From Bacillota bacterium (GTDB lineage: Bacteria; Bacillota_I; Bacilli_A; Izemoplasmatales; Hujiaoplasmataceae), in contig JAHIRM010000009.1 of assembly GCA_018818595.1 (NCBI GenBank), forward strand, positions 1-56,341: 56,341 nucleotides of DNA. Direction: 5' to 3'. Numbering within the stretch: the first letter of the stretch is position 1; every line of letters starts with the position of its first letter. Position numbers and translations under genes: made by a program. The notes under the pieces were generated by a model, which searched no databases, was not told the DNA's origin, and worked only from the letters and a program-made list of their open reading frames with translations. This document shows positions 1-56,341 of the stretch, one piece after another.

Positions 1-1
1 A

Positions 2-661
2 AATAAGGAATCTTTAAAAATGAAAGATTTTCATAAAGAACTAGGATATTCATTTGAAAAGCCCTATTTATTTGAAAAAAAGACAGTGTATCAAAATTTA
101 ACGTATTACAGTAAACTATATCAAAAATCACTTAACATTGATTCGTTTTTAAAATCCGTTAATTATTCCAAGTTTCGGAACACACCAATCAAAAACTTAT
201 CTAATTCTTCAAAAATATTTGTAAATATTTTGCGATCAATGATTTCTGAACCAAAATTAATGATATTTGATAATTTGTTTGAAGATATGTTTTTAGATGA
301 AAGAGAGTTAATTTTTGATTTCTTATTGAAGAATGCTAGAAATAGAAGTACAATAGTACTGTTAGATAGACATATGTTTTTTCCTTTAAAAATAGCGGAT
401 AGAATCACTTTTGTGGTTAATAATGAGATTCATAAAATCACTTCAACCGCTACTCTAAAATCAAAGTATCAAAATCAACAAGTTACCATTACTTATGAAA
501 AAAATAATAGTTTATACGAAGAATGTTTTTCTAAATCAATTTTTCGCGAAGATACTTTTTTACAGTTTTTAAAAGAAGTATCCATTCAAGAAATAACGAC
601 AAAAAATATTATCGATGATGAATTATATAAATTAGAAACGGGAGTTGATCTAAATGAATAA
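2..661 (+). CDS. ABC transporter ATP-binding protein, 5'-truncated by the window, degenerate motifs
   Basis: The reading frame is open to the left edge, so this is the C-terminal part of a longer protein and the Walker A motif lies outside. What remains follows the order of an ABC-2 exporter ATPase: a Q-loop-like stretch (LGYSFEKPYLFEKKTVYQNL), a signature region (NLSNSSKIFVNILRSM) and a Walker B strand (LMIFDN). The signature has lost the usual LSGGQ, and the residue after the Walker B aspartate is Asn instead of the catalytic Glu, so ATP hydrolysis may be weak or absent. The gene overlaps the downstream permease by 8 nt, which indicates translational coupling and a two-gene exporter. The substrate cannot be read from sequence. 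The ATG at 20 is probably internal, because the frame upstream of it (ending ESLK) also fits the fold. Confidence 0.72.
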   Translation, partial: NKESLKMKDFHKELGYSFEKPYLFEKKTVYQNLTYYSKLYQKSLNIDSFLKSVNYSKFRNTPIKNLSNSSKIFVNILRSMISEPKLMIFDNLFEDMFLDERELIFDFLLKNARNRSTIVLLDRHMFFPLKIADRITFVVNNEIHKITSTATLKSKYQNQQVTITYEKNNSLYEECFSKSIFREDTFLQFLKEVSIQEITTKNIIDDELYKLETGVDLNE

Positions 662-1373
662 TTGTAAAATTTTAATCGTATCAGACTTAAAAAGACTCTT
701 AGAGTATCGAATAATTCATTTTGTAATTATTTTAACTGCTCTATTTGGGGCTTCAATGGCATTTTTTCCTGATATCAATCCATCCAATTTTATCTATATA
801 ACCATTTTTATTTTACCGGTTATTATCTTTTCGATTTCCATGTTTATCGAAAGAGAAGAAAACACCTTGATTCCAATCCTAAAATCGAAATGTAATACCT
901 TGACGATTGTAGTAGCTAAAATCCTTTCTTCCATGATCATTCAACTCATTCCAATTGTCACTTTTATCCTTGTTTTAGCATTTATTAATAAACTCCCCAT
1001 AAATTACCTATATTTGTTTTTGGTTTATATCTTAGGGGTTCTGGTACACATTTTAATTGGATTGTCCTTATCGATTATTAGCAAGTCCAATCAAGTGTTA
1101 TCCCTTAGTTATGTTGCCTATATCTTAGTTTTTTCGATGCTTCCAATTTTCTTTAGCAATGGATTCATTCCATTAAAATTTCAGTACTATTTGATTATTT
1201 CTCCTGCATTTTTATCTGGAGTTCTAATTGATAATATTATGGCTGGAATGGCTTATTCAAGCACTTGGCTGATTGTTTTATCTGTGGTGTTACAGTTTGT
1301 ATATGGTTTCGTTTTGGTCTATTTTGTCATAAGACCATATTTTAAAACATTTCTACTTTCTTCTGAAAAATAA
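654..1373 (+). CDS. ABC-2 type transporter permease
   Basis: A 239-residue integral membrane protein with about six hydrophobic segments. Between the second and third segments it carries an EREENTLIPILKSK stretch, which matches the ERE.GT...L cytoplasmic coupling segment of ABC-2 permeases. It overlaps the ATPase gene by 8 nt and has a GGAG ribosome binding site inside that gene. The pair most likely forms an efflux or export system, with the permease as the membrane half. Family membership is inferred from topology and the ERE segment. No substrate-specific motif is visible. Confidence 0.7.
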   Translation: MNNCKILIVSDLKRLLEYRIIHFVIILTALFGASMAFFPDINPSNFIYITIFILPVIIFSISMFIEREENTLIPILKSKCNTLTIVVAKILSSMIIQLIPIVTFILVLAFINKLPINYLYLFLVYILGVLVHILIGLSLSIISKSNQVLSLSYVAYILVFSMLPIFFSNGFIPLKFQYYLIISPAFLSGVLIDNIMAGMAYSSTWLIVLSVVLQFVYGFVLVYFVIRPYFKTFLLSSEK

Positions 1374-1404
1374 AAAATTATTTTCTTAAAGGCGGAGACA
1401 GACG

Positions 1405-2349
1405 ATGTCAAAAAAATACTTTGTAGGAATCGATGGAGGAGGGACTAAAACTCACCTTGTTGTGATTGATGAATCAAGAAATCAAATTGCAGAAGGATTT
1501 AGTCAAGCGTCCTCGATTGATACAGTATCCTATCAAACATCTATTTCTCAAATTATAGATGCATTTTTAAATGCAAACATAAACGTTACCGTATCTTCCA
1601 TCTATGCAGGAATCGGTGGAATTGCATCTATTCAAGATTCAATGGATTATAAAGCATTACTTCAAGAACTTTCATTTGTAGATCAAAACTGTGAAATCGA
1701 GTGTTATAACGATGTTGTCGGCGCTTTAGCATCAGGAGAAGGCAAACTGGAAGGAATAGCCCTTATTTTAGGAACAGGATCGGTTTGCTATGGTGCAATT
1801 GATCATCAAACGTGGAGATGTGGTGGCTATCACTATAAAGAAGGCGATGCTGGATCTGCATTTGATATAGGATTTCAAGCCTTAAAATATTATGCAAGAG
1901 TCCTTGATAAAAGATACCCTGTATCGAATTTTAGTGAAGCAATAAAAGACTATTTACAAATCGATGATTTTAGTAGTTTTGTTAAATATTTTGATTGCTT
2001 AAGTCGAACAGAAGTGGCTCAAATTGCAAAAATAGTTACAACATTTGGTACAGTTAATCAATATGCCTATAAAATATTAGTTGATGCTGCAAATGAAGTT
2101 AGATTACTTGTAGAAGGAGTCTATCGAAAGCTTTCATTTGATAAGACAAAACTTGTGGTAGTTGGCGGATTAGGAACCGCAAATACAATTTACAAACAGC
2201 TATATACTCAAAACATAAAAAAAATATCTCCTAATATTGAGATTATTTCTTCTATGTATACTCCTGCATTTGCTTTAGCCAAAATAGCAATGGAGAGTTA
2301 TAACAAACATCATACAACTTCTCAAACAGGTTTGGAGGAACACAAATGA
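1405..2349 (+). CDS. BadF/BadG/BcrA/BcrD-type ATPase, likely N-acetylglucosamine (sugar) kinase
   Basis: A 314-residue sugar kinase of the ASKHA fold. The phosphate-1 loop is at the N-terminus (GIDGGGTKTHLVVID, residues 8-22), followed by a phosphate-2 motif (ILGTGSVCYG) and a GDAGSAFDIG segment typical of NagK-like enzymes. A VVGGLG adenosine motif lies near the C-terminus. Family members phosphorylate N-acetylglucosamine or related sugars in the cytoplasm. A good GGCGGAG ribosome binding site precedes the ATG. The stop codon overlaps the start of the alpha-galactosidase (ATGA), so the two are translationally coupled and the kinase probably handles a sugar released by the neighbouring glycosidases. 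Exact substrate is inferred. Confidence 0.8.
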   Translation: MSKKYFVGIDGGGTKTHLVVIDESRNQIAEGFSQASSIDTVSYQTSISQIIDAFLNANINVTVSSIYAGIGGIASIQDSMDYKALLQELSFVDQNCEIECYNDVVGALASGEGKLEGIALILGTGSVCYGAIDHQTWRCGGYHYKEGDAGSAFDIGFQALKYYARVLDKRYPVSNFSEAIKDYLQIDDFSSFVKYFDCLSRTEVAQIAKIVTTFGTVNQYAYKILVDAANEVRLLVEGVYRKLSFDKTKLVVVGGLGTANTIYKQLYTQNIKKISPNIEIISSMYTPAFALAKIAMESYNKHHTTSQTGLEEHK

Positions 2350-4697
2350 TTATTTATAATGAATCTGAAAAATACTTTCATCTTAAAACTCAAAATTCCT
2401 CATATATCATAAATATACTGCCATCAAAACATGTTGGTCACTTATACTATGGTAAAAAAATATCTGTCGAAAAAAATGCTTTCAATTTAAATTTACAATA
2501 TCAAATAGAAGTTGGAAATCAAGTTATTTATGATGAAACAGACAAAACATTTAATTTAAATCTAGCAATGTTAGAATTATCAACGTATGGAAAAGGCGAT
2601 TTTCGAGATCCCATGCTTCATTTCCGGTTAGAAGATAATTCAAGCATTACAAACTTTTTATATAAAAGTCATGAAATATTGCCACAAAAGCCTAGTTTTA
2701 GTGAAATGCCTGAAACGTTTGGATCAGATTCAAATGAAATTGAAACATTAAAAATTACAGTAAGTGATCCGATTGCATTCATTGAAATCGATTTATATTA
2801 CTCCGTGTTTTACGATATTGATGTTATTACTAGAAGAACTGTGATTCGAAACGGATCTTTTCAATCAATAACAATTGAAAAAGCGATGAGTTTTAATTTG
2901 GACTTATTGAATCAAAACTATCAAATTTTAAGTCTTGATGGTGCATGGATAAGAGAAAGACAACTCACAACCCATGACCTTAAATTTGGTCTATTAAAAA
3001 TTGATTCAAAAAAAGGAGTTTCCTCAAACGACCACAATCCTTTTATCGCTCTAAAAGAAAAGCATACGGATGAAGAAGTTGGAGCTTGTTATGGATTTTC
3101 ACTGCTTTATAGCGGTAATTTTGAAGCCACTTTAGAAGTTTCTCCTCACTCGATTTTAAGAGTATTAATGGGGATAAATTCGTTTGATTTCTCTTATTTA
3201 CTAGAAAAAGAACAAACTTTTGTTACTCCAGAAGCGGTACTGACATATTCAGATACAGGATTGTCTACTTTAAGTCAACACTTTCATGATTTAGTAAAAA
3301 AACATATCATTTCAAAAACGTGGCAAAATAAAGTAAGACCCATTTTAATCAACAATTGGGAAGCCACTTATTTTGATTTTTCTGAGCGAAAACTACTAAA
3401 ATTGGCAAGAAAGGCAAAAAACCTAGGCATGGAATTATTTGTGTTAGATGATGGCTGGTTTGGAAAAAGAAACGATGATACATCTTCTCTTGGCGATTGG
3501 GTTGTTAATCGAGCTAAGCTACCATCTGGAATTTCAGGAATTGCAAATAAGATTAATAAAATCGGACTTGATTTTGGAATTTGGGTAGAACCAGAAATGG
3601 TGAATCCAGACAGTGATTTATTTAGATCACATCCAGAATGGGCGATACAGCACCCATTAAGAAAACCCAGTCTTGGACGAAATCAATTAATTTTAGATTT
3701 AACAAATCCTGATGTCAGAAGGTATATTATCGGATTTTTAACTGATTTGTTTCAAAATGCAAATATTTCCTACTGTAAATGGGATATGAATCGAAATTTT
3801 TCAGATGTATATTCTTCTTATTTGCCAAAGAAAAATCAAGGTTCTTTTTTTCACTTATATACATTAGGACTATATGAGATTTTAAAAGAAATCACTTCGA
3901 AATTTCCAAATATTTTATTTGAATCTTGTGCAAGTGGAGGTAATCGATATGACCTTGGCATGCTTTATTACATGCCACAAACCTGGACAAGTGATAATAC
4001 AGATGGCATCGAAAGACTTTCGATACAATATGGAACCTCATTTGTTTATCCCTTATCTACTATGGGCTGCCATGTCAGTAACATTCCGAACCAACAAACC
4101 TTACGGAAAACTCCTTTGGAGACAAGATTCAATACCGCAATTTTCGGACTGTTAGGTTATGAACTAGATTTAACTAAATTATCTCGTTATGAGAAAAAAG
4201 TCATTCAAAAGCAAGTCATTTTTTATAAGATGCATCGAGAATTATTACAATTTGGAACAATGGTTCGATTTATTAGTCCTTTTGAAACGAATCAATGTAT
4301 TTGGGCGTGTATTAAAGAAAACAAAGAAGAAGCAATCATTGGTGTTTATCAATTATTGACTCATCCGAATGGTCCCTTAGAAAAAATACCTATGAGAGGT
4401 CTAAATGACGAGTTAACGTATAAAATTAGCAATCGAATTCAGTATTTTAATTTGGAAATGTTTGGTGATTTAGTAAAGCATGCACTTCCAATCAAATTGA
4501 ATGCCAACGGGATTCTATTTCATTTGTTAAAGAACAGATATTTGATGAAGGCAGAAGAAGAGAATGTAGAATATTCAGGTTCAACGTTAAATCATTTTGG
4601 ATTTGTACCAAAACAAAAGTTTATCGGCAGTGGATACAATCAATCTGTTAGATTAATGGGTGATTTTGGTTCTAGAATTTATTATATTTCAATTTAA
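2346..4697 (+). CDS. Alpha-galactosidase, GH36
   Basis: A 783-residue GH36 (RafA/AgaA-type) alpha-galactosidase, removing terminal alpha-1,6-galactose from raffinose-like oligosaccharides. It shows the N-terminal beta-supersandwich, then the TIM barrel with LDDGWFGKRNDD (about residue 370), EPEMVNPDSDL, the nucleophile motif KWDMNR (Asp480) and the acid/base motif WTSDNTD (Asp550). The 70-residue spacing of the two aspartates matches characterised GH36 enzymes. There is no signal peptide, so it acts in the cytoplasm on imported sugars. It starts inside the stop of the sugar kinase gene and is followed after 9 nt by the GH2 gene, giving a compact glycoside operon. Confidence 0.95.
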   Translation: MIIYNESEKYFHLKTQNSSYIINILPSKHVGHLYYGKKISVEKNAFNLNLQYQIEVGNQVIYDETDKTFNLNLAMLELSTYGKGDFRDPMLHFRLEDNSSITNFLYKSHEILPQKPSFSEMPETFGSDSNEIETLKITVSDPIAFIEIDLYYSVFYDIDVITRRTVIRNGSFQSITIEKAMSFNLDLLNQNYQILSLDGAWIRERQLTTHDLKFGLLKIDSKKGVSSNDHNPFIALKEKHTDEEVGACYGFSLLYSGNFEATLEVSPHSILRVLMGINSFDFSYLLEKEQTFVTPEAVLTYSDTGLSTLSQHFHDLVKKHIISKTWQNKVRPILINNWEATYFDFSERKLLKLARKAKNLGMELFVLDDGWFGKRNDDTSSLGDWVVNRAKLPSGISGIANKINKIGLDFGIWVEPEMVNPDSDLFRSHPEWAIQHPLRKPSLGRNQLILDLTNPDVRRYIIGFLTDLFQNANISYCKWDMNRNFSDVYSSYLPKKNQGSFFHLYTLGLYEILKEITSKFPNILFESCASGGNRYDLGMLYYMPQTWTSDNTDGIERLSIQYGTSFVYPLSTMGCHVSNIPNQQTLRKTPLETRFNTAIFGLLGYELDLTKLSRYEKKVIQKQVIFYKMHRELLQFGTMVRFISPFETNQCIWACIKENKEEAIIGVYQLLTHPNGPLEKIPMRGLNDELTYKISNRIQYFNLEMFGDLVKHALPIKLNANGILFHLLKNRYLMKAEEENVEYSGSTLNHFGFVPKQKFIGSGYNQSVRLMGDFGSRIYYISI

Positions 4698-4709
4698 AAG
4701 GAGTAAATG

Positions 4710-7103
4710 ATGAGAAAAGACATACATTTAAATTTTGATTGGTACTACCTTCCTGATTTTGACCCTAAATATATCAAAAAGGACGCTTCTTTATCTGACT
4801 TTAAAAAAGTCATGATTCCGCACACATTAAAAGAAATTCCGTTTCAATATTTTAAAGAAACGGATTATCAATTTATTGGGTCCTATGTAAAGCATTTTAC
4901 AGTGGAAAAAGAACTTCAAGAAAGCAACGTGCTTCTAAAATTTTTTGGTGTTATGAATGTATGTGAAGTATTCTTAAATGAAGTGTCACTTGGCATACAT
5001 GAAGGGGGATATACTCCTTTTTCCTATGATATTTCTTCTTTAATCGATTTTGAACATGAAAACACTATATTTGTCAAAGTAGACGCAACTGAAATTTCAA
5101 ATGTTCCTCCATTTGGAGATGTAGTAGATTATTTAGGATATGGAGGAATTTACCGAGAAGTTTGCCTCGAAATTAGACCAATTTTTTTTATTCATGACTT
5201 ATTTATCACTACAATAGAATCTCCTAATTTAAGCGAAGAAGAAATGTTGTTATTAGCAAAAATCAGATGGAATAAAACCCCTGAAGCAGAACATGACATC
5301 AATCTTTCGCTTTACCTAAAAGATGAAGTGATTTTATCAAAAGTAATCAAAGGCGAACTAGCTTTTGAAAGTGGTATTCAAGAATTAGTTGTAAATATTA
5401 AACGATGGACATTAGACAATCCCGTCTTATATAAATTAGAATTAGTTGTTTTAGAAAACGGAAAAGAAATCGATCACATTACCGAATCCTTCGGTTTTAG
5501 AAGCGCTAATTTTACAAGCGAAGGGTTTATCTTAAATAACAAATTAGTCAAGTTAATTGGCTTAAATCGTCATCAATCTTATCCATACGTAGGATATGCA
5601 ATGCCTTCCCGAATGCAAGCAAGAGACGCAGAAATTCTTAAATTCGAATTAGGTTGTAATATCGTCAGAACTTCTCATTACATGCAAAGTGATCATTTCA
5701 TCAAGAGATGTGATGAAGTCGGATTATTGGTATTTGAAGAAATTCCAGGTTGGCAATACATTGGTGACGATCACTTTAAAGAATTGTCTTTAAAAGCGCT
5801 TGAAACGATGATAGAACATCACTTTAATCATCCATCCATTGTTTTATGGGGAGTTCGAATCAATGAATCTGCAGATGATCATGACTTTTATGAAAAAACC
5901 AATGAACTAGCCTATAAATTAGATAAAGTAAGACAAACCGGTGGCGTTCGTAATATGAAAAACAGTGAATTTTTAGAAGATGTGTATACTTACAATGATT
6001 TTTCTCATACCGGAGACAATCCAGGGCTTGAAAACCCAAGAAAAATCATCCATAAAATCGTTCCATATTTAGTGACAGAACACAATGGACATGTTTTCCC
6101 AACCAAAAAATGGGACTCAGAAAGCAAACGTTGTGAACAAGCTTTAAGACATTTAGAAGTGATGAATTCCAGTTTCCAATATCTTACAGTCAGTGGAGCA
6201 ATTGGATGGTGCATGACCGATTACAATACCCATAAAGAATTTGGTTCAGGCGATCATATCTGTCATCACGGGGTCATGGATATGTTTCGTATTCCTAAAT
6301 ATGCAAGTTACGCATACGCCTCTCAACAAATGAAAAAACCAGTTTTAATGGTCGCTTCCAATATGATGATGGGAGAATATTCAAAAAGTATTGTTCCACC
6401 AACCGTCATTTTTACTAATTGTGATTATTTAAAAATTTATCACAACGACCAACTTGTTGGTACCTTTTATTCTGATTGGGAAAAATTCCCTTATATTCCA
6501 AATGCTCCAGTTATCATTGATGACTATATTGGAGACCGAATTTTAGAAAACGAATCCTATTCTAAAAAAGTAGCTAAAAAGATTAAACAAGTGCTTTTAG
6601 CTTACAATCGTTATGGAACGGATATGCCTTTAAAAGACAAATTAAGCATGGCTAATTTAATGAGTGTTCATAAATTCACCATGAAAGATGCAATGGATTT
6701 ATATAGCAAATACATTGGTGGATGGGCAAAAGAAGGCTGTCTTTACAAGTATGAAGGGTACATGGATGATAAATTAGTTGCAACTTCAATTAGAGGACAA
6801 TCCAAAGAAGTCTTCTTAAAAGCTGAACTTGACGATAAAATACTCTTACACGATATCACCTATGATGTGACAAGACTTGTGGTTTCATTAAAAGACGAAT
6901 TTGATAATATTTTACCTTTTGCTAGCAACGTCATTGAAATTGAAACATCAAAAGAATTACAAATCATTGGACCTAATAAACTTTCGCTCCTTGGAGGCTC
7001 AACAGGAATCTATCTTAAAACAACCGGAATCCTTGGAAAAGCTTCCATTCGTATTCAATCAGTAGGATTTAAACCAATTTCGTTAAAACTTGAAATCAAA
7101 TAA
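4710..7103 (+). CDS. Beta-galactosidase-like glycoside hydrolase, GH2
   Basis: A roughly 797-residue GH2 enzyme with N-terminal sugar-binding and Ig-like domains followed by the catalytic barrel. The acid/base glutamate is in WGVRINES (Glu386) and the nucleophile in VTEHNGH (Glu457). The barrel also carries GLNRHQSYPYVG and NIVRTSHYMQS, typical of beta-galactosidases. Beta-glucuronidase or another GH2 activity remains possible. No signal peptide is present, so it is cytoplasmic. Two adjacent ATGs (4707, 4710) follow the AAGGAG ribosome binding site; the second has the better spacing and is chosen. It is the last gene of the kinase-GH36-GH2 operon, ending at a strong terminator. Confidence 0.9.
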   Translation: MRKDIHLNFDWYYLPDFDPKYIKKDASLSDFKKVMIPHTLKEIPFQYFKETDYQFIGSYVKHFTVEKELQESNVLLKFFGVMNVCEVFLNEVSLGIHEGGYTPFSYDISSLIDFEHENTIFVKVDATEISNVPPFGDVVDYLGYGGIYREVCLEIRPIFFIHDLFITTIESPNLSEEEMLLLAKIRWNKTPEAEHDINLSLYLKDEVILSKVIKGELAFESGIQELVVNIKRWTLDNPVLYKLELVVLENGKEIDHITESFGFRSANFTSEGFILNNKLVKLIGLNRHQSYPYVGYAMPSRMQARDAEILKFELGCNIVRTSHYMQSDHFIKRCDEVGLLVFEEIPGWQYIGDDHFKELSLKALETMIEHHFNHPSIVLWGVRINESADDHDFYEKTNELAYKLDKVRQTGGVRNMKNSEFLEDVYTYNDFSHTGDNPGLENPRKIIHKIVPYLVTEHNGHVFPTKKWDSESKRCEQALRHLEVMNSSFQYLTVSGAIGWCMTDYNTHKEFGSGDHICHHGVMDMFRIPKYASYAYASQQMKKPVLMVASNMMMGEYSKSIVPPTVIFTNCDYLKIYHNDQLVGTFYSDWEKFPYIPNAPVIIDDYIGDRILENESYSKKVAKKIKQVLLAYNRYGTDMPLKDKLSMANLMSVHKFTMKDAMDLYSKYIGGWAKEGCLYKYEGYMDDKLVATSIRGQSKEVFLKAELDDKILLHDITYDVTRLVVSLKDEFDNILPFASNVIEIETSKELQIIGPNKLSLLGGSTGIYLKTTGILGKASIRIQSVGFKPISLKLEIK

Positions 7104-7126
7104 AAAAGGAGAAATTCTCCTTTTTT
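7102..7126. terminator. Intrinsic terminator, bidirectional
   Basis: An inverted repeat AAAAAAGGAG / CTCCTTTTTT with a 5-nt loop and flanking A and T tracts lies between the converging GH2 and protease genes. It can end transcription in both directions. Confidence 0.85.
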
Positions 7127-7127
7127 T

Positions 7128-8009
7128 TTAAATTATTCCATTATTTATTAAAAACATATAAATGATATAAATCGGTACGGAAAAGGAATACTCATCGGTT
7201 GTGCTATATCCCCAGGTGTTAAGACCTAACAAGTTACCATCGACATCAACCAATGCTCCACCACTTGAACCCTCATGAATGGAAGCGTTATGGAGAATCA
7301 CTTTAAAATCAGCATTTTCAATCGTTTCCATGCCTCTAAATTCACCGAAGGTAACATTATTTAAAACAGACAAAGGATTTCCTACAGCTAAGACTAATTC
7401 CCCTTCTGTAAACTTTGTATAAAGCCTTGTGGATATATCCATTAAATGGATGTCTTGACGATCATTTTTTAAAAACTTAACTACAGCTAAATCCAAACTT
7501 TCATCAAAACAAACAAGAATAGCTTCTGATTCATCGCTATCTTCAAATGCTTTTATTTGATAGGTGGCATCGTAGATATCATTATCAATAACATGATGAT
7601 TGGTTAAGGCATAATAATAGGTTTCATCTTCTAAGAAAATCACACCAGATCCAAGACTTGAGCCAACCGCTGTCCTTACAGTTTGCGTTGACCAAGGGTA
7701 TACTTTTGCTTCTGTATAAAGAGTTGTAAGGATTTCAACATTGGATTTTCTTATCATATCTCTTGTGTTAAGTAATACATCATTGTATTCATCTACATTA
7801 GTAATGAGATAGGTGTCTGATTCATAGTAAGAAAAAGTAGAATACTCTAAGTCTCCTAAACTAATGGTACCATTAATTGTATTAGGCATTGTGGTTGTAA
7901 GTGTAGTTGTGGTTGTGGTAGGAAAATCAAAAGTCATTGTTAAAAAAGAACATCCACTTAAAAATGTTCCAAACAATAAGATTACAAGCAGTACTAGTAG
8001 TTTTTTCAA
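7128..8009 (-). CDS. Trypsin-like (S1C/HtrA-type) serine protease lipoprotein
   Basis: A secreted lipoprotein with a type-II signal peptide (MKKLLVLLVILLFGTFLSGC, lipobox LSGC, Cys20) and a short Thr-rich tether (residues 31-40). The protease domain carries the catalytic triad: His139 in TNHHV, Asp173 in LDLAV and Ser249 in EGSSGGAL. No PDZ domain follows, unlike classical DegP/HtrA. It should be anchored on the outer face of the membrane. A TTG start at 8009 is preferred: it follows the strong GAGGTGAT ribosome binding site at normal spacing and begins MKK, while the GTG at 8018 and ATG at 8015 lie too close to that site. It is divergent from the giant CvpA-repeat gene. Confidence 0.85.
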   Translation of the reverse strand: MKKLLVLLVILLFGTFLSGCSFLTMTFDFPTTTTTTLTTTMPNTINGTISLGDLEYSTFSYYESDTYLITNVDEYNDVLLNTRDMIRKSNVEILTTLYTEAKVYPWSTQTVRTAVGSSLGSGVIFLEDETYYYALTNHHVIDNDIYDATYQIKAFEDSDESEAILVCFDESLDLAVVKFLKNDRQDIHLMDISTRLYTKFTEGELVLAVGNPLSVLNNVTFGEFRGMETIENADFKVILHNASIHEGSSGGALVDVDGNLLGLNTWGYSTTDEYSFSVPIYIIYMFLINNGII

Positions 8010-8105
8010 AATCATCACCTCAACTTATAATATACGTTTATTATATATCATTTTATTGGAAAAGGTTATACATTGACCTATTTATTTTCTTTTCAGGTTA
8101 ATTTT

Positions 8106-8135
8106 TTGACAAGGTTGCTTTCATTATGGTATAAA
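8106..8135 (+). promoter_or_regulatory. Promoter of the first giant CvpA-repeat gene
   Basis: Perfect -35 TTGACA (8106-8111) and extended -10 TGG-TATAAA (8127-8135) with 18-nt spacing, about 55 nt before an AGAGGGGG ribosome binding site and the ATG at 8191. A second AT-rich TATAAT at 8141 lies too far from the -35. Confidence 0.7.
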
Positions 8136-8190
8136 TGATATATAATATTAATATATATTTTTTCAGCACTTTAGTTAGAGGGGGAAAATT

Positions 8191-11100
8191 ATGCAAATTC
8201 CTGAAAATTTAGATTTTGTTTTATATTTTAATATAGCCTTTTTTTCAATGCTCGGTCTTGGAATGTTTTTTGGATTTCTAAGAGGATTTAAAAAATCGCT
8301 ATATTCTTTTATTACGACATTAATCTTCTATGTTTTCTTTTTCTTAACCATCAATATTGTAATTAATTTTCTATGGACATTGAGTATGCCGTGGCTTGGA
8401 GGAGCAGTTGGAGGATTTCTTCCTGCACTTGCGGATGTAACAAGTTTAAAAGATGCCTTGCCTATTTTACTTCAAAATTTTCTTCCCGAACAATTTACTC
8501 AAGTTCTTGAAAATGATGAATTCCTCGCTTTTACGACTGGAGTCAGTCTTTTTGTCATTAAAATTGTTTACACTATTTTATATTTTACCGTAATTCAAGT
8601 GATCTATAAATTGCTTTTCTTCTTTATTCGTATCATTTTCTTTGGATCAAGTAAAAAAGAAGATAAATATAGATCTAAAAATAGAGGATTTGGTGCACTA
8701 TTTGGTTTATTAAGTGGAGCAATCAGTGTATTTGTAATGTTAATCATTGTTGGTGGACTAATCAGCATGGGTGAAAGTTTAGTATCTTTACTTCCTTCAA
8801 CCGATGATACTCAAACCGTTTCAATTGATTTTCCAAGACAAAACATCTACGAAGCAAGTTATTCCGTTATTCCTCTTGCATCCCCAATCGAAATCCCGGA
8901 AGAATTCACTGCCGCAATTGACATGATGAACTCAATGGTTGAAGCTTTCAATACAAATATTGTCGTGTCTACCACTTCTCAATTTACTATAATTGATGAA
9001 GCAACAGGCATCGACTTGCCATTAAATCTATACTTGTTTGACTCGGTATTGTCTTTTACGTATCGAGATGAAAAAATTTCCGTTCGTAACGAATTAGCAG
9101 TTGTATCACAAATAGCAGGTATTGCTATAAATTCAGCGTATATGGATACAAAGAATGTAAGCGATATTTCAGGAGATGACGTTAGCTTAGTTTTTGATAC
9201 ACTTTCATACTCTGATTTATTTACTTCGATAATGCCTTTAGCTATCGAAGTTGCTGCAGATTATTTTGATACTGAAATTACTATTCCAACAGAAGAACTC
9301 TATGCAATCGATTGGCAACTGGAATTAGAACAATTAGGAGACATCGCTGCTATTGTTTTTGATTTAGTGAATAGCGCAGGAATCTTTAACGATGAAATGG
9401 ATTTAGAAACCGTTACAATTGATGGAGATACCGTAAGAGATTTGTTTGATTCCTTAGGAAATTCGGAACTAATAACGCTTGGTGCCTACGTTGCGGTCGA
9501 GCCAGTTTTACTTCAAGCAACAGAACAAATTCAAGCCATAATAACCGTTCCAACTGACCTTGTTTGGGAAGATGAGTTTGTAGCAATTGGCGCTGTAATA
9601 GGAGCAATTCTTGATACAGATATTACAGTAGGTCAAATTCAATCTGGAGACGCTATGCTCATCATTGGTGCTTTGGCTCAACTTGATTTTACCGTATTAC
9701 TCGATTCAAAAATTATTACAAACGCTTTGAAGAACGTTTTATCTGGTGCTGCGGGCATTGAAGGATTAGATATGCTTGTTATCCCAGATGATATTATTTG
9801 GTTTGATGAACTAGATGATGATGGAAACGTCATCTTAAATGGTGAATTGCGAAATATTTTACTTGCAGTTAATTCCATTGCGAGTCAAACAGAAGATATA
9901 GATATTAATAACATTGACATCTATATGATTGCAGATTTAGATGTAGAAGCAATTAATTCCTTGTTTGAGTCTAAAATACTTGTTGCTACCTTATCTAGTT
10001 ATATTTTAGAACAAGATTTTGGTGACCTTGTCTTAGTGATCCCTGATTCTGTATTTGATGAGAATGACTATTTATTAAAAGAGGAATTACAAGCTTTAGC
10101 ATCTTCTATAAAACTTGTTTTCACTGATTTGGCCTGTGAGGTAGAAGATACTACTTGTGCTGAAACTGGATTTGATCTTTCCAAAGCATTATCGTTAAGC
10201 GAAGCATCCATCGATACTTTATTAGCATCCGATATCGTAGCTGCTACGGTTGGCGATTTAGTTATCGATATGGGAGCGGATAATTTAACCATCCCAAGTT
10301 CTGCATTGATTGAAATCTTTGTTGGAGGAATCGGGCAAGATGTTATTTCCAAACCAGAAATTAAAAATGCATTTCTAGCCATTTCTGTTTTAGGAATTAC
10401 CGACATCAACAATTTAGAAGTTGATGCATCTATCTTATCAAATTTAGGTACAGAACTAGATCCAACTATTCTTGATAATGATAAAACCGATAAATTATTT
10501 GCTTCAAGCATTCTTCATGCAACACTTTCCACTATATTATTAGATTTAACTACTGAAGATGAATCAGTGATTTTGGTTCCTTATAAAAATATAGACGAAG
10601 AAGACATCCGTTATACCAACGTAACCGATTCGATTGAATATATTTCAACCGAAGAATTGACTGCGCTAATAGGAGCAATCTTGGTGCTAGATATTACTGA
10701 TTTTGCTAATTTTGATACATTGAATTTAAATTTAGTGATAGATAATTCAGATACTTTATTGGAATCTGCTATTTTGCATGCGACCATTTCCAAACAACTA
10801 TTTGACATGGTTAGTGATGGATTTGTAACAGTACCTTATATTGATGAACACGAAAACCCAATTCGGGTCACTGTAGGTGACGCTGGATTTGAAACAGAAT
10901 ATATTGAAAAGGAAGAATTAACAAATGCTTTTGATGCATTAGGTGTACTAGGAATTACGGACATTACCTTGTTTGATGGAAACATCGATTTATCAGTAGT
11001 AGCACAAGATGATAATGCATCAATCTTGCTTTCGTCTTCCATTATTCAAGCAACCGTTTCTAAAACCATTTTGGATTTAGAAGTAGATGATACACTTGAT

Positions 11101-14100
11101 GTGCCTTATGTTGCAGATGATGACATAACAGAGATTCGAGTGACGGTAGGTTCTTTTGGTTTTGAAACAGAATACATTGTATCTTCGGAAATCGAAGCCA
11201 TTATTAAAGCACTTGATGTCTTAGAAATTACGGACATGGAAAGTTTTACTGGAACAATTGATTTAAGTGTATTAGCAGACGATACGAATTCACAAACCGT
11301 ATTAGCATCTTCTGTAATTCAAGCAACCATTTCAGCTCAAATAATCGATTTAGACACAAATTTAACTTTAAACGCACCTTACGTTTCAGAAGATGACATA
11401 ACACCAATTAGAATAACAGTCGGTCCTCTTGGATACGAAACAGAATATATCACAAAAATAGAACTAGATGCCATTTTTGAAGCATTGAACATTCTCGGAA
11501 TTACTGATGTTGAATCCTTTACTGGAACCGTTGATTTAGGTGTACTAGCAGAAGGAGATAATGCTTCGATTGTATTAGAATCTTCTGTAATCCAAGCGAC
11601 GATTTCTAAAACCATTTTAGACTTAGATTTGGATGGAACCTTAGACGTTCCTTATTTTGCACAAGACGATTCTACTTTAATCAGAATAACCGTTGGAGCC
11701 CTTTTGGAAGAGTTTGAATACATTTCAGCTCAAGAATTAGAATCGGTTATTTTAGCCCTTGATGTTCTTGAAATTACCAATGTAGAATTGTTTACTGGAA
11801 GCGTCGATTTAAGTTTACTTGCAGATGATACCAATTCACAAATCGTTTTATCTTCTTCCATCATTCAAGCGACGATTTCAACCCAAATCATTGACTTAGA
11901 TGTTGCTGGAACGTTAGATGCACCTTACCTTGCAGATGATGATATTACCGCAATTCGGGTAACGGTTGGAACTTTAGGATTTGAAACGGAATATATTATT
12001 AAGACGGAATTAGATTCCATTTTTGACGCATTAAATGTTTTAGGAATTACCGATGTTGAATCTTTCACTGGAAGTGTAGATTTAAGTCTTTTAGCGGAAG
12101 GAAACAATGCTGCAATCGTTTTAGCCTCTTCAGTTATTCAAGCTACTGTCTCAACTCAAGTTTTAGAATTGGATGTAGCAGGAACCATTGAAGTTCCATA
12201 CGTTGCAGACGATGATTTAACGCTTATACGAGTTAGTGTGGGCCTTGGACTTACCGCTACCGAATATGTGGTAAAAACCGAACTAGAAGCCATGATTTTT
12301 GGACTTGATATATTAGAAATTACCGATGTTGAAAGTTTTGATGGATCGATTGATTTAACATCATTTTATGATGAAACAAATCGAAATATTTTACTCTCAT
12401 CTTCAACCATGCAAGCTACCATTTCAAAACAATTACTCGATTTAGGTTCAGCATCCCTTACTGTGCCATACGTTGACGCTTCAAGCGTTGTGATTCGACT
12501 TACCGTTGGCACGTTAGGATTTGAAACCGAATACGTAACTAAACTAGAAATTGGAGCTATTTTTGAAGCTTTAGAAATACTTGAAATCACAGATGTCACT
12601 ACTTTCTCAGGAGACATTGATTTAACAAGTTTCTATATAGAAGACACTCGCACTGTTTTATTGACTTCAGCATCCATGCATGCGACTGTTTCAAAACAAT
12701 TACTTGATTTAGGATCTGACGTTTTAAACATTCCATACACTGCATCAGATGACTCAACTGAAATTAGAACGACAGTAGGACCATTTAGTTTTGAGACTGA
12801 ATTTGTTGTAAAAGATGAAATTCATGCTATTTTTGAAGCATTAGAACTGCTAAATATTACAGACATTGATAGTTTTACTGGTTCGATTGATTTAACAAGT
12901 TTCTATATAGAAGAAAATAGGACCATCTTACTTACTTCAGCTTCCATGCACGCAACCATCTCGAAACAATTATTTGATTTAGGTGATGAAGTTTTAACGG
13001 TTCCATTTGAAGATTTTGATGAAGCAGCTATCAGAGTAACCGTAGGTGAGTTAACTTTTGAAACGGAATACATTACAAAAGCAGAAATCTCAGCTATGTT
13101 TGAAGCGTTAGAAGTTTTACAAATTACTGACATCAATACTTTCTCTGGAACAGTCAATTTAACAAGAGTATATGGAGATACCAATCAAAACATTATCTTA
13201 GCTTCTGCATCCATGCATGCAACCATTACAAAACAATTAGATGATTTAGGATCAGAAGTTTTAGTTATTCCTGATACTGATGTCGATTCTATTTCGATTA
13301 ATAAACTTGTTTTAGGATTACACTTCATTTATAAAACCGAATTAAAAGCGATTATTAATGCATTAGAGATACTTGGAATTACTGATATTAACTCTTTTGA
13401 TGGTTCAGTATCTTTAGTCAATCTATTTGATGATACCAATCAAACTATCTTACTATCTTCTGCATCTATGCACGCAACCATTACACAACAATTAGATGAT
13501 TTAGGACCTTTGGTACTTACGATACCTCTTACCGACGTAGATAACGTTTCTATTCAAACAATCATTCTAGGATATCACTTCATTTATAAAACCGAAATAA
13601 AAGCCATAATCAATTCTCTTGAAATATTAGGAATTACAAACATTACTTCCTTCGATGGAACGGTATCTTTATTAAATCTATTTGATGATACCAATCAAAA
13701 TACATTATTATCCTCAGCATCTATGCACGCAACCATCACCCAACAGTTAACTGATTTGGGATCTGAAATTCTGTTAATCCCAACTCACGATGTCGATAGT
13801 GTTTTGATTCAAGCCGTTGTATCTAGCACACTCTTTATTTACAAATCTGAAATCAAAGCAATTATTAATGCACTTGAAGTGTTAGGCATCACAAACATTA
13901 CTTCGTTTAATGGAACGGTTTCATTAACGAACTTATACTCCGAGGCTAATCAAATCACCTTACTTACTTCAGCATCGATGCACGCAACCATTACCCAACA
14001 AATTGATGGTTTAGGTTCGTCAGTACTGTTAGTTCCTGAAAGGGATATTGATTCTAACTTAATTCAAGGAGATGTATTTACGACTCACTTTATTTACAAG

Positions 14101-15408
14101 TTCGAGATTAAAGCACTTATAAACGCACTTGAAGTTCTTGGAATCACCGATATTACTGCTTTCTCAGGAACATTTGATTTAAGCAAAGTTGCATTAGAAG
14201 CCGATCAAATTACGTTATTATCATCCGCTTCCATGCATGCGACCATCTCAAAAACATTATTTGAATTAGGAAGCGACGTTTTAATTGTTCCAACATTCTC
14301 ACAACTAGGAGAAATCGAAGCTAATCGCATTCAAGTTCTTGTTAGCTTAACTAATTTCATCATCAAAGGAGAGATTAAAGCATTAATTAATGCCTTTACA
14401 GCGATGGGATATACCGACCTTAATAGTTTTGGTGTTTCCATTGATTCTTCTGAATTCTTCAATGATCCAGATACCTTATTACTTTCTTCATCCATTCAAG
14501 CAACACTTTCTGATAAATTAATTAATGACACAGATGGAAACTTAATTGTACCAAATACAAATTACTTAACCACACTTACTATTCGCATCGTTCAAGCAGA
14601 TGTAACGTATGTAGAATTAAATGAAATGAAAGCCATCCTTAATGCATTAGAATTACTTGGCTTAACCGACTTCTCAAATATTGATATCAATCCTGCAAAT
14701 GTCTTTTCTGCAGACTTTGATGAATTACTTACTTCTTACTCTATGCAAGCCACCATTTCGAAAACTTTACTTGATGGTGCAGTACTTGATGGTTCTGGAA
14801 CAGGAGAACTCATCGTTCCAAACTTCTTTAGAGAAACCATAAACGTAGGACTAGGAACCAATGTTCAAATTGAAAAAGAGGAATTAAAAGCATTGCTTAC
14901 TTCACTTGAAACATTAGGAGTTTTAGACTTTGATGGAGCAATGGATCCTACAGTAGTTACATCAATGACAGATGAAGATTTAACAACCCTTCTACTAAGT
15001 GGTTCTATGCAAGTCACCATAGACGATATGCTTAAAGATAATCCAAATATTGTCGTACCAGATCTTGCAACAGAAGATGTATTTAATTTAACATCTATTA
15101 CGACAAAAGTAGAAATAAAGGCCTTTATTATCGCTACTCAATTAATGGGTGCTACCGATATTTCAACTGTATCATTCAATTACATGGTTATTGCAGCATT
15201 AACACCAGAACAAAGAGATGTTGTATTAGATTCCATGATTGTTAGAAATCTATTAACCGATCAATTAGAAGCCACAATGCTAGCTGATGATCCATTTGAC
15301 TTATACTGGCCACTTGATTCCGAATATGAAGATCCTTTGGATCCTTCTGGAACTTTCTTAACCGAAGTCGGAATTAATAATGTCTTAACACACTATGGTT
15401 TTATCTAA
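8191..15408 (+). CDS. Giant membrane-anchored repeat protein with CvpA-like N-terminal domain (2405 aa)
   Basis: Residues 1-200 hold four hydrophobic segments with the layout of the CvpA/colicin V production family: a G.FRGFKK loop after helix 1 and a basic KSKNRGFGALFGLLSG segment before helix 4. The positive-inside rule puts both basic loops in the cytoplasm, so everything after helix 4 should be outside the cell. That exported part is about 2,200 residues, containing about 22 tandem units of ~90 residues (hallmarks LSSS..ATIS..L.DL, VPY, IR.TVG, ETEY, GITD). It ends in a conserved tail, YEDPLDPSGTFLT then GINNVLTHYG. The protein is acidic and almost free of Cys. It may be a surface fibre, adhesin or cell-wall spanning structure. 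The function of the repeat is unknown to me. It has its own strong promoter and terminator. Confidence 0.85.
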   Translation: MQIPENLDFVLYFNIAFFSMLGLGMFFGFLRGFKKSLYSFITTLIFYVFFFLTINIVINFLWTLSMPWLGGAVGGFLPALADVTSLKDALPILLQNFLPEQFTQVLENDEFLAFTTGVSLFVIKIVYTILYFTVIQVIYKLLFFFIRIIFFGSSKKEDKYRSKNRGFGALFGLLSGAISVFVMLIIVGGLISMGESLVSLLPSTDDTQTVSIDFPRQNIYEASYSVIPLASPIEIPEEFTAAIDMMNSMVEAFNTNIVVSTTSQFTIIDEATGIDLPLNLYLFDSVLSFTYRDEKISVRNELAVVSQIAGIAINSAYMDTKNVSDISGDDVSLVFDTLSYSDLFTSIMPLAIEVAADYFDTEITIPTEELYAIDWQLELEQLGDIAAIVFDLVNSAGIFNDEMDLETVTIDGDTVRDLFDSLGNSELITLGAYVAVEPVLLQATEQIQAIITVPTDLVWEDEFVAIGAVIGAILDTDITVGQIQSGDAMLIIGALAQLDFTVLLDSKIITNALKNVLSGAAGIEGLDMLVIPDDIIWFDELDDDGNVILNGELRNILLAVNSIASQTEDIDINNIDIYMIADLDVEAINSLFESKILVATLSSYILEQDFGDLVLVIPDSVFDENDYLLKEELQALASSIKLVFTDLACEVEDTTCAETGFDLSKALSLSEASIDTLLASDIVAATVGDLVIDMGADNLTIPSSALIEIFVGGIGQDVISKPEIKNAFLAISVLGITDINNLEVDASILSNLGTELDPTILDNDKTDKLFASSILHATLSTILLDLTTEDESVILVPYKNIDEEDIRYTNVTDSIEYISTEELTALIGAILVLDITDFANFDTLNLNLVIDNSDTLLESAILHATISKQLFDMVSDGFVTVPYIDEHENPIRVTVGDAGFETEYIEKEELTNAFDALGVLGITDITLFDGNIDLSVVAQDDNASILLSSSIIQATVSKTILDLEVDDTLDVPYVADDDITEIRVTVGSFGFETEYIVSSEIEAIIKALDVLEITDMESFTGTIDLSVLADDTNSQTVLASSVIQATISAQIIDLDTNLTLNAPYVSEDDITPIRITVGPLGYETEYITKIELDAIFEALNILGITDVESFTGTVDLGVLAEGDNASIVLESSVIQATISKTILDLDLDGTLDVPYFAQDDSTLIRITVGALLEEFEYISAQELESVILALDVLEITNVELFTGSVDLSLLADDTNSQIVLSSSIIQATISTQIIDLDVAGTLDAPYLADDDITAIRVTVGTLGFETEYIIKTELDSIFDALNVLGITDVESFTGSVDLSLLAEGNNAAIVLASSVIQATVSTQVLELDVAGTIEVPYVADDDLTLIRVSVGLGLTATEYVVKTELEAMIFGLDILEITDVESFDGSIDLTSFYDETNRNILLSSSTMQATISKQLLDLGSASLTVPYVDASSVVIRLTVGTLGFETEYVTKLEIGAIFEALEILEITDVTTFSGDIDLTSFYIEDTRTVLLTSASMHATVSKQLLDLGSDVLNIPYTASDDSTEIRTTVGPFSFETEFVVKDEIHAIFEALELLNITDIDSFTGSIDLTSFYIEENRTILLTSASMHATISKQLFDLGDEVLTVPFEDFDEAAIRVTVGELTFETEYITKAEISAMFEALEVLQITDINTFSGTVNLTRVYGDTNQNIILASASMHATITKQLDDLGSEVLVIPDTDVDSISINKLVLGLHFIYKTELKAIINALEILGITDINSFDGSVSLVNLFDDTNQTILLSSASMHATITQQLDDLGPLVLTIPLTDVDNVSIQTIILGYHFIYKTEIKAIINSLEILGITNITSFDGTVSLLNLFDDTNQNTLLSSASMHATITQQLTDLGSEILLIPTHDVDSVLIQAVVSSTLFIYKSEIKAIINALEVLGITNITSFNGTVSLTNLYSEANQITLLTSASMHATITQQIDGLGSSVLLVPERDIDSNLIQGDVFTTHFIYKFEIKALINALEVLGITDITAFSGTFDLSKVALEADQITLLSSASMHATISKTLFELGSDVLIVPTFSQLGEIEANRIQVLVSLTNFIIKGEIKALINAFTAMGYTDLNSFGVSIDSSEFFNDPDTLLLSSSIQATLSDKLINDTDGNLIVPNTNYLTTLTIRIVQADVTYVELNEMKAILNALELLGLTDFSNIDINPANVFSADFDELLTSYSMQATISKTLLDGAVLDGSGTGELIVPNFFRETINVGLGTNVQIEKEELKALLTSLETLGVLDFDGAMDPTVVTSMTDEDLTTLLLSGSMQVTIDDMLKDNPNIVVPDLATEDVFNLTSITTKVEIKAFIIATQLMGATDISTVSFNYMVIAALTPEQRDVVLDSMIVRNLLTDQLEATMLADDPFDLYWPLDSEYEDPLDPSGTFLTEVGINNVLTHYGFI
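9700..15290 (+). repeat. Tandem coding repeats (~22 units of ~250-277 bp)
   Basis: Units are marked by a [ST]S..[HQ]AT[IV]S core. Cores are seen near 9705, 9970, 10231, 10505, 10768, 11038, 11311, 11581, 11851, 12127, 12401, 12670, 12940, 13204, 13466, 13718, 13976, 14226, 14488, 14740, 15002 and 15234. The first four and last five units are most divergent and match units of the downstream paralogue. The central units are the most alike: one block uses IIQAT/VIQAT and a second block uses SASMHAT. Confidence 0.85.
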
Positions 15409-15420
15409 CAAAATAAAATG

Positions 15421-15452
15421 AAGTTGGGAACATTCGTTCTCAACTTTTTTTT
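15421..15452 (+). terminator. Intrinsic terminator of the first giant gene
   Basis: Stem AAGTTGGGAAC / GTTCTCAACTT (one G-U pair) with an ATTC loop, followed by eight T residues, 12 nt after the stop codon. Confidence 0.9.
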
Positions 15453-15473
15453 GCTTGCAGGATAAAAATTAAG

Positions 15474-15554
15474 ATGCCAAGAAAACTAGAACATGCAAAA
15501 CAAAGAGAAATCAAGCATCACAAAGAATTCGTTAAGTCATATTCCAAAAAATAA
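15474..15554 (+). CDS. Possible 26-aa basic peptide
   Basis: A short frame from ATG to TAA encodes a very basic peptide that starts MPRKLEHAKQ and ends VKSYSKK, with no membrane segment. It sits between the terminator of the first giant gene and the promoter of the second. Only a weak AGGA lies upstream, at a rather long distance. The lysine- and histidine-rich composition is unlike the surrounding non-coding sequence. It could be a real small nucleic-acid-binding peptide or chance. I do not recognise it. Confidence 0.25.
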   Translation: MPRKLEHAKQREIKHHKEFVKSYSKK

Positions 15555-15689
15555 TAATACAAAAATGAGTAAACAAAGAACTCTTAATTATGAGATGAAT
15601 TGTTTCTGATTTTTTTATATAAAAGTATTAATGTAAATTCTACCAATAATATATTCAAAAAAAACGTATAAATTATGAAGTCTACTCGA

Positions 15690-15717
15690 TTGTAATCTAC
15701 AAAAAATAAGGTATAAT
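15690..15717 (+). promoter_or_regulatory. Promoter of the second giant CvpA-repeat gene
   Basis: -35 TTGTAA (15690-15695), 16-nt spacer and perfect -10 TATAAT (15712-15717), about 20 nt before an AGGGGGGG ribosome binding site. Confidence 0.6.
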
Positions 15718-15749
15718 TAAAGTGAGACATTTTTAAGGGGGGGATTATT

Positions 15750-18700
15750 TTGGATTTAGGGTTTTTAACATCCATCAATTTGTTGTTATATATCATCTTA
15801 GGACTTGGAATATTAATGGGATTATTAAGAGGAATGAAAAAAACACTTTTTGCATTTGTTACCATGCTAATTTTTTACATTGTCTTTTTTCTAACCATTA
15901 ATCAAGCATCCTTATTTCTTTGGAAATTGAATATGCCTTGGCTTGGAGGAATCCTTTCAAACATTGATTCTTCTTTATCTACTTTTACTTCCTTTGAAGC
16001 AAGCATAGGACAAATCGTTCAATTCATTTTAGGAGAAACGGTTGACGTGTCAGCCAACGCTGAATTACTCGTTTTAGCGAGTGGAATAGGGTTGTTTGCC
16101 GTTAAAATTATCTACTCTATCTTATATTTCACTGTTATTTTATTAATCTATAAACTTATTTGTTTCATCCTTTCATCTATTATCCTTGGGAAGGCCCAAA
16201 AAGGCGAATCTAAAAATAGAGGATTTGGAGCGTTATTTGGTGCTTTAAATGGAGTTATGGCCGTATTTGTAACTTTAATAATGCTTGGTGGAATCATGAG
16301 CGTTGCGGAAAGTGTCACAACCTTGATTGCATCAACTGAATCAACTACGCCACTTGCATTCCAAACAAGAGACGAAATCCTTCAATTAGATTATTCTGTT
16401 ATTCCTCTAGCTGATGTTCCATCTTCCGATGATTTAAATCTCATCATCGAAGATTTACAAGCAATGGTCACAGAATACAATAATAATTTTTTAGTCAAAC
16501 TAGCAGATTCGATTACGGTTACTTCCGCAAGTACTGGAGAAGAAATTGCGCTTCACCTTAATTTGTTTGATAGTATTTTATCTTTTGAATATAACGATGA
16601 AGTTATTGCATTTCGCTATGAATTAGCAGTTTATGCAGAAGTACTTGGTATCTTTTTAGAATCAGATTACTTTGACACTCAAGTATTGTCAGATATCACA
16701 GGTGATGAAATTAGAGATGCGTTTGCATCCCTTTCTAAATCAAATTTAATTATTTCAGTTTTGCCTTTGGCCATTGAAGTTGGGGCCGATATGTATGATC
16801 AAGAATTACCAATCACCACTCTTGAATTATATGCAATCGATTTTGAAGCAGAACTTGCAAATCTTGGAGTCATTGCAGGAACTTTATTTGATATTCTAAA
16901 TGGAGCCGGAATTATAGCCGGTGATGGCGGAGTAGAAGATATCGTAGTAGGTGGAGATATGGTTCGAGGTTTATTTGGAGACTTTTCGGATTCATCTTTA
17001 ATGGTGTTACTAACTTCAAGTGTACTCGTTCCAATGCTCGAAGATTCAGACTCTGGCATTTCAGCCATTATTTCTGTTCCTGCTGATTTAGATTGGGAAT
17101 CGGAATTTATTGCCATTGGAGAAGTATTAGGAGCTGTTCTTGACGCGGATGTTTCAATCGCTGATTTACAAGAAGTAAATATGACTATATTTTTAAATGC
17201 AGCAGCTTCCATTGATTTAACCGTACTAATGAATTCGGTTTTAATTACAAATGCTTTGGTCAATATTTTGTCAGGCAATACCGACATTGAAGGCCTGGAT
17301 ATACTTATTATACCAAGTGGTGTAGAGTGGTACGATACATTAGACGCTTTTGGTAATGTAATTGAAAATGGCGAATTAAGAAATGTCTTAATTGCTTTAA
17401 ATGCCTTAGCAACTGTAGCCGGAGATGTTGATTTTGAAAACTTCGGATTAAATACTATTTCAGAAATGGACGATGATACGATTGATGATTTATTTAACTC
17501 AAGAGTATTTGTCGCAACGATTTCTGACATGCTTTTATCTCAAGATTTAGGAGATACTCCACTAATTATTCCAGATACTGTTTTTGATATAGAAGGTTAT
17601 TTATTAAAAGAAGAACTAAAAGCTCTTTCAAAAAGTATTATTTTGATATTATCTGACTCGGAAACTGAAACAGGTTTTGATGTTGCAAAAGCATTAACAC
17701 TTTCTTCTTTAGAACTTGATACGTTCCTAGATTCAGAAATCATTAGCGCAACCATTGGAAAAATGGTTGTGGATATTGACTCCGATCAATTAATCGTTCC
17801 AAGTGAAATTATCGTCTCTATTTTAGTAAATGAGATTAGTCAAGATGTCGTTTCAGCCACAGAAATCAAAAACTTTATTTTAGGACTTCATGTAATGGGA
17901 ATTACAAATTTTGATACAATTGATTTAGAAGATACAAGCGCACTAATGAATAATATTGAAGAGATTATTCCTTCGAAAATCATTCACGCTACTATTTCAA
18001 ATCAAATTTTAGGAATTAGTTCTTCCATCATTACGATTCCTTATGAAGATGAACTTGGAACACCGATTTCTTATGATGTTTTTGAAACTACATATATTAC
18101 CTCGGATGAATTAACTGCATTTATGAATGCTCTTGATTTAATCGGGATTACAAATCCAACCGAATTTTCAAACGTTTTCTCATTAACCGATTTAATACTA
18201 GAAACAGATCAAGATACACTACTTACTTCTGCAATCATGCAAGCAACCATTTCCAAAACACTATTTGATTTAGGAGATGAAGTTTTACTAATACCTCAAA
18301 CAAAAGATGATGCAATCAGTTTGTTAAGAGTGGAATCAGGCCCTCTTGGATTTGAAACAGAATTTGTTGTTAAGTCTGAAATTAAAGCGCTAATTAATGC
18401 GCTCATAGCAATGGAATATTCCGATTTAAGTTCTTTTGGGACTTCCATTGATTCTGCTAAATTCTTTGAAGAATCAGACACGATATTATTATCTTCATCC
18501 ATGCAAGCTACTTTATCTTATAAAATGTTAAACGATACTTCAGGAAACTTAGTAGTTCCTGATGAGGATGTTTTATCGAATACGATTCGCATTCCTTTAG
18601 TGGATGTTGAATATATCACAATAGATGAACTAGGGAAAATCATCGATGCACTCGACTTACTTGGATTAAATGATTTAACCACATTCACGATTTCTCCTAC

Positions 18701-19424
18701 ATTACTTTTCACAATGGATTTTAATGATTTACTAGATTCTTCGACAATGCAAGCAACCGTTTCAAAATATCTTTTAGATAATGCATTAGACGAAACAGCG
18801 CCAGTAGGGTCTACTTCTTTACTAGTTCCAACCATCTTAAGAGAAACTATTAATGTGGATTTAGTCGCAACAGAACAAATAGAAAAAACTGAATCAATTA
18901 AACTGTTAGATGGTTTAAAAGTTTTAGATATTGAAAATTTTACGGATGATGTCGATTCCTCATTAATTACGACCTTGACACACGCTGAATTAATTACATT
19001 ATTATCTAGCGGTTCTATGCATTCGACCATTGATAATATGCTTCGTGGAAACACAAATATTAATACATTCATTCCTGCACTTGCAGAAACATCTTTATAC
19101 GGAATACCAGTTATTACTTTGTCAGATGAAATTATTGCCTTTATTGAAGCTGCCAATATATTAACAGGACCTGGAGCGGACTTTATGACCGTTGAGGTTG
19201 ATTATTTAACCATTGCAGGACTTAGTGAAACAGATCGAAACATCGTGTTAAATTCTATGATTGTAAGAAATATCACAACCGATCAATTAGAAGCTGTTAT
19301 GTTAGCGGACCCAGACCCTTATTGGCCAGCGGACGCTGATTACGAAGATCCTTTGGATCCAGCAGGAACCTTCTTAACCGCAGCCGGTATTACCAATGTA
19401 TTAACCCACTGGGGATTGATTTAA
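15750..19424 (+). CDS. Paralogous CvpA-repeat membrane protein (1224 aa)
   Basis: This has the same architecture as the 2405-aa neighbour. Four hydrophobic segments occupy residues 1-190, with LLRGMKK after helix 1 and ESKNRGFGALFGALNG before helix 4. An acidic extracellular region with about 9 tandem ~85-90 residue units follows, and the same tail closes it (YEDPLDPAGTFLT, GITNVLTHWG). The start is TTG, placed 6 nt after the G-rich ribosome binding site. The first four and last five repeats correspond to the terminal units of the larger protein, so the two genes arose by duplication and then differed in the number of central units. It is a separate transcription unit with its own promoter and terminator. 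Function is unknown; surface exposure is inferred from topology. Confidence 0.85.
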   Translation: MDLGFLTSINLLLYIILGLGILMGLLRGMKKTLFAFVTMLIFYIVFFLTINQASLFLWKLNMPWLGGILSNIDSSLSTFTSFEASIGQIVQFILGETVDVSANAELLVLASGIGLFAVKIIYSILYFTVILLIYKLICFILSSIILGKAQKGESKNRGFGALFGALNGVMAVFVTLIMLGGIMSVAESVTTLIASTESTTPLAFQTRDEILQLDYSVIPLADVPSSDDLNLIIEDLQAMVTEYNNNFLVKLADSITVTSASTGEEIALHLNLFDSILSFEYNDEVIAFRYELAVYAEVLGIFLESDYFDTQVLSDITGDEIRDAFASLSKSNLIISVLPLAIEVGADMYDQELPITTLELYAIDFEAELANLGVIAGTLFDILNGAGIIAGDGGVEDIVVGGDMVRGLFGDFSDSSLMVLLTSSVLVPMLEDSDSGISAIISVPADLDWESEFIAIGEVLGAVLDADVSIADLQEVNMTIFLNAAASIDLTVLMNSVLITNALVNILSGNTDIEGLDILIIPSGVEWYDTLDAFGNVIENGELRNVLIALNALATVAGDVDFENFGLNTISEMDDDTIDDLFNSRVFVATISDMLLSQDLGDTPLIIPDTVFDIEGYLLKEELKALSKSIILILSDSETETGFDVAKALTLSSLELDTFLDSEIISATIGKMVVDIDSDQLIVPSEIIVSILVNEISQDVVSATEIKNFILGLHVMGITNFDTIDLEDTSALMNNIEEIIPSKIIHATISNQILGISSSIITIPYEDELGTPISYDVFETTYITSDELTAFMNALDLIGITNPTEFSNVFSLTDLILETDQDTLLTSAIMQATISKTLFDLGDEVLLIPQTKDDAISLLRVESGPLGFETEFVVKSEIKALINALIAMEYSDLSSFGTSIDSAKFFEESDTILLSSSMQATLSYKMLNDTSGNLVVPDEDVLSNTIRIPLVDVEYITIDELGKIIDALDLLGLNDLTTFTISPTLLFTMDFNDLLDSSTMQATVSKYLLDNALDETAPVGSTSLLVPTILRETINVDLVATEQIEKTESIKLLDGLKVLDIENFTDDVDSSLITTLTHAELITLLSSGSMHSTIDNMLRGNTNINTFIPALAETSLYGIPVITLSDEIIAFIEAANILTGPGADFMTVEVDYLTIAGLSETDRNIVLNSMIVRNITTDQLEAVMLADPDPYWPADADYEDPLDPAGTFLTAAGITNVLTHWGLI
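17226..19300 (+). repeat. Tandem coding repeats (~9 units)
   Basis: Unit cores lie near 17230, 17502, 17732, 17971, 18230, 18493, 18736, 19010 and 19252, about 253 bp apart. They share the SS..QATIS, VP, EIKALINAL and GITN/GLND hallmarks with the larger paralogue, and are more divergent from each other than the central units of that gene. Confidence 0.8.
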
Positions 19425-19433
19425 TTATTCAAT

Positions 19434-19468
19434 AAAAAGAAAGAGGTTTCATTTCTCTTTCTTTTTTT
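19434..19468 (+). terminator. Intrinsic terminator of the second giant gene
   Basis: Stem AAAAAGAAAGAG / CTCTTTCTTTTT with a 9-nt loop and T tract directly after the stop codon. Confidence 0.85.
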
Positions 19469-19515
19469 ATCTTTATTGTTTATAATAGAAGGGCACAAAG
19501 AAACGAGGACTTTCT

Positions 19516-21105
19516 ATGAAAAAAATACTATCCTTTTTTATAATTATTTTGACAACTTTTCTATTGGTTGGTTGTGCTTTCTTTTCATCTTCCACGACGA
19601 CCTCTTCAAGCGCTTCAACCACCACTACAACGACCACTTCAACTGTCTTTAGTTCTACGGATACATCTATTCTTGGGACAGAGACAATTGATCTTTACTC
19701 CATAAATGATTATCATGGAGGAGCTTACTCGGATTTATCTGATTTTTATGAGATGAGTGAATTTTTATATAATCAAAAAGCGACAAATGAAGCAGTAATT
19801 ATGGCAACGGGTGATATGTTTCAAGGAACCGCTTTATCTAATTATTATTATGGGTTACCTTTCGTTAAAGCTTTTAATTATATTGGCCTTGATGCATTCA
19901 CCATTGGAAATCATGAATTTGATTGGGGAATCGATATCATTAAAAATTACGCCGATTCAGATTTAGAAAATGGCGAAGCAGATTATCCTTTTTTAGCCGC
20001 AAATATTGTGTATAAAGATACACAAGAAATGCTTCCTTGGACAACGCCTTACAAAGTCGTTACAGTTAAGGGTGTAAAAGTTGGAATCATTGGGATCATT
20101 GGAGATGTCATAGGCTCCATATCGGCTTCTAAAGTTTCAAATATCGAATTTTTAGATCAAGCGGATACCGTGTACCAATACGCTGAAATATTAAGAACAA
20201 CAGAAGATTGTGATATCGTAGTTGCTTCCATTCATGACTATAATTCTTCTATGAACGAAGAAATTGCTGGATTCACAGGAGTTCATTTAGTAGACGCTAT
20301 TTTTAATGGACATACTCATACAGATGTTGCTTCTTTTATATCAAGAACAGGTGTTCGTATGCCTTACGCTCAAGTAAGCAGTAAATACTTTTCCTTAATT
20401 GCTAAAATTTCACTTGTATATGATTTTCAATCCGAATCAGTGATAAGCGCAGAAAGTTACATCATTGGCACAAGTGTTTTAGGCGATGAAAACGCTTATG
20501 TTAATCAATTAATTAATGTGTTTGCTGATGACGAAGATTACGTAGACTATGTTACAGAAGTCCTTGCTATTGCGGATGATTCCATCGACACAGAATCAAA
20601 GAACGATTTGGCTAATTGGGCCGCAACCGTAATTAAAGACTACTTAGAACTTGATTTTGGAGTGCTAAATTATTCAGGAGTAAGAAAACAAATTTATCCA
20701 GGGGAAATTACTATGGGTGATTTAGTGGAAGTAATGCCTTTTGATAATTACATCAAAACAGTTTACTTAACAGGAGAAACCATTTTAGACTTGATGAATG
20801 ATGATTATCTTGCTTTTAATTATCATCCGGATACTTTTTTAGTAGCTTCTCAACTTTACAAAGTCGGAGTGGTTGATTTCGTATTTGACATGGTAGATGA
20901 CTATGGTAATCCTTCCTTTGATTTTGCTTATGGAGAAAACATTGTCACCACAACCGTATTAATTCGCAATTTATTAGCAGAGGATCTTAGAAATACCACA
21001 GGAGATTTTGATCCAATCAATGGGACAAGTTATGATACCTTAAATCCTGTAACGTTTTCTTTTCGTTCTTCGTTTTATTTAGATATTTTAAAATCCATTC
21101 TGTAA
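19516..21105 (+). CDS. 5'-nucleotidase/UshA-family metallophosphatase lipoprotein
   Basis: A 529-residue exported phosphoesterase. A lipoprotein signal ends in LVGC (Cys20), and a Ser/Thr-rich tether follows (residues 24-48). The metallophosphatase domain has all five blocks: D65-x-H67 in NDYHGG, GDMFQG (Asp100), GNHEFD (Asn132, His133), His240 and GHTHT (His266, His268). A 5'-nucleotidase C-terminal domain follows (NYSGVRKQIYPGEITMGDL, MPFDN). The family releases phosphate from nucleotides or UDP-sugars outside the cell. A TATAAT (19481-19486) and a CGAGG ribosome binding site precede the ATG. The pyrimidine-nucleoside phosphorylase two genes on suggests a role in salvage of external nucleotides. 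Confidence 0.88.
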   Translation: MKKILSFFIIILTTFLLVGCAFFSSSTTTSSSASTTTTTTTSTVFSSTDTSILGTETIDLYSINDYHGGAYSDLSDFYEMSEFLYNQKATNEAVIMATGDMFQGTALSNYYYGLPFVKAFNYIGLDAFTIGNHEFDWGIDIIKNYADSDLENGEADYPFLAANIVYKDTQEMLPWTTPYKVVTVKGVKVGIIGIIGDVIGSISASKVSNIEFLDQADTVYQYAEILRTTEDCDIVVASIHDYNSSMNEEIAGFTGVHLVDAIFNGHTHTDVASFISRTGVRMPYAQVSSKYFSLIAKISLVYDFQSESVISAESYIIGTSVLGDENAYVNQLINVFADDEDYVDYVTEVLAIADDSIDTESKNDLANWAATVIKDYLELDFGVLNYSGVRKQIYPGEITMGDLVEVMPFDNYIKTVYLTGETILDLMNDDYLAFNYHPDTFLVASQLYKVGVVDFVFDMVDDYGNPSFDFAYGENIVTTTVLIRNLLAEDLRNTTGDFDPINGTSYDTLNPVTFSFRSSFYLDILKSIL

Positions 21106-21111
21106 AAAAAG

Positions 21112-21154
21112 AAGACCCTAAACAGTGAACTTGCGCTTGTTTAGGGTCTTTTAT
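21112..21154. terminator. Intrinsic terminator, bidirectional
   Basis: Perfect 13-bp stem AAGACCCTAAACA / TGTTTAGGGTCTT with a 13-nt loop, flanked by A and T tracts, between converging genes. Confidence 0.9.
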
Positions 21155-21733
21155 TTATTCAACTAAAGGGTTGATATTGAATTGATTCACTTTAAACATT
21201 TTGTTTTTATAGGATAAGTAATTGATACTACAATTTGATAAGAAAGAAGTGTAAGTAAATTCTTTAACTAAATGTACCAAAATAGATTTAATGACATGAG
21301 AGTGAGTGACGATAAGAAGTCTCTTATTTGGATACTGTTCACAAATATCCTTTAAAGCCGCAAACACTCGTTTTTCTAATTCTGGATTTTGTTCCATATG
21401 AGGAATCGTACCTCTTTTAATTAAATCCGAATAATCTTCATCAATTTTTTGGCCATCATAATCTCCAAAATTTCGTTCAATTAAATTTTGGTGGACTATA
21501 ATAGGTTTTTTCAAGTCCATCTCTTGGATAATTAATCTTGCGGTATTAAAGGCTCGTTTAAGAGGAGACGAAATGACTAAATCAAATTTCTCCTGATTTT
21601 TCTTAAAATATTTTCCTGTTTTGATTGCTTGAGACTCACCGAATTCGTTTAAAGGATTATCCATTCTTCCTTGAACAACATAATTACGGTTTGCATCGGT
21701 TTCACCGTGTCTTACTAAGATTATTTCATTCAT
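21155..21733 (-). CDS. Histidine phosphatase family protein (phosphoglycerate mutase-like)
   Basis: A cytoplasmic protein of about 192 residues with the RHG catalytic motif at the N-terminus (LVRHGETDANRN), the second basic block SSPLKRAFNTA, an acid-donor region ERNFGDYDGQ and the C-terminal catalytic His in VTHSHV. Members are phosphatases or cofactor-dependent mutases for small phosphometabolites; the substrate here cannot be told. The start at 21733 is chosen because it follows a GGTGAT ribosome binding site and places the RHG motif at the usual distance from the N-terminus. The upstream in-frame ATG at 21751 adds six unusual residues. Confidence 0.85.
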   Translation of the reverse strand: MNEIILVRHGETDANRNYVVQGRMDNPLNEFGESQAIKTGKYFKKNQEKFDLVISSPLKRAFNTARLIIQEMDLKKPIIVHQNLIERNFGDYDGQKIDEDYSDLIKRGTIPHMEQNPELEKRVFAALKDICEQYPNKRLLIVTHSHVIKSILVHLVKEFTYTSFLSNCSINYLSYKNKMFKVNQFNINPLVE

Positions 21734-21806
21734 TAAAATCACCAAAAACAATTATACTACAAAAACTGAAAATATGATATAATTTGTTTGATGAGGTGGA
21801 ACAATT

Positions 21807-23099
21807 ATGAGAATGGTAGACATTATCGAAAAGAAAAGAGAAGGGATTGCTTTAACAGAAACTGAAATTGAATTTGTGATTTCAGGATATGTAAAAGGGG
21901 ATATACCCGACTATCAAGTTAGTGCATGGCTTATGGCCATTTATTTTAAAGGAATGACAGACGAAGAATCAAGTTTTTTAACAAAGGCTATGTTATATAG
22001 TGGCGACATTATTGATTTAAGCAAAATAGAAGGCGTAAAAGTAGATAAACATTCAACAGGTGGAGTAGGCGATAAAACGACGTTAATTTTAGGGCCTTTG
22101 GTTGCTTCCGTTGGAGCGAAAGTCGCAAAACTATCTGGAAGAGGACTAGGTCATACTGGTGGAACTCTTGACAAACTTGAATCCATTGATGGATTATCCA
22201 TTGATTTATCAGAAGAAAAATTTATCTCTCAAGTAAATAAAATTGGTATTGCTGTTGCAGGTCAAACCGGAGAAATCGTACCTGCCGATAAATTACTATA
22301 TGCTTTAAGAGACGTAACAGGAACCGTTCCATCCATTCCTTTAATTGCATCAAGTATCATGAGCAAGAAACTTGCAAGCGGGGCAGATGTTATCTGTTTA
22401 GATGTAAAAATTGGCGATGGAGCCTTTATGAAAACGTTAGAACATGCAAGAGAACTATCCAAAATTATGGTAAACATAGGAGCGTCCTTTGGGAAAAAAG
22501 TAGTTGCTTTTATTACGGGAATGGATCAACCCTTAGGCTTTGCAGTTGGAAACCGACTTGAAGTAAAAGAAGCAATTGATACACTTTCAGGAAACGGACC
22601 CAAAGATTTAGAAACTCTTTGTATCGAAATCGGGTCTAGAATGATTTATTTAGCAGGAAAAGCAGATTCTCTTGAAAAGGCAAAACAAATCGCAAAAGCA
22701 AATCTTCATAATGGAATTGCCTTAAAGAAATTTAATGAATTCATTTTATCTCAAGGAGGAAACATATCCAATCTTGATGATTTTGTGAAAGTTAAAGAAA
22801 TCTATCCATTCATCGCCGTAAAAGAAGGATATATTTCTCAAATAAAAGCATTAAATATTGGTTTGGCTTCTATGAAACTAGGTGGAGGAAGAGCTACGAA
22901 AGAAGATATTATTGATCCAATGGTTGGAATAGTATTATCAAAAAAAGTAGGAGATTATGTCAAAAAAGGTGATACATTAGCACAAATTTACGCCAATACC
23001 ACTGTGACAAAGGAAATACTTGATTCGTTACTTGAAGCATTTGTTATTGTTAAAGAAGTTGTAAAAAAACCAGAAATTATCTTAGAAATCATTGGATAA
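21807..23099 (+). CDS. pdp: Pyrimidine-nucleoside phosphorylase
   Basis: A 430-residue cytoplasmic enzyme, close to the usual ~433, that splits uridine and thymidine with phosphate into base and (deoxy)ribose 1-phosphate. It shows the phosphate-binding KHSTGGVGDKTTL, the family signature SGRGLGHTGGTLDKLESI, the IASSIMSKKLASGAD block and DVKIGDGAFMK. The C-terminal domain has the GGGRATKEDIIDP motif. An extended -10 (TGATATAAT, ending at 21783) and GAGGTGG ribosome binding site lie upstream. Thymidine phosphorylase (deoA) is a close relative; length and the mollicute-like setting favour Pdp. It ends at a hairpin terminator. Confidence 0.92.
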   Translation: MRMVDIIEKKREGIALTETEIEFVISGYVKGDIPDYQVSAWLMAIYFKGMTDEESSFLTKAMLYSGDIIDLSKIEGVKVDKHSTGGVGDKTTLILGPLVASVGAKVAKLSGRGLGHTGGTLDKLESIDGLSIDLSEEKFISQVNKIGIAVAGQTGEIVPADKLLYALRDVTGTVPSIPLIASSIMSKKLASGADVICLDVKIGDGAFMKTLEHARELSKIMVNIGASFGKKVVAFITGMDQPLGFAVGNRLEVKEAIDTLSGNGPKDLETLCIEIGSRMIYLAGKADSLEKAKQIAKANLHNGIALKKFNEFILSQGGNISNLDDFVKVKEIYPFIAVKEGYISQIKALNIGLASMKLGGGRATKEDIIDPMVGIVLSKKVGDYVKKGDTLAQIYANTTVTKEILDSLLEAFVIVKEVVKKPEIILEIIG

Positions 23100-23115
23100 T
23101 TTTAAACTGAAAATG

Positions 23116-23157
23116 AAAAAAAGTTTTTATCTATTTATCAAGGTAAAAACTTTTTAA
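23116..23157 (+). terminator. Intrinsic terminator after pdp
   Basis: Stem AAAAAGTTTTTA / TAAAAACTTTTT with a 14-nt loop, just after the stop codon. Confidence 0.75.
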
Positions 23158-23181
23158 ATTGTTTAAAATATAAAAATAATA

Positions 23182-23190
23182 TGATATAAT
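23182..23190 (+). promoter_or_regulatory. Extended -10 promoter element for the TPP riboswitch-thiT unit
   Basis: TGA-TATAAT about 20 nt before the riboswitch. No clear -35 is visible. Confidence 0.55.
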
Positions 23191-23204
23191 ATAAACGTAA
23201 TAAA

Positions 23205-23298
23205 AATAAGGGGAGCTTAGAGAACTAGGCTGAGAGTATAACTAATCTGTTATAGACCTTACCTGATCTGGATAATGCCAGCGTAGGAGTATCTTTCC
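23205..23298 (+). promoter_or_regulatory. TPP (thiamine pyrophosphate) riboswitch, THI element
   Basis: The conserved core is plain: CTGAGAG after the stem AGCTTAG/CTAGGCT, a variable hairpin TATAAC/GTTATA, then ACCTGATCTGGATAATGCC and AGCGTAGGAG, with CTGG/CCAG as the pyrophosphate-side helix. It lies directly upstream of the thiT gene and is followed by a hairpin with a T tract. This suggests thiamine pyrophosphate turns the gene off by transcription termination. Confidence 0.95.
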
Positions 23299-23308
23299 TT
23301 TAATATCA

Positions 23309-23339
23309 GGCAACCACTTATTTTTTGGTTGTTTTTTTT
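23309..23339 (+). terminator. Riboswitch-controlled terminator
   Basis: Stem GGCAACCA / TGGTTGTT (with G-U pairs) followed by seven further T residues, between the TPP aptamer and thiT. It probably forms in the ligand-bound state. Confidence 0.8.
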
Positions 23340-23366
23340 ACCTAAAAATTTAAAGGAGAAACGAAA

Positions 23367-23975
23367 ATGAAAAAGAAAAATCAGATTCAAATTATTGCCG
23401 AAATTGGTGTGTTAACTTCTATTGCTTTGGTATTAGATTTGCTCGCAAATCTATGGGGACCTCTTCTTGGTTTTGTCAATGGAGGAAGTGTATCGATTGC
23501 GATGCTGCCTATTTTTGTTATTGCCTTTCGAAGAGGTATTCTTCCAGGACTAGAAGCTGGATTAATTCTTGGAGTGTTGCAAATTGCGTTAGGGAAATTT
23601 TACTACTTAAATTTCTTTCAATTTATGTTAGATTACATCCTCGCTTTTACACTTGTAGGATTTGCAGGTCTTTTTAGAAAGGGATCTTTTAAACCAAGTC
23701 ATTTAGTCTATGGGATGCTTTTAGGTAGTTTTTTACGATTAGTGTCAGCGTATTTTGCAGGAGCACTCTATTGGTCTGCCTATATTCTAGAAGGAATTCA
23801 AGGAGTAGATAGTACCCTTCACAGTAATTTTGCTTCATGGCTTTTAACGCCAGAATCTATCACTTGGGTTGGGTCATTTATTTATAATGCAGCCTATTTA
23901 ATTCCTTCTGCTTTGCTTTGTATTTTATTTGGATTGATCTTACAAAAACGAGGAATTTTAACGGTCAATCATTAA
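23367..23975 (+). CDS. thiT: Thiamine transporter ThiT (ECF S-component)
   Basis: A 202-residue membrane protein with six hydrophobic segments. It works as the substrate-binding subunit of an energy-coupling factor transporter that imports thiamine with the shared EcfA/EcfT module, which is not in this window. The family motifs are visible: AFRRGILPGLEAGLILGVLQ in the second/third helix region, the FQFMLDYILAFTLVGFAG segment, and a late conserved aromatic stretch (ALYWSAYILEGI) in a thiamine-binding loop. Size and topology agree with ThiT. An AAAGGAG ribosome binding site precedes the ATG. The TPP riboswitch directly upstream independently supports the substrate. Confidence 0.95.
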   Translation: MKKKNQIQIIAEIGVLTSIALVLDLLANLWGPLLGFVNGGSVSIAMLPIFVIAFRRGILPGLEAGLILGVLQIALGKFYYLNFFQFMLDYILAFTLVGFAGLFRKGSFKPSHLVYGMLLGSFLRLVSAYFAGALYWSAYILEGIQGVDSTLHSNFASWLLTPESITWVGSFIYNAAYLIPSALLCILFGLILQKRGILTVNH

Positions 23976-24014
23976 CAAAATTATTACAGCGAAGAGAGCA
24001 GTTTTTTTCAATTC

Positions 24015-24041
24015 TTAGCACTCAATACTTGACAGTGCTAA
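24015..24041. promoter_or_regulatory. CIRCE element (HrcA operator)
   Basis: Inverted repeat TTAGCACTC - 9 nt - CAGTGCTAA, one base from the consensus (GAGTGCTAA). It overlaps the -35 box of the htpG promoter, so HrcA repressor binding would block transcription until heat shock. Confidence 0.92.
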
Positions 24042-24056
24042 TGGATGTGGTATAAT
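24029..24056 (+). promoter_or_regulatory. htpG promoter
   Basis: Perfect TTGACA (24029-24034), 16-nt spacer, extended -10 TGG-TATAAT (24048-24056). The -35 lies within the CIRCE palindrome. Confidence 0.9.
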
Positions 24057-24086
24057 AGAAAAGAACAATACATAGGAGGTAAACAC

Positions 24087-26045
24087 ATGAAAGAAAAATT
24101 AGAATTTAAAACCGAGTCCAAACGGTTACTTGATTTAATGATTCACTCCATTTATACAAACAAAGAAATCTTTTTAAGAGAACTCATCTCAAATGCATCT
24201 GATGCAATCGATAAGTATCACTTATCAAGTTTGACGGATGATACACTTGAAAAAACCAATGAGTATGAAATTCATCTTGAGATTGATAAAAAGCATCGCA
24301 AAATTATTATAACTGATGATGGAATTGGCATGACCTATGAAGAATTAGTTAATAATCTAGGAACGATAGCCAAAAGTGGTACACTTGATTTCTTGCAAAA
24401 AATGAAAGGTAAAGACGTACAAGAAGCAGACTTAATTGGTCAATTTGGAGTTGGCTTTTATTCAGCTTTTATGATTTCAAAGAAAGTCCAAGTTATCTCA
24501 AAATCCGCTTATAGTGAAAAAGCTTATAAATGGGTTTCTGAAGGTGAAGATAGTTTTACCATTGAAGAGACAGAAAAAGTAGATAGAGGAACAGAAATTA
24601 CTTTAAGCATCCGAAAAAACGAAAACGAAGAAAGTTATGATGAATTTTTAGAAGAATACAAAATTCGAAGTTTGGTTAAAAAATATTCTGATTACGTAAA
24701 ATATCCTATTACCATCGATGTTGAGTCTAATAAGCCAAAACTTGATGAAGAAGGAAATGAAATAGAAGGCGAATTTACTACCCTTTTTGAAAGCGAAACA
24801 TTAAATTCAATGGTGCCCATCTGGAATAAAAACAAATCAGAAGTTACCGATGAAGAATTACATACTTTTTACAAATCACAATATTTTGACTATACAGATC
24901 CCTTATATACCATCTGGACGAATGTAGAAGGCGCATTAACTTACAAATCCTTACTATTTATACCTTCAAAAGCACCTACAAACCTTTATTCTGATAAGTA
25001 TGAAAAAGGATTACAATTATACGCAAAAGGCGTATTTGTCATGGATAAATGTAAAGAATTAGTTCCAGACTATTTAAGATTTATAAAAGGACTAGTTGTC
25101 AGTGCAGATTTGTCCTTAAATATTTCAAGAGAAATATTACAACACAATCGTCAACTATTAAAAATAGCTTCCAATTTAGAAAAGAAAATCTTAAATGAAC
25201 TTGAAAAATCTCTAAAAAACGAAAAAGAAAAATACATCCAATTTTTTGAAGAATTTGGCGTAAACTTAAAATACGGAGTCTACGATAATTTCGGAGAAAA
25301 AAAGGAGTTAATCAAAGACTTATTACTGTTTAAAACAACGAACAAAGAAGAATGGGTAACCCTTAAAGAATACGTAGAAGCAATGCCCAAAGAACAAGAC
25401 TCCATTTACTATGGATCTGCCTCGTCAAAAGACGCTATTCTTATCTCTCCTCAAATGGATTTAATCAAATCCAAAGGATATGATGTTTTAGTATTAACCG
25501 ATGAAGTTGATGAATTCATGATAAATATTTTACATGAATATGAGAAGCATTCTTTTAAATCCATTAATCAAGGAGACTTGAATATTGTAGATGACAAAGA
25601 AAAAGAATCCATCAAAACACTTGAAACCGAAAATAAAGATCTTTTAGAAAAATTAAAAGAGATTCTGAAAGGCGAAGTAACAGATGTCAAATTATCTACA
25701 AGATTGACCGATTCTCCTGTTTGTTTAGTCAGTGGAGAAGGGCTTTCCTTTGAAATGGAAAAAGTCATTAATCAAATGCCAGGAGATAAAACGCTAAAAG
25801 CTGAAAAAATCTTAGAAATCAATCCAAAACACGAACTATTCAAAGCAATTGAATCAGTCTTTGAAAATGATGAAGCCGAATTGTCAGATTTTGCTTGGAT
25901 TTTATACAATCAAGCTTTACTCATTGAAGGATTACCGATTAAAGATCCCGTTTCTTTCTCCAATAAAATGGTTCAATTAATGATCAAATCGACAGCGAAG
26001 AAAGTTAGTGGTGGTCAAAATGACCAAAATCCTAAAAACGATTAA
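24087..26045 (+). CDS. htpG: Molecular chaperone HtpG (Hsp90)
   Basis: A 652-residue cytosolic Hsp90. The GHKL ATPase domain carries LRELISNASDAIDK, TDDGIGMT, GTIAKSGT and GQFGVGFYSAF. The middle domain has the catalytic-loop arginine region (NISREILQHNRQL), and the C-terminal dimerisation domain is complete. The start at 24087 follows AGGAGG at ideal spacing; an in-frame ATG at 24045 lies in the promoter and is not used. Transcription starts from a promoter overlapped by CIRCE, so it should be repressed by HrcA and induced by heat. The 3' end overlaps the next gene by 26 nt. Confidence 0.97.
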   Translation: MKEKLEFKTESKRLLDLMIHSIYTNKEIFLRELISNASDAIDKYHLSSLTDDTLEKTNEYEIHLEIDKKHRKIIITDDGIGMTYEELVNNLGTIAKSGTLDFLQKMKGKDVQEADLIGQFGVGFYSAFMISKKVQVISKSAYSEKAYKWVSEGEDSFTIEETEKVDRGTEITLSIRKNENEESYDEFLEEYKIRSLVKKYSDYVKYPITIDVESNKPKLDEEGNEIEGEFTTLFESETLNSMVPIWNKNKSEVTDEELHTFYKSQYFDYTDPLYTIWTNVEGALTYKSLLFIPSKAPTNLYSDKYEKGLQLYAKGVFVMDKCKELVPDYLRFIKGLVVSADLSLNISREILQHNRQLLKIASNLEKKILNELEKSLKNEKEKYIQFFEEFGVNLKYGVYDNFGEKKELIKDLLLFKTTNKEEWVTLKEYVEAMPKEQDSIYYGSASSKDAILISPQMDLIKSKGYDVLVLTDEVDEFMINILHEYEKHSFKSINQGDLNIVDDKEKESIKTLETENKDLLEKLKEILKGEVTDVKLSTRLTDSPVCLVSGEGLSFEMEKVINQMPGDKTLKAEKILEINPKHELFKAIESVFENDEAELSDFAWILYNQALLIEGLPIKDPVSFSNKMVQLMIKSTAKKVSGGQNDQNPKND

Positions 26046-26472
26046 CCAAGAATTACTTTGGATAAAAAAACAATATAAAACTACAATGATTGTAAAAAAG
26101 CATTCTATTGGAGAAGAATTAAGATACACGTTACGTCTTGAAAAGAAAAACCTTCAAATGGTGCTTAAGTTTATCTATTATGTTGAACAAGACTCTTTAG
26201 CTTGTTTTTATGATTTTCTTTATCAAAAAACAAAAAAAGAAATGTATCACGAATCTTTTAGTTTGTCAGATGAAAAAACGCAAGAGTTATTGCCTGGAAT
26301 ACTAAAAGAGGATCAAGAAAAACTAAAAGAACTAGTTAAGTATCAATTAAAAGATGGCATTATAAAAAGTGCAGTCAATCCTTATGTTCAAGCAGATGGA
26401 TACGTTGAAATTCTCAAAAGAAATCTTGTTTCGATGATTGAGTATGCCCATAATATTAAAAAGAAGATGTAA
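26020..26472 (+). CDS. Hypothetical protein co-transcribed with htpG
   Basis: A protein of about 150 residues that I do not recognise, with no signal peptide or membrane segment. It is lysine- and glutamate-rich with predicted helices (SDEKTQELLPGILKEDQEKLKEL is split over two of them) and several aromatic residues (KFIYYV, CFYDFLYQ). The start at 26020 is preferred because GGTGG precedes it by 5 nt; this places the start inside the htpG coding region. Overlap and shared direction imply it is the second gene of the CIRCE-controlled unit, so a stress-related role is possible but unproven. It ends at a strong bidirectional terminator. Confidence 0.7.
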   Translation: MTKILKTINQELLWIKKQYKTTMIVKKHSIGEELRYTLRLEKKNLQMVLKFIYYVEQDSLACFYDFLYQKTKKEMYHESFSLSDEKTQELLPGILKEDQEKLKELVKYQLKDGIIKSAVNPYVQADGYVEILKRNLVSMIEYAHNIKKKM

Positions 26473-26498
26473 AGCCTTGGGCTTACATCTTCTTTTTT
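26461..26498. terminator. Intrinsic terminator, bidirectional
   Basis: Stem AAGAAGATGTAA(A)GCC / GGCTTACATCTTCTT with a 3-4 nt loop. It overlaps the stop codons of both converging genes and is followed by T residues on the plus strand. Confidence 0.88.
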
Positions 26499-27070
26499 CC
26501 AGAAAAATAGATTGTATCAAGAACCTTTAAATAATCCAAGCGTTTCACATAAGCTTCTTTAATCTCATGGCCATTTTCAACTACTTCATCAAGTGTTATG
26601 GATTTTCTTCCTGTATCTTTTCGATTGTAAAATAAGCTGACATATTTAGAATCAAGCAAATAGGTTTTTCCAAGTTTTGAAAAATGGATGATTACAAAAC
26701 CAATTCCTCCATGTCTTACTACATTATCTAAGTGAGCTACTTGATGTAAATGAATATTCTTAAGTGGAAATGAAGTTTTATTCATTGTTTCTTTTGCCTC
26801 AAAATCGATGTATCTTCCTTTATAGATTCCATTGTAATCCGTCGTAGAAGGAATTTTATAATAAGCTTCAGAAATTTTTGCGGCGCTTCGTCTTTCGTAA
26901 TCAACCTTCACTACCTGAATGGGAATAGGTTTCTTATAAATATATGCGATATCGTTTTCAATATAATACTCATTTGTTTGATTAATTGCAGCTTCTAAAT
27001 CCATTCCTCTGTTTGAAGTAGATGTTACTGAAGTAGAAGTCATTGATTTTTTAATTGGATAATTAATCAT
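26483..27070 (-). CDS. recU: Holliday junction resolvase RecU
   Basis: A 195-residue structure-specific nuclease that cuts Holliday junctions in Gram-positive bacteria. The family N-terminus ([20 protein letters not shown]) precedes the nuclease core with [18 protein letters not shown], where the aspartate and the E-A-K form the PD-(D/E)xK site. HLHQVAHL and GIGFVIIHF follow as in other RecU proteins. The ATG at 27070 sits five nt after AGGTGAT; a GTG at 27079 is in frame but inside that ribosome binding site. RuvA is encoded 10 kb away, consistent with a complete branch-migration/resolution pathway. Confidence 0.93.
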
Positions 27071-27207
27071 AGTTATCACCTACATCTATTTTATCATATT
27101 TTAATTTAATATAAGAAAGAAACTCATTGAAAAAATATTATTTAAATGAAACATTGACTCAAATGGTAATTTAGGGTAAAAGGATTTCCAAAACAGGAGA
27201 AGTAATG

Positions 27208-27213
27208 TATAAT
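27208..27213 (+). promoter_or_regulatory. -10 element upstream of the RNase J gene
   Basis: TATAAT about 45 nt before the AAAGGAG ribosome binding site. No good -35 is visible, so the promoter call rests on the -10 alone. Confidence 0.4.
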
Positions 27214-27260
27214 ATGAGGGAATAGAAAATTCCATTATTTACTTGGAAAGGAGATTTACC

Positions 27261-28955
27261 ATGAGTCAAATAAAATTTTATGCATTAGGTGGGCTTGGAG
27301 AAAATGGGAAAAACCTCTATTGCGTGGAAATTGATAAAAAAATATTAATTTTAGATGCAGGGCTTAAACATCCTTCCGGTGATTTACTAGGAGTTGATGC
27401 GATTGTTCCAGATATTAGCTATTTGGAAACAAGAAAAGACGATATCATTGGGATATTTATTTCTCATGCACACGATAAACACATTGGAGCCATTCCTTTA
27501 TTATTATCACAAATCAATTCAAAGGTCTATGGAACAAATTTTGCAATAGCGGTAATTAAAGATTTATTAAAAGAAAATAAAATGGAACCAGACCATTTCC
27601 AACTAGAAGTTGTAAATAGAGATATTCCACTTGATTTTGCATCCTTTAAAGTCATCTATTATTCTACAACTCACTCCATTCCTGAATCTTCTGGTATGGC
27701 TATTTTGACAAAAGATGGTGCGATAGTGTATGCTACTGACTTTACATTCGATCAAAATGTGGGAACTTTTTACGCTACGGATTTTCATAAACTTGCTGCT
27801 TTTCAAGAATATGGAGTTTTAGCTCTTTTAACAGAATCATCTGGGGCATTGTCTATCGGACATTCCACTAGCAATGCAAATCTAACCCATATCATCCGTA
27901 ACACCTTTCAAAAAGCGACACATAGAATCATTGTTGGAATGTATTCAACGGAATTATCAAACATTCAAAAAGTGATTGATGAAGCCATTCGCTTAAATAA
28001 AAAGATTTCGATTATTGGTAGAAGAGCTCAAAGATTAGTTGATATCGGAGAATCGATGGGTTACATCCAAATTCCTGAAGATAAGTTAATTAATTTAAAA
28101 TTCATCGATGAATCAAATAAAAACGAATTTGACGATGTTGTATTTTTAGTGACAGGCGAACGACATGAGCCTTTTTATATGTTACAAAGAATGGCAAAAG
28201 GCTATGACAGACTCATTCATTTAAAAGAAGATGACACCATCTTAATGATGTGTCCTCCGATTGTTGGAACAGAAAAAATAGCCGCAAAAACTTATGATGT
28301 TCTTTATCGACTTGGAACGAACCTAATAAAAGTCGATAAAAAGAATCTTTCAGCTTTTCATGCAGCATCTGAGGATTTAAAGTTACTATATAGTTTGTTA
28401 AAACCAAAATATCTTATTCCAATTAATGGAGAATATCGCTATCAACTTGCACAATATAACTTGGCATTAGAATATGGATTTGATGAAGAGCATGTTATTT
28501 TAGTAGATAACGGAGAAGTGATTACTTTTGATGATGGATGTTTAAATTTAAAGCATGACACGGTAATGAATGGATCTGTAATGGTAGATGGCAATTTTGA
28601 AAGTGATGTCAACGATACCGTTTTAAAGGAAAGAGAATTGCTTTCTCAAGATGGATTCTTACTTATCATTGCAAACATTGATGCAAGAGAAAGAATAATG
28701 CTAAATAGTCCTGAAATTGTAAGTAGAGGCTTTATGTACATGAAAGACAATGAAGAAGTAATCAATCAAATTGAGCTTATCTATCAAAATATAACAAACA
28801 AACAATTCAATCAAAAATACATTGATTGGAAAGTCTATAAAGAAGCCATTCGTTTTGAAGTGTCAAAATACTTGTATAAAGAAACCAAACGAAAACCAAT
28901 AGTTATACCTGTTATTATTGATACTCAAAGCGATAAAGTTTGTAAAGTATTATAA
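27261..28955 (+). CDS. rnj: RNase J family protein with altered catalytic residues (J2-like)
   Basis: A 564-residue beta-lactamase/beta-CASP protein aligned over its full length with RNase J. The usual HxHxDH metal motif reads HAHDKH (residues 69-74), so the metal-binding Asp is Lys73. The later HGEYR motif reads NGEYR (Asn389 for His), and HVSGH reads HAASE (367-371). THSIPES, a D160 (ATDF) and the P-rich beta-CASP core (TGERHEP) are partly kept. Two or more metal ligands are thus missing and nuclease activity is probably reduced or lost, as in the J2 partner of J1-J2 complexes. An active RNase J is expected elsewhere in the genome. The ATG at 27261 follows AAAGGAG; the TTG at 27243 is rejected. 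Confidence 0.88.
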   Translation: MSQIKFYALGGLGENGKNLYCVEIDKKILILDAGLKHPSGDLLGVDAIVPDISYLETRKDDIIGIFISHAHDKHIGAIPLLLSQINSKVYGTNFAIAVIKDLLKENKMEPDHFQLEVVNRDIPLDFASFKVIYYSTTHSIPESSGMAILTKDGAIVYATDFTFDQNVGTFYATDFHKLAAFQEYGVLALLTESSGALSIGHSTSNANLTHIIRNTFQKATHRIIVGMYSTELSNIQKVIDEAIRLNKKISIIGRRAQRLVDIGESMGYIQIPEDKLINLKFIDESNKNEFDDVVFLVTGERHEPFYMLQRMAKGYDRLIHLKEDDTILMMCPPIVGTEKIAAKTYDVLYRLGTNLIKVDKKNLSAFHAASEDLKLLYSLLKPKYLIPINGEYRYQLAQYNLALEYGFDEEHVILVDNGEVITFDDGCLNLKHDTVMNGSVMVDGNFESDVNDTVLKERELLSQDGFLLIIANIDARERIMLNSPEIVSRGFMYMKDNEEVINQIELIYQNITNKQFNQKYIDWKVYKEAIRFEVSKYLYKETKRKPIVIPVIIDTQSDKVCKVL

Positions 28956-28959
28956 AAAA

Positions 28960-29110
28960 GACGAACCACGTGGAGTCGGTCTCATTGCTTACTCTAAAAT
29001 GACCTTACTTTCCTGCTGACGACCTATTCTCGTTTTTGATGATAAACAATATAGGTTAAGAAAACATGCCGTCGGACCCAATTTCAGGGATTCCGATGGC
29101 TGTTTTTTTG
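28960..29110 (+). ncRNA. Candidate structured RNA with intrinsic terminator
   Basis: About 150 nt with no convincing frame. Visible pairings: a long hairpin (GGA 28972-28974 with TCC 29011-29013, and GGTCTCATT 28978-28986 with AATGACC 28998-29004); a second hairpin (ACCTAT 29022-29027 with ATAGGT 29051-29056, with GTTT/AAAC inside); and a GC-rich final hairpin followed by T residues. GC content is higher than the flanks. No gene lies just downstream on the same strand, so it is not an obvious leader. It could be a stand-alone small RNA or a processed 3' product of the RNase J message. It does not match 6S, SRP RNA, tmRNA or a riboswitch that I know. Confidence 0.45.
29068..29109 (+). terminator. 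Strong intrinsic terminator
   Basis: Stem GCCGTCGGACCC / GGGATTCCGATGGC (one bulged base) followed by TGTTTTTTT. It ends the RNA candidate and/or the RNase J message. Confidence 0.85.
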
Positions 29111-29145
29111 ATTATGAGTCTTTATCTAATTATACTGGAACATTG

Positions 29146-29470
29146 TTATAGAATGATTAAACGGTGTTTCAAGAACTCATCCTCTAACTTTGAAATTTTC
29201 TCATTGTTATCTTTGATAACGAGAGTGTTTTCCAAGTATTTAGAATTAAATAGTTCTTCAGAAATCGTTTGATGTTTAATTCTTGGATTGGTATAGAAAT
29301 TGAACTGAGGGTAATTTCATCATATGCATACGAATTGTTTTCGAAAGAAGAAACGAGGTTATCTAGAGAATGTACGGACATTGCGATATGAAGTTAAAAA
29401 GTATTGATTTTGTGACGAAATATGTTTCTTCGGAACAATTTACCATACAAAAGTCTTGTGTGGGTAAACA
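29146..29470 (-). pseudogene. Frameshifted remnant of an unidentified protein gene
   Basis: The minus strand reads as protein-like sequence in two frames. One frame (about 29470 to 29320) gives LFRRNIFRHKINTF, an in-frame TAA, then LHIAMSVHSLDNLVSSFENN and SYAYDE. After a one-base shift near 29320 it continues NYPQFNFYTNPRIKHQTISE, then ELFNSKYLENTLVIKDNNEK and ISKLEDEFLKHRLIIL, ending at a TAA (29146-29148). No start or ribosome binding site is seen. I do not recognise the parent family. It lies just downstream of rarA on the same strand. Confidence 0.45.
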
Positions 29471-29577
29471 TAAATAGGGCTAAAAATATGTTACTTCGGG
29501 AAAGTCGAGGCACTTTTGTATAGCACTTCGTACAACTCGACGCAATCGGTTCGCCTTACTCTTTTCTATTTAAAATT
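29471..29577. other. Non-coding stretch after rarA
   Basis: No coding frame is supported. It carries the second copy of a short direct repeat (AAATATGTTnCTTCGG at 29418-29433 and 29484-29499), one base different. Confidence 0.3.
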
Positions 29578-30807
29578 CTATTTTTTTCTTAATGAGTTTT
29601 GAATGAAGAGATACTGTTCTTTTAACATATTCTCAAGTTTTGAGTGAGTTTGAGGTATATAGTATTCCACATCTTTTAATTCATCTGGAAGGTATTGCTG
29701 TGAGACAATATGATTTAAATAATCATGAGCATATAAATACGCCTTTTTATCATCATAGGTTGGGTTATTAATTAAGTGAGAAAGCACTTTATATGTTTTG
29801 CCTAGTAAGACATCATCTATGGCTTTATTTACTGCAAGATGTGCACTATTTGATTTTGGAGAAATACACATCTCAATCGTAATAGCCCCTAAAGCATTAA
29901 TGGCTTCTGGAAATCCAATGTGTCGGCAAATATCACAAACAGCTGCAACTTTTGGACCCATTGCAGGATTAGCTAAACCAATGTCTTCATAAACAATTGC
30001 GCTGATTCGTCTTAGCAAAGATTCTAAATCTTCAGCAACGATAAGTCTAGCCAAATAATGAAGAGCAGCTGATGTATCGGAGCCTCGAACTGATTTATGA
30101 AATGCGCTTAAAATATCATAATAATTGTCTCCAGATTTATCAATGGATAACGCAGGTTTCCCAACAATCTCTTTTGCAAAGTCTAAAGAGATGACTTGTT
30201 TTTTCTCTGCTTGAATCATTACTAATTCAAGCATGTTTAAAGCCGTTCTTACCTCGCCATTACAAGCAACACTGATGTACTCATATATTTCATCTAATAA
30301 TTGAATTTCTTTTTCAAAGATATTTAAATCTATTTTTTTTAAAAATTCATTGATTTCTAAAGAACTTGGTCGTTCAAGTTTAAAGATGGAAGCACGACTT
30401 CTAATTGCTGGATTACAAGCAATGTAAGGATTTTCGGTTGTGAGACCTATCATTATTATTTGACCTGTTTCCACATAGGGTAATAAATAATCTTGAATGT
30501 CTTTATTCATTCTATGAATTTCATCTATGATTAATAATACATTTCCATAATGCTTGGCAGATTCAACAATTTGTCTTAATGTTTGTTTGGAATCCGTTGA
30601 AGCATTAAATTTAAAATGGTTTAAAGGAAAGGCATTCGCAATTAACAATGCAATGGTCGTCTTTCCAGTGCCTGTTGGTCCATACAAAATTAAAGAAATC
30701 ATTTTATCTTCTTTTATTAGTTTTTGAATAATTGAAATCACTTTTTTTTGACCTATGACTTCTTCAAAAGTTTTTGGTCTACAAACACTAGCAAGTGGTT
30801 CGTACAT
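29578..30807 (-). CDS. rarA: Replication-associated recombination protein RarA (MgsA)
   Basis: A 409-residue AAA+ ATPase of the clamp-loader-like RarA family, which acts at stalled replication forks. The N-terminus has the typical PLA...RPKTFEEVIGQ, followed by Walker A GPTGTGKTT (residues 44-52), Walker B LLIIDEIHRMNK, sensor 1 GLTTENP and the arginine-finger region AIRSRASIF. The C-terminal part contains the family's tetramerisation domain (SFRKSVRGSD-like FHKSVRGSDTSAALHYLARL). AGAAGGTG precedes the ATG. No gene in its vicinity shares its function; it is divergent from nadA. Confidence 0.93.
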   Translation of the reverse strand: MYEPLASVCRPKTFEEVIGQKKVISIIQKLIKEDKMISLILYGPTGTGKTTIALLIANAFPLNHFKFNASTDSKQTLRQIVESAKHYGNVLLIIDEIHRMNKDIQDYLLPYVETGQIIMIGLTTENPYIACNPAIRSRASIFKLERPSSLEINEFLKKIDLNIFEKEIQLLDEIYEYISVACNGEVRTALNMLELVMIQAEKKQVISLDFAKEIVGKPALSIDKSGDNYYDILSAFHKSVRGSDTSAALHYLARLIVAEDLESLLRRISAIVYEDIGLANPAMGPKVAAVCDICRHIGFPEAINALGAITIEMCISPKSNSAHLAVNKAIDDVLLGKTYKVLSHLINNPTYDDKKAYLYAHDYLNHIVSQQYLPDELKDVEYYIPQTHSKLENMLKEQYLFIQNSLRKK

Positions 30808-30852
30808 GGGTTCACCTTCTTATAATCTTACAAACTTATTATATCATATTCT

Positions 30853-30880
30853 TTGCAAAAGGATAAAAAAAGCATATAAT
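30853..30880 (+). promoter_or_regulatory. nadA operon promoter
   Basis: -35 TTGCAA (30853-30858), 16-nt spacer and -10 TATAAT (30875-30880), about 38 nt before the nadA start. Confidence 0.65.
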
Positions 30881-30917
30881 AGAATGAGACAATACTTACG
30901 TAAAGCGAGATGATTTT

Positions 30918-31814
30918 ATGATTCAAGATGACATTAGAAAACTCAAAATAGAAAAGAAAGCAATCATACTAGCTCATTACTATCAAGATAAAGCGGTTCA
31001 AGACATTGCCGACTTTGTTGGAGACTCCTTAGAACTAAGTAAAATAGCGGCTTCATCTGATGCAGAAATGATCGTTTTTTGTGGTGTGCATTTTATGGCG
31101 GAAACTGCAAAGATATTATCACCTAATAAAAAAGTATTATTACCAGTTAAAGAAGCAGGCTGTCCGATGGCGAGAATGATTGATGCAAATAAACTAAAAT
31201 CCTATAAAGCCTTACATCCAGAACGAATCATTATCTGTTACGTTAATTCTTATGCAGAGGTTAAAGCTCTTTCAGATATTTGTGTAACAAGTTCAAATGC
31301 TGAAAAAATTATGATGACCTTTAAAGATAAAAAAATGCTTTACATTCCGGATAAAAATTTAGGAGCATATTTAAAAGATAAGTATCGACTAGATATTGAC
31401 CTTTGGCCAGGGTTTTGTTGCATCCATAACAATCTAAAAATAACCGAGGTTATTCATTTAAAAAAATTACATCCAAACGCATTAGTGCTCATTCACCCTG
31501 AAGCGCCACTAGATGTATTAAAAATGGCTGATTTTATCGGAAGCACCAAAGGAATTTTAGACTTTGCGACCACTTCATTGAATCAAGAATTTATCATTGG
31601 CACCGAAATGGGAATTCTGCATCCATTGAAAAAAAATAATCCAAATAAAACATTTTATATTCTTTCTAAAGGACTTAAGTGTTTTGATATGAAACTAACA
31701 TCTATTCAAGATGTATACAATGCATTAAAATTTGAAACTTATGAAATAACAATTGATCCGCTAATTCAAACGAATGCAAAAAAAGCGTTAGATAAAATGC
31801 TGGAGATGAGTTAA
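30918..31814 (+). CDS. nadA: Quinolinate synthase NadA
   Basis: A 298-residue cytoplasmic 4Fe-4S enzyme that condenses iminoaspartate with dihydroxyacetone phosphate to quinolinate. Three cluster cysteines fall at the positions of the short NadA type: Cys82 (AGCPMAR), Cys168 (PGFCCIH) and Cys255 (GLKCFDMK). HYYQDKAVQDIADFVGDSL and GVHFMAETAKIL are the substrate-site blocks. GAGATGAT is the ribosome binding site. The stop codon is immediately followed by the nadB start with no gap, so the two enzymes are made together, as expected for the unstable iminoaspartate intermediate. Confidence 0.96.
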   Translation: MIQDDIRKLKIEKKAIILAHYYQDKAVQDIADFVGDSLELSKIAASSDAEMIVFCGVHFMAETAKILSPNKKVLLPVKEAGCPMARMIDANKLKSYKALHPERIIICYVNSYAEVKALSDICVTSSNAEKIMMTFKDKKMLYIPDKNLGAYLKDKYRLDIDLWPGFCCIHNNLKITEVIHLKKLHPNALVLIHPEAPLDVLKMADFIGSTKGILDFATTSLNQEFIIGTEMGILHPLKKNNPNKTFYILSKGLKCFDMKLTSIQDVYNALKFETYEITIDPLIQTNAKKALDKMLEMS

Positions 31815-33320
31815 ATGACAAGATATACGGACGTATTAATCATTGGATCTGGCTTAGCTGGATTATTTGTCGCACTAAACATTGATAAAAAATACAGCGT
31901 TCTTTTAATCGCAAAAGAAGAAATAAAGAATTCGAATTCCATGCTTGCTCAAGGAGGAATTGCGGCAGAATTAAATGATGACCCCATTCTTCATGAAAGT
32001 CATTTTGATGACACTCTTAAAGCGGGATCGTATTTAAATGACAAAGAGGCTGTTTCGTTTCTTGTAAATAACGCTAATGATTCTATTAAGAAATTAATTG
32101 AATTCGGAGTCCATTTTGATATGGATGAAAAAAACCACTATCTTTTAACCAAAGAAGGAGGACATTCTCATAATCGAATTCTTCATAGTGGTGGAGATGC
32201 TTCCGGGTATTACACTACGACAAGCCTAACCGATATTTTAAACGAGCATAAGAATATTACGGTCTTAGAAAACACCATGGCACTTGATTTAATAAAAGAT
32301 GATAACTCTATATGTATCGGGGCTACTATTTTAGAAGATGAAGCTTTTTACGACCCTGTCTATGCAAAAACAACCATTCTTGCCACAGGAGGAATCGGGT
32401 CTGTTTATGGAGCAACGACAAATGATTTATCCGCAACCGGTGATGGAATAGGTATGGCTTATCGAATAGGCGCTAAGATTGAAAACATGGAATTTGTACA
32501 ATTTCATCCAACTGCCCTTTATTCAGAAGATACTTCATCAAGAAGACGTTTCTTAATTACAGAAGCGATTCGTGGAGAAGGAGCTTATCTGTTAAACATT
32601 GAAAAAGAAAGGTTTATGGAAAAATATAGTCCAACCTTATTAGAACTTGCCCCAAGAGATATTGTTTCTCAAGCAATCTATAGAGAAATGTATGATACCT
32701 GGACAGATCATGTCTATTTAGATACAAGGCATTTAGATCCTAAATACCTTGAAAAGCGCTTTCCTACCGTTTTTAAGCGATGTTCTCAAGAAGGGTATAT
32801 AATGGGAATTGATTTGATTCCAGTTGCGCCATGTGAGCATTTTATCTGCGGTGGGATTAAAACTGATCTTTACGGCGAAACATCAATCAAAAATCTCTAT
32901 GCCGTTGGTGAAGTTGCATCAACTGGTGTTCATGGAGCCAACCGATTAGCATCCAATTCATTGCTTGAATGTATTGTGTTTGGATTGTCATCTGCCAATA
33001 AACTCAATCATGAGTTAGATCATATCAAAATTACTCAAGAGATGCAATTCCCAGAAAAACCAAACTACAATTACAATTACAAACCAATTCGTAAAAAGAT
33101 TGGCGATTACATGGATGAACATGTAGGAATTGTAAGAAATGAAGAAGGACTTCGTTTAACGAAAAAAACCTTGGAACAAATTTATAGAAGTTTACGAAAA
33201 TCGCCTAATTTAACGAGATACTATTATGAAACATTAAATATCGTTATCACCGCTCTTCAAATTACAAAAAGCGCAATCGAAAGAAAGGAATCCATCGGAT
33301 GCCATTTAAGAATCAAATGA
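31815..33320 (+). CDS. nadB: L-aspartate oxidase NadB
   Basis: A 501-residue FAD enzyme that oxidises L-aspartate to iminoaspartate for NadA. Visible blocks are the dinucleotide fold (IIGSGLAGLFVAL), SMLAQGGIAAEL, the active-site GGHSHNRILHSGGDASG, TGDGIGMAYRIGA, EFVQFHPTALY, TEAIRGEGAYL, ELAPRDIVSQAI and CEHFICGGIKTD with GVHGANRLASNSLLE. The start directly abuts nadA, with GGAGATGAG inside nadA as its ribosome binding site. It ends in TGA, overlapping the next gene by 22 nt. The third enzyme of the route, NadC, is not in the operon. Confidence 0.96.
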   Translation: MTRYTDVLIIGSGLAGLFVALNIDKKYSVLLIAKEEIKNSNSMLAQGGIAAELNDDPILHESHFDDTLKAGSYLNDKEAVSFLVNNANDSIKKLIEFGVHFDMDEKNHYLLTKEGGHSHNRILHSGGDASGYYTTTSLTDILNEHKNITVLENTMALDLIKDDNSICIGATILEDEAFYDPVYAKTTILATGGIGSVYGATTNDLSATGDGIGMAYRIGAKIENMEFVQFHPTALYSEDTSSRRRFLITEAIRGEGAYLLNIEKERFMEKYSPTLLELAPRDIVSQAIYREMYDTWTDHVYLDTRHLDPKYLEKRFPTVFKRCSQEGYIMGIDLIPVAPCEHFICGGIKTDLYGETSIKNLYAVGEVASTGVHGANRLASNSLLECIVFGLSSANKLNHELDHIKITQEMQFPEKPNYNYNYKPIRKKIGDYMDEHVGIVRNEEGLRLTKKTLEQIYRSLRKSPNLTRYYYETLNIVITALQITKSAIERKESIGCHLRIK

Positions 33321-34102
33321 TGAAAAATAATTATCATACACATATGTATTTATGCAGACATGCGGTAGGTGATGTAGAAGACTATGTAGTAGAAGCCATC
33401 AAGCTTAAATTTACATCTCTTGGAATGAGCGATCATGGTCCCTTCGAAGAGTTGAAAGATCGGTCCGTGAGAATGAAACCAGCTGATTTTGAATTGTATT
33501 TAAAAAAATGTGATACGGCGATTGAAAAATACAAATCAAAAATCAAAATCTATAAAGGCCTTGAAATTGAATATTTTGAAAATTATCAAGAAATGTATCA
33601 AAATCATTTATCAAAATTAGATTACTTAGCTTTGGGTCAACATTACATAAAAGATGAAAAAGCATTAAATGGATTGAGGAGTTGTTATACATTAAGTACA
33701 ACCTCACATCTTGAAACATATGCGAACACATTAATCGAAGGAATGAAAACAGGATATTTTAAATTTGTATGTCATCCTGATTTGATGCTTTATAACATAA
33801 ATCATTTTGATGAAACCGTAAAAGCCATTTCAAGAAAAATTATTGAAGAAGCAGTTAGGTTAAAGATTCCTTTAGAAATTAATTCAAACGGAATCAAAAA
33901 AGGACTGCGTACTTTCGAAGATGGAAAAAGGTATTTGTATCCTCGACTTGAATTTTGGGAATTAGTCAAAGAGATGAAAGCATTGGTTATCATCTCCTCT
34001 GATGCACATGACCCAAAACACTTGTATGATGAAGACGTTTTGAAAGCATACGATTTTGCAAGCTCTCTTGAGCTAGTAGTAGAAGAGGCATTGAAATTTT
34101 AA
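33299..34102 (+). CDS. PHP-domain phosphoesterase (histidinol-phosphatase-like)
   Basis: A 267-residue PHP-fold hydrolase. Metal-binding motifs are NYHTHMYLCRHA at the N-terminus, SDHGPF, GLEIEYFE, the GQHY loop, VCHPDLML and a late SSDAHDP. This resembles HisK-type histidinol phosphatase, but no other his genes are in the window, so the substrate may be another phosphomonoester. It starts inside nadB with an AAAGGA ribosome binding site 8 nt upstream of the ATG at 33299; later ATGs at 33317 and 33320 lack that spacing. It is the last gene of the nadA-nadB operon and may supply or remove a phosphorylated intermediate. Confidence 0.82.
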   Translation: MPFKNQMMKNNYHTHMYLCRHAVGDVEDYVVEAIKLKFTSLGMSDHGPFEELKDRSVRMKPADFELYLKKCDTAIEKYKSKIKIYKGLEIEYFENYQEMYQNHLSKLDYLALGQHYIKDEKALNGLRSCYTLSTTSHLETYANTLIEGMKTGYFKFVCHPDLMLYNINHFDETVKAISRKIIEEAVRLKIPLEINSNGIKKGLRTFEDGKRYLYPRLEFWELVKEMKALVIISSDAHDPKHLYDEDVLKAYDFASSLELVVEEALKF

Positions 34103-34130
34103 AAACATGGGTTTAGAACCATGTTTTTTT
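34102..34130 (+). terminator. Intrinsic terminator of the nad operon
   Basis: Stem AACATGG / CCATGTT with an inner loop, followed by seven T residues, right after the stop codon. Confidence 0.85.
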
Positions 34131-34133
34131 AAT

Positions 34134-34610
34134 TTTCGGAATCCTTTCACTAACGAATTTTTATTGATTCAGTGGGTGGTTATGTATGGTTTGCCAAAAA
34201 AACGCAAAATTTTGCCCGATTTTTGAAGAAAATATGGAAGTGTCAGTAAAACGAGTATTACCATAAAATTATCATATTCATTGCTCTCAAATGAACGCGT
34301 TTAAAGTAGAAGAAGAAACAGTTTCACTCCTAACTAATGCACCAATTTTTTGATAAGGTATGGTTTGGTGGATAAATTATAGAGAAACGAACATCTCCGT
34401 CAACTTCCTATAATGTATATTATGTTAACCAATAGCTGATATCTACCTTTGGCCATTTGAAATGACTATGTTAATAATGTCAATAACGAGGGTAACTCCT
34501 TTTTCGCTAAAACACATGGTAAAAAACGGACGGATTCAAAACAGGCTTAAAAATTGCCTTACAACCATGGTTAAATTCATTTAGATACTAGGTATGATTT
34601 CACTTGATTA
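34134..34610. other. Gene-free stretch, possibly a decayed gene
   Basis: Almost 480 nt without an intact frame. Both strands show fragments that look protein-like but are broken by stops. The clearest on the minus strand reads HYRKLTEMFVSL, a stop, then TIPYQKIGALVRSETVSSST, which loosely recalls a helix-turn-helix of a transposase. No terminal inverted repeats or target duplication are seen. Identification is not possible by eye. Confidence 0.25.
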
Positions 34611-34619
34611 TGATATAAT
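34611..34619 (+). promoter_or_regulatory. Extended -10 element of the asparaginase gene
   Basis: TGA-TATAAT about 34 nt upstream of the start. No clear -35. Confidence 0.5.
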
Positions 34620-34652
34620 AGATTTATAGACTTGAAAGGATGAATATTATAT

Positions 34653-35636
34653 ATGAGTAAAGTGTGCCTTATCTTTACAGGTGGAACGATTACAATGAAA
34701 ATTGATGATGTGAACCATTCTGTCATTCCAGCATTTTCTGCAGCCGAAATTATGGCAAGTTTATTGAACTCCGAGATTTACAAAGAATTGGAAATAATTG
34801 AATTTTCAAAAGTTCCTTCCCCTTCCATAACCCCACAATTGATGTTAGAAATTTCTGAACTTATTAAACAACTTGTTTATCGTGAAGATGTTTGTGGCAT
34901 CGTGCTAGTTCATGGAACCGATACTTTAGAAGAGACTGCTTTCTTTTTAGATATCATTTTAGAAACAAAAAAACCAGTCATTGTTACTGGTTCAATGAAG
35001 TCAAGTTCCGAACTTGGATTCGATGGAATCAATAATTTAGTTTCTTCCATTCTAGTTGCGAAATCTGTTTACGCTCAAGACAAAGGTGTACTTGTTGTTA
35101 TGAATGATCAAATCAATGCAGCAAGTGAAGTAACAAAAACAAACACGCTATCTCTTGACACATTTAAATCTTTGGATTATGGTCCTCTTGGAATTGTCGA
35201 TAATAGACAAGTTATATTTCATCGAAATGTTTCATATACTAGAACACATGTTAATACCAATTCTTTTGTTTTAGACGTATCTCTTCTTAAAGCCTATTCG
35301 GGAATGGACTCTTCTGTCATTAATTATTTGGTCGAAAACCATCTTACTTCCGGAATTGTGATTGAAGCATTGGGAAGAGGAAATCTTCCTCCTTCAACTC
35401 TTGAGGGAATTCAAAATGCAATTTCACATCAAATTCCTGTTATTATTTGTTCTCGTTGTCCATCTGGTAGAGTTTTAGATACCTATGGATATGTTGGTGG
35501 AGGAAAACATTTAACTACCCTAGGATGTATTTTAGCTCCTAATTTAAATGGTCAAAAAGCAAGAATATTATTAATGCTTGCACTTTCCGTTTCAAAAGAC
35601 ACATTATACTTAAAATCTGTATTTGAAATTTCATAA
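34653..35636 (+). CDS. L-asparaginase, type I-like
   Basis: A 327-residue cytoplasmic asparaginase that hydrolyses asparagine to aspartate and ammonia. The first catalytic motif is TGGTITM near the N-terminus and the second is VLVHGTDTLEETAFF; a VTGSMKSSSELGFDGINNL block and the lysine in SEVTKTNT also fit the family. There is no signal peptide. AAAGGAT precedes the ATG with a rather long spacer (about 12 nt). Aspartate released here could feed NadB, which consumes aspartate, encoded just upstream. That link is an inference from neighbourhood. Confidence 0.93.
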   Translation: MSKVCLIFTGGTITMKIDDVNHSVIPAFSAAEIMASLLNSEIYKELEIIEFSKVPSPSITPQLMLEISELIKQLVYREDVCGIVLVHGTDTLEETAFFLDIILETKKPVIVTGSMKSSSELGFDGINNLVSSILVAKSVYAQDKGVLVVMNDQINAASEVTKTNTLSLDTFKSLDYGPLGIVDNRQVIFHRNVSYTRTHVNTNSFVLDVSLLKAYSGMDSSVINYLVENHLTSGIVIEALGRGNLPPSTLEGIQNAISHQIPVIICSRCPSGRVLDTYGYVGGGKHLTTLGCILAPNLNGQKARILLMLALSVSKDTLYLKSVFEIS

Positions 35637-35655
35637 AGCTTCTTCTGTTTTATTT

Positions 35656-35695
35656 AATAAAAAAATCGCCTTTTTCAATTGGCGATTTTTCTTTT
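35656..35695. terminator. Intrinsic terminator, bidirectional
   Basis: Stem AAAAATCGCC / GGCGATTTTT with a 10-nt loop and flanking A and T tracts, between the asparaginase and the converging DUF3021-like gene. Confidence 0.88.
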
Positions 35696-35701
35696 ATTAA
35701 G

Positions 35702-36118
35702 TTATTCTTGATTTACATTCTTTTTTTCTAACATGGAATTTAATTCATGTGCTTCTAATTTAGCTTTCTTTGAAACTACGATTACCGCGATACCATAAAT
35801 GATTGCAATTGTGATTAAAAAGAGATAGATAATGAATGTATATCGGAAAATAATGTAGTTAAATATGTTTCTCATAATAAATAAAGTAGGAAGTATAATG
35901 ATAAATCCAAATAAAGCATTTAACCAAGATTTTCCTCTTTCTGATTTAAACACAACAATTGCAAGAGATATAAACAAAGAAATTAATAATACACCAATCG
36001 CTAATTTGATATAAGGTAAGGTTAAATTTAGTCTTTGCAGAATAATATAAGATAGTATGATGAAAGCTAGACTGACGATTAGGAAGACGGTTTTAAAGAT
36101 TTTGTAATATTTATTCAT
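35702..36118 (-). CDS. Small four-helix membrane protein, DUF3021-like
   Basis: A 138-residue protein with four hydrophobic segments (roughly residues 9-27, 35-55, 65-85, 90-112) and a charged C-terminal tail. Size, topology and position directly after a LytTR regulator fit DUF3021 proteins, which commonly accompany stand-alone LytTR transcription factors and are thought to inhibit them at the membrane. The start overlaps the LytTR stop by 4 nt (ATGA), so the two are translationally coupled. Sequence similarity itself cannot be confirmed by eye. Confidence 0.65.
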   Translation of the reverse strand: MNKYYKIFKTVFLIVSLAFIILSYIILQRLNLTLPYIKLAIGVLLISLFISLAIVVFKSERGKSWLNALFGFIIILPTLFIMRNIFNYIIFRYTFIIYLFLITIAIIYGIAVIVVSKKAKLEAHELNSMLEKKNVNQE

Positions 36119-36561
36119 AATGTTTTCCCTCCTAAAATCAATTTTAGAGCACTAACATACGTTCGTGACACGATAATTGTTTCATGATTTTTTAATGTGA
36201 CTTCCATTCTGCCATTGATTGTGGACTTAAAATGCATCATCTTTGAGGAATTCACTAAAGTATTTTTATTAACACGAATAAAAAATAATTCTTTTAAATA
36301 GTTTTCTAGTTCGTATAGTTTATACATCGTATCAAAGACTTCTTTTGAAGTGTATGCAAAAACCTTATTATCGATGCTCTCAAAATAAAAGATTTCATTG
36401 GGAAACAAAGAGTAAGTTAATTCGTTTTTTTTACAAATTAACCGCTCATTAAACATCTGTAAAGTAGAGACGATTTTTTTGATTTGATCATCTGCTTGAT
36501 TGCATTTAATTATGACTTCTGTTTCATCTAAGTTTAGTATCTCTTCAATTTTGATTTTCAT
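36115..36561 (-). CDS. LytTR-domain transcription regulator
   Basis: A 148-residue protein without a receiver domain. An N-terminal helical part of about 45 residues is followed by a LytTR DNA-binding domain, seen in the IFYFESIDNKVFAYTSKEVF strand block, the LEEL-like YELENYLKELFFIRVNKNTL segment and VNSSKMMHFKSTINGRMEVT. The order 'FIRVNK(S/N)TLVN' is diagnostic for the family. It should bind DNA direct repeats and act with the membrane protein encoded next. It begins 1 nt after the upstream lipoprotein gene, with GGAGACAT as ribosome binding site, giving a three-gene operon. Confidence 0.88.
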   Translation of the reverse strand: MKIKIEEILNLDETEVIIKCNQADDQIKKIVSTLQMFNERLICKKNELTYSLFPNEIFYFESIDNKVFAYTSKEVFDTMYKLYELENYLKELFFIRVNKNTLVNSSKMMHFKSTINGRMEVTLKNHETIIVSRTYVSALKLILGGKTL

Positions 36562-36562
36562 G

Positions 36563-37219
36563 TTATGTCTCCAGATAACCTGCTATAATTTCATTTGCTT
36601 CCATTAAGATTTCATTGATTCTTTCTATGCTAGTTAATCGAAGTTCTAAGACATCTAACACGTCTTTGTATGTATCAAGAATCAAATCTAAATTTTCAAT
36701 TTGATACATTCCTCTTAAATCTCTCATTTGACGATAAGCAAATCCGATGGTGCCTTTTAACACAACGTTAATCTCTTTAACTTCGGATATAAGTAATTCA
36801 AGTTGAGTTTTATCTTCCTCAGATAAAGTCTGTTCGGATTCTCGAAAGATAGTGATTTGATTTTTCAAATCTTGATGAGAAATTCTAAGAGTTGCTTTTG
36901 CATCCGCAATTGATAAGTGTGTTTCGAGAATTAAAGCATGTAGTTCTCTAATTTGAGTAATTTTTTCACTTGGAGTTAACAACAAAGCAAACTCCATTTC
37001 CATTACTTGTGATTCATAAGTGCTTAAAGATAATGTTGTTACACTTGTTTCAGATAAATCCTCATCTGAGATATTATCCAAATTATCTGTTGTTTGAATT
37101 CCATCTTGAATCATTAAATCAAGTCTTCTAAGCTCATCTTGACTAGTACATCCTATAAGTAAAAAACTTAGTAAAAATAAGAATAGAAAGCTTAGAATCC
37201 ATTTGTTTTGTTTTTTCAT
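36563..37219 (-). CDS. Predicted helical lipoprotein, unknown function
   Basis: A protein of about 218 residues with a lipoprotein signal (MKKQNKWILSF...LLIGC, Cys at about residue 24). The remainder is acidic and almost entirely helical, with coiled-coil-like heptads in the ranges IREL...SIADAKATL and LELLISEVKEINVVL. The in-frame ATG at 37279 would hide the signal peptide, while the one at 37219 follows GAGGAG and is used. It is the first gene of an operon with the LytTR regulator and a small membrane protein, so it may be a surface component or sensor whose expression is linked to that regulator. I do not recognise the family. Confidence 0.75.
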   Translation of the reverse strand: MKKQNKWILSFLFLFLLSFLLIGCTSQDELRRLDLMIQDGIQTTDNLDNISDEDLSETSVTTLSLSTYESQVMEMEFALLLTPSEKITQIRELHALILETHLSIADAKATLRISHQDLKNQITIFRESEQTLSEEDKTQLELLISEVKEINVVLKGTIGFAYRQMRDLRGMYQIENLDLILDTYKDVLDVLELRLTSIERINEILMEANEIIAGYLET

Positions 37220-37383
37220 AATTAATTCTCCTCTCAATTTTAATGTATTTTCATTTTTGCAAAAAAGATGAATACACAAATAGTATAAACACAGATGGTT
37301 TTAGAATCAAGTTTTGAAGCACTAAGTTGCATATTTAATAAAGTAAGTGGCACTCACTTGTTCGTTTGAATAGCCCTTTAATT

Positions 37384-37412
37384 AAAAAAAGCAGACATAA
37401 GCTGCTTTTTAT
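37384..37412 (-). terminator. Intrinsic terminator of ruvA
   Basis: Stem AAAAAAGCAG / CTGCTTTTT with a 7-nt loop, just beyond the ruvA stop codon. The A tract on the plus strand gives the U tract for the minus-strand transcript. Confidence 0.8.
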
Positions 37413-37417
37413 ATAAT

Positions 37418-37972
37418 TTATTTTAACATCAATTTTAATGCATCTTTTATGAGTTCGTTAGTTGTTTTAGAGGAATCTAGTTTTGTAATGACTTTTTTAA
37501 TTTCTTTCGCGTTATAACCTAAGGCTTCAAGAGCTTCAGAGACTTCTGCTAAAGAATTTGTCATTTCAATGTTTGCATCAAATTCAATTTTGCCTTGTAA
37601 ATCCAAGATGATTTGTTGGCTGGCTTTTGGTCCGATACCTGGAAACTTTTGTAAATACTTTGCGTTTCCAGATTCAATGGCGGAAGCAATTTCCTTAACA
37701 GATCCTGCAGCTAAAATAGCGTTAGCACTTTTTGGCCCAATTCCATTTACGCTAATCAGTTTAATAAACAATTCTTTTTCTTCAGGAAAACGAAAGCCAT
37801 AAAGATGGATTCCGTCATCCGATACTTTTTGATAAGTATAAATAGTGGTTTCTTGGTTCAAAGTAAAAGCGTAAGGATTAGATGTTAATATTAAAAAACC
37901 AATGTGATTGACTTCAATGGTAATATAGTTCGCTTTTATTTCCGTAATAATTCCTTTAAGATAGCTATACAC
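37418..37972 (-). CDS. ruvA: Holliday junction branch-migration protein RuvA
   Basis: A 184-residue protein, slightly shorter than the usual ~200. The N-terminal OB-fold begins MYSYLKGIITEI, two helix-hairpin-helix motifs follow (NGIGPKSANAIL and FPGIGPKASQQIILDL), and the C-terminal domain EVSEALEALGYNAKEI contacts RuvB. It forms a tetramer holding the four-way junction for the RuvB motor. ruvB is not adjacent and not in the window, unlike the usual ruvAB operon. Upstream lies obgE, with a terminator between them. Confidence 0.95.
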   Translation of the reverse strand: MYSYLKGIITEIKANYITIEVNHIGFLILTSNPYAFTLNQETTIYTYQKVSDDGIHLYGFRFPEEKELFIKLISVNGIGPKSANAILAAGSVKEIASAIESGNAKYLQKFPGIGPKASQQIILDLQGKIEFDANIEMTNSLAEVSEALEALGYNAKEIKKVITKLDSSKTTNELIKDALKLMLK

Positions 37973-38023
37973 AAAAAATCACCTCTAGAAATATTATATC
38001 ATTTTAACCTTTTTAATTCTATA

Positions 38024-38056
38024 AAAAAAGGTACTCTTATTAAAAAGAATACCTCA
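38024..38056 (-). terminator. Intrinsic terminator of obgE
   Basis: On the minus strand: GGTATTCTT / AAGAGTACC with a short AT loop followed by TTTTTT. It separates obgE from ruvA. Confidence 0.75.
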
Positions 38057-38073
38057 TGTTCTAATAAATGAAT

Positions 38074-39357
38074 CTATTCTACAAACTCAAATTCAAAATC
38101 AGAAATTTTGATTAAATCTTTATTCTTAGCTCCAGCTCTTTTTAAGTCTTCATCGAGTCCTATTTTTCGTAGTTGTCTTAAAAATCTTAAAACAGCCTCG
38201 TCAGTCATGAAATTAGATCTTGATAAGAGTTGATCTATTTTTTGGCCTGTTACTTCAAACGTGGTTTCATTTACTTTTACAATTGTAAAAAGAGGACCGA
38301 GACTTTCCATTTGATACAGAACATTTTCAGAAATTTCTAAATCTTCAAACAATAAGAACAAAGGTGTTTGATCTAAAAGAGTAACCGTCTTTTGCATTAA
38401 GAATTTACAACCTTCTTTTGTGATAGCTGAAATAGGAATAATTTCAATATCTTCTTTGATTTGTTTTTTAAATTTTTCTAAGTTTTCATAAGCCCCAGGA
38501 ACATCCATTTTATTTGCGACAATGATTTGTGGTCTTGAGATTAAATGATATTTATAGGTTTCCAACTCTTTATTAATGATCTTATAATCTTCGTAAGCAT
38601 CTCGTAAAGAATTAGGAGACATATCAATCATATGAAGCAATACTCTAGTTCGTTCAATATGTCTTAGAAATTGAATTCCAAGTCCTAAACCAGAGGAAGC
38701 TCCTTCAATAAGCCCTGGCATATCCGCTAGGACAAAACTTTTAACCCCATCCATATCTACTACACCCAAATTAGGGACAATCGTTGTAAATGGATAATCT
38801 GCGATTTTAGGCTTTGATCCCGAAACAACACTAATTAAAGTTGATTTTCCTACACTTGGAAACCCGATGATTCCAACATCGGCTAATAATTTTAATTCCA
38901 CTCTTAAATTTAAAGCAATTCCTGGTTCTCCGTTTTCTTGGATTCGAGGTGCACTATTTCTAGGAGATGAAAAGGTTGCATTCCCTCTTCCACCTTTTCC
39001 GCCTTTTGCCACTACCTTTTGTTCTTTATGTAACGTAAGATCACATAGAACACGGTTGGTATCTTCTTCGTAAACAATGGTCCCAACAGGAACCTTAACG
39101 ATTACATCCTCAGCATCTTTTCCACGCATATTTTTGTTTTTACCATTATCTCCTGCACTAGCAAAAATATGTTTTTGGTAACGCAAATCAAAAAGAGTCG
39201 ATAAGCCGTTATCGGCTTCAAAAATGATACTTCCTCCTTTTCCGCCATCTCCACCAGATGGTCCTCCAAGAGGGACATGTTTCTCACGACGAAAAGCGAT
39301 GATTCCATCTCCGCCTTTGCCTGATTTTATTATTAACGATACTTCATCGATAAACAT
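38074..39357 (-). CDS. obgE: GTPase Obg
   Basis: A 427-residue essential ribosome-associated GTPase. The glycine-rich Obg domain is at the N-terminus (KSGKGGDGIIAFRREKHVPL, then GGPSGGDGGKGG), the G domain follows with G1 GFPSVGKST, switch region YPFTTIVPNLG, G3 DMPGLIEGAS and NKMD, and an OCT C-terminal domain ends in ISDFEFEFVE. AAGGTGA precedes the ATG. In many Gram-positives obg directly follows rplU-rpmA; here that pair lies about 7 kb upstream on the same strand, with a carbohydrate gene block between. Confidence 0.97.
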   Translation of the reverse strand: MFIDEVSLIIKSGKGGDGIIAFRREKHVPLGGPSGGDGGKGGSIIFEADNGLSTLFDLRYQKHIFASAGDNGKNKNMRGKDAEDVIVKVPVGTIVYEEDTNRVLCDLTLHKEQKVVAKGGKGGRGNATFSSPRNSAPRIQENGEPGIALNLRVELKLLADVGIIGFPSVGKSTLISVVSGSKPKIADYPFTTIVPNLGVVDMDGVKSFVLADMPGLIEGASSGLGLGIQFLRHIERTRVLLHMIDMSPNSLRDAYEDYKIINKELETYKYHLISRPQIIVANKMDVPGAYENLEKFKKQIKEDIEIIPISAITKEGCKFLMQKTVTLLDQTPLFLLFEDLEISENVLYQMESLGPLFTIVKVNETTFEVTGQKIDQLLSRSNFMTDEAVLRFLRQLRKIGLDEDLKRAGAKNKDLIKISDFEFEFVE

Positions 39358-39408
39358 TTATTTCACCTTCAATTCTTCCATGATATTATATCATAGATTT
39401 CAGTTAAA

Positions 39409-39440
39409 ACAAAAAAAAGAGTGTTTATTCTCTTTTTTAG
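39409..39440 (-). terminator. Intrinsic terminator after the GNAT gene
   Basis: Stem AAAAAAGAG / CTCTTTTTT with an 8-nt loop, overlapping the stop of the acetyltransferase gene and separating it from obgE. Confidence 0.8.
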
Positions 39441-39919
39441 ATAAGCAGTAGTTCATAAGCAATTCGGTTAATTGATTCAATGTATCCTCTTTTTTCAAAA
39501 TGATTTGCAAGGATAAAACGTTGCATTCTTAAGTTGTCAGGATGAGTATCAATTTTAATAGAATCAAAATGATTTTTTATGGCATTTTCTATCGCAAATT
39601 GCATTAGTTCAGATGCAATTCCTTGACGCATAAAATTGGGGTCAACCATCAAGCGATGTATCACTTGAGCGTGATTAGAATGCCAAGAAAGACAAGTATA
39701 TGCAGCTTCATTTTCTTCTAAAATAGTAATAGAGGCTAATACTTTATTCTCTTTTACAAAGACAAATAATCCATTTTGTTTTAAATCGTTTTCAAAATTT
39801 TGATAATTAGGATAAGTATCAGACCATTGATCAATTCCAAAAGAATGAATGTTTTTTGCGACGACTCTAGCAAGCTTCGTGATCTCTTCTAATTCACTAA
39901 GAAAGGCTGTCCTGATCAT
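39437..39919 (-). CDS. GNAT-family N-acetyltransferase
   Basis: A 160-residue acetyltransferase. The acetyl-CoA-binding motif A is visible as HRLMVDPNFMRQGIASELMQ (V-x-P..R..GIA), preceded by a beta-strand with ASITILEE and followed by the C-terminal strand region FEKRGYIES. The acceptor substrate cannot be predicted. Its start lies 23 nt inside the 3' end of the upstream membrane-protein gene, so the two are likely co-translated. Confidence 0.88.
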   Translation of the reverse strand: MIRTAFLSELEEITKLARVVAKNIHSFGIDQWSDTYPNYQNFENDLKQNGLFVFVKENKVLASITILEENEAAYTCLSWHSNHAQVIHRLMVDPNFMRQGIASELMQFAIENAIKNHFDSIKIDTHPDNLRMQRFILANHFEKRGYIESINRIAYELLLI

Positions 39920-41201
39920 ATTTGACTCCTTTTAATGTCACTTGACAATTTATATGGATATAGGATAAAACGGTCATTGAAGCGGAATCATTGCTATTGA
40001 TATGTATGTAGGTAGTATCTTCGATGGATACCATTATATTTTCAGTATACACTTCTCTCATTTCAATTCTTGAATTGATTGCACTTATTTGAAGAGAATT
40101 CATATTGGATGTGTAAAAAAAGATATCTGTACCATTGGATGAATCAATCAAAACTGTCTCATCAACTTGATACAACCGTAAATTTGTTAATGTGTCATCT
40201 AAAGTTAAAACGAGATTGGTTGCTTCATCAATCGTCATTTTTAACGTAGAAGAAATGGCTTCAATTTCAAATTCATTAATTCGATTTTCACTTTCAGTAA
40301 GAGTAGCAGTTCCGTTATTAATCTTTAAAGACAGTTTATTTGCATCCACATATTCCATCGTGCAATTTCCAACATTTAGAATTTGAACGTCAATTTCGTC
40401 AAGAAGTAAAGTTGCAGGTAAATAAATTTCTACCGAGGGCATTACATCGTCTTGATATAATTCATAACTGGTAATTGATTCATTAAATGAAATAGAAATT
40501 AAATTTAATGTCTCATCTATTTCTAAAGAGTAACTATCCTTTTGCAAAAGAGTATCATACAAATAATAGATTTTTAAATCTGTTTCTGAAGTTAATTGAT
40601 ATAAGTGTACGCTTCCAACTCCTGTTGTTACTTGAATTTGATAGGGTTCTTCAAGAGCAATTTCAGAAGTGAAATCAACAAGTGTTTCATCTGAATATAA
40701 ATTGAGTTGTTCATAGGATCTAAAGACATAAGATTGAGTTTGTGAAAGAATGGCTTTACCTAAAAGTCCAGAACCCCATACCAAAGCAATTATTACAAAA
40801 TAAGCAATTAATCCTCTTTTTGGAGTATTAATTTTTATCACCCGAAATAAAGTAAATAACGAGATTCTCTTTTGAATAGTATAGTATTTTTCCAAAGAAT
40901 TATTTTTTATTTTTTCAATGGCTTTCAAACTAACCTTAATCATCGTTCTTAAAAGAAATAAAACAAGCTCAAAGAAGATAAGACAAAATAAAATATAAAA
41001 TCCAACTGCAGAACCAAGATACAAAAACAACCATAGTTTTTCAATTCCAACACCGGAGGATACTACTTTTAAAGTTTGAAATAATTCAAAATTAAGACCG
41101 AAGTAATTATAAAATAAAAAGATGGCAATTACCATAAATACTCCTAAAATTAATTCTAGGAATACACCTAACAGAATTGCTTTAATTGCTGTTTTTCTCA
41201 T
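39897..41201 (-). CDS. Membrane protein with C-terminal beta-repeat (DUF4097-like) domain
   Basis: A protein of about 434 residues. The N-terminal third has three hydrophobic segments (AILLGVFLELILGVFMVIAI, LWLFLYLGSAVGFYILF and GLIAYFVIIALVWGSGLLG). The rest is rich in short beta strands with Leu, Ile, Thr, Asp and Asn, resembling a right-handed beta-helix or DUF4097 adhesin-like domain (VTTGVGSVHLYQL, SLKINNGTATLTESE, LQISAINSRIEM). It is probably displayed outside the membrane. The start at 41201 follows AAGGAGA; the upstream in-frame ATG at 41240 has no ribosome binding site. I do not recognise the exact family. It sits 10 nt downstream of galK on the same strand. Confidence 0.7.
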   Translation of the reverse strand: MRKTAIKAILLGVFLELILGVFMVIAIFLFYNYFGLNFELFQTLKVVSSGVGIEKLWLFLYLGSAVGFYILFCLIFFELVLFLLRTMIKVSLKAIEKIKNNSLEKYYTIQKRISLFTLFRVIKINTPKRGLIAYFVIIALVWGSGLLGKAILSQTQSYVFRSYEQLNLYSDETLVDFTSEIALEEPYQIQVTTGVGSVHLYQLTSETDLKIYYLYDTLLQKDSYSLEIDETLNLISISFNESITSYELYQDDVMPSVEIYLPATLLLDEIDVQILNVGNCTMEYVDANKLSLKINNGTATLTESENRINEFEIEAISSTLKMTIDEATNLVLTLDDTLTNLRLYQVDETVLIDSSNGTDIFFYTSNMNSLQISAINSRIEMREVYTENIMVSIEDTTYIHINSNDSASMTVLSYIHINCQVTLKGVKYDQDSLS

Positions 41202-41211
41202 AATATTCTCC

Positions 41212-42372
41212 TTAGATTTCTTTTGCACCATCACTTGCATAACTGATTAAAATATCTGGTGTAATTCCAAACAGTCCAACATATGCTCTCGAAACATTTT
41301 TTTTAAATTCTTCCACTCTATCTTTTGAGACAATATTGATTGTGCATCCACCAAACCCAGCTCCGGTCATTCTAGAACCAAGGCTGCCTTCGTTTAATGC
41401 TAAATCAACTAAACCATCTAGTTCTTTACAAGATACTTGAAAGTCATCTCGTAAAGATTGATGAGATTGTGTAATTAATTTTCCGAATCCTAAGATATCA
41501 TGTTTGATAAGAAGTGAATAAGCTTCAAGCGTTCTTGAATTCTCACTAATCACATGAGTCGCTCTTTTTAATAAAATGGGATTTTCAAATAGATTTCGGT
41601 AAGGATTAAATTCTTGAATAGAGATATTACATAAAAAATGAATATCTAATTTTTGTTGTAAGATAATTAAAGCTGCTTCGCATTCTTGCCTTCTTTCATT
41701 ATAGGCAGAATCAACTAAACCACGTTTTACCTTTGAATTACAGATGACAATTTCGTAATCTTTTAAATCAAGTGAAACCAAAGAATACTCAAGTTTAGCC
41801 GTATCAAGCAAAAGTGCATGACCTTCTTTTCCGTTTGCGATTACAAACTGATCCATAATGCCACAGTTAACATGAATGTATTCATTTTCTACTTTTTGAG
41901 ATAAAAGTGCAAGATCTGTTTTACTTATACCTAAATGAAAACATTCATTCATCATGGTCGAAATCAATAATTCGATGGAAGCACTGCTCGATAATCCCGC
42001 GCTTACAGGAAGATTTCCAAGAATCGCAATGTCAAATCCTTGATTGATTTTATATCCTCTTAATAGGAGTTCTTTAATGACTCCTTTTGCATAATTTGCC
42101 CATCCATGTGAAGATTGATAATTTAGATTGATTAAATTTAGTGTGATAATACCAAATTCAGACAAATTTTCGGAATATAAACGTATCAATTTATCGTTTC
42201 TTAAAGAAATAGCACCATAATTTCCAATAGACAGTGCACAGGGAAAAACGTATCCACCATTGTAATCGGTATGTTCTCCAATTAAATTAATTCTTCCAGG
42301 TGAAAAAAAGAATCTAGTGTTTGGATTTGGTTCGAATTGTTTTTCAAATATGGTTCTTAAAGTCTCTTTCAT
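41212..42372 (-). CDS. galK: Galactokinase
   Basis: A 386-residue GHMP kinase that phosphorylates galactose to galactose 1-phosphate. Motif 1 is SPGRINLIGEHTDYNGG near the N-terminus, motif 2 is LPVSAGLSSSASIEL and motif 3 is GSRMTGAGFGGCTINIV. A CGIMDQFVIANGKEGHALLLD segment carries the catalytic aspartate. The start at 42372 follows AGGGTG; the GTG at 42381 is inside the leader. The galactose is presumably supplied by the GH36 and GH2 enzymes encoded 35 kb upstream. galT and galE are not in the window. Confidence 0.95.
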   Translation of the reverse strand: MKETLRTIFEKQFEPNPNTRFFFSPGRINLIGEHTDYNGGYVFPCALSIGNYGAISLRNDKLIRLYSENLSEFGIITLNLINLNYQSSHGWANYAKGVIKELLLRGYKINQGFDIAILGNLPVSAGLSSSASIELLISTMMNECFHLGISKTDLALLSQKVENEYIHVNCGIMDQFVIANGKEGHALLLDTAKLEYSLVSLDLKDYEIVICNSKVKRGLVDSAYNERRQECEAALIILQQKLDIHFLCNISIQEFNPYRNLFENPILLKRATHVISENSRTLEAYSLLIKHDILGFGKLITQSHQSLRDDFQVSCKELDGLVDLALNEGSLGSRMTGAGFGGCTINIVSKDRVEEFKKNVSRAYVGLFGITPDILISYASDGAKEI

Positions 42373-42395
42373 AGTTAACACACCCTAACTCTTTT

Positions 42396-42424
42396 AGTAT
42401 ACCTTAACAACCGCCATTTATCAA
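42396..42424 (-). promoter_or_regulatory. galK promoter
   Basis: Minus strand -35 TTGATA (42419-42424), 17-nt spacer, -10 TATACT (42396-42401). Confidence 0.75.
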
Positions 42425-42439
42425 GGTAAATCTAAGTTG

Positions 42440-42467
42440 AAAAAAAGGACTTCCGTCCTTCTTTTTT
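42440..42467 (-). terminator. Intrinsic terminator after the phosphorylase gene
   Basis: On the minus strand AAGGAC / GTCCTTTTTTT with a GGAA loop, just after the stop codon of the phosphorylase gene. Confidence 0.85.
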
Positions 42468-42470
42468 AAT

Positions 42471-45400
42471 TTAAACCAAATAGACTTTAATAAGTTTATA
42501 CAAACCGTTTCTAACATTTTCTGCAAACGTATCTGAAATAAATTCAGAAGAAACTAAAGTAATATATCCGTTATAATCTGTAAGTTCATATTTTTCGATT
42601 TTACAATCAAATCCATTTAAATGATTTGGATTGTAATAGAGTAAACTTGTATGCATGAACGTTGTAACTACAATATCGTCTTTAAAGAAATCAGCAGTTA
42701 AAAGGGGCTTTAATTTTAACCGTAAAGTGTTATCTTCATAAGTGAAAATTTCTTTCCCGTAAAGTAGTACAGACCAAATACTAATGATTTCAGCCGTTGA
42801 GCCACTTAATCTAGATACAAATCCTTGCCCATGTAAGTTTGGATTTGGATTATTTGAAGTAGCGATAAAAGAAGAATTTTCAAGGGTAGAACGGCCATAG
42901 ATTTCTGGATCCATAAAACAAACTAAATTATCCCTTGCCTCTTCAAAAAAAGCATCGATTTGTCCAGATTTTAATATTCCAAGTAAATATTTATAGGTCA
43001 TATGTAAGAAATTGGCTTCTCGTTCCAACCACCCTTTGGTGAAGGCTCTAATTCTGCCTATTTCATAGCCATATTTATCTAAATTTTCACTGGTTTTATA
43101 CATTTTAAGTTTTTTATCATAAATCCCTGAGTTTTTCACTTTTTGGACTAAAGTACTATTTTGTTCTAAATTGGAATTGTATTTCAAAAATCTTGCTGGA
43201 GCCTCTAAGAACAAAGGCAGTTTTTTCATAGTAAAATGTTTTACGTGAACCAAAGGCAATCCATAATGTCCAATGATTGGTTGACCTGACTTATCTGTTT
43301 GAACTTCGTAATCATCGGCTTCATAATAGAGATAGGTAGGAATAATTCCTTTTCCTAAATCGAGGGCTTGTTGCAAAGAACGTTTTAATTTTTTTTGCAT
43401 TTTGTTAAGGATATCTAATAATGATTTAACAGGAAGCTCCACCATTCTTTCGATAGGGGTTCTTAATGTCTCTCGATAGATTTCTCTTAGAGTAGAGATA
43501 CTATCCCAATAAATAAATGCATCAGAATCATCTGCTTTTTCCATGTTTTGAAAAAACGTGACAAAAGAAATAGGAAGCACTATTTTTTTGGAAGTATCGA
43601 TATGTTTTAATAAATAATCTACTAACCTAGCAAGTTCAATTGTTTCGCTTATTCCACTTGCAAATAATCCTGGAAGACCATTCATTGCATCGTTCCAACC
43701 GGGTTTATTGGCTTCCATTTCAAGCCCAATTCCTAACGGATCTAATAAAGCAAATTTGTTAATGGCTAAAACAAATAATTTAGAATACAAAGTAGCTTTG
43801 ATGATAGATTTATCTTTTAATTTAAGCCAATTTGTACCATGTTCATTCATTTCAAAAGTGTTGATGACTTCTTTGTCAGGATGATGCAAGGCACCATATT
43901 GGCGAATCTTTCCAAAACGATCTTTAACATATTTTTCACTTCTTGGATAGACAGATGCAGGACTATTAAAATAAGTATAGGAAGAGTCACCATATAACAA
44001 AGCGTTATTTCGATCTGGAAAAATATGATCATAATTTTCAATTAAATCTAAAAGATAAGTCCAATGATCTACCCAATATCCTTCATTGAAACTTGCTTCT
44101 ATGTTTTGAAAAGAAAGACTAAAGATTTTGTTAAAGATTGATTCATCAGTTAATTTTGTCGAAAGATTTTCTTGATGCATCAAGTTAATAATACTTCCTG
44201 GAGTAAACTTTCCATCAAGGAGTTTTTCCATCGCTTTATTTTCAACTAAAAAACACTCTTGAATTAGTTCTTTTGCTTTTGTAGGATTTTTTAATTGGAA
44301 AGTGGAACCATTAATACCTAATGGATTAAACCCATCTGCTTGGATAAGAGACGCAAATACATGGATGTTATAGTTATCAATTTCTGGATGGAAAAGAATA
44401 TCATTTCTTCGGTTTTGACACACATCACGGAAATTTCCATTTCCTTGAGAATAGAATTCTGGTGCAATTGAAAAGAAATTATAGTCTCGCTCTAAATCAC
44501 CATGTTTTCGACTATAAAGATAATACACGAAATTTTCATTGGTTGTCTCTATGGTTAAAGGATATCCTCCACGAATTAAATTATCAAGATAACTTTGACG
44601 AATGTATTCATCAAAAAGAGGATAATTTGTCGTAGTTAAAACGTCATCAAGTAATTCATCAATGATTAACTTTGCCTCAACTTGTTTTTTCGTAAAATAG
44701 TTTTTTTCTTGAAAGGTACTTAGTTTGTGATTAATGATATTAATGTCTGATGTGTAACCAATTAAGGTTTCAATTTGAATAGATTCATTTACGTTTAACT
44801 TTTTAATGACAGGTGTAAAACCGCAAGGAATCTTATTTTCAGTGACTTGAGGTTCTAACAAAAGTTCTTCCAAAGTATGTTCTTCAAAAGAGCGAGCAAA
44901 ATTTAAAGAAGTATCATAGCCAAATACTAAATCCATATCGGTAATTGGTAAAACAATTTTATGATTAACAAAAGTAGCGTAAAAATTTCCGGATTTGGTT
45001 TCTTTGGTTTCCGCTTCATCCCCAATGGAGGAGCGAAGTTTGTAAAAAGCAATTTTTTTATCAAGATTTTCAACATTCATCCAACTTCTTAGTAAATTAG
45101 ATATGGCTTTATACCCACCATAGTCCACTCCAGAAGGAAGGATTTGAGCCAATCCATCCAAGACTTCGAAAGAAATGGGTTCTTTTGAAACATTTTTAAT
45201 TTCTACTAATCGAGTCAAAGCTGCAATGTCCTCGTTTGGTAAGCCAAAATACGTTACGCTAATACTAAGGCCTAATGTATGGTTTTCTTCTATGATTTTT
45301 AAAGAACTTTGTGTAATATGCATTTTACGAGTTTGTGTTTGATCTGAGTTATCAAAAAATTCATGGACAACACCATTGACTTTAATAAAAGTTCTAAATC

Positions 45401-45632
45401 CGATTTTTGAAACATACATATATGCTAGATTTGCAGGGTAAAACTCTAAAATAGCACCATTTTTATCTCGTATACCAAAAGAAGAAACTCCTTGACCCCG
45501 GTTTACATAAAAGGCCCACAAAGGAATTCCTTTTTTCCCCGCAAGTCCAGGAAGAAAACTTGCGAAGGTTTTTTTTCGATCATATGAATTAATTTCAAAT
45601 GTTTTATCAAAATATAGATAATCTTTATTCAT
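42471..45632 (-). CDS. Large sugar phosphorylase of the cellobiose phosphorylase (GH94-type) group
   Basis: A 1053-residue cytoplasmic protein. The architecture is that of inverting glycoside phosphorylases: an N-terminal beta-sandwich, a helical linker and an (alpha/alpha)6 barrel, ending in a jelly-roll. The catalytic region is visible as MEANKPGWNDAMNGLPG, where the Asp of WND aligns with the general acid of GH94 cellobiose phosphorylases. FRDVCQNRRNDILFHP and STAEIISIWSVLLYGKE are further family blocks. It is longer than cellobiose phosphorylase (~810 aa) and closer to beta-1,2- or beta-1,3-oligoglucan phosphorylases (~1,050-1,150), so GH149/GH161 or the sophorooligosaccharide type is possible. 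It would release a sugar 1-phosphate from an imported beta-glucan. Confidence 0.8.
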   Translation of the reverse strand: MNKDYLYFDKTFEINSYDRKKTFASFLPGLAGKKGIPLWAFYVNRGQGVSSFGIRDKNGAILEFYPANLAYMYVSKIGFRTFIKVNGVVHEFFDNSDQTQTRKMHITQSSLKIIEENHTLGLSISVTYFGLPNEDIAALTRLVEIKNVSKEPISFEVLDGLAQILPSGVDYGGYKAISNLLRSWMNVENLDKKIAFYKLRSSIGDEAETKETKSGNFYATFVNHKIVLPITDMDLVFGYDTSLNFARSFEEHTLEELLLEPQVTENKIPCGFTPVIKKLNVNESIQIETLIGYTSDINIINHKLSTFQEKNYFTKKQVEAKLIIDELLDDVLTTTNYPLFDEYIRQSYLDNLIRGGYPLTIETTNENFVYYLYSRKHGDLERDYNFFSIAPEFYSQGNGNFRDVCQNRRNDILFHPEIDNYNIHVFASLIQADGFNPLGINGSTFQLKNPTKAKELIQECFLVENKAMEKLLDGKFTPGSIINLMHQENLSTKLTDESIFNKIFSLSFQNIEASFNEGYWVDHWTYLLDLIENYDHIFPDRNNALLYGDSSYTYFNSPASVYPRSEKYVKDRFGKIRQYGALHHPDKEVINTFEMNEHGTNWLKLKDKSIIKATLYSKLFVLAINKFALLDPLGIGLEMEANKPGWNDAMNGLPGLFASGISETIELARLVDYLLKHIDTSKKIVLPISFVTFFQNMEKADDSDAFIYWDSISTLREIYRETLRTPIERMVELPVKSLLDILNKMQKKLKRSLQQALDLGKGIIPTYLYYEADDYEVQTDKSGQPIIGHYGLPLVHVKHFTMKKLPLFLEAPARFLKYNSNLEQNSTLVQKVKNSGIYDKKLKMYKTSENLDKYGYEIGRIRAFTKGWLEREANFLHMTYKYLLGILKSGQIDAFFEEARDNLVCFMDPEIYGRSTLENSSFIATSNNPNPNLHGQGFVSRLSGSTAEIISIWSVLLYGKEIFTYEDNTLRLKLKPLLTADFFKDDIVVTTFMHTSLLYYNPNHLNGFDCKIEKYELTDYNGYITLVSSEFISDTFAENVRNGLYKLIKVYLV

Positions 45633-45648
45633 TAGGAACCTCTCTTTA

Positions 45649-45675
45649 TGTAACCAGTTTCACAGTTTAATTATA
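45649..45675 (-). promoter_or_regulatory. -10 box and LacI-family-like operator of the phosphorylase gene
   Basis: On the minus strand a TATAAT (45670-45675) is followed after about 5 nt by TGTGAAACTGGTTACA (45649-45664). This imperfect palindrome resembles GAAACCGGTTTC-type operators of LacI/GalR repressors. Its place just after the -10 would allow repression. The regulator is not in the window. Confidence 0.45.
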
Positions 45676-45697
45676 TCTTACTTAACAAAAAAAAACA

Positions 45698-45735
45698 ATA
45701 AAAAAAAGCATTGAAATAAAAATTCAATGCTTTTC
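45698..45735 (-). terminator. Intrinsic terminator of the small membrane-protein gene
   Basis: Stem AAAAGCATTGAA / TTCAATGCTTTT with a 7-nt loop and, on the minus strand, a long T tract. Confidence 0.85.
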
Positions 45736-45739
45736 GAAA

Positions 45740-46264
45740 TTAAACAATCGTTAAGGCTAAGATATACATGATGATTGCAAAAATCTCGGTTAAGATGTAC
45801 AAAAGAATGGCAAAGTATGGCTTTAATTTTCCTGACAAAAAACGAAGTAAAACAAAAAATATTGTTTCAATGAAAAAGATAAGAATTAAAAAATAGAATT
45901 CATCATAAGCCGATTGATTAAATACCCCTTTTGAATAGATCATCATTAAGATATTTAAAGGCATTATGATTTGACTGATAAGAACTGGAAATCCTTGTAA
46001 TAGAAAAATATCAGGATTTAATTTTGGTTTTATTTTCGGTAATTTAAAATTATAAATAGAACCAAATACCATCGAAATAAAAGGAAAAACAATCATAATA
46101 GATCCATAAACAATATCATTACGAAAAGAAAAAAAATGTAAGATTGAAAATACAATAAGCCCTATAAAGAGCCAAAAGTCAAAATATAAAATCGGATATT
46201 TTACTTTCATTTTAGTCAACCATTTAGGTAAACGCATTATTTTAAGAATTAAAGTTGTAATCAC
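45740..46264 (-). CDS. Hypothetical membrane protein (5 hydrophobic segments)
   Basis: A 174-residue protein with a basic N-terminus (KIMRLPKWLTKMKVK) followed by five hydrophobic stretches, including FWLFIGLIVFSILHFF, IVYGSIMIVFPFISMVFGSI and EIFAIIMYILALTIV. It starts with GTG, 6 nt after an excellent AAAGGAGG ribosome binding site. No motif is recognisable. It lies between rpmA and the sugar phosphorylase on the same strand and ends at a terminator. Confidence 0.7.
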   Translation of the reverse strand: MITTLILKIMRLPKWLTKMKVKYPILYFDFWLFIGLIVFSILHFFSFRNDIVYGSIMIVFPFISMVFGSIYNFKLPKIKPKLNPDIFLLQGFPVLISQIIMPLNILMMIYSKGVFNQSAYDEFYFLILIFFIETIFFVLLRFLSGKLKPYFAILLYILTEIFAIIMYILALTIV

Positions 46265-46309
46265 GTAATATCCTCCTTTAAAAAAGAAAAAAACAGGTTT
46301 TATCCTGTT

Positions 46310-46597
46310 TTATGCTTGCGGGTACACAGATGCTTGTTTTCTATCTCTACCTAATCTTTCGTATTTTACAATACCATCGATTAATGCAAATAAAGTGTCA
46401 TCTTTTCCTAAACCAACATTTTCTCCAGGATGAATTTTAGTTCCTCGTTGACGATAAATGATCGATCCGGCAGTACAATATTGACCATCAGATAATTTAG
46501 CTCCTAAGCGGCGTCCTACTGAGTCACGACCATTTTTAGTCGACCCTACCCCTTTTTTTGAAGCCATACATTCAAGTATATTAAGATTTAGTATCAC
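46310..46597 (-). CDS. rpmA: Ribosomal protein L27 with N-terminal extension
   Basis: A 95-residue large-subunit protein whose N-terminus reaches the peptidyl-transferase centre. The core begins [15 protein letters not shown] and contains GAKLSDGQ and [19 protein letters not shown]-like sequence. A GTG start at 46597, 5 nt after GGAGGTGT, adds the leader [10 protein letters not shown] before MASKKG. The internal ATG has no ribosome binding site. Gram-positive L27 is usually made with an extension ending in LQFFA that protease Prp removes. Here the extension lacks that motif and no prp gene lies between rplU and rpmA. Confidence 0.95.
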
Positions 46598-46635
46598 TTG
46601 TTACACCTCCAAATTAGATTTTTCAAAAAATAAAA

Positions 46636-46944
46636 TTACAGTTGAATTTCGGTTATCGTTAACTTAGTATATGGTTGACGATGGCCATTTTTACGGTGAT
46701 AATGCTTTTTAGGCTCGTATTTAAAAACGATTATTTTAGCACCTTTACCATGTTTGTTTACTGTGGCAACGACACTTGCACCTTTAACATAAGGTTTGCC
46801 TATTTTAGTTTTTTCGCCACCTACCATTAATACTTTGTCGAACGTATAAGTTGATTCAACTTCCACTTCTAATTTCTCAATGTAAATTTCTTGCCCGACT
46901 TCAACTTTTAGTTGTTTTCCACCAGTTTCAATTACTGCATACAT
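46636..46944 (-). CDS. rplU: Ribosomal protein L21
   Basis: A 102-residue large-subunit ribosomal protein. It begins [20 protein letters not shown], contains the family's [18 protein letters not shown] block and ends with the basic [19 protein letters not shown] motif. The start at 46944 follows GAGGAGGTG; the in-frame ATG at 46986 lies within the leader and is not used. It is first in an operon with rpmA, preceded by a structured leader and a strong promoter. Confidence 0.96.
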
Positions 46945-47035
46945 ATTTTGTTTGCACCTCCTCATAAGATTAAGACTCGCCATCATGGTAACGAATTCGT
47001 TTTAAGACCATTCCTGTGCGGTATGCGTTTTACAT
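46945..47035 (-). promoter_or_regulatory. rplU leader RNA, L21-leader-like
   Basis: The untranslated leader contains a GTATG/CATAC hairpin followed directly by ACCGCAC, a perfect AACGAATTCGTT palindrome and GGCGAGTCTT shortly before the ribosome binding site. This order recalls the L21 ribosomal-protein leader found upstream of rplU in Gram-positive bacteria, an autoregulatory RNA. The match is from memory of the motif, not an alignment. Confidence 0.6.
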
Positions 47036-47044
47036 ACGGAAGTA

Positions 47045-47073
47045 ATTATACAGTATACCATTCAATAAGTCAA
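47045..47073 (-). promoter_or_regulatory. rplU-rpmA promoter
   Basis: Minus strand -35 TTGACT (47068-47073), 17-nt spacer, -10 TATAAT (47045-47050). It starts 8 nt downstream of the stop of the oxidoreductase gene. Confidence 0.85.
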
Positions 47074-47080
47074 CTAATAT

Positions 47081-48055
47081 TTACCCTAATTCTTGCGGAT
47101 AAACTAAATTCCATTTTTTTCGTAAATGATCCATTTGTCTTAAAATTTCAATGGAATTTTCATGAGTCATAAGCGGACTTTCAATGCTTTTTTTCTTTAT
47201 ACATTTTATAGTTTCAAAAATCTCATATTCTAAACCATTCACAATATGCTTGTGTTCTATTTCTCGCAATGCTTTATGATTATTGTTGTAAAGAATTGCA
47301 AGATTAGCTGAATGAAACGAAGGAATATGAAAATACCCTTTGGTACCATAAATATATGCATCTGTTCCTAAATCTTCTACCAAAGAAGCCATCAAAACAG
47401 CTTGTGCATGAGGATAAAAATAAGTAATTGTTTCTGATAAATCGATTCCTTCTTTGCTCATAACTACTGTGCTCTCAATATTATCAGGAACACCTAAAAA
47501 CAGATTTGCAAGTGTTAATGTATAAAGACCTACGTCTAGTAAAGCACCCCCACCAAGATTTAAATTAAACAATCGATTTTGTAAATCCATTTCCGCTTTA
47601 AAACCAAAAGTTGCATCAATTTGAATGATTTCTCCAATTTCGTCTTGATCGATTAATTTTTTTACTTCTAGAAGAGTAGGTAAGAATCTTGTCCACATCG
47701 CTTCCATTACAAAAAGATGTTTCCTTCTAGCAAGTTCATAGATAATGATGGCTTGTTTATGATTTAAAGTAAAACTTTTTTCACAAAGTATATGTTTTCC
47801 TTTTTCTAAACATAATTTCATTTGATCAAAGTGAAAAGAATGAGGGGTCGCAATATAGACACAGTCCACTAAAGGATCGTCTAACATTTCCTCATAACTT
47901 CCATAGGCAACTTGATAATGATATTTGTTTTTAAAGGTTTCTGCTTTTAACAAGTTTCTAGAGGCAATGGCATATAAATGTTCATTAATACCATTTACTG
48001 CACTTGAAAAGGAAGCAGAAATTCTGCCAGCACCCATGACACCAAATTTAATCAT
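47081..48055 (-). CDS. Gfo/Idh/MocA-family oxidoreductase
   Basis: A 324-residue NAD(P)-dependent dehydrogenase. The N-terminal Rossmann fold has GVMGAGRIS, followed by the YIATPHSFHFDQ strand and the conserved E-K motif HILCEKSFTLN. The C-terminal domain has GGGALLDVGLYTL, where the aspartate and tyrosine region contributes to the active site. The family oxidises sugars, inositols or dihydrodiols; the dimeric dihydrodiol dehydrogenase subgroup is closest by eye. No terminator separates it from the L21 promoter. The substrate is unknown. Confidence 0.88.
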   Translation of the reverse strand: MIKFGVMGAGRISASFSSAVNGINEHLYAIASRNLLKAETFKNKYHYQVAYGSYEEMLDDPLVDCVYIATPHSFHFDQMKLCLEKGKHILCEKSFTLNHKQAIIIYELARRKHLFVMEAMWTRFLPTLLEVKKLIDQDEIGEIIQIDATFGFKAEMDLQNRLFNLNLGGGALLDVGLYTLTLANLFLGVPDNIESTVVMSKEGIDLSETITYFYPHAQAVLMASLVEDLGTDAYIYGTKGYFHIPSFHSANLAILYNNNHKALREIEHKHIVNGLEYEIFETIKCIKKKSIESPLMTHENSIEILRQMDHLRKKWNLVYPQELG

Positions 48056-48197
48056 ATTATCACCTTCTAAAATTATTATACCTTATTTTGAAATAAATAT
48101 ATACCCTTCAACATATTTCTCGAAATGTTTGATTATACTAAAATATATTCTTCAGGTTTCAAAAAATATGTTAAAATATTATTAGGAAGGTGATTAC

Positions 48198-49145
48198 ATG
48201 GATCCAAAATACATCTATTTAATAGTAGCATTAACAATTCTTATTATTTATTTAACCATATCCTATTTCATCTATAAAAAAATCTTTTTGATGAAAGGAA
48301 ATAGACAATATAGTGTAGTCAATCAAGAAGATCCTTTTTTTAATCCTTCTTGGAAGTGGTACGAAAAAGTTCCAAAAGAAACTGTAAAAATAAAGGCTTA
48401 TGATAATACAATTTTAAAAGGTGTCTATATACCAAGCATTGATGAGAAATCTTTAAATACAGCTATTATCTTACATGGATATCATTCTGTTTCAACGGAT
48501 ATGGTACTTGTCGCAAAAACGTATAGTGACTTAGGATTTAAAGTTCTTTTACCGGATTTAAGAGGTCATGGACTTAGCGAAGGAATATTTACAAGTTTTG
48601 GCCATTACGAAAAATATGATTTGAAACGTTGGATTAATTTTGTGTTAAGAACGTATGGCTCAACGGATAGCATTTTACTAGATGGCGTTTCGATGGGAGC
48701 TTCAACTGTTATGTTAGCTTCCACGTTACAATTACCTGAAAACGTCAAGTTTATTGTCGCAGATTCTGGGTTTCCAAGCATGAATGAAGTGTTTATTAAA
48801 AGTTTTAAGCCAAAAATAGGACTGTTATTTTTACCTGGAGTTAGTCTCATTACTTATTATTTTCATCATTTTTTTCTAGGACAAATTAAACCAATTCATG
48901 AAGTTAGAAAAAGTAAAATCCCCATTTTTTTCATCCACGGGACACAAGACGAATTGATACCTTTTGATATGGCAAAAAAACTATATGCCACTTCAAAATC
49001 TCCCTTTAAAGAATTGTATTCGGTTGAAAATGCAAAGCATGCTTTAGGATATAAAGATGACAAAGCAGGAATTGATGCTAGATTAAAAGAGATTCTACCA
49101 GATTTTTTTGACATTAAAAAATCGTTTTTAAAACAAACAAAATGA
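48198..49145 (+). CDS. Membrane-anchored alpha/beta hydrolase
   Basis: A 315-residue protein with an N-terminal hydrophobic anchor (YLIVALTILIIYLTISYFIY) and an alpha/beta-hydrolase domain. The nucleophile elbow is GVSMGAS, the acid lies in HGTQDELIPF and the catalytic His in NAKHALGY. PDLRGHGLSEG is the oxyanion region. It resembles YqkD-like esterases/peptidases of Gram-positive bacteria. The active site is probably on the outer side of the membrane, but orientation cannot be fixed by eye. GGAAGGTGAT precedes the ATG. Confidence 0.86.
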   Translation: MDPKYIYLIVALTILIIYLTISYFIYKKIFLMKGNRQYSVVNQEDPFFNPSWKWYEKVPKETVKIKAYDNTILKGVYIPSIDEKSLNTAIILHGYHSVSTDMVLVAKTYSDLGFKVLLPDLRGHGLSEGIFTSFGHYEKYDLKRWINFVLRTYGSTDSILLDGVSMGASTVMLASTLQLPENVKFIVADSGFPSMNEVFIKSFKPKIGLLFLPGVSLITYYFHHFFLGQIKPIHEVRKSKIPIFFIHGTQDELIPFDMAKKLYATSKSPFKELYSVENAKHALGYKDDKAGIDARLKEILPDFFDIKKSFLKQTK

Positions 49146-49168
49146 GCTTAAATTAAGCTCATTTTTAT
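49140..49168. terminator. Intrinsic terminator, bidirectional
   Basis: Stem AAATGAGCTTAA / TTAAGCTCATTTT separated by 2 nt, with T residues after it, between converging genes. Confidence 0.85.
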
Positions 49169-49184
49169 TTTATTTACAAAAGAG

Positions 49185-50819
49185 TTATTCTTTACTTTTC
49201 AAATACACTCTAGCTTCATAAGGCCTAAACATCGCATCTTTGGAATCTAATGGATAATTATGTAAGATACATTCATCATTTGTTAAAGTTATAAGTTGTT
49301 TTACGTTTAAAGGTTTCTTTGAGAAATTACAGATTACGATTAATTCTTGTTTTAGATAATTTCTTTTATAGGCATATATTTGTCTATTATAAAATTCAAT
49401 GTCTTCATAATCTCCACACACAATAATTTCGTGTTTTTTTCGAAGTGATAAAATCATTTTATAATAATTTAAAATCGAATCAGGATTATTTTCATTCGAT
49501 AAAACATTTATTTCTTGATAATTTGGATTCACCTTTATCCATGGAGTACAATCAGAAAATCCTGCATTTTTCAAGTGATTCCATTGCATAGGCGTTCTTG
49601 CATTGTCTCTTGACATCATTTTAATCTTCTTCATCATTCGTTTATGAGATAAATGCCACTTTCTTCCCGTTTTATAAATGTTTTTGGTTTCAATATCTTG
49701 ATAGTCCTTTAAATCTTCAAAACTGACGTTGGTCATTCCTATCTCTTGACCTTGGTAAATGAAAGGCGTACCTTGTTGAAAATAAAGCATTGTCGCAAGT
49801 AATTTGGCTGATTTATCATAAAAGGCCATATCTCCAAATCTCGAGATACTTCTAGGTTGATCATGATTTTCAAGATACAAAGAATTCCATCCTTTTCCTA
49901 GAAGACCATGTTGCCACTTTGATAAAGATTTCTTTAGATTTTGAGGTTTAAATTTTTTCATGAACCACTTTACAAAGTAGTTATCTGCGCCCATATGTTC
50001 GAATTGGAAAACCATATCTAATTCTCTTTTACTTTCTTCGATATAACTAAGCGCAGAGGAAGGGTTTATTAAAACAGTTTCTCCAACAGTAAAACAATCA
50101 TATTTAGAAAAAACATCTTCTTTTAATTCTTGAAGATAAGCGTGAATTTTTGGATTGTCCAAATAATGTTCTCTTCCTACTAAAGCAAGAGAACATTTTC
50201 CGTTAGGAAGATTGTCTGCTTTTGCGATGATATTTATAACATCACATCGAAAGCCGTCTACGCCTAAATCCAACCAAAAAGTACAAATATTTTTTACTTC
50301 TTGCCTAACTTGAGGGTTATTCCAATTCAAATCAGGTTGCTTTTTTGAGAACAAATGTAAATAGTATTCTTTTCTTACAGGGTGATACGTCCAAGCATCT
50401 CCTCCAAAGAAAGAAGTCCAATTTCCTTTTTCTTTTTTCCAATAATAGAAATCTTCGAATCCTTTTTCTTTTAAAACAGATTTTTGAAACCAAGGATGTT
50501 CATCCGAAGTATGATTTACGACCAAATCCATCACAAGTTTTATGTTTGCTTCATGTAATTTTTGAATGAGTTGTTTCATTTGATCTAGGGTGCCAAATTC
50601 TTTTAATATATCAAAATAGTTGGAAATGTCATAACCATTATCATCGTTTGGAGATTCGTATACAGGAGATAACCAAACAATATCAATTCCAAGTTCTTGT
50701 AAATAAGGAATTCTAGATATGATCCCTAACAAATCCCCTATTCCATCAGAATTGGAATCTTGAAAACTTCTAGGATAAATTTGATAAACTGAACCTTCTC
50801 TAAACCAAGTTTTTTTCAT
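49185..50819 (-). CDS. Oligo-1,6-glucosidase-like alpha-glucosidase, GH13
   Basis: A 544-residue cytoplasmic GH13 enzyme starting WFREGSVYQIYPRSFQDSNS. Conserved regions: DLVVNHTSDEHPWF, GFRCDVINIIAK (nucleophile Asp), FTVGETV (acid Glu) and LENHDQPRSISRFGD. The Val after the nucleophile Asp fits alpha-1,6-specific members. ARTPMQWN is also typical of this subfamily. Isomaltose and isomalto-oligosaccharides are the likely substrates; trehalose-6-phosphate hydrolase is a close alternative. It begins 2 nt after the GH3 gene on the same strand, so both belong to one operon. Confidence 0.9.
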   Translation of the reverse strand: MKKTWFREGSVYQIYPRSFQDSNSDGIGDLLGIISRIPYLQELGIDIVWLSPVYESPNDDNGYDISNYFDILKEFGTLDQMKQLIQKLHEANIKLVMDLVVNHTSDEHPWFQKSVLKEKGFEDFYYWKKEKGNWTSFFGGDAWTYHPVRKEYYLHLFSKKQPDLNWNNPQVRQEVKNICTFWLDLGVDGFRCDVINIIAKADNLPNGKCSLALVGREHYLDNPKIHAYLQELKEDVFSKYDCFTVGETVLINPSSALSYIEESKRELDMVFQFEHMGADNYFVKWFMKKFKPQNLKKSLSKWQHGLLGKGWNSLYLENHDQPRSISRFGDMAFYDKSAKLLATMLYFQQGTPFIYQGQEIGMTNVSFEDLKDYQDIETKNIYKTGRKWHLSHKRMMKKIKMMSRDNARTPMQWNHLKNAGFSDCTPWIKVNPNYQEINVLSNENNPDSILNYYKMILSLRKKHEIIVCGDYEDIEFYNRQIYAYKRNYLKQELIVICNFSKKPLNVKQLITLTNDECILHNYPLDSKDAMFRPYEARVYLKSKE

Positions 50820-50821
50820 AA

Positions 50822-53212
50822 TTAGTCTCTTTTCACAAAAGATTTGAATGCTTTAAAAAATCTTAGGTTGCATAAATCGATAAATCCTTGCATGGTGTGC
50901 ATTTTTACTAAACCACCACTAAATACTACAATACTTCTCAAAGGTGTCTCAGTTACCGATTTATCGACCATTTGTTGGTACTCTTGAGGTTTAGAGTCCA
51001 CTTCTTTCCGACTGGCTTTCACAATAATTTTTTTAAGAAGTTTTCCCAACAATGTTGAAGAGATATCCTCTAAATTATTATCAAGGCAAAACGGTCTTTT
51101 ATGAATCAATGTTTCTTGCTCCATTTTTCTTCCAAGTAATTTTTCGAAATCGGAGTCTTCAAGGGTTAACCCATTATTAATGTAATAACTTTTTGTTTCT
51201 TCGAATGAAGTAATCGGCAATATAAGTGAATTTGATTTTACTTCAACACTCTCTTCTAATAACTCATCTCTTGCATTCTTTCGGATTTGAACTTTATACT
51301 CTCCTGAAGATACAACAAATGTTGAAGAATTAACATCATAATAATTAAAATCATTTTCAGTTAAAACAAATTCAACCGTTTTTTCCTGAGAAACATCTAA
51401 TTCGATTTTTTTAAATTGACGAAGTTCTCTTCTTGGCCTAAATATTCCTGTTTGAGGATTTTCAATATAAAGTTGAATGACTTCTTTACCACTATACTTA
51501 CCTGTATTTTTAATCGTAACCGATACTTTCAATTTTTTCGGTAAAGTGATGTTTTTTGAACTCACCACAAGATTAAAGTACTCAAACTTCGAATAACTTA
51601 ATCCATATCCAAATGGAAATAGTACATCTTTGTGTATCGATTGATAAAAACGGTACCCAACATAAATTCCTTCTTTATAAAAAACTTGATGGTTCCCTTT
51701 TGCGAAATGCGCCATAGAAGGGACATCTTTTAAGCTTAAAGGGAACGTTTCAGCAAGTCTGCCAGAAGGGTTTTCTTTTCCAAATAGAAGATCACTTATC
51801 GCAAGAGCACAAGCTTCTCCTCCTAAATAAGCATTTAGAACGGTTTTAACTTTTGAAATCCAAGGCATCTCAATGGGAGAACCAATTTGCAAAACAACAA
51901 TAATATTTTGATTTACTTCTGCTAAAGCATTGATTAATTCAAGATGTCCTTTTGGAAGAGACAAATGTTTGCGATCGTATCCTTCTGACTCATAAACATC
52001 GGTTAAACCAACAACCAAAACTACTTTGTTTTTTGACGAAGCCAATTTGATTGCTTCTTCAATTAATGAAGTATCATAGCCATCTCCCTCAAGTGTATAT
52101 CCACTACAATAGCCAAAATCAATTTCATTTGGTATGACTTCAACTAAAGATTCTACTTTATAAGGATTGATGTGACTTGATCCTCCTCCTTGATAGCGAA
52201 CATCTTTGGCTAAGCGACCAATAAGCGCAATCGAATCCTTTTTAGATAGTGGTAATAACTCATCAGTGTTCTTTAATAAAACCATCGATTCTCTTGCGAT
52301 TTTACGAGCTTTTTGATGGGAAGCTTCCAAGGAAACTTCTAAAATTACATTCTTCTTTTTTGTTTCAATTAATCGAAGAATTCTTTCAACGGAGGCATCA
52401 ATTTCTTGCATAGAAATTTTTCCTTTTTTATAATCATTTACTAATTGATGTACACTATAAATATAGCCAGGCATCTCCAAATCAAGAGTTGCCTTTAAGG
52501 CATTAGTTCGGTTACTAACTGCGGTCCAATCCGATACAATCACATTTTTAAATCCAAATTTTTTACGTAAAATTGTATCTAAAAATAAAGTGTTTTCTGA
52601 TGCATATACTCCATCAATTTTATTATAAGAACACATAACCAAATCTGGTGAAACTTCTAAAACATCTTGAAAAGCTTTTAAATAGATTTCGAAAATGGTT
52701 CGTTCGTCCGCTACGGAAGATGAGACCATTCGATAACTTTCTTGAGAATTCAGAGCATAATGTTTCACACAGGCACTTACGTTCTTTGATTGGACTCCTT
52801 TTATAAATCCTTTTGCCATTTCGCTCGTTAAATAGGGATCTTCAGAATAATATTCAAAATTTCTGCCACAAAGTGGATTTCTTTTTATATTAATTCCAGG
52901 TCCAAGTAACACTTGAACATCTTGAGAAAGACATTCCGATGCGATTGCTTCTCCCATTTCAAAAGTCAGTCGAGGGTCAAAAGAAGACGCAACGGTAACT
53001 GCGGGAGGAAAACAGACCGAAGGGATGCTTTCATCTGCTGAAATAGAATTAGTTGAAACATATTGTTTTCTTAGACCGTGAGGACCATCTGCCATAGTGA
53101 TAGATGGAATAGAAAGTCTATTTACAGGGTAAGTATGCCATGAGTCAAGCCCAACTAACATTGCGCATTTTTCCTCTAAAGTTAAAGCTTGAATTAAATA
53201 GTTAAAATTCAT
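50822..53212 (-). CDS. Beta-glucosidase, GH3
   Basis: A 796-residue cytoplasmic GH3 enzyme. The TIM barrel has DGPHGLRKQ, GRNFEYYSEDPYL, KHYALNSQE and the nucleophile Asp in NVIVSDWTAV. The second domain includes GLTDVYESEGYDRKHLSLP, and a fibronectin-type C-terminal domain follows (PFGYGLSYSKFEY). The last ~100 residues (after LEESVEV) form an extra helical tail containing LGRKMEQETL, which is known in some bacterial GH3 enzymes. It cleaves beta-glucosides and may process products of the sugar phosphorylase. The start follows TTGGAGGC. Confidence 0.94.
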   Translation of the reverse strand: MNFNYLIQALTLEEKCAMLVGLDSWHTYPVNRLSIPSITMADGPHGLRKQYVSTNSISADESIPSVCFPPAVTVASSFDPRLTFEMGEAIASECLSQDVQVLLGPGINIKRNPLCGRNFEYYSEDPYLTSEMAKGFIKGVQSKNVSACVKHYALNSQESYRMVSSSVADERTIFEIYLKAFQDVLEVSPDLVMCSYNKIDGVYASENTLFLDTILRKKFGFKNVIVSDWTAVSNRTNALKATLDLEMPGYIYSVHQLVNDYKKGKISMQEIDASVERILRLIETKKKNVILEVSLEASHQKARKIARESMVLLKNTDELLPLSKKDSIALIGRLAKDVRYQGGGSSHINPYKVESLVEVIPNEIDFGYCSGYTLEGDGYDTSLIEEAIKLASSKNKVVLVVGLTDVYESEGYDRKHLSLPKGHLELINALAEVNQNIIVVLQIGSPIEMPWISKVKTVLNAYLGGEACALAISDLLFGKENPSGRLAETFPLSLKDVPSMAHFAKGNHQVFYKEGIYVGYRFYQSIHKDVLFPFGYGLSYSKFEYFNLVVSSKNITLPKKLKVSVTIKNTGKYSGKEVIQLYIENPQTGIFRPRRELRQFKKIELDVSQEKTVEFVLTENDFNYYDVNSSTFVVSSGEYKVQIRKNARDELLEESVEVKSNSLILPITSFEETKSYYINNGLTLEDSDFEKLLGRKMEQETLIHKRPFCLDNNLEDISSTLLGKLLKKIIVKASRKEVDSKPQEYQQMVDKSVTETPLRSIVVFSGGLVKMHTMQGFIDLCNLRFFKAFKSFVKRD

Positions 53213-53233
53213 AGTGCCTCCAATATAAAATAA

Positions 53234-53260
53234 TTGAATTTATTCAATAAATTAATTATA
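53234..53260 (-). promoter_or_regulatory. Promoter -10 and palindrome upstream of the GH3-GH13 operon
   Basis: On the minus strand a TGG-TATAAT (extended -10 at 53255-53260) is followed by the inverted repeat TTGAAT-2 nt-ATTCAA (53234-53247). The palindrome may be an operator. Confidence 0.5.
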
Positions 53261-53287
53261 CCATTTTATACTTTTTTTGCTTTCAAA

Positions 53288-53323
53288 AAATAAAAAAAAC
53301 AAACCATTCAAGTTGAATGGTTT
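53288..53323 (-). terminator. Intrinsic terminator of the tRNA-Arg pair
   Basis: Minus strand AAACCATTCAA / TTGAATGGTTT followed by GTTTTTTTT, 10 nt after the 3' end of tRNA-Arg(CCG). Confidence 0.88.
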
Positions 53324-53332
53324 AAAAAACAT

Positions 53333-53409
53333 TGGCGACCCGAAAGGGATTCGAACCCACGACCGACGGCTCCGGAAGCCGTTGCTCTATCCAGCTGAGC
53401 TATCGGGCC
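53333..53409 (-). tRNA. tRNA-Arg(CCG)
   Basis: A 77-nt cloverleaf including an encoded CCA. Acceptor stem GGCCCGA / TCGGGTC, D-stem GCTC/GAGC, anticodon stem ACGGC / GCCGT with loop TTCCGGA (anticodon CCG). The T-arm GTGGG-TTCGAAT-CCCTT has one T-T mismatch and a G-U pair. Discriminator is G. Confidence 0.95.
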
Positions 53410-53431
53410 AGCTATCAAATTTATTTTATTT

Positions 53432-53508
53432 TGGCGACCCGGAAGGGATTCGAACCCCCGACCGACGGCTTAGGAAGCCGCTGCTCTGTCCTGCTGAGCT
53501 ACCGGGTC
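53432..53508 (-). tRNA. tRNA-Arg(CCT)
   Basis: A 77-nt cloverleaf with encoded CCA. Acceptor stem GACCCGG / CCGGGTC, anticodon stem GCGGC / GCCGT with loop TTCCTAA (anticodon CCT), T-loop TTCGAAT, discriminator G. It lies 22 nt upstream of tRNA-Arg(CCG) in one transcript. Confidence 0.96.
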
Positions 53509-53518
53509 ACGCATTATT

Positions 53519-53546
53519 ATTATATCTTATTTTTACGAAAAAACAA
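53519..53546 (-). promoter_or_regulatory. Promoter of the tRNA-Arg(CCT)-(CCG) unit
   Basis: Minus strand -35 TTGTTT (53541-53546), 16-nt spacer, -10 TATAAT (53519-53524), about 10 nt before the tRNA. Confidence 0.65.
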
Positions 53547-53587
53547 AAGTTTATTTTAAATCCAATTACTAAAATAGATCAAAAAAT

Positions 53588-53614
53588 AAAAAAGTCAGAA
53601 ATATTCTGACTTCG
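53588..53614 (-). terminator. Intrinsic terminator of tRNA-Arg(TCT)
   Basis: Minus strand GAAGTCAGAA / TTCTGACTT followed by T residues, downstream of the third tRNA, which is therefore a separate unit. Confidence 0.85.
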
Positions 53615-53625
53615 TTTTTAAAATA

Positions 53626-53702
53626 TGGCGACTCGGAGGCGATTCGAACGCCTGACCGACGGCTTAGAAGGCCGTTGCTCTGTCCAGCTGAGCTACCGAG
53701 TC
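53626..53702 (-). tRNA. tRNA-Arg(TCT)
   Basis: A 77-nt cloverleaf with encoded CCA. Acceptor stem GACTCGG / CCGAGTC, anticodon stem ACGGC / GCCGT with loop CTTCTAA (anticodon TCT), T-arm AGGCG-TTCGAAT-CGCCT, discriminator G. Confidence 0.96.
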
Positions 53703-53716
53703 TTAACGCATGTAAT

Positions 53717-53745
53717 ATTATAATACGTTCATACCAAAATGTAAA
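53717..53745 (-). promoter_or_regulatory. Promoter of tRNA-Arg(TCT)
   Basis: Minus strand -35 TTTACA (53740-53745), 17-nt spacer, -10 TATAAT (53717-53722). Confidence 0.75.
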
Positions 53746-53762
53746 GAAAAATTTGCCATTTA

Positions 53763-53800
53763 AGAAAAAAATACAATCGCCAATTTTTGCGATTGTACTT
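53763..53800 (-). terminator. Intrinsic terminator after the glycosyltransferase gene
   Basis: Minus strand TACAATCGC / GCGATTGTA with an 8-nt loop followed by seven T residues. Confidence 0.88.
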
Positions 53801-53802
53801 GA

Positions 53803-56341
53803 TTATTTTTTGAAACCAACTCGATTCATTTGACCCCAAGCATTTGTTTCTCTAAGAGAAGATAAAAACCCTTTTACTCGATAGATACTGATTAATTGTC
53901 GCCATCCAAAATTTTCTAAAATAGCGTAGAATATTAATTTAAATGTATCTCGATTGCTTAAGTAAATGGAGTCTCTTTCGTTAATATAAAGTGCAAGCAA
54001 AGACAAAACAATTCCCATTCCAACAGTAACCAATAAAAGCAAGAATAAAACTTCTATATTTAAAATGCCAAAGATAAAGCCGATGATAATCGCAATATAA
54101 GCTTGAATCTCAAAAAGAGGACCAATCATCTCAAACAAAAAGAAATAAAACATTCCAATGATGCCAGGTTGTTTGTACTTGTGATTTAAAATCATTTTTC
54201 TGTGATAAGACAAAATATCAATCAAACCTCTTTGCCACCTATTTCTTTGGCGGAAAAAGGATTTTCTTTCCTCAGGAACTTCTGTATAACACTTAGCATT
54301 TGCGATATAATCGATTCGAAATTGAAGATTTTGTTCGTACGCATTCCTAGTAATTCTTACCACAAGCTCCATATCTTCACCTACGGTATCCTTTTTCAAA
54401 GAATCAACGGTTAAATACCCACCAGACTCAATAAGAATTCTTTTTTCAAAAAGTCCAAATGCTCCTGATACGATTAATAAGGAGTTCAGTTTTGCAAAAC
54501 CTAGCCTACCTATATTAAAAGCTCTTAAATATTCAATGGTTTGAAATTTTGCTAAATTTGATTTTGGCAGTGAAATCGTTTCAATTTTACCATGATCAAC
54601 TGAAGAGCCATTTACAGGGACAATACTTCCTCCAAGTGCAAGAGTAATTGTTTCATGATCTAACATAGAAGACATTAATTTTAACAAAGAATTTGGCTCT
54701 AAAATGGAATCGGCATCGATTCCACAAACATAGTCATTTTTCGAAAAGTTTATGCCACAATTTAGGGCATCTGCTTTTCCACCATTTAATTTATCTACGA
54801 CAGTTAAATTAGGAAAATAACGGTTTTTGTATACAGCTTTAACGTTTTTTGTTTTAACATTTTGAATCACAGGAATATTTTTTCTTTCTAAACTAAAATG
54901 AGTTATCATTTGTTGAAGCGTTGAATCTTTTGAGCCATCATTGACAACAATAACTTCAAAATTCGGGTAATTTAGATTTAACAATGACTGGATACTTTCC
55001 ACAATGGATAATTCTTCATTAAACGCTGGAGCAATAATGGAAATTGATGATAACATTCCTTTTTCAAACAATAAATTCTTGCCTTTTATGTTCCACAGAT
55101 TCAATTGATTTCTATTTTCAAAAAACGAAAGGAAAGCCAAGATTAAATAGACAAAATTAACAGTAAGGTAGTATACAATGAACCATTGGTTAATCGAGGT
55201 AATGTATTGAGATAATAAATCCAAAAAAGACATGTTTGAAAATTGAAACAAATGAAGAATAGAAAACAATAAGGGCAGTAATATGATTGAAAAAAATAAA
55301 ATACCAAGTAACCATTTTGTCTTCCGAATTTCTGGAGTACTTGCTTCTTTTTTTGGTACTTTAATTTTAAAAGGAACAAATCCCATTTTTTGAAAAAGAT
55401 CTTTGTTTAAATATTCATTTAGTTCGTTAAATAGAGACTCATCTTCATTGGCATAAACTTTTAATATTTTAAGAATAAAATTTTCGATTCCTTTGTCATT
55501 ATTTTCATTTAAAAAATCGATAAGTTCTTCACGGTAACCATACTTGATTGTGATTTCAAGCATTTCTTGAAGACGAACGGGCTCTTTTATAATCATTTTA
55601 AGAATTAAATATTCAATCTTATGAGAAATGACTTGTGCAATAAGCGCAGATTGATACTCATTTGTAATTAAAGGGATGAATTCAATCAATTCGAGCAATA
55701 GTTCTTGTTTGCTATCGATCATTTCTGTGATGGATTCTGCTCTAATGTCATCATTTTCGGTTCCATCAGCATATGAAATAATTTTTTTCAGTGATGATAA
55801 AGTTTTTAATTTACCCAAAGAATTAGTTGCAATTCTTAGAACTTGTTTATCAGAATTTTGAAGATAAATTTCATTTGATAAATCGTATCCATATACATTT
55901 GATAATGCGATTAAAATTCGATAATATAGTCTTAAAATTCTGGGCTGTTTTAAATTTTGATAAGCGGTATCTTTTGAACCATTAAAGTGCGATTCAAGAG
56001 AAGATAATTCTTCGAGTAAAATAAGCTTGAATTCGGATTTATAATAAACGTTTGCTAAATCAACAAACACTTCTTTAATTTCAATTTCATTTCTTCTTGA
56101 AATGGAATGTAAGTACGCTTCACTGCTTTGTAAATATGTTTGTAATATACCTATAACACGTGATTGATAAAATCTTCTACAATTAATAAGACTATCTATG
56201 ATACCTTGCAAAACCAATTGATCGATATTGTTTTTTAAGGCATTCACAATTAAAATCTTTATACTTTCTTTTTTTTCAACTTTTAATCGCTCAAGCAATG
56301 AATATTTTATTTTAGCGCTTGAAAAATAAGATAAATAAAAA
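53803..56341 (-). CDS. HEAT-like/GT2 glycosyltransferase fusion, 5'-truncated by the window
   Basis: The frame is open to the right edge, so the N-terminus is missing; the TTG at 56298 has no ribosome binding site and is not a convincing start. The first ~310 visible residues are helical repeats resembling HEAT/ARM units. Two membrane segments follow, then a GT2 domain: PAFNEELSIVESIQSLLNLN, DGSKDST, DADSILEP, GEDMEL and the processive-synthase motif RQRNRWQRG. Three or more membrane segments follow this. The layout matches poly-N-acetylglucosamine or cellulose-type synthases (BcsA/PgaC), so it probably makes an exported polysaccharide. The helical repeat domain may bind a partner or regulator. 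No companion export genes are in the window. Confidence 0.85.
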   Translation of the reverse strand, partial: FYLSYFSSAKIKYSLLERLKVEKKESIKILIVNALKNNIDQLVLQGIIDSLINCRRFYQSRVIGILQTYLQSSEAYLHSISRRNEIEIKEVFVDLANVYYKSEFKLILLEELSSLESHFNGSKDTAYQNLKQPRILRLYYRILIALSNVYGYDLSNEIYLQNSDKQVLRIATNSLGKLKTLSSLKKIISYADGTENDDIRAESITEMIDSKQELLLELIEFIPLITNEYQSALIAQVISHKIEYLILKMIIKEPVRLQEMLEITIKYGYREELIDFLNENNDKGIENFILKILKVYANEDESLFNELNEYLNKDLFQKMGFVPFKIKVPKKEASTPEIRKTKWLLGILFFSIILLPLLFSILHLFQFSNMSFLDLLSQYITSINQWFIVYYLTVNFVYLILAFLSFFENRNQLNLWNIKGKNLLFEKGMLSSISIIAPAFNEELSIVESIQSLLNLNYPNFEVIVVNDGSKDSTLQQMITHFSLERKNIPVIQNVKTKNVKAVYKNRYFPNLTVVDKLNGGKADALNCGINFSKNDYVCGIDADSILEPNSLLKLMSSMLDHETITLALGGSIVPVNGSSVDHGKIETISLPKSNLAKFQTIEYLRAFNIGRLGFAKLNSLLIVSGAFGLFEKRILIESGGYLTVDSLKKDTVGEDMELVVRITRNAYEQNLQFRIDYIANAKCYTEVPEERKSFFRQRNRWQRGLIDILSYHRKMILNHKYKQPGIIGMFYFFLFEMIGPLFEIQAYIAIIIGFIFGILNIEVLFLLLLVTVGMGIVLSLLALYINERDSIYLSNRDTFKLIFYAILENFGWRQLISIYRVKGFLSSLRETNAWGQMNRVGFKK

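Follow-up and report, generated by a model that had tools for sequence, protein, structure and literature searches.

Two Adjacent Giant Repeat Proteins with a CvpA-Type Membrane Domain in Izemoplasmatales: Candidate Surface Fibres

Organization of the Locus

The window, that is, the whole stretch of DNA analyzed (56,341 nucleotides), corresponds to contig C9 in a genome assembly of 1.87 Mb and 60 contigs. Two very long genes lie side by side on its forward strand, flanked by a divergent protease gene and a metallophosphoesterase gene:

7128–8018, − strand: divergent trypsin-like protease, predicted lipoprotein (lipobox Cys23; triad H142, D176, S252; PF13365, E 9e-20)
8019–8190, no strand: divergent intergenic region between the protease and long giant genes (from gene arrangement)
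8191–15408, + strand: long giant protein, 2405 aa, ATG start; CvpA-type membrane domain, repeat array, C-terminal tail
15420–15447, + strand: terminator-like hairpin 3′ of the long giant gene, 12-pair stem followed by a T run (consensus match only)
15690–15717, + strand: promoter-like site 5′ of the short giant gene, TTGTAA-16-TATAAT, 10/12 consensus positions
15750–19424, + strand: short giant protein, 1224 aa, TTG start with a G-rich ribosome-binding site; layout as in the long giant
19434–19466, + strand: terminator-like hairpin 3′ of the short giant gene (consensus match only)
19516–21105, + strand: metallophosphoesterase/5′-nucleotidase (PF02872, PF00149), the syntenic downstream neighbour in the loci compared from f1, the window's own family

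Both giant reading frames are open at these coordinates under the standard bacterial code (table 11), and the two proteins are 47% identical over the N-terminal 230 aa, which bears out the initial annotation of two adjacent paralogues of 2405 and 1224 aa. The terminator-like hairpins 3′ of both genes suggest separate transcripts. It should be noted that the promoter scan, taken whole, gave no excess of sites above chance.

The N-Terminal Membrane Domain

The first part of each giant is a membrane domain:

8191–8799, + strand: CvpA-like four-helix N-terminal domain of the long giant, residues 1–203 (hydropathy; family profile–profile match)
15750–16334, + strand: CvpA-like N-terminal domain of the short giant, residues 1–195 (PF02674 below cut-off; AlphaFold2 helices)

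Hydropathy analysis gives four strong hydrophobic stretches inside residues 1–203 and nothing as strong downstream, and in the short giant AlphaFold2 places long helices at residues 5–27, 29–59, 104–146, and 157–194. The marks of the CvpA type are present, namely an R/K-G loop after TM1 and a basic loop with LG-x-x-x-G before TM4, and five glycines (G24, G28, G160, G164, and G181) are invariant in the alignment of the N-terminal family.

As whole proteins, the window giants score 7.7 and 17.5 bits against PF02674 (CvpA / Colicin_V), below the curated Pfam cut-off of 29.3 bits, and the N-terminus of the short giant alone also stays below it (22.8 bits, E 9.8e-5). Among 33 members of the giant family, 20 match PF02674 at E ≤ 0.1 (best 8.8e-7); the cut-off is passed by the related giants of G100 (1619-aa frame, 30.5 bits) and G064 (845 aa, 33.5 bits), and the G139 giant (1105-aa frame) reaches 39.1 bits with neighbours included in the frame. 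The PF02674 check proposed with the initial annotation thus came out negative for the window giants and positive for their homologues elsewhere. A profile–profile comparison (hhalign) of the 33 giants with ordinary CvpA proteins of the class (n = 23) gave a probability of 96.1 and E 3.4e-9 over 145 columns spanning the four helices.

On the strength of this alignment and of the related giants above the Pfam cut-off, the N-terminal domain is, as far as sequence comparison goes, a divergent CvpA domain; the CvpA-like layout of four helices and an RG loop noted at the outset agrees with the profile match, the AlphaFold2 helices, and the invariant glycines alike. The giants nevertheless are not ordinary CvpA proteins. 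They share with ordinary members the four N-terminal helices, the RG loop, and LG-x-x-x-G, whereas ordinary members in the class have about 160–260 aa and little beyond the membrane domain. The window's genome also encodes an ordinary CvpA (242 aa, contig 13, 49.0 bits), so the giants are no replacement for it. Phenotypes are on record for the CvpA family, which is associated with colicin V export and bile-salt resistance (PMC6705877), and we know of no established mechanism.

The Repeat Array

The greater part of both giants consists of tandem repeats:

9706–15204, + strand: 21 tandem repeats of about 85–91 aa in the long giant, residues 506–2338 (iterated HMM, E < 1e-3 each)
17280–19226, + strand: 8 tandem repeats in the short giant, residues 511–1159 (iterated repeat HMM)

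The units are spaced by 83–92 residues in the long giant and by 73–92 across both giants. Most have E-values of 1e-9 to 1e-35, which excludes chance; the first units are weaker (2e-5 in the long giant, 3e-6 in the short one). Tandem arrays of a ~90-residue unit had been described before with 22 and 9 copies; the arrays stand, while the counts are replaced by 21 and 8. The gap may reflect one divergent N-terminal unit per giant, and in the AlphaFold2 model of the short giant a similar helical rhythm begins upstream of the HMM units, near residue 318.

Units of the long giant are 14–77% identical among themselves, and recent tandem duplication at the DNA level is confined to a single short stretch (13177–13761, period 255, 77% match). 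Judged by this divergence, most of the array is old.

A three-unit AlphaFold2 model built from 111 aligned three-unit stretches has a mean pLDDT of 94.7 and a pTM of 0.90. In it, the unit is predicted to form three to four helices and a two-strand beta hairpin; a Ser opening the first helix, the Pro of a V-P turn, and a Glu of the third helix are near-invariant.

No Pfam, NCBIfam, or PHROG family matched the repeat above cut-off, and neither the repeat model nor the N-terminal model found a match in PDB or BFVD with an E-value under 0.17 (VIA Z at most 2.2 and 5.0, respectively), a lack of matches that is no proof of a new fold. The repeat fold therefore stays unrecognized, as initially stated, with no convincing PDB match in sequence or fold. 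The best PDB hit of a single-repeat sequence profile, a designed protein aligned over 22 residues (E 0.0028), was judged to be due to chance. Read across unit borders, the helix–helix–helix–hairpin order looks winged-helix-like, and some of the weak Foldseek matches are winged-helix proteins, all at E ≥ 0.25 and with a VIA-align Z of 2.2 at best. This look, together with a DNA-degrading lifestyle, led us to consider DNA-binding repeats, which the acidic composition disfavours. Calcium binding of the EF-hand type in the LGITD...DG loop was rejected, as its acidic positions vary from unit to unit.

Topology and C-Terminal Tail

In the long giant the TM1–TM2 and TM3–TM4 loops carry charges of +3 and +4 and the TM2–TM3 loop −5, and the net charge downstream of TM4 is −290 (−144 in the short giant). 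With the two basic loops inside and the acidic remainder outside, the repeat region is probably extracellular by the charge rule, the same placement that the positive-inside rule had suggested earlier. The predicted ectodomain is strongly acidic (362 D/E versus 74 K/R) and nearly free of cysteine.

Neither giant has a cleavable signal peptide, an LPxTG motif, or a hydrophobic tail segment, in line with the earlier statement that signal peptide and sortase motif are lacking. The C-termini finish as ...FLTxxGINNVLTHYG-like sequence, within a conserved tail:

15229–15405, + strand: conserved C-terminal tail (DYxxxDxxxFLTxxG...) of the long giant, residues about 2347–2405 (tail profile)
19254–19421, + strand: conserved C-terminal tail of the short giant (tail profile)

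The Izemoplasmatales tail profile also matches the extreme C-terminus of giants from the Haloplasma family, with E 6.9e-19 to 8e-9. No ligand-binding or adhesin domain was recognized in the giants, and the domain search placed no protease domain on either chain.

Distribution and Duplication

Homologues were found in 48 of 61 relatives, including Izemoplasmatales, Mycoplasmatota bacterium zrk2 (CP076020), and a Haloplasma contractile bin; f1 genomes usually have one long and one short giant, and zrk2 carries both genes. In a class-wide sample, 89 of 296 genomes have an N-terminal match in a frame that stays open for 800 aa or more. Such N-terminal matches occur in families f1–f3, f7, f9, f10 (taken as the Haloplasma family), f12, f16, f18, f20, and f22, in frames of up to 6056 aa, those in f9 and f12 being weak (E 1e-3 to 1e-8) and owing part of their support to the length of the open frame. 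Matches to the repeat profile occur in f1–f3, f10, f12, f16, f18, f20, and f22. In the phylum-wide search, the matches and genomes listed all belong to one class.

Complete giants in Izemoplasmatales loci have 875–3160 aa, and complete homologues contain from 3 to 28 repeat units. The search for the N-terminus–repeat combination in other genomes, suggested with the initial annotation, thus returned it in the relatives and in other families of the class, and the profile matches indicate that the giants are a family spread over the order and several other families of the class and not an isolated pair.

In a maximum-likelihood tree of N-terminal domains, the short paralogues form one clade (support 99/98), which makes a single duplication the most likely origin of the long/short pair, its members having apparently been adjacent ever since; in the fully examined f1 loci they are still neighbours. 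We compared the short-giant units with 20 units of the long giant, leaving aside the weak first unit of the latter. Short units 2, 3, 5, 6, 7, and 8 find their best counterparts in long units 1, 2, 17, 18, 19, and 20, in collinear order. As aligned, the short giant corresponds to both ends of the long one, and the difference lies in the middle of the array.

Gene Order and the Neighbouring Protease

The order in f1, with small exceptions, is protease (divergent), long giant, short giant, and 5′-nucleotidase, and a pyrimidine-nucleoside phosphorylase is also syntenic with the giants there. The lipobox Cys and the catalytic triad are identical in 24/24 protease homologues. The protease gene lies directly beside a giant on the same contig in 27 of the 29 f1 genomes with a close homologue; in the other two, G017 and G019, it is on another contig of a fragmented assembly. 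Antisense ORFs, an artefact in GC-rich genomes, made the protease seem absent from loci L033 and L069. Translation of the opposite strand recovered it in L069, and a genome search recovered it in G011, which contains L033.

Linkage of the protease to the giants is confined to f1. The other families of the order have a single giant with different neighbours, and no common envelope pathway emerged from the neighbouring genes across families.

Relation to the Cell Wall

The PF00905 (penicillin-binding) transpeptidase was found in 0/39 sampled genomes of the order, which agrees with the wall-less state of Izemoplasmatales (PMC8397711, PMC10868615). Outside the order, giants are present in 28/133 genomes with the transpeptidase versus 33/124 without it (Fisher p 0.31, a rough guide only, as the genomes are interrelated). 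Because giants are about as frequent with the transpeptidase as without it, the family probably predates wall loss, and a coat substituting for the wall is not supported as the sole role.

Discussion

The anatomical claims made here are much firmer than the functional one: gene anatomy, CvpA homology, repeat structure prediction, conservation, duplication, and protease linkage were all computed. From them we infer a surface location (by the charge rule), a fibre shape, an adhesive or coat role, and a protease–substrate relation; the description 'filament-sized' is an inference of the same kind.

Apart from ordinary CvpA proteins, three known kinds of protein come closest. The N-terminal helices of mycobacterial MarP belong to the CvpA family. 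MarP (Rv3671c) joins four N-terminal helices to an extracytoplasmic protease (PMC4992679), and the giants resemble it in having four N-terminal helices and then a large extracytoplasmic part, their membrane side being predicted. In MarP the outside domain is itself the protease; in the giants a repeat array takes its place, and the trypsin-like protease is encoded apart, as a predicted lipoprotein (7128–8018). Gli349, a giant surface leg protein of Mycoplasma mobile, has a membrane segment at its N-terminus followed by 18 repeats, each of about 100 residues (PMC7052211), and is so likewise a giant repeat protein of a wall-less bacterium, although the likeness is one of layout only, compared by description. 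Gli349 has a TM segment, arms, a foot, and an internal motor, whereas the window giants have four helices and a different repeat. Adjacent genes Giant1–5 of fructophilic lactic acid bacteria encode very large extracellular proteins of 3000–8000 aa (PMC12863079); by description these are set apart by their walled lactobacillar hosts, and the accessible part of that source mentions no CvpA anchor.

Our literature search for CvpA giants found no description. The initial view that no such system is described holds, within this search, for the combination, but not for CvpA-type helices with a large outside domain, for which MarP is a precedent. What appears to be undescribed is the CvpA plus giant repeat combination and its wide conservation; giant surface repeat proteins are already known from mollicutes and lactobacilli, and MarP is an earlier case of an outside domain on a CvpA-like anchor.

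We propose that the giants are CvpA-anchored surface fibres, processed by the protease in f1, a reading that we hold with even confidence for and against. The CvpA module would sit in the membrane with both ends outside, serving as anchor and targeting signal, and the remaining ~1000 to 2200 residues would reach out from the membrane as a chain, strongly acidic, whose alpha/beta units have ~90 residues each. The conserved tail at the chain end may be a tip for contact or assembly. Both chain ends would be constant and the middle array would lengthen or shorten by unit duplication, so that the long and short giants, and different species, would differ mainly in reach. In f1, the surface lipoprotein protease, whose gene diverges from that of the long giant, would most likely trim, release, or quality-control the fibres.

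This proposal draws on the CvpA homology, the charge topology together with the MarP precedent, the compact and confidently predicted repeat fold, and the acidic, near-cysteine-free ectodomain. It draws also on the constant ends and variable middle, the tail conserved up to Haloplasma-family genomes, the one duplication kept side by side, the strict protease linkage in f1, and the likeness to the Gli349 leg. Against it stand the lack of a recognized adhesin domain, the lack of a tie to wall loss outside the order, and the confinement of the protease linkage to f1. In addition, cultured Izemoplasma cells are coccoid, and the accessible part of their description does not mention a surface appendage (PMC8397711).

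The conserved divergent protease adjoining the giants in f1, with its triad intact, could also be read as part of an envelope sensor under proteolytic control, in which the ectodomain senses the outside, stress makes the lipoprotein protease cleave it, and the CvpA domain switches its state in the membrane. Such a device would amount to MarP, with its four N-terminal helices and extracytoplasmic trypsin-like protease, divided into two chains, and enterohaemorrhagic E. coli and Vibrio that lose CvpA show envelope-stress phenotypes, e.g., sensitivity to deoxycholate (PMC6705877). We consider it unlikely: the protease is unlinked to the giants outside f1, the inside of the membrane has only short loops and no signalling domain, and sensing does not need 2000 repeat residues.

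The presence of giants in genomes both with and without the transpeptidase would suit a membrane scaffold that organizes the envelope in walled and wall-less members alike, e.g., a spacer or organizer of secretion or envelope synthesis. CvpA proteins are a general envelope family, and the window's genome keeps its ordinary CvpA beside the giants; however, the neighbours vary by family and share no common envelope pathway, and this role seems quite unlikely.

The f1 synteny with the 5′-nucleotidase/metallophosphoesterase and the pyrimidine-nucleoside phosphorylase downstream raises a further alternative, in which fibres act as nutrient-capture arms gathering nucleotides, DNA, or glycans for these enzymes and for neighbouring glycosidases. 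Cultured Izemoplasmatales degrade extracellular DNA (PMC8397711, PMC10470597). The acidic ectodomain is unfavourable to DNA binding, however, and the synteny is gone outside f1, so that we rate capture as very unlikely.

A cytoplasmic repeat region forming an internal scaffold is hardly credible: the giants do lack a cleavable signal peptide, and wall-less cells depend on internal skeletons, but the positive loops lie on the membrane side opposite to the repeats, the MarP layout has its C-terminal domain outside, and the co-conserved partner is a predicted outside lipoprotein.

Returning to the CvpA-anchored fibres, a broader form of the proposal would be an undescribed class-wide system with a new repeat fold, older than mollicute wall loss, in which CvpA generally anchors very large outside domains; we offer it tentatively and lean somewhat against it. 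Taken together, the giants place CvpA in a clear new setting, that of an anchor for outside domains, and are a candidate, open to testing, for the cover or extension of the cell surface in free-living bacteria that lack a wall. Since zrk2 (CP076020), which carries both genes, has been sequenced, the question is directly testable.

Genes and RNA Features of the Window

The genes for glycan use, which lie ahead of the gene for the protease (divergently transcribed, encoding a trypsin-like predicted lipoprotein), keep their synteny in several relatives of family f1, to which the window belongs, and other genes take their place in others among the loci compared. RNA features noted elsewhere in the window are listed with them.

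1405-7103, glycan-use genes: BadF/BcrA-type ATPase, GH36 melibiase, GH2
23199-23306, TPP riboswitch (59.8 bits), upstream of gene 23367-23975
53333-53702, minus strand, three clustered tRNA-Arg genes, each with its own anticodon (ccg, cct, tct)

Extended CvpA Proteins in Other Families

Extended CvpA proteins of a second kind, with lengths of about 490-806 aa, turn up repeatedly in families f3, f10, and f18, and PF02674 was the sole Pfam match among those scanned. Several of the genes are close to a putative tsaD and a glutaminyl-tRNA synthetase-like gene, identified by eye.

Extended CvpA proteins of the second kind (locus:positions)
L163:3164-5500
L164:3379-5718
L170:3250-5670
L167:2753-4501
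L166:4351-6063

At ~6050 aa, the open frame at L116:1-18147 (genome G169, contig C7) is the longest member observed; its N-terminus is CvpA-like, and the profile of the ~90-residue repeat gave no match in it. Giant CvpA-like genes of 2960, 998, and 845 aa are also present in the walled family f7 (L172:3-12160 and L165:501-3038); they are adjoined by a putative murA, identified by eye, and at L172 two giants stand side by side, as does the pair in the window.
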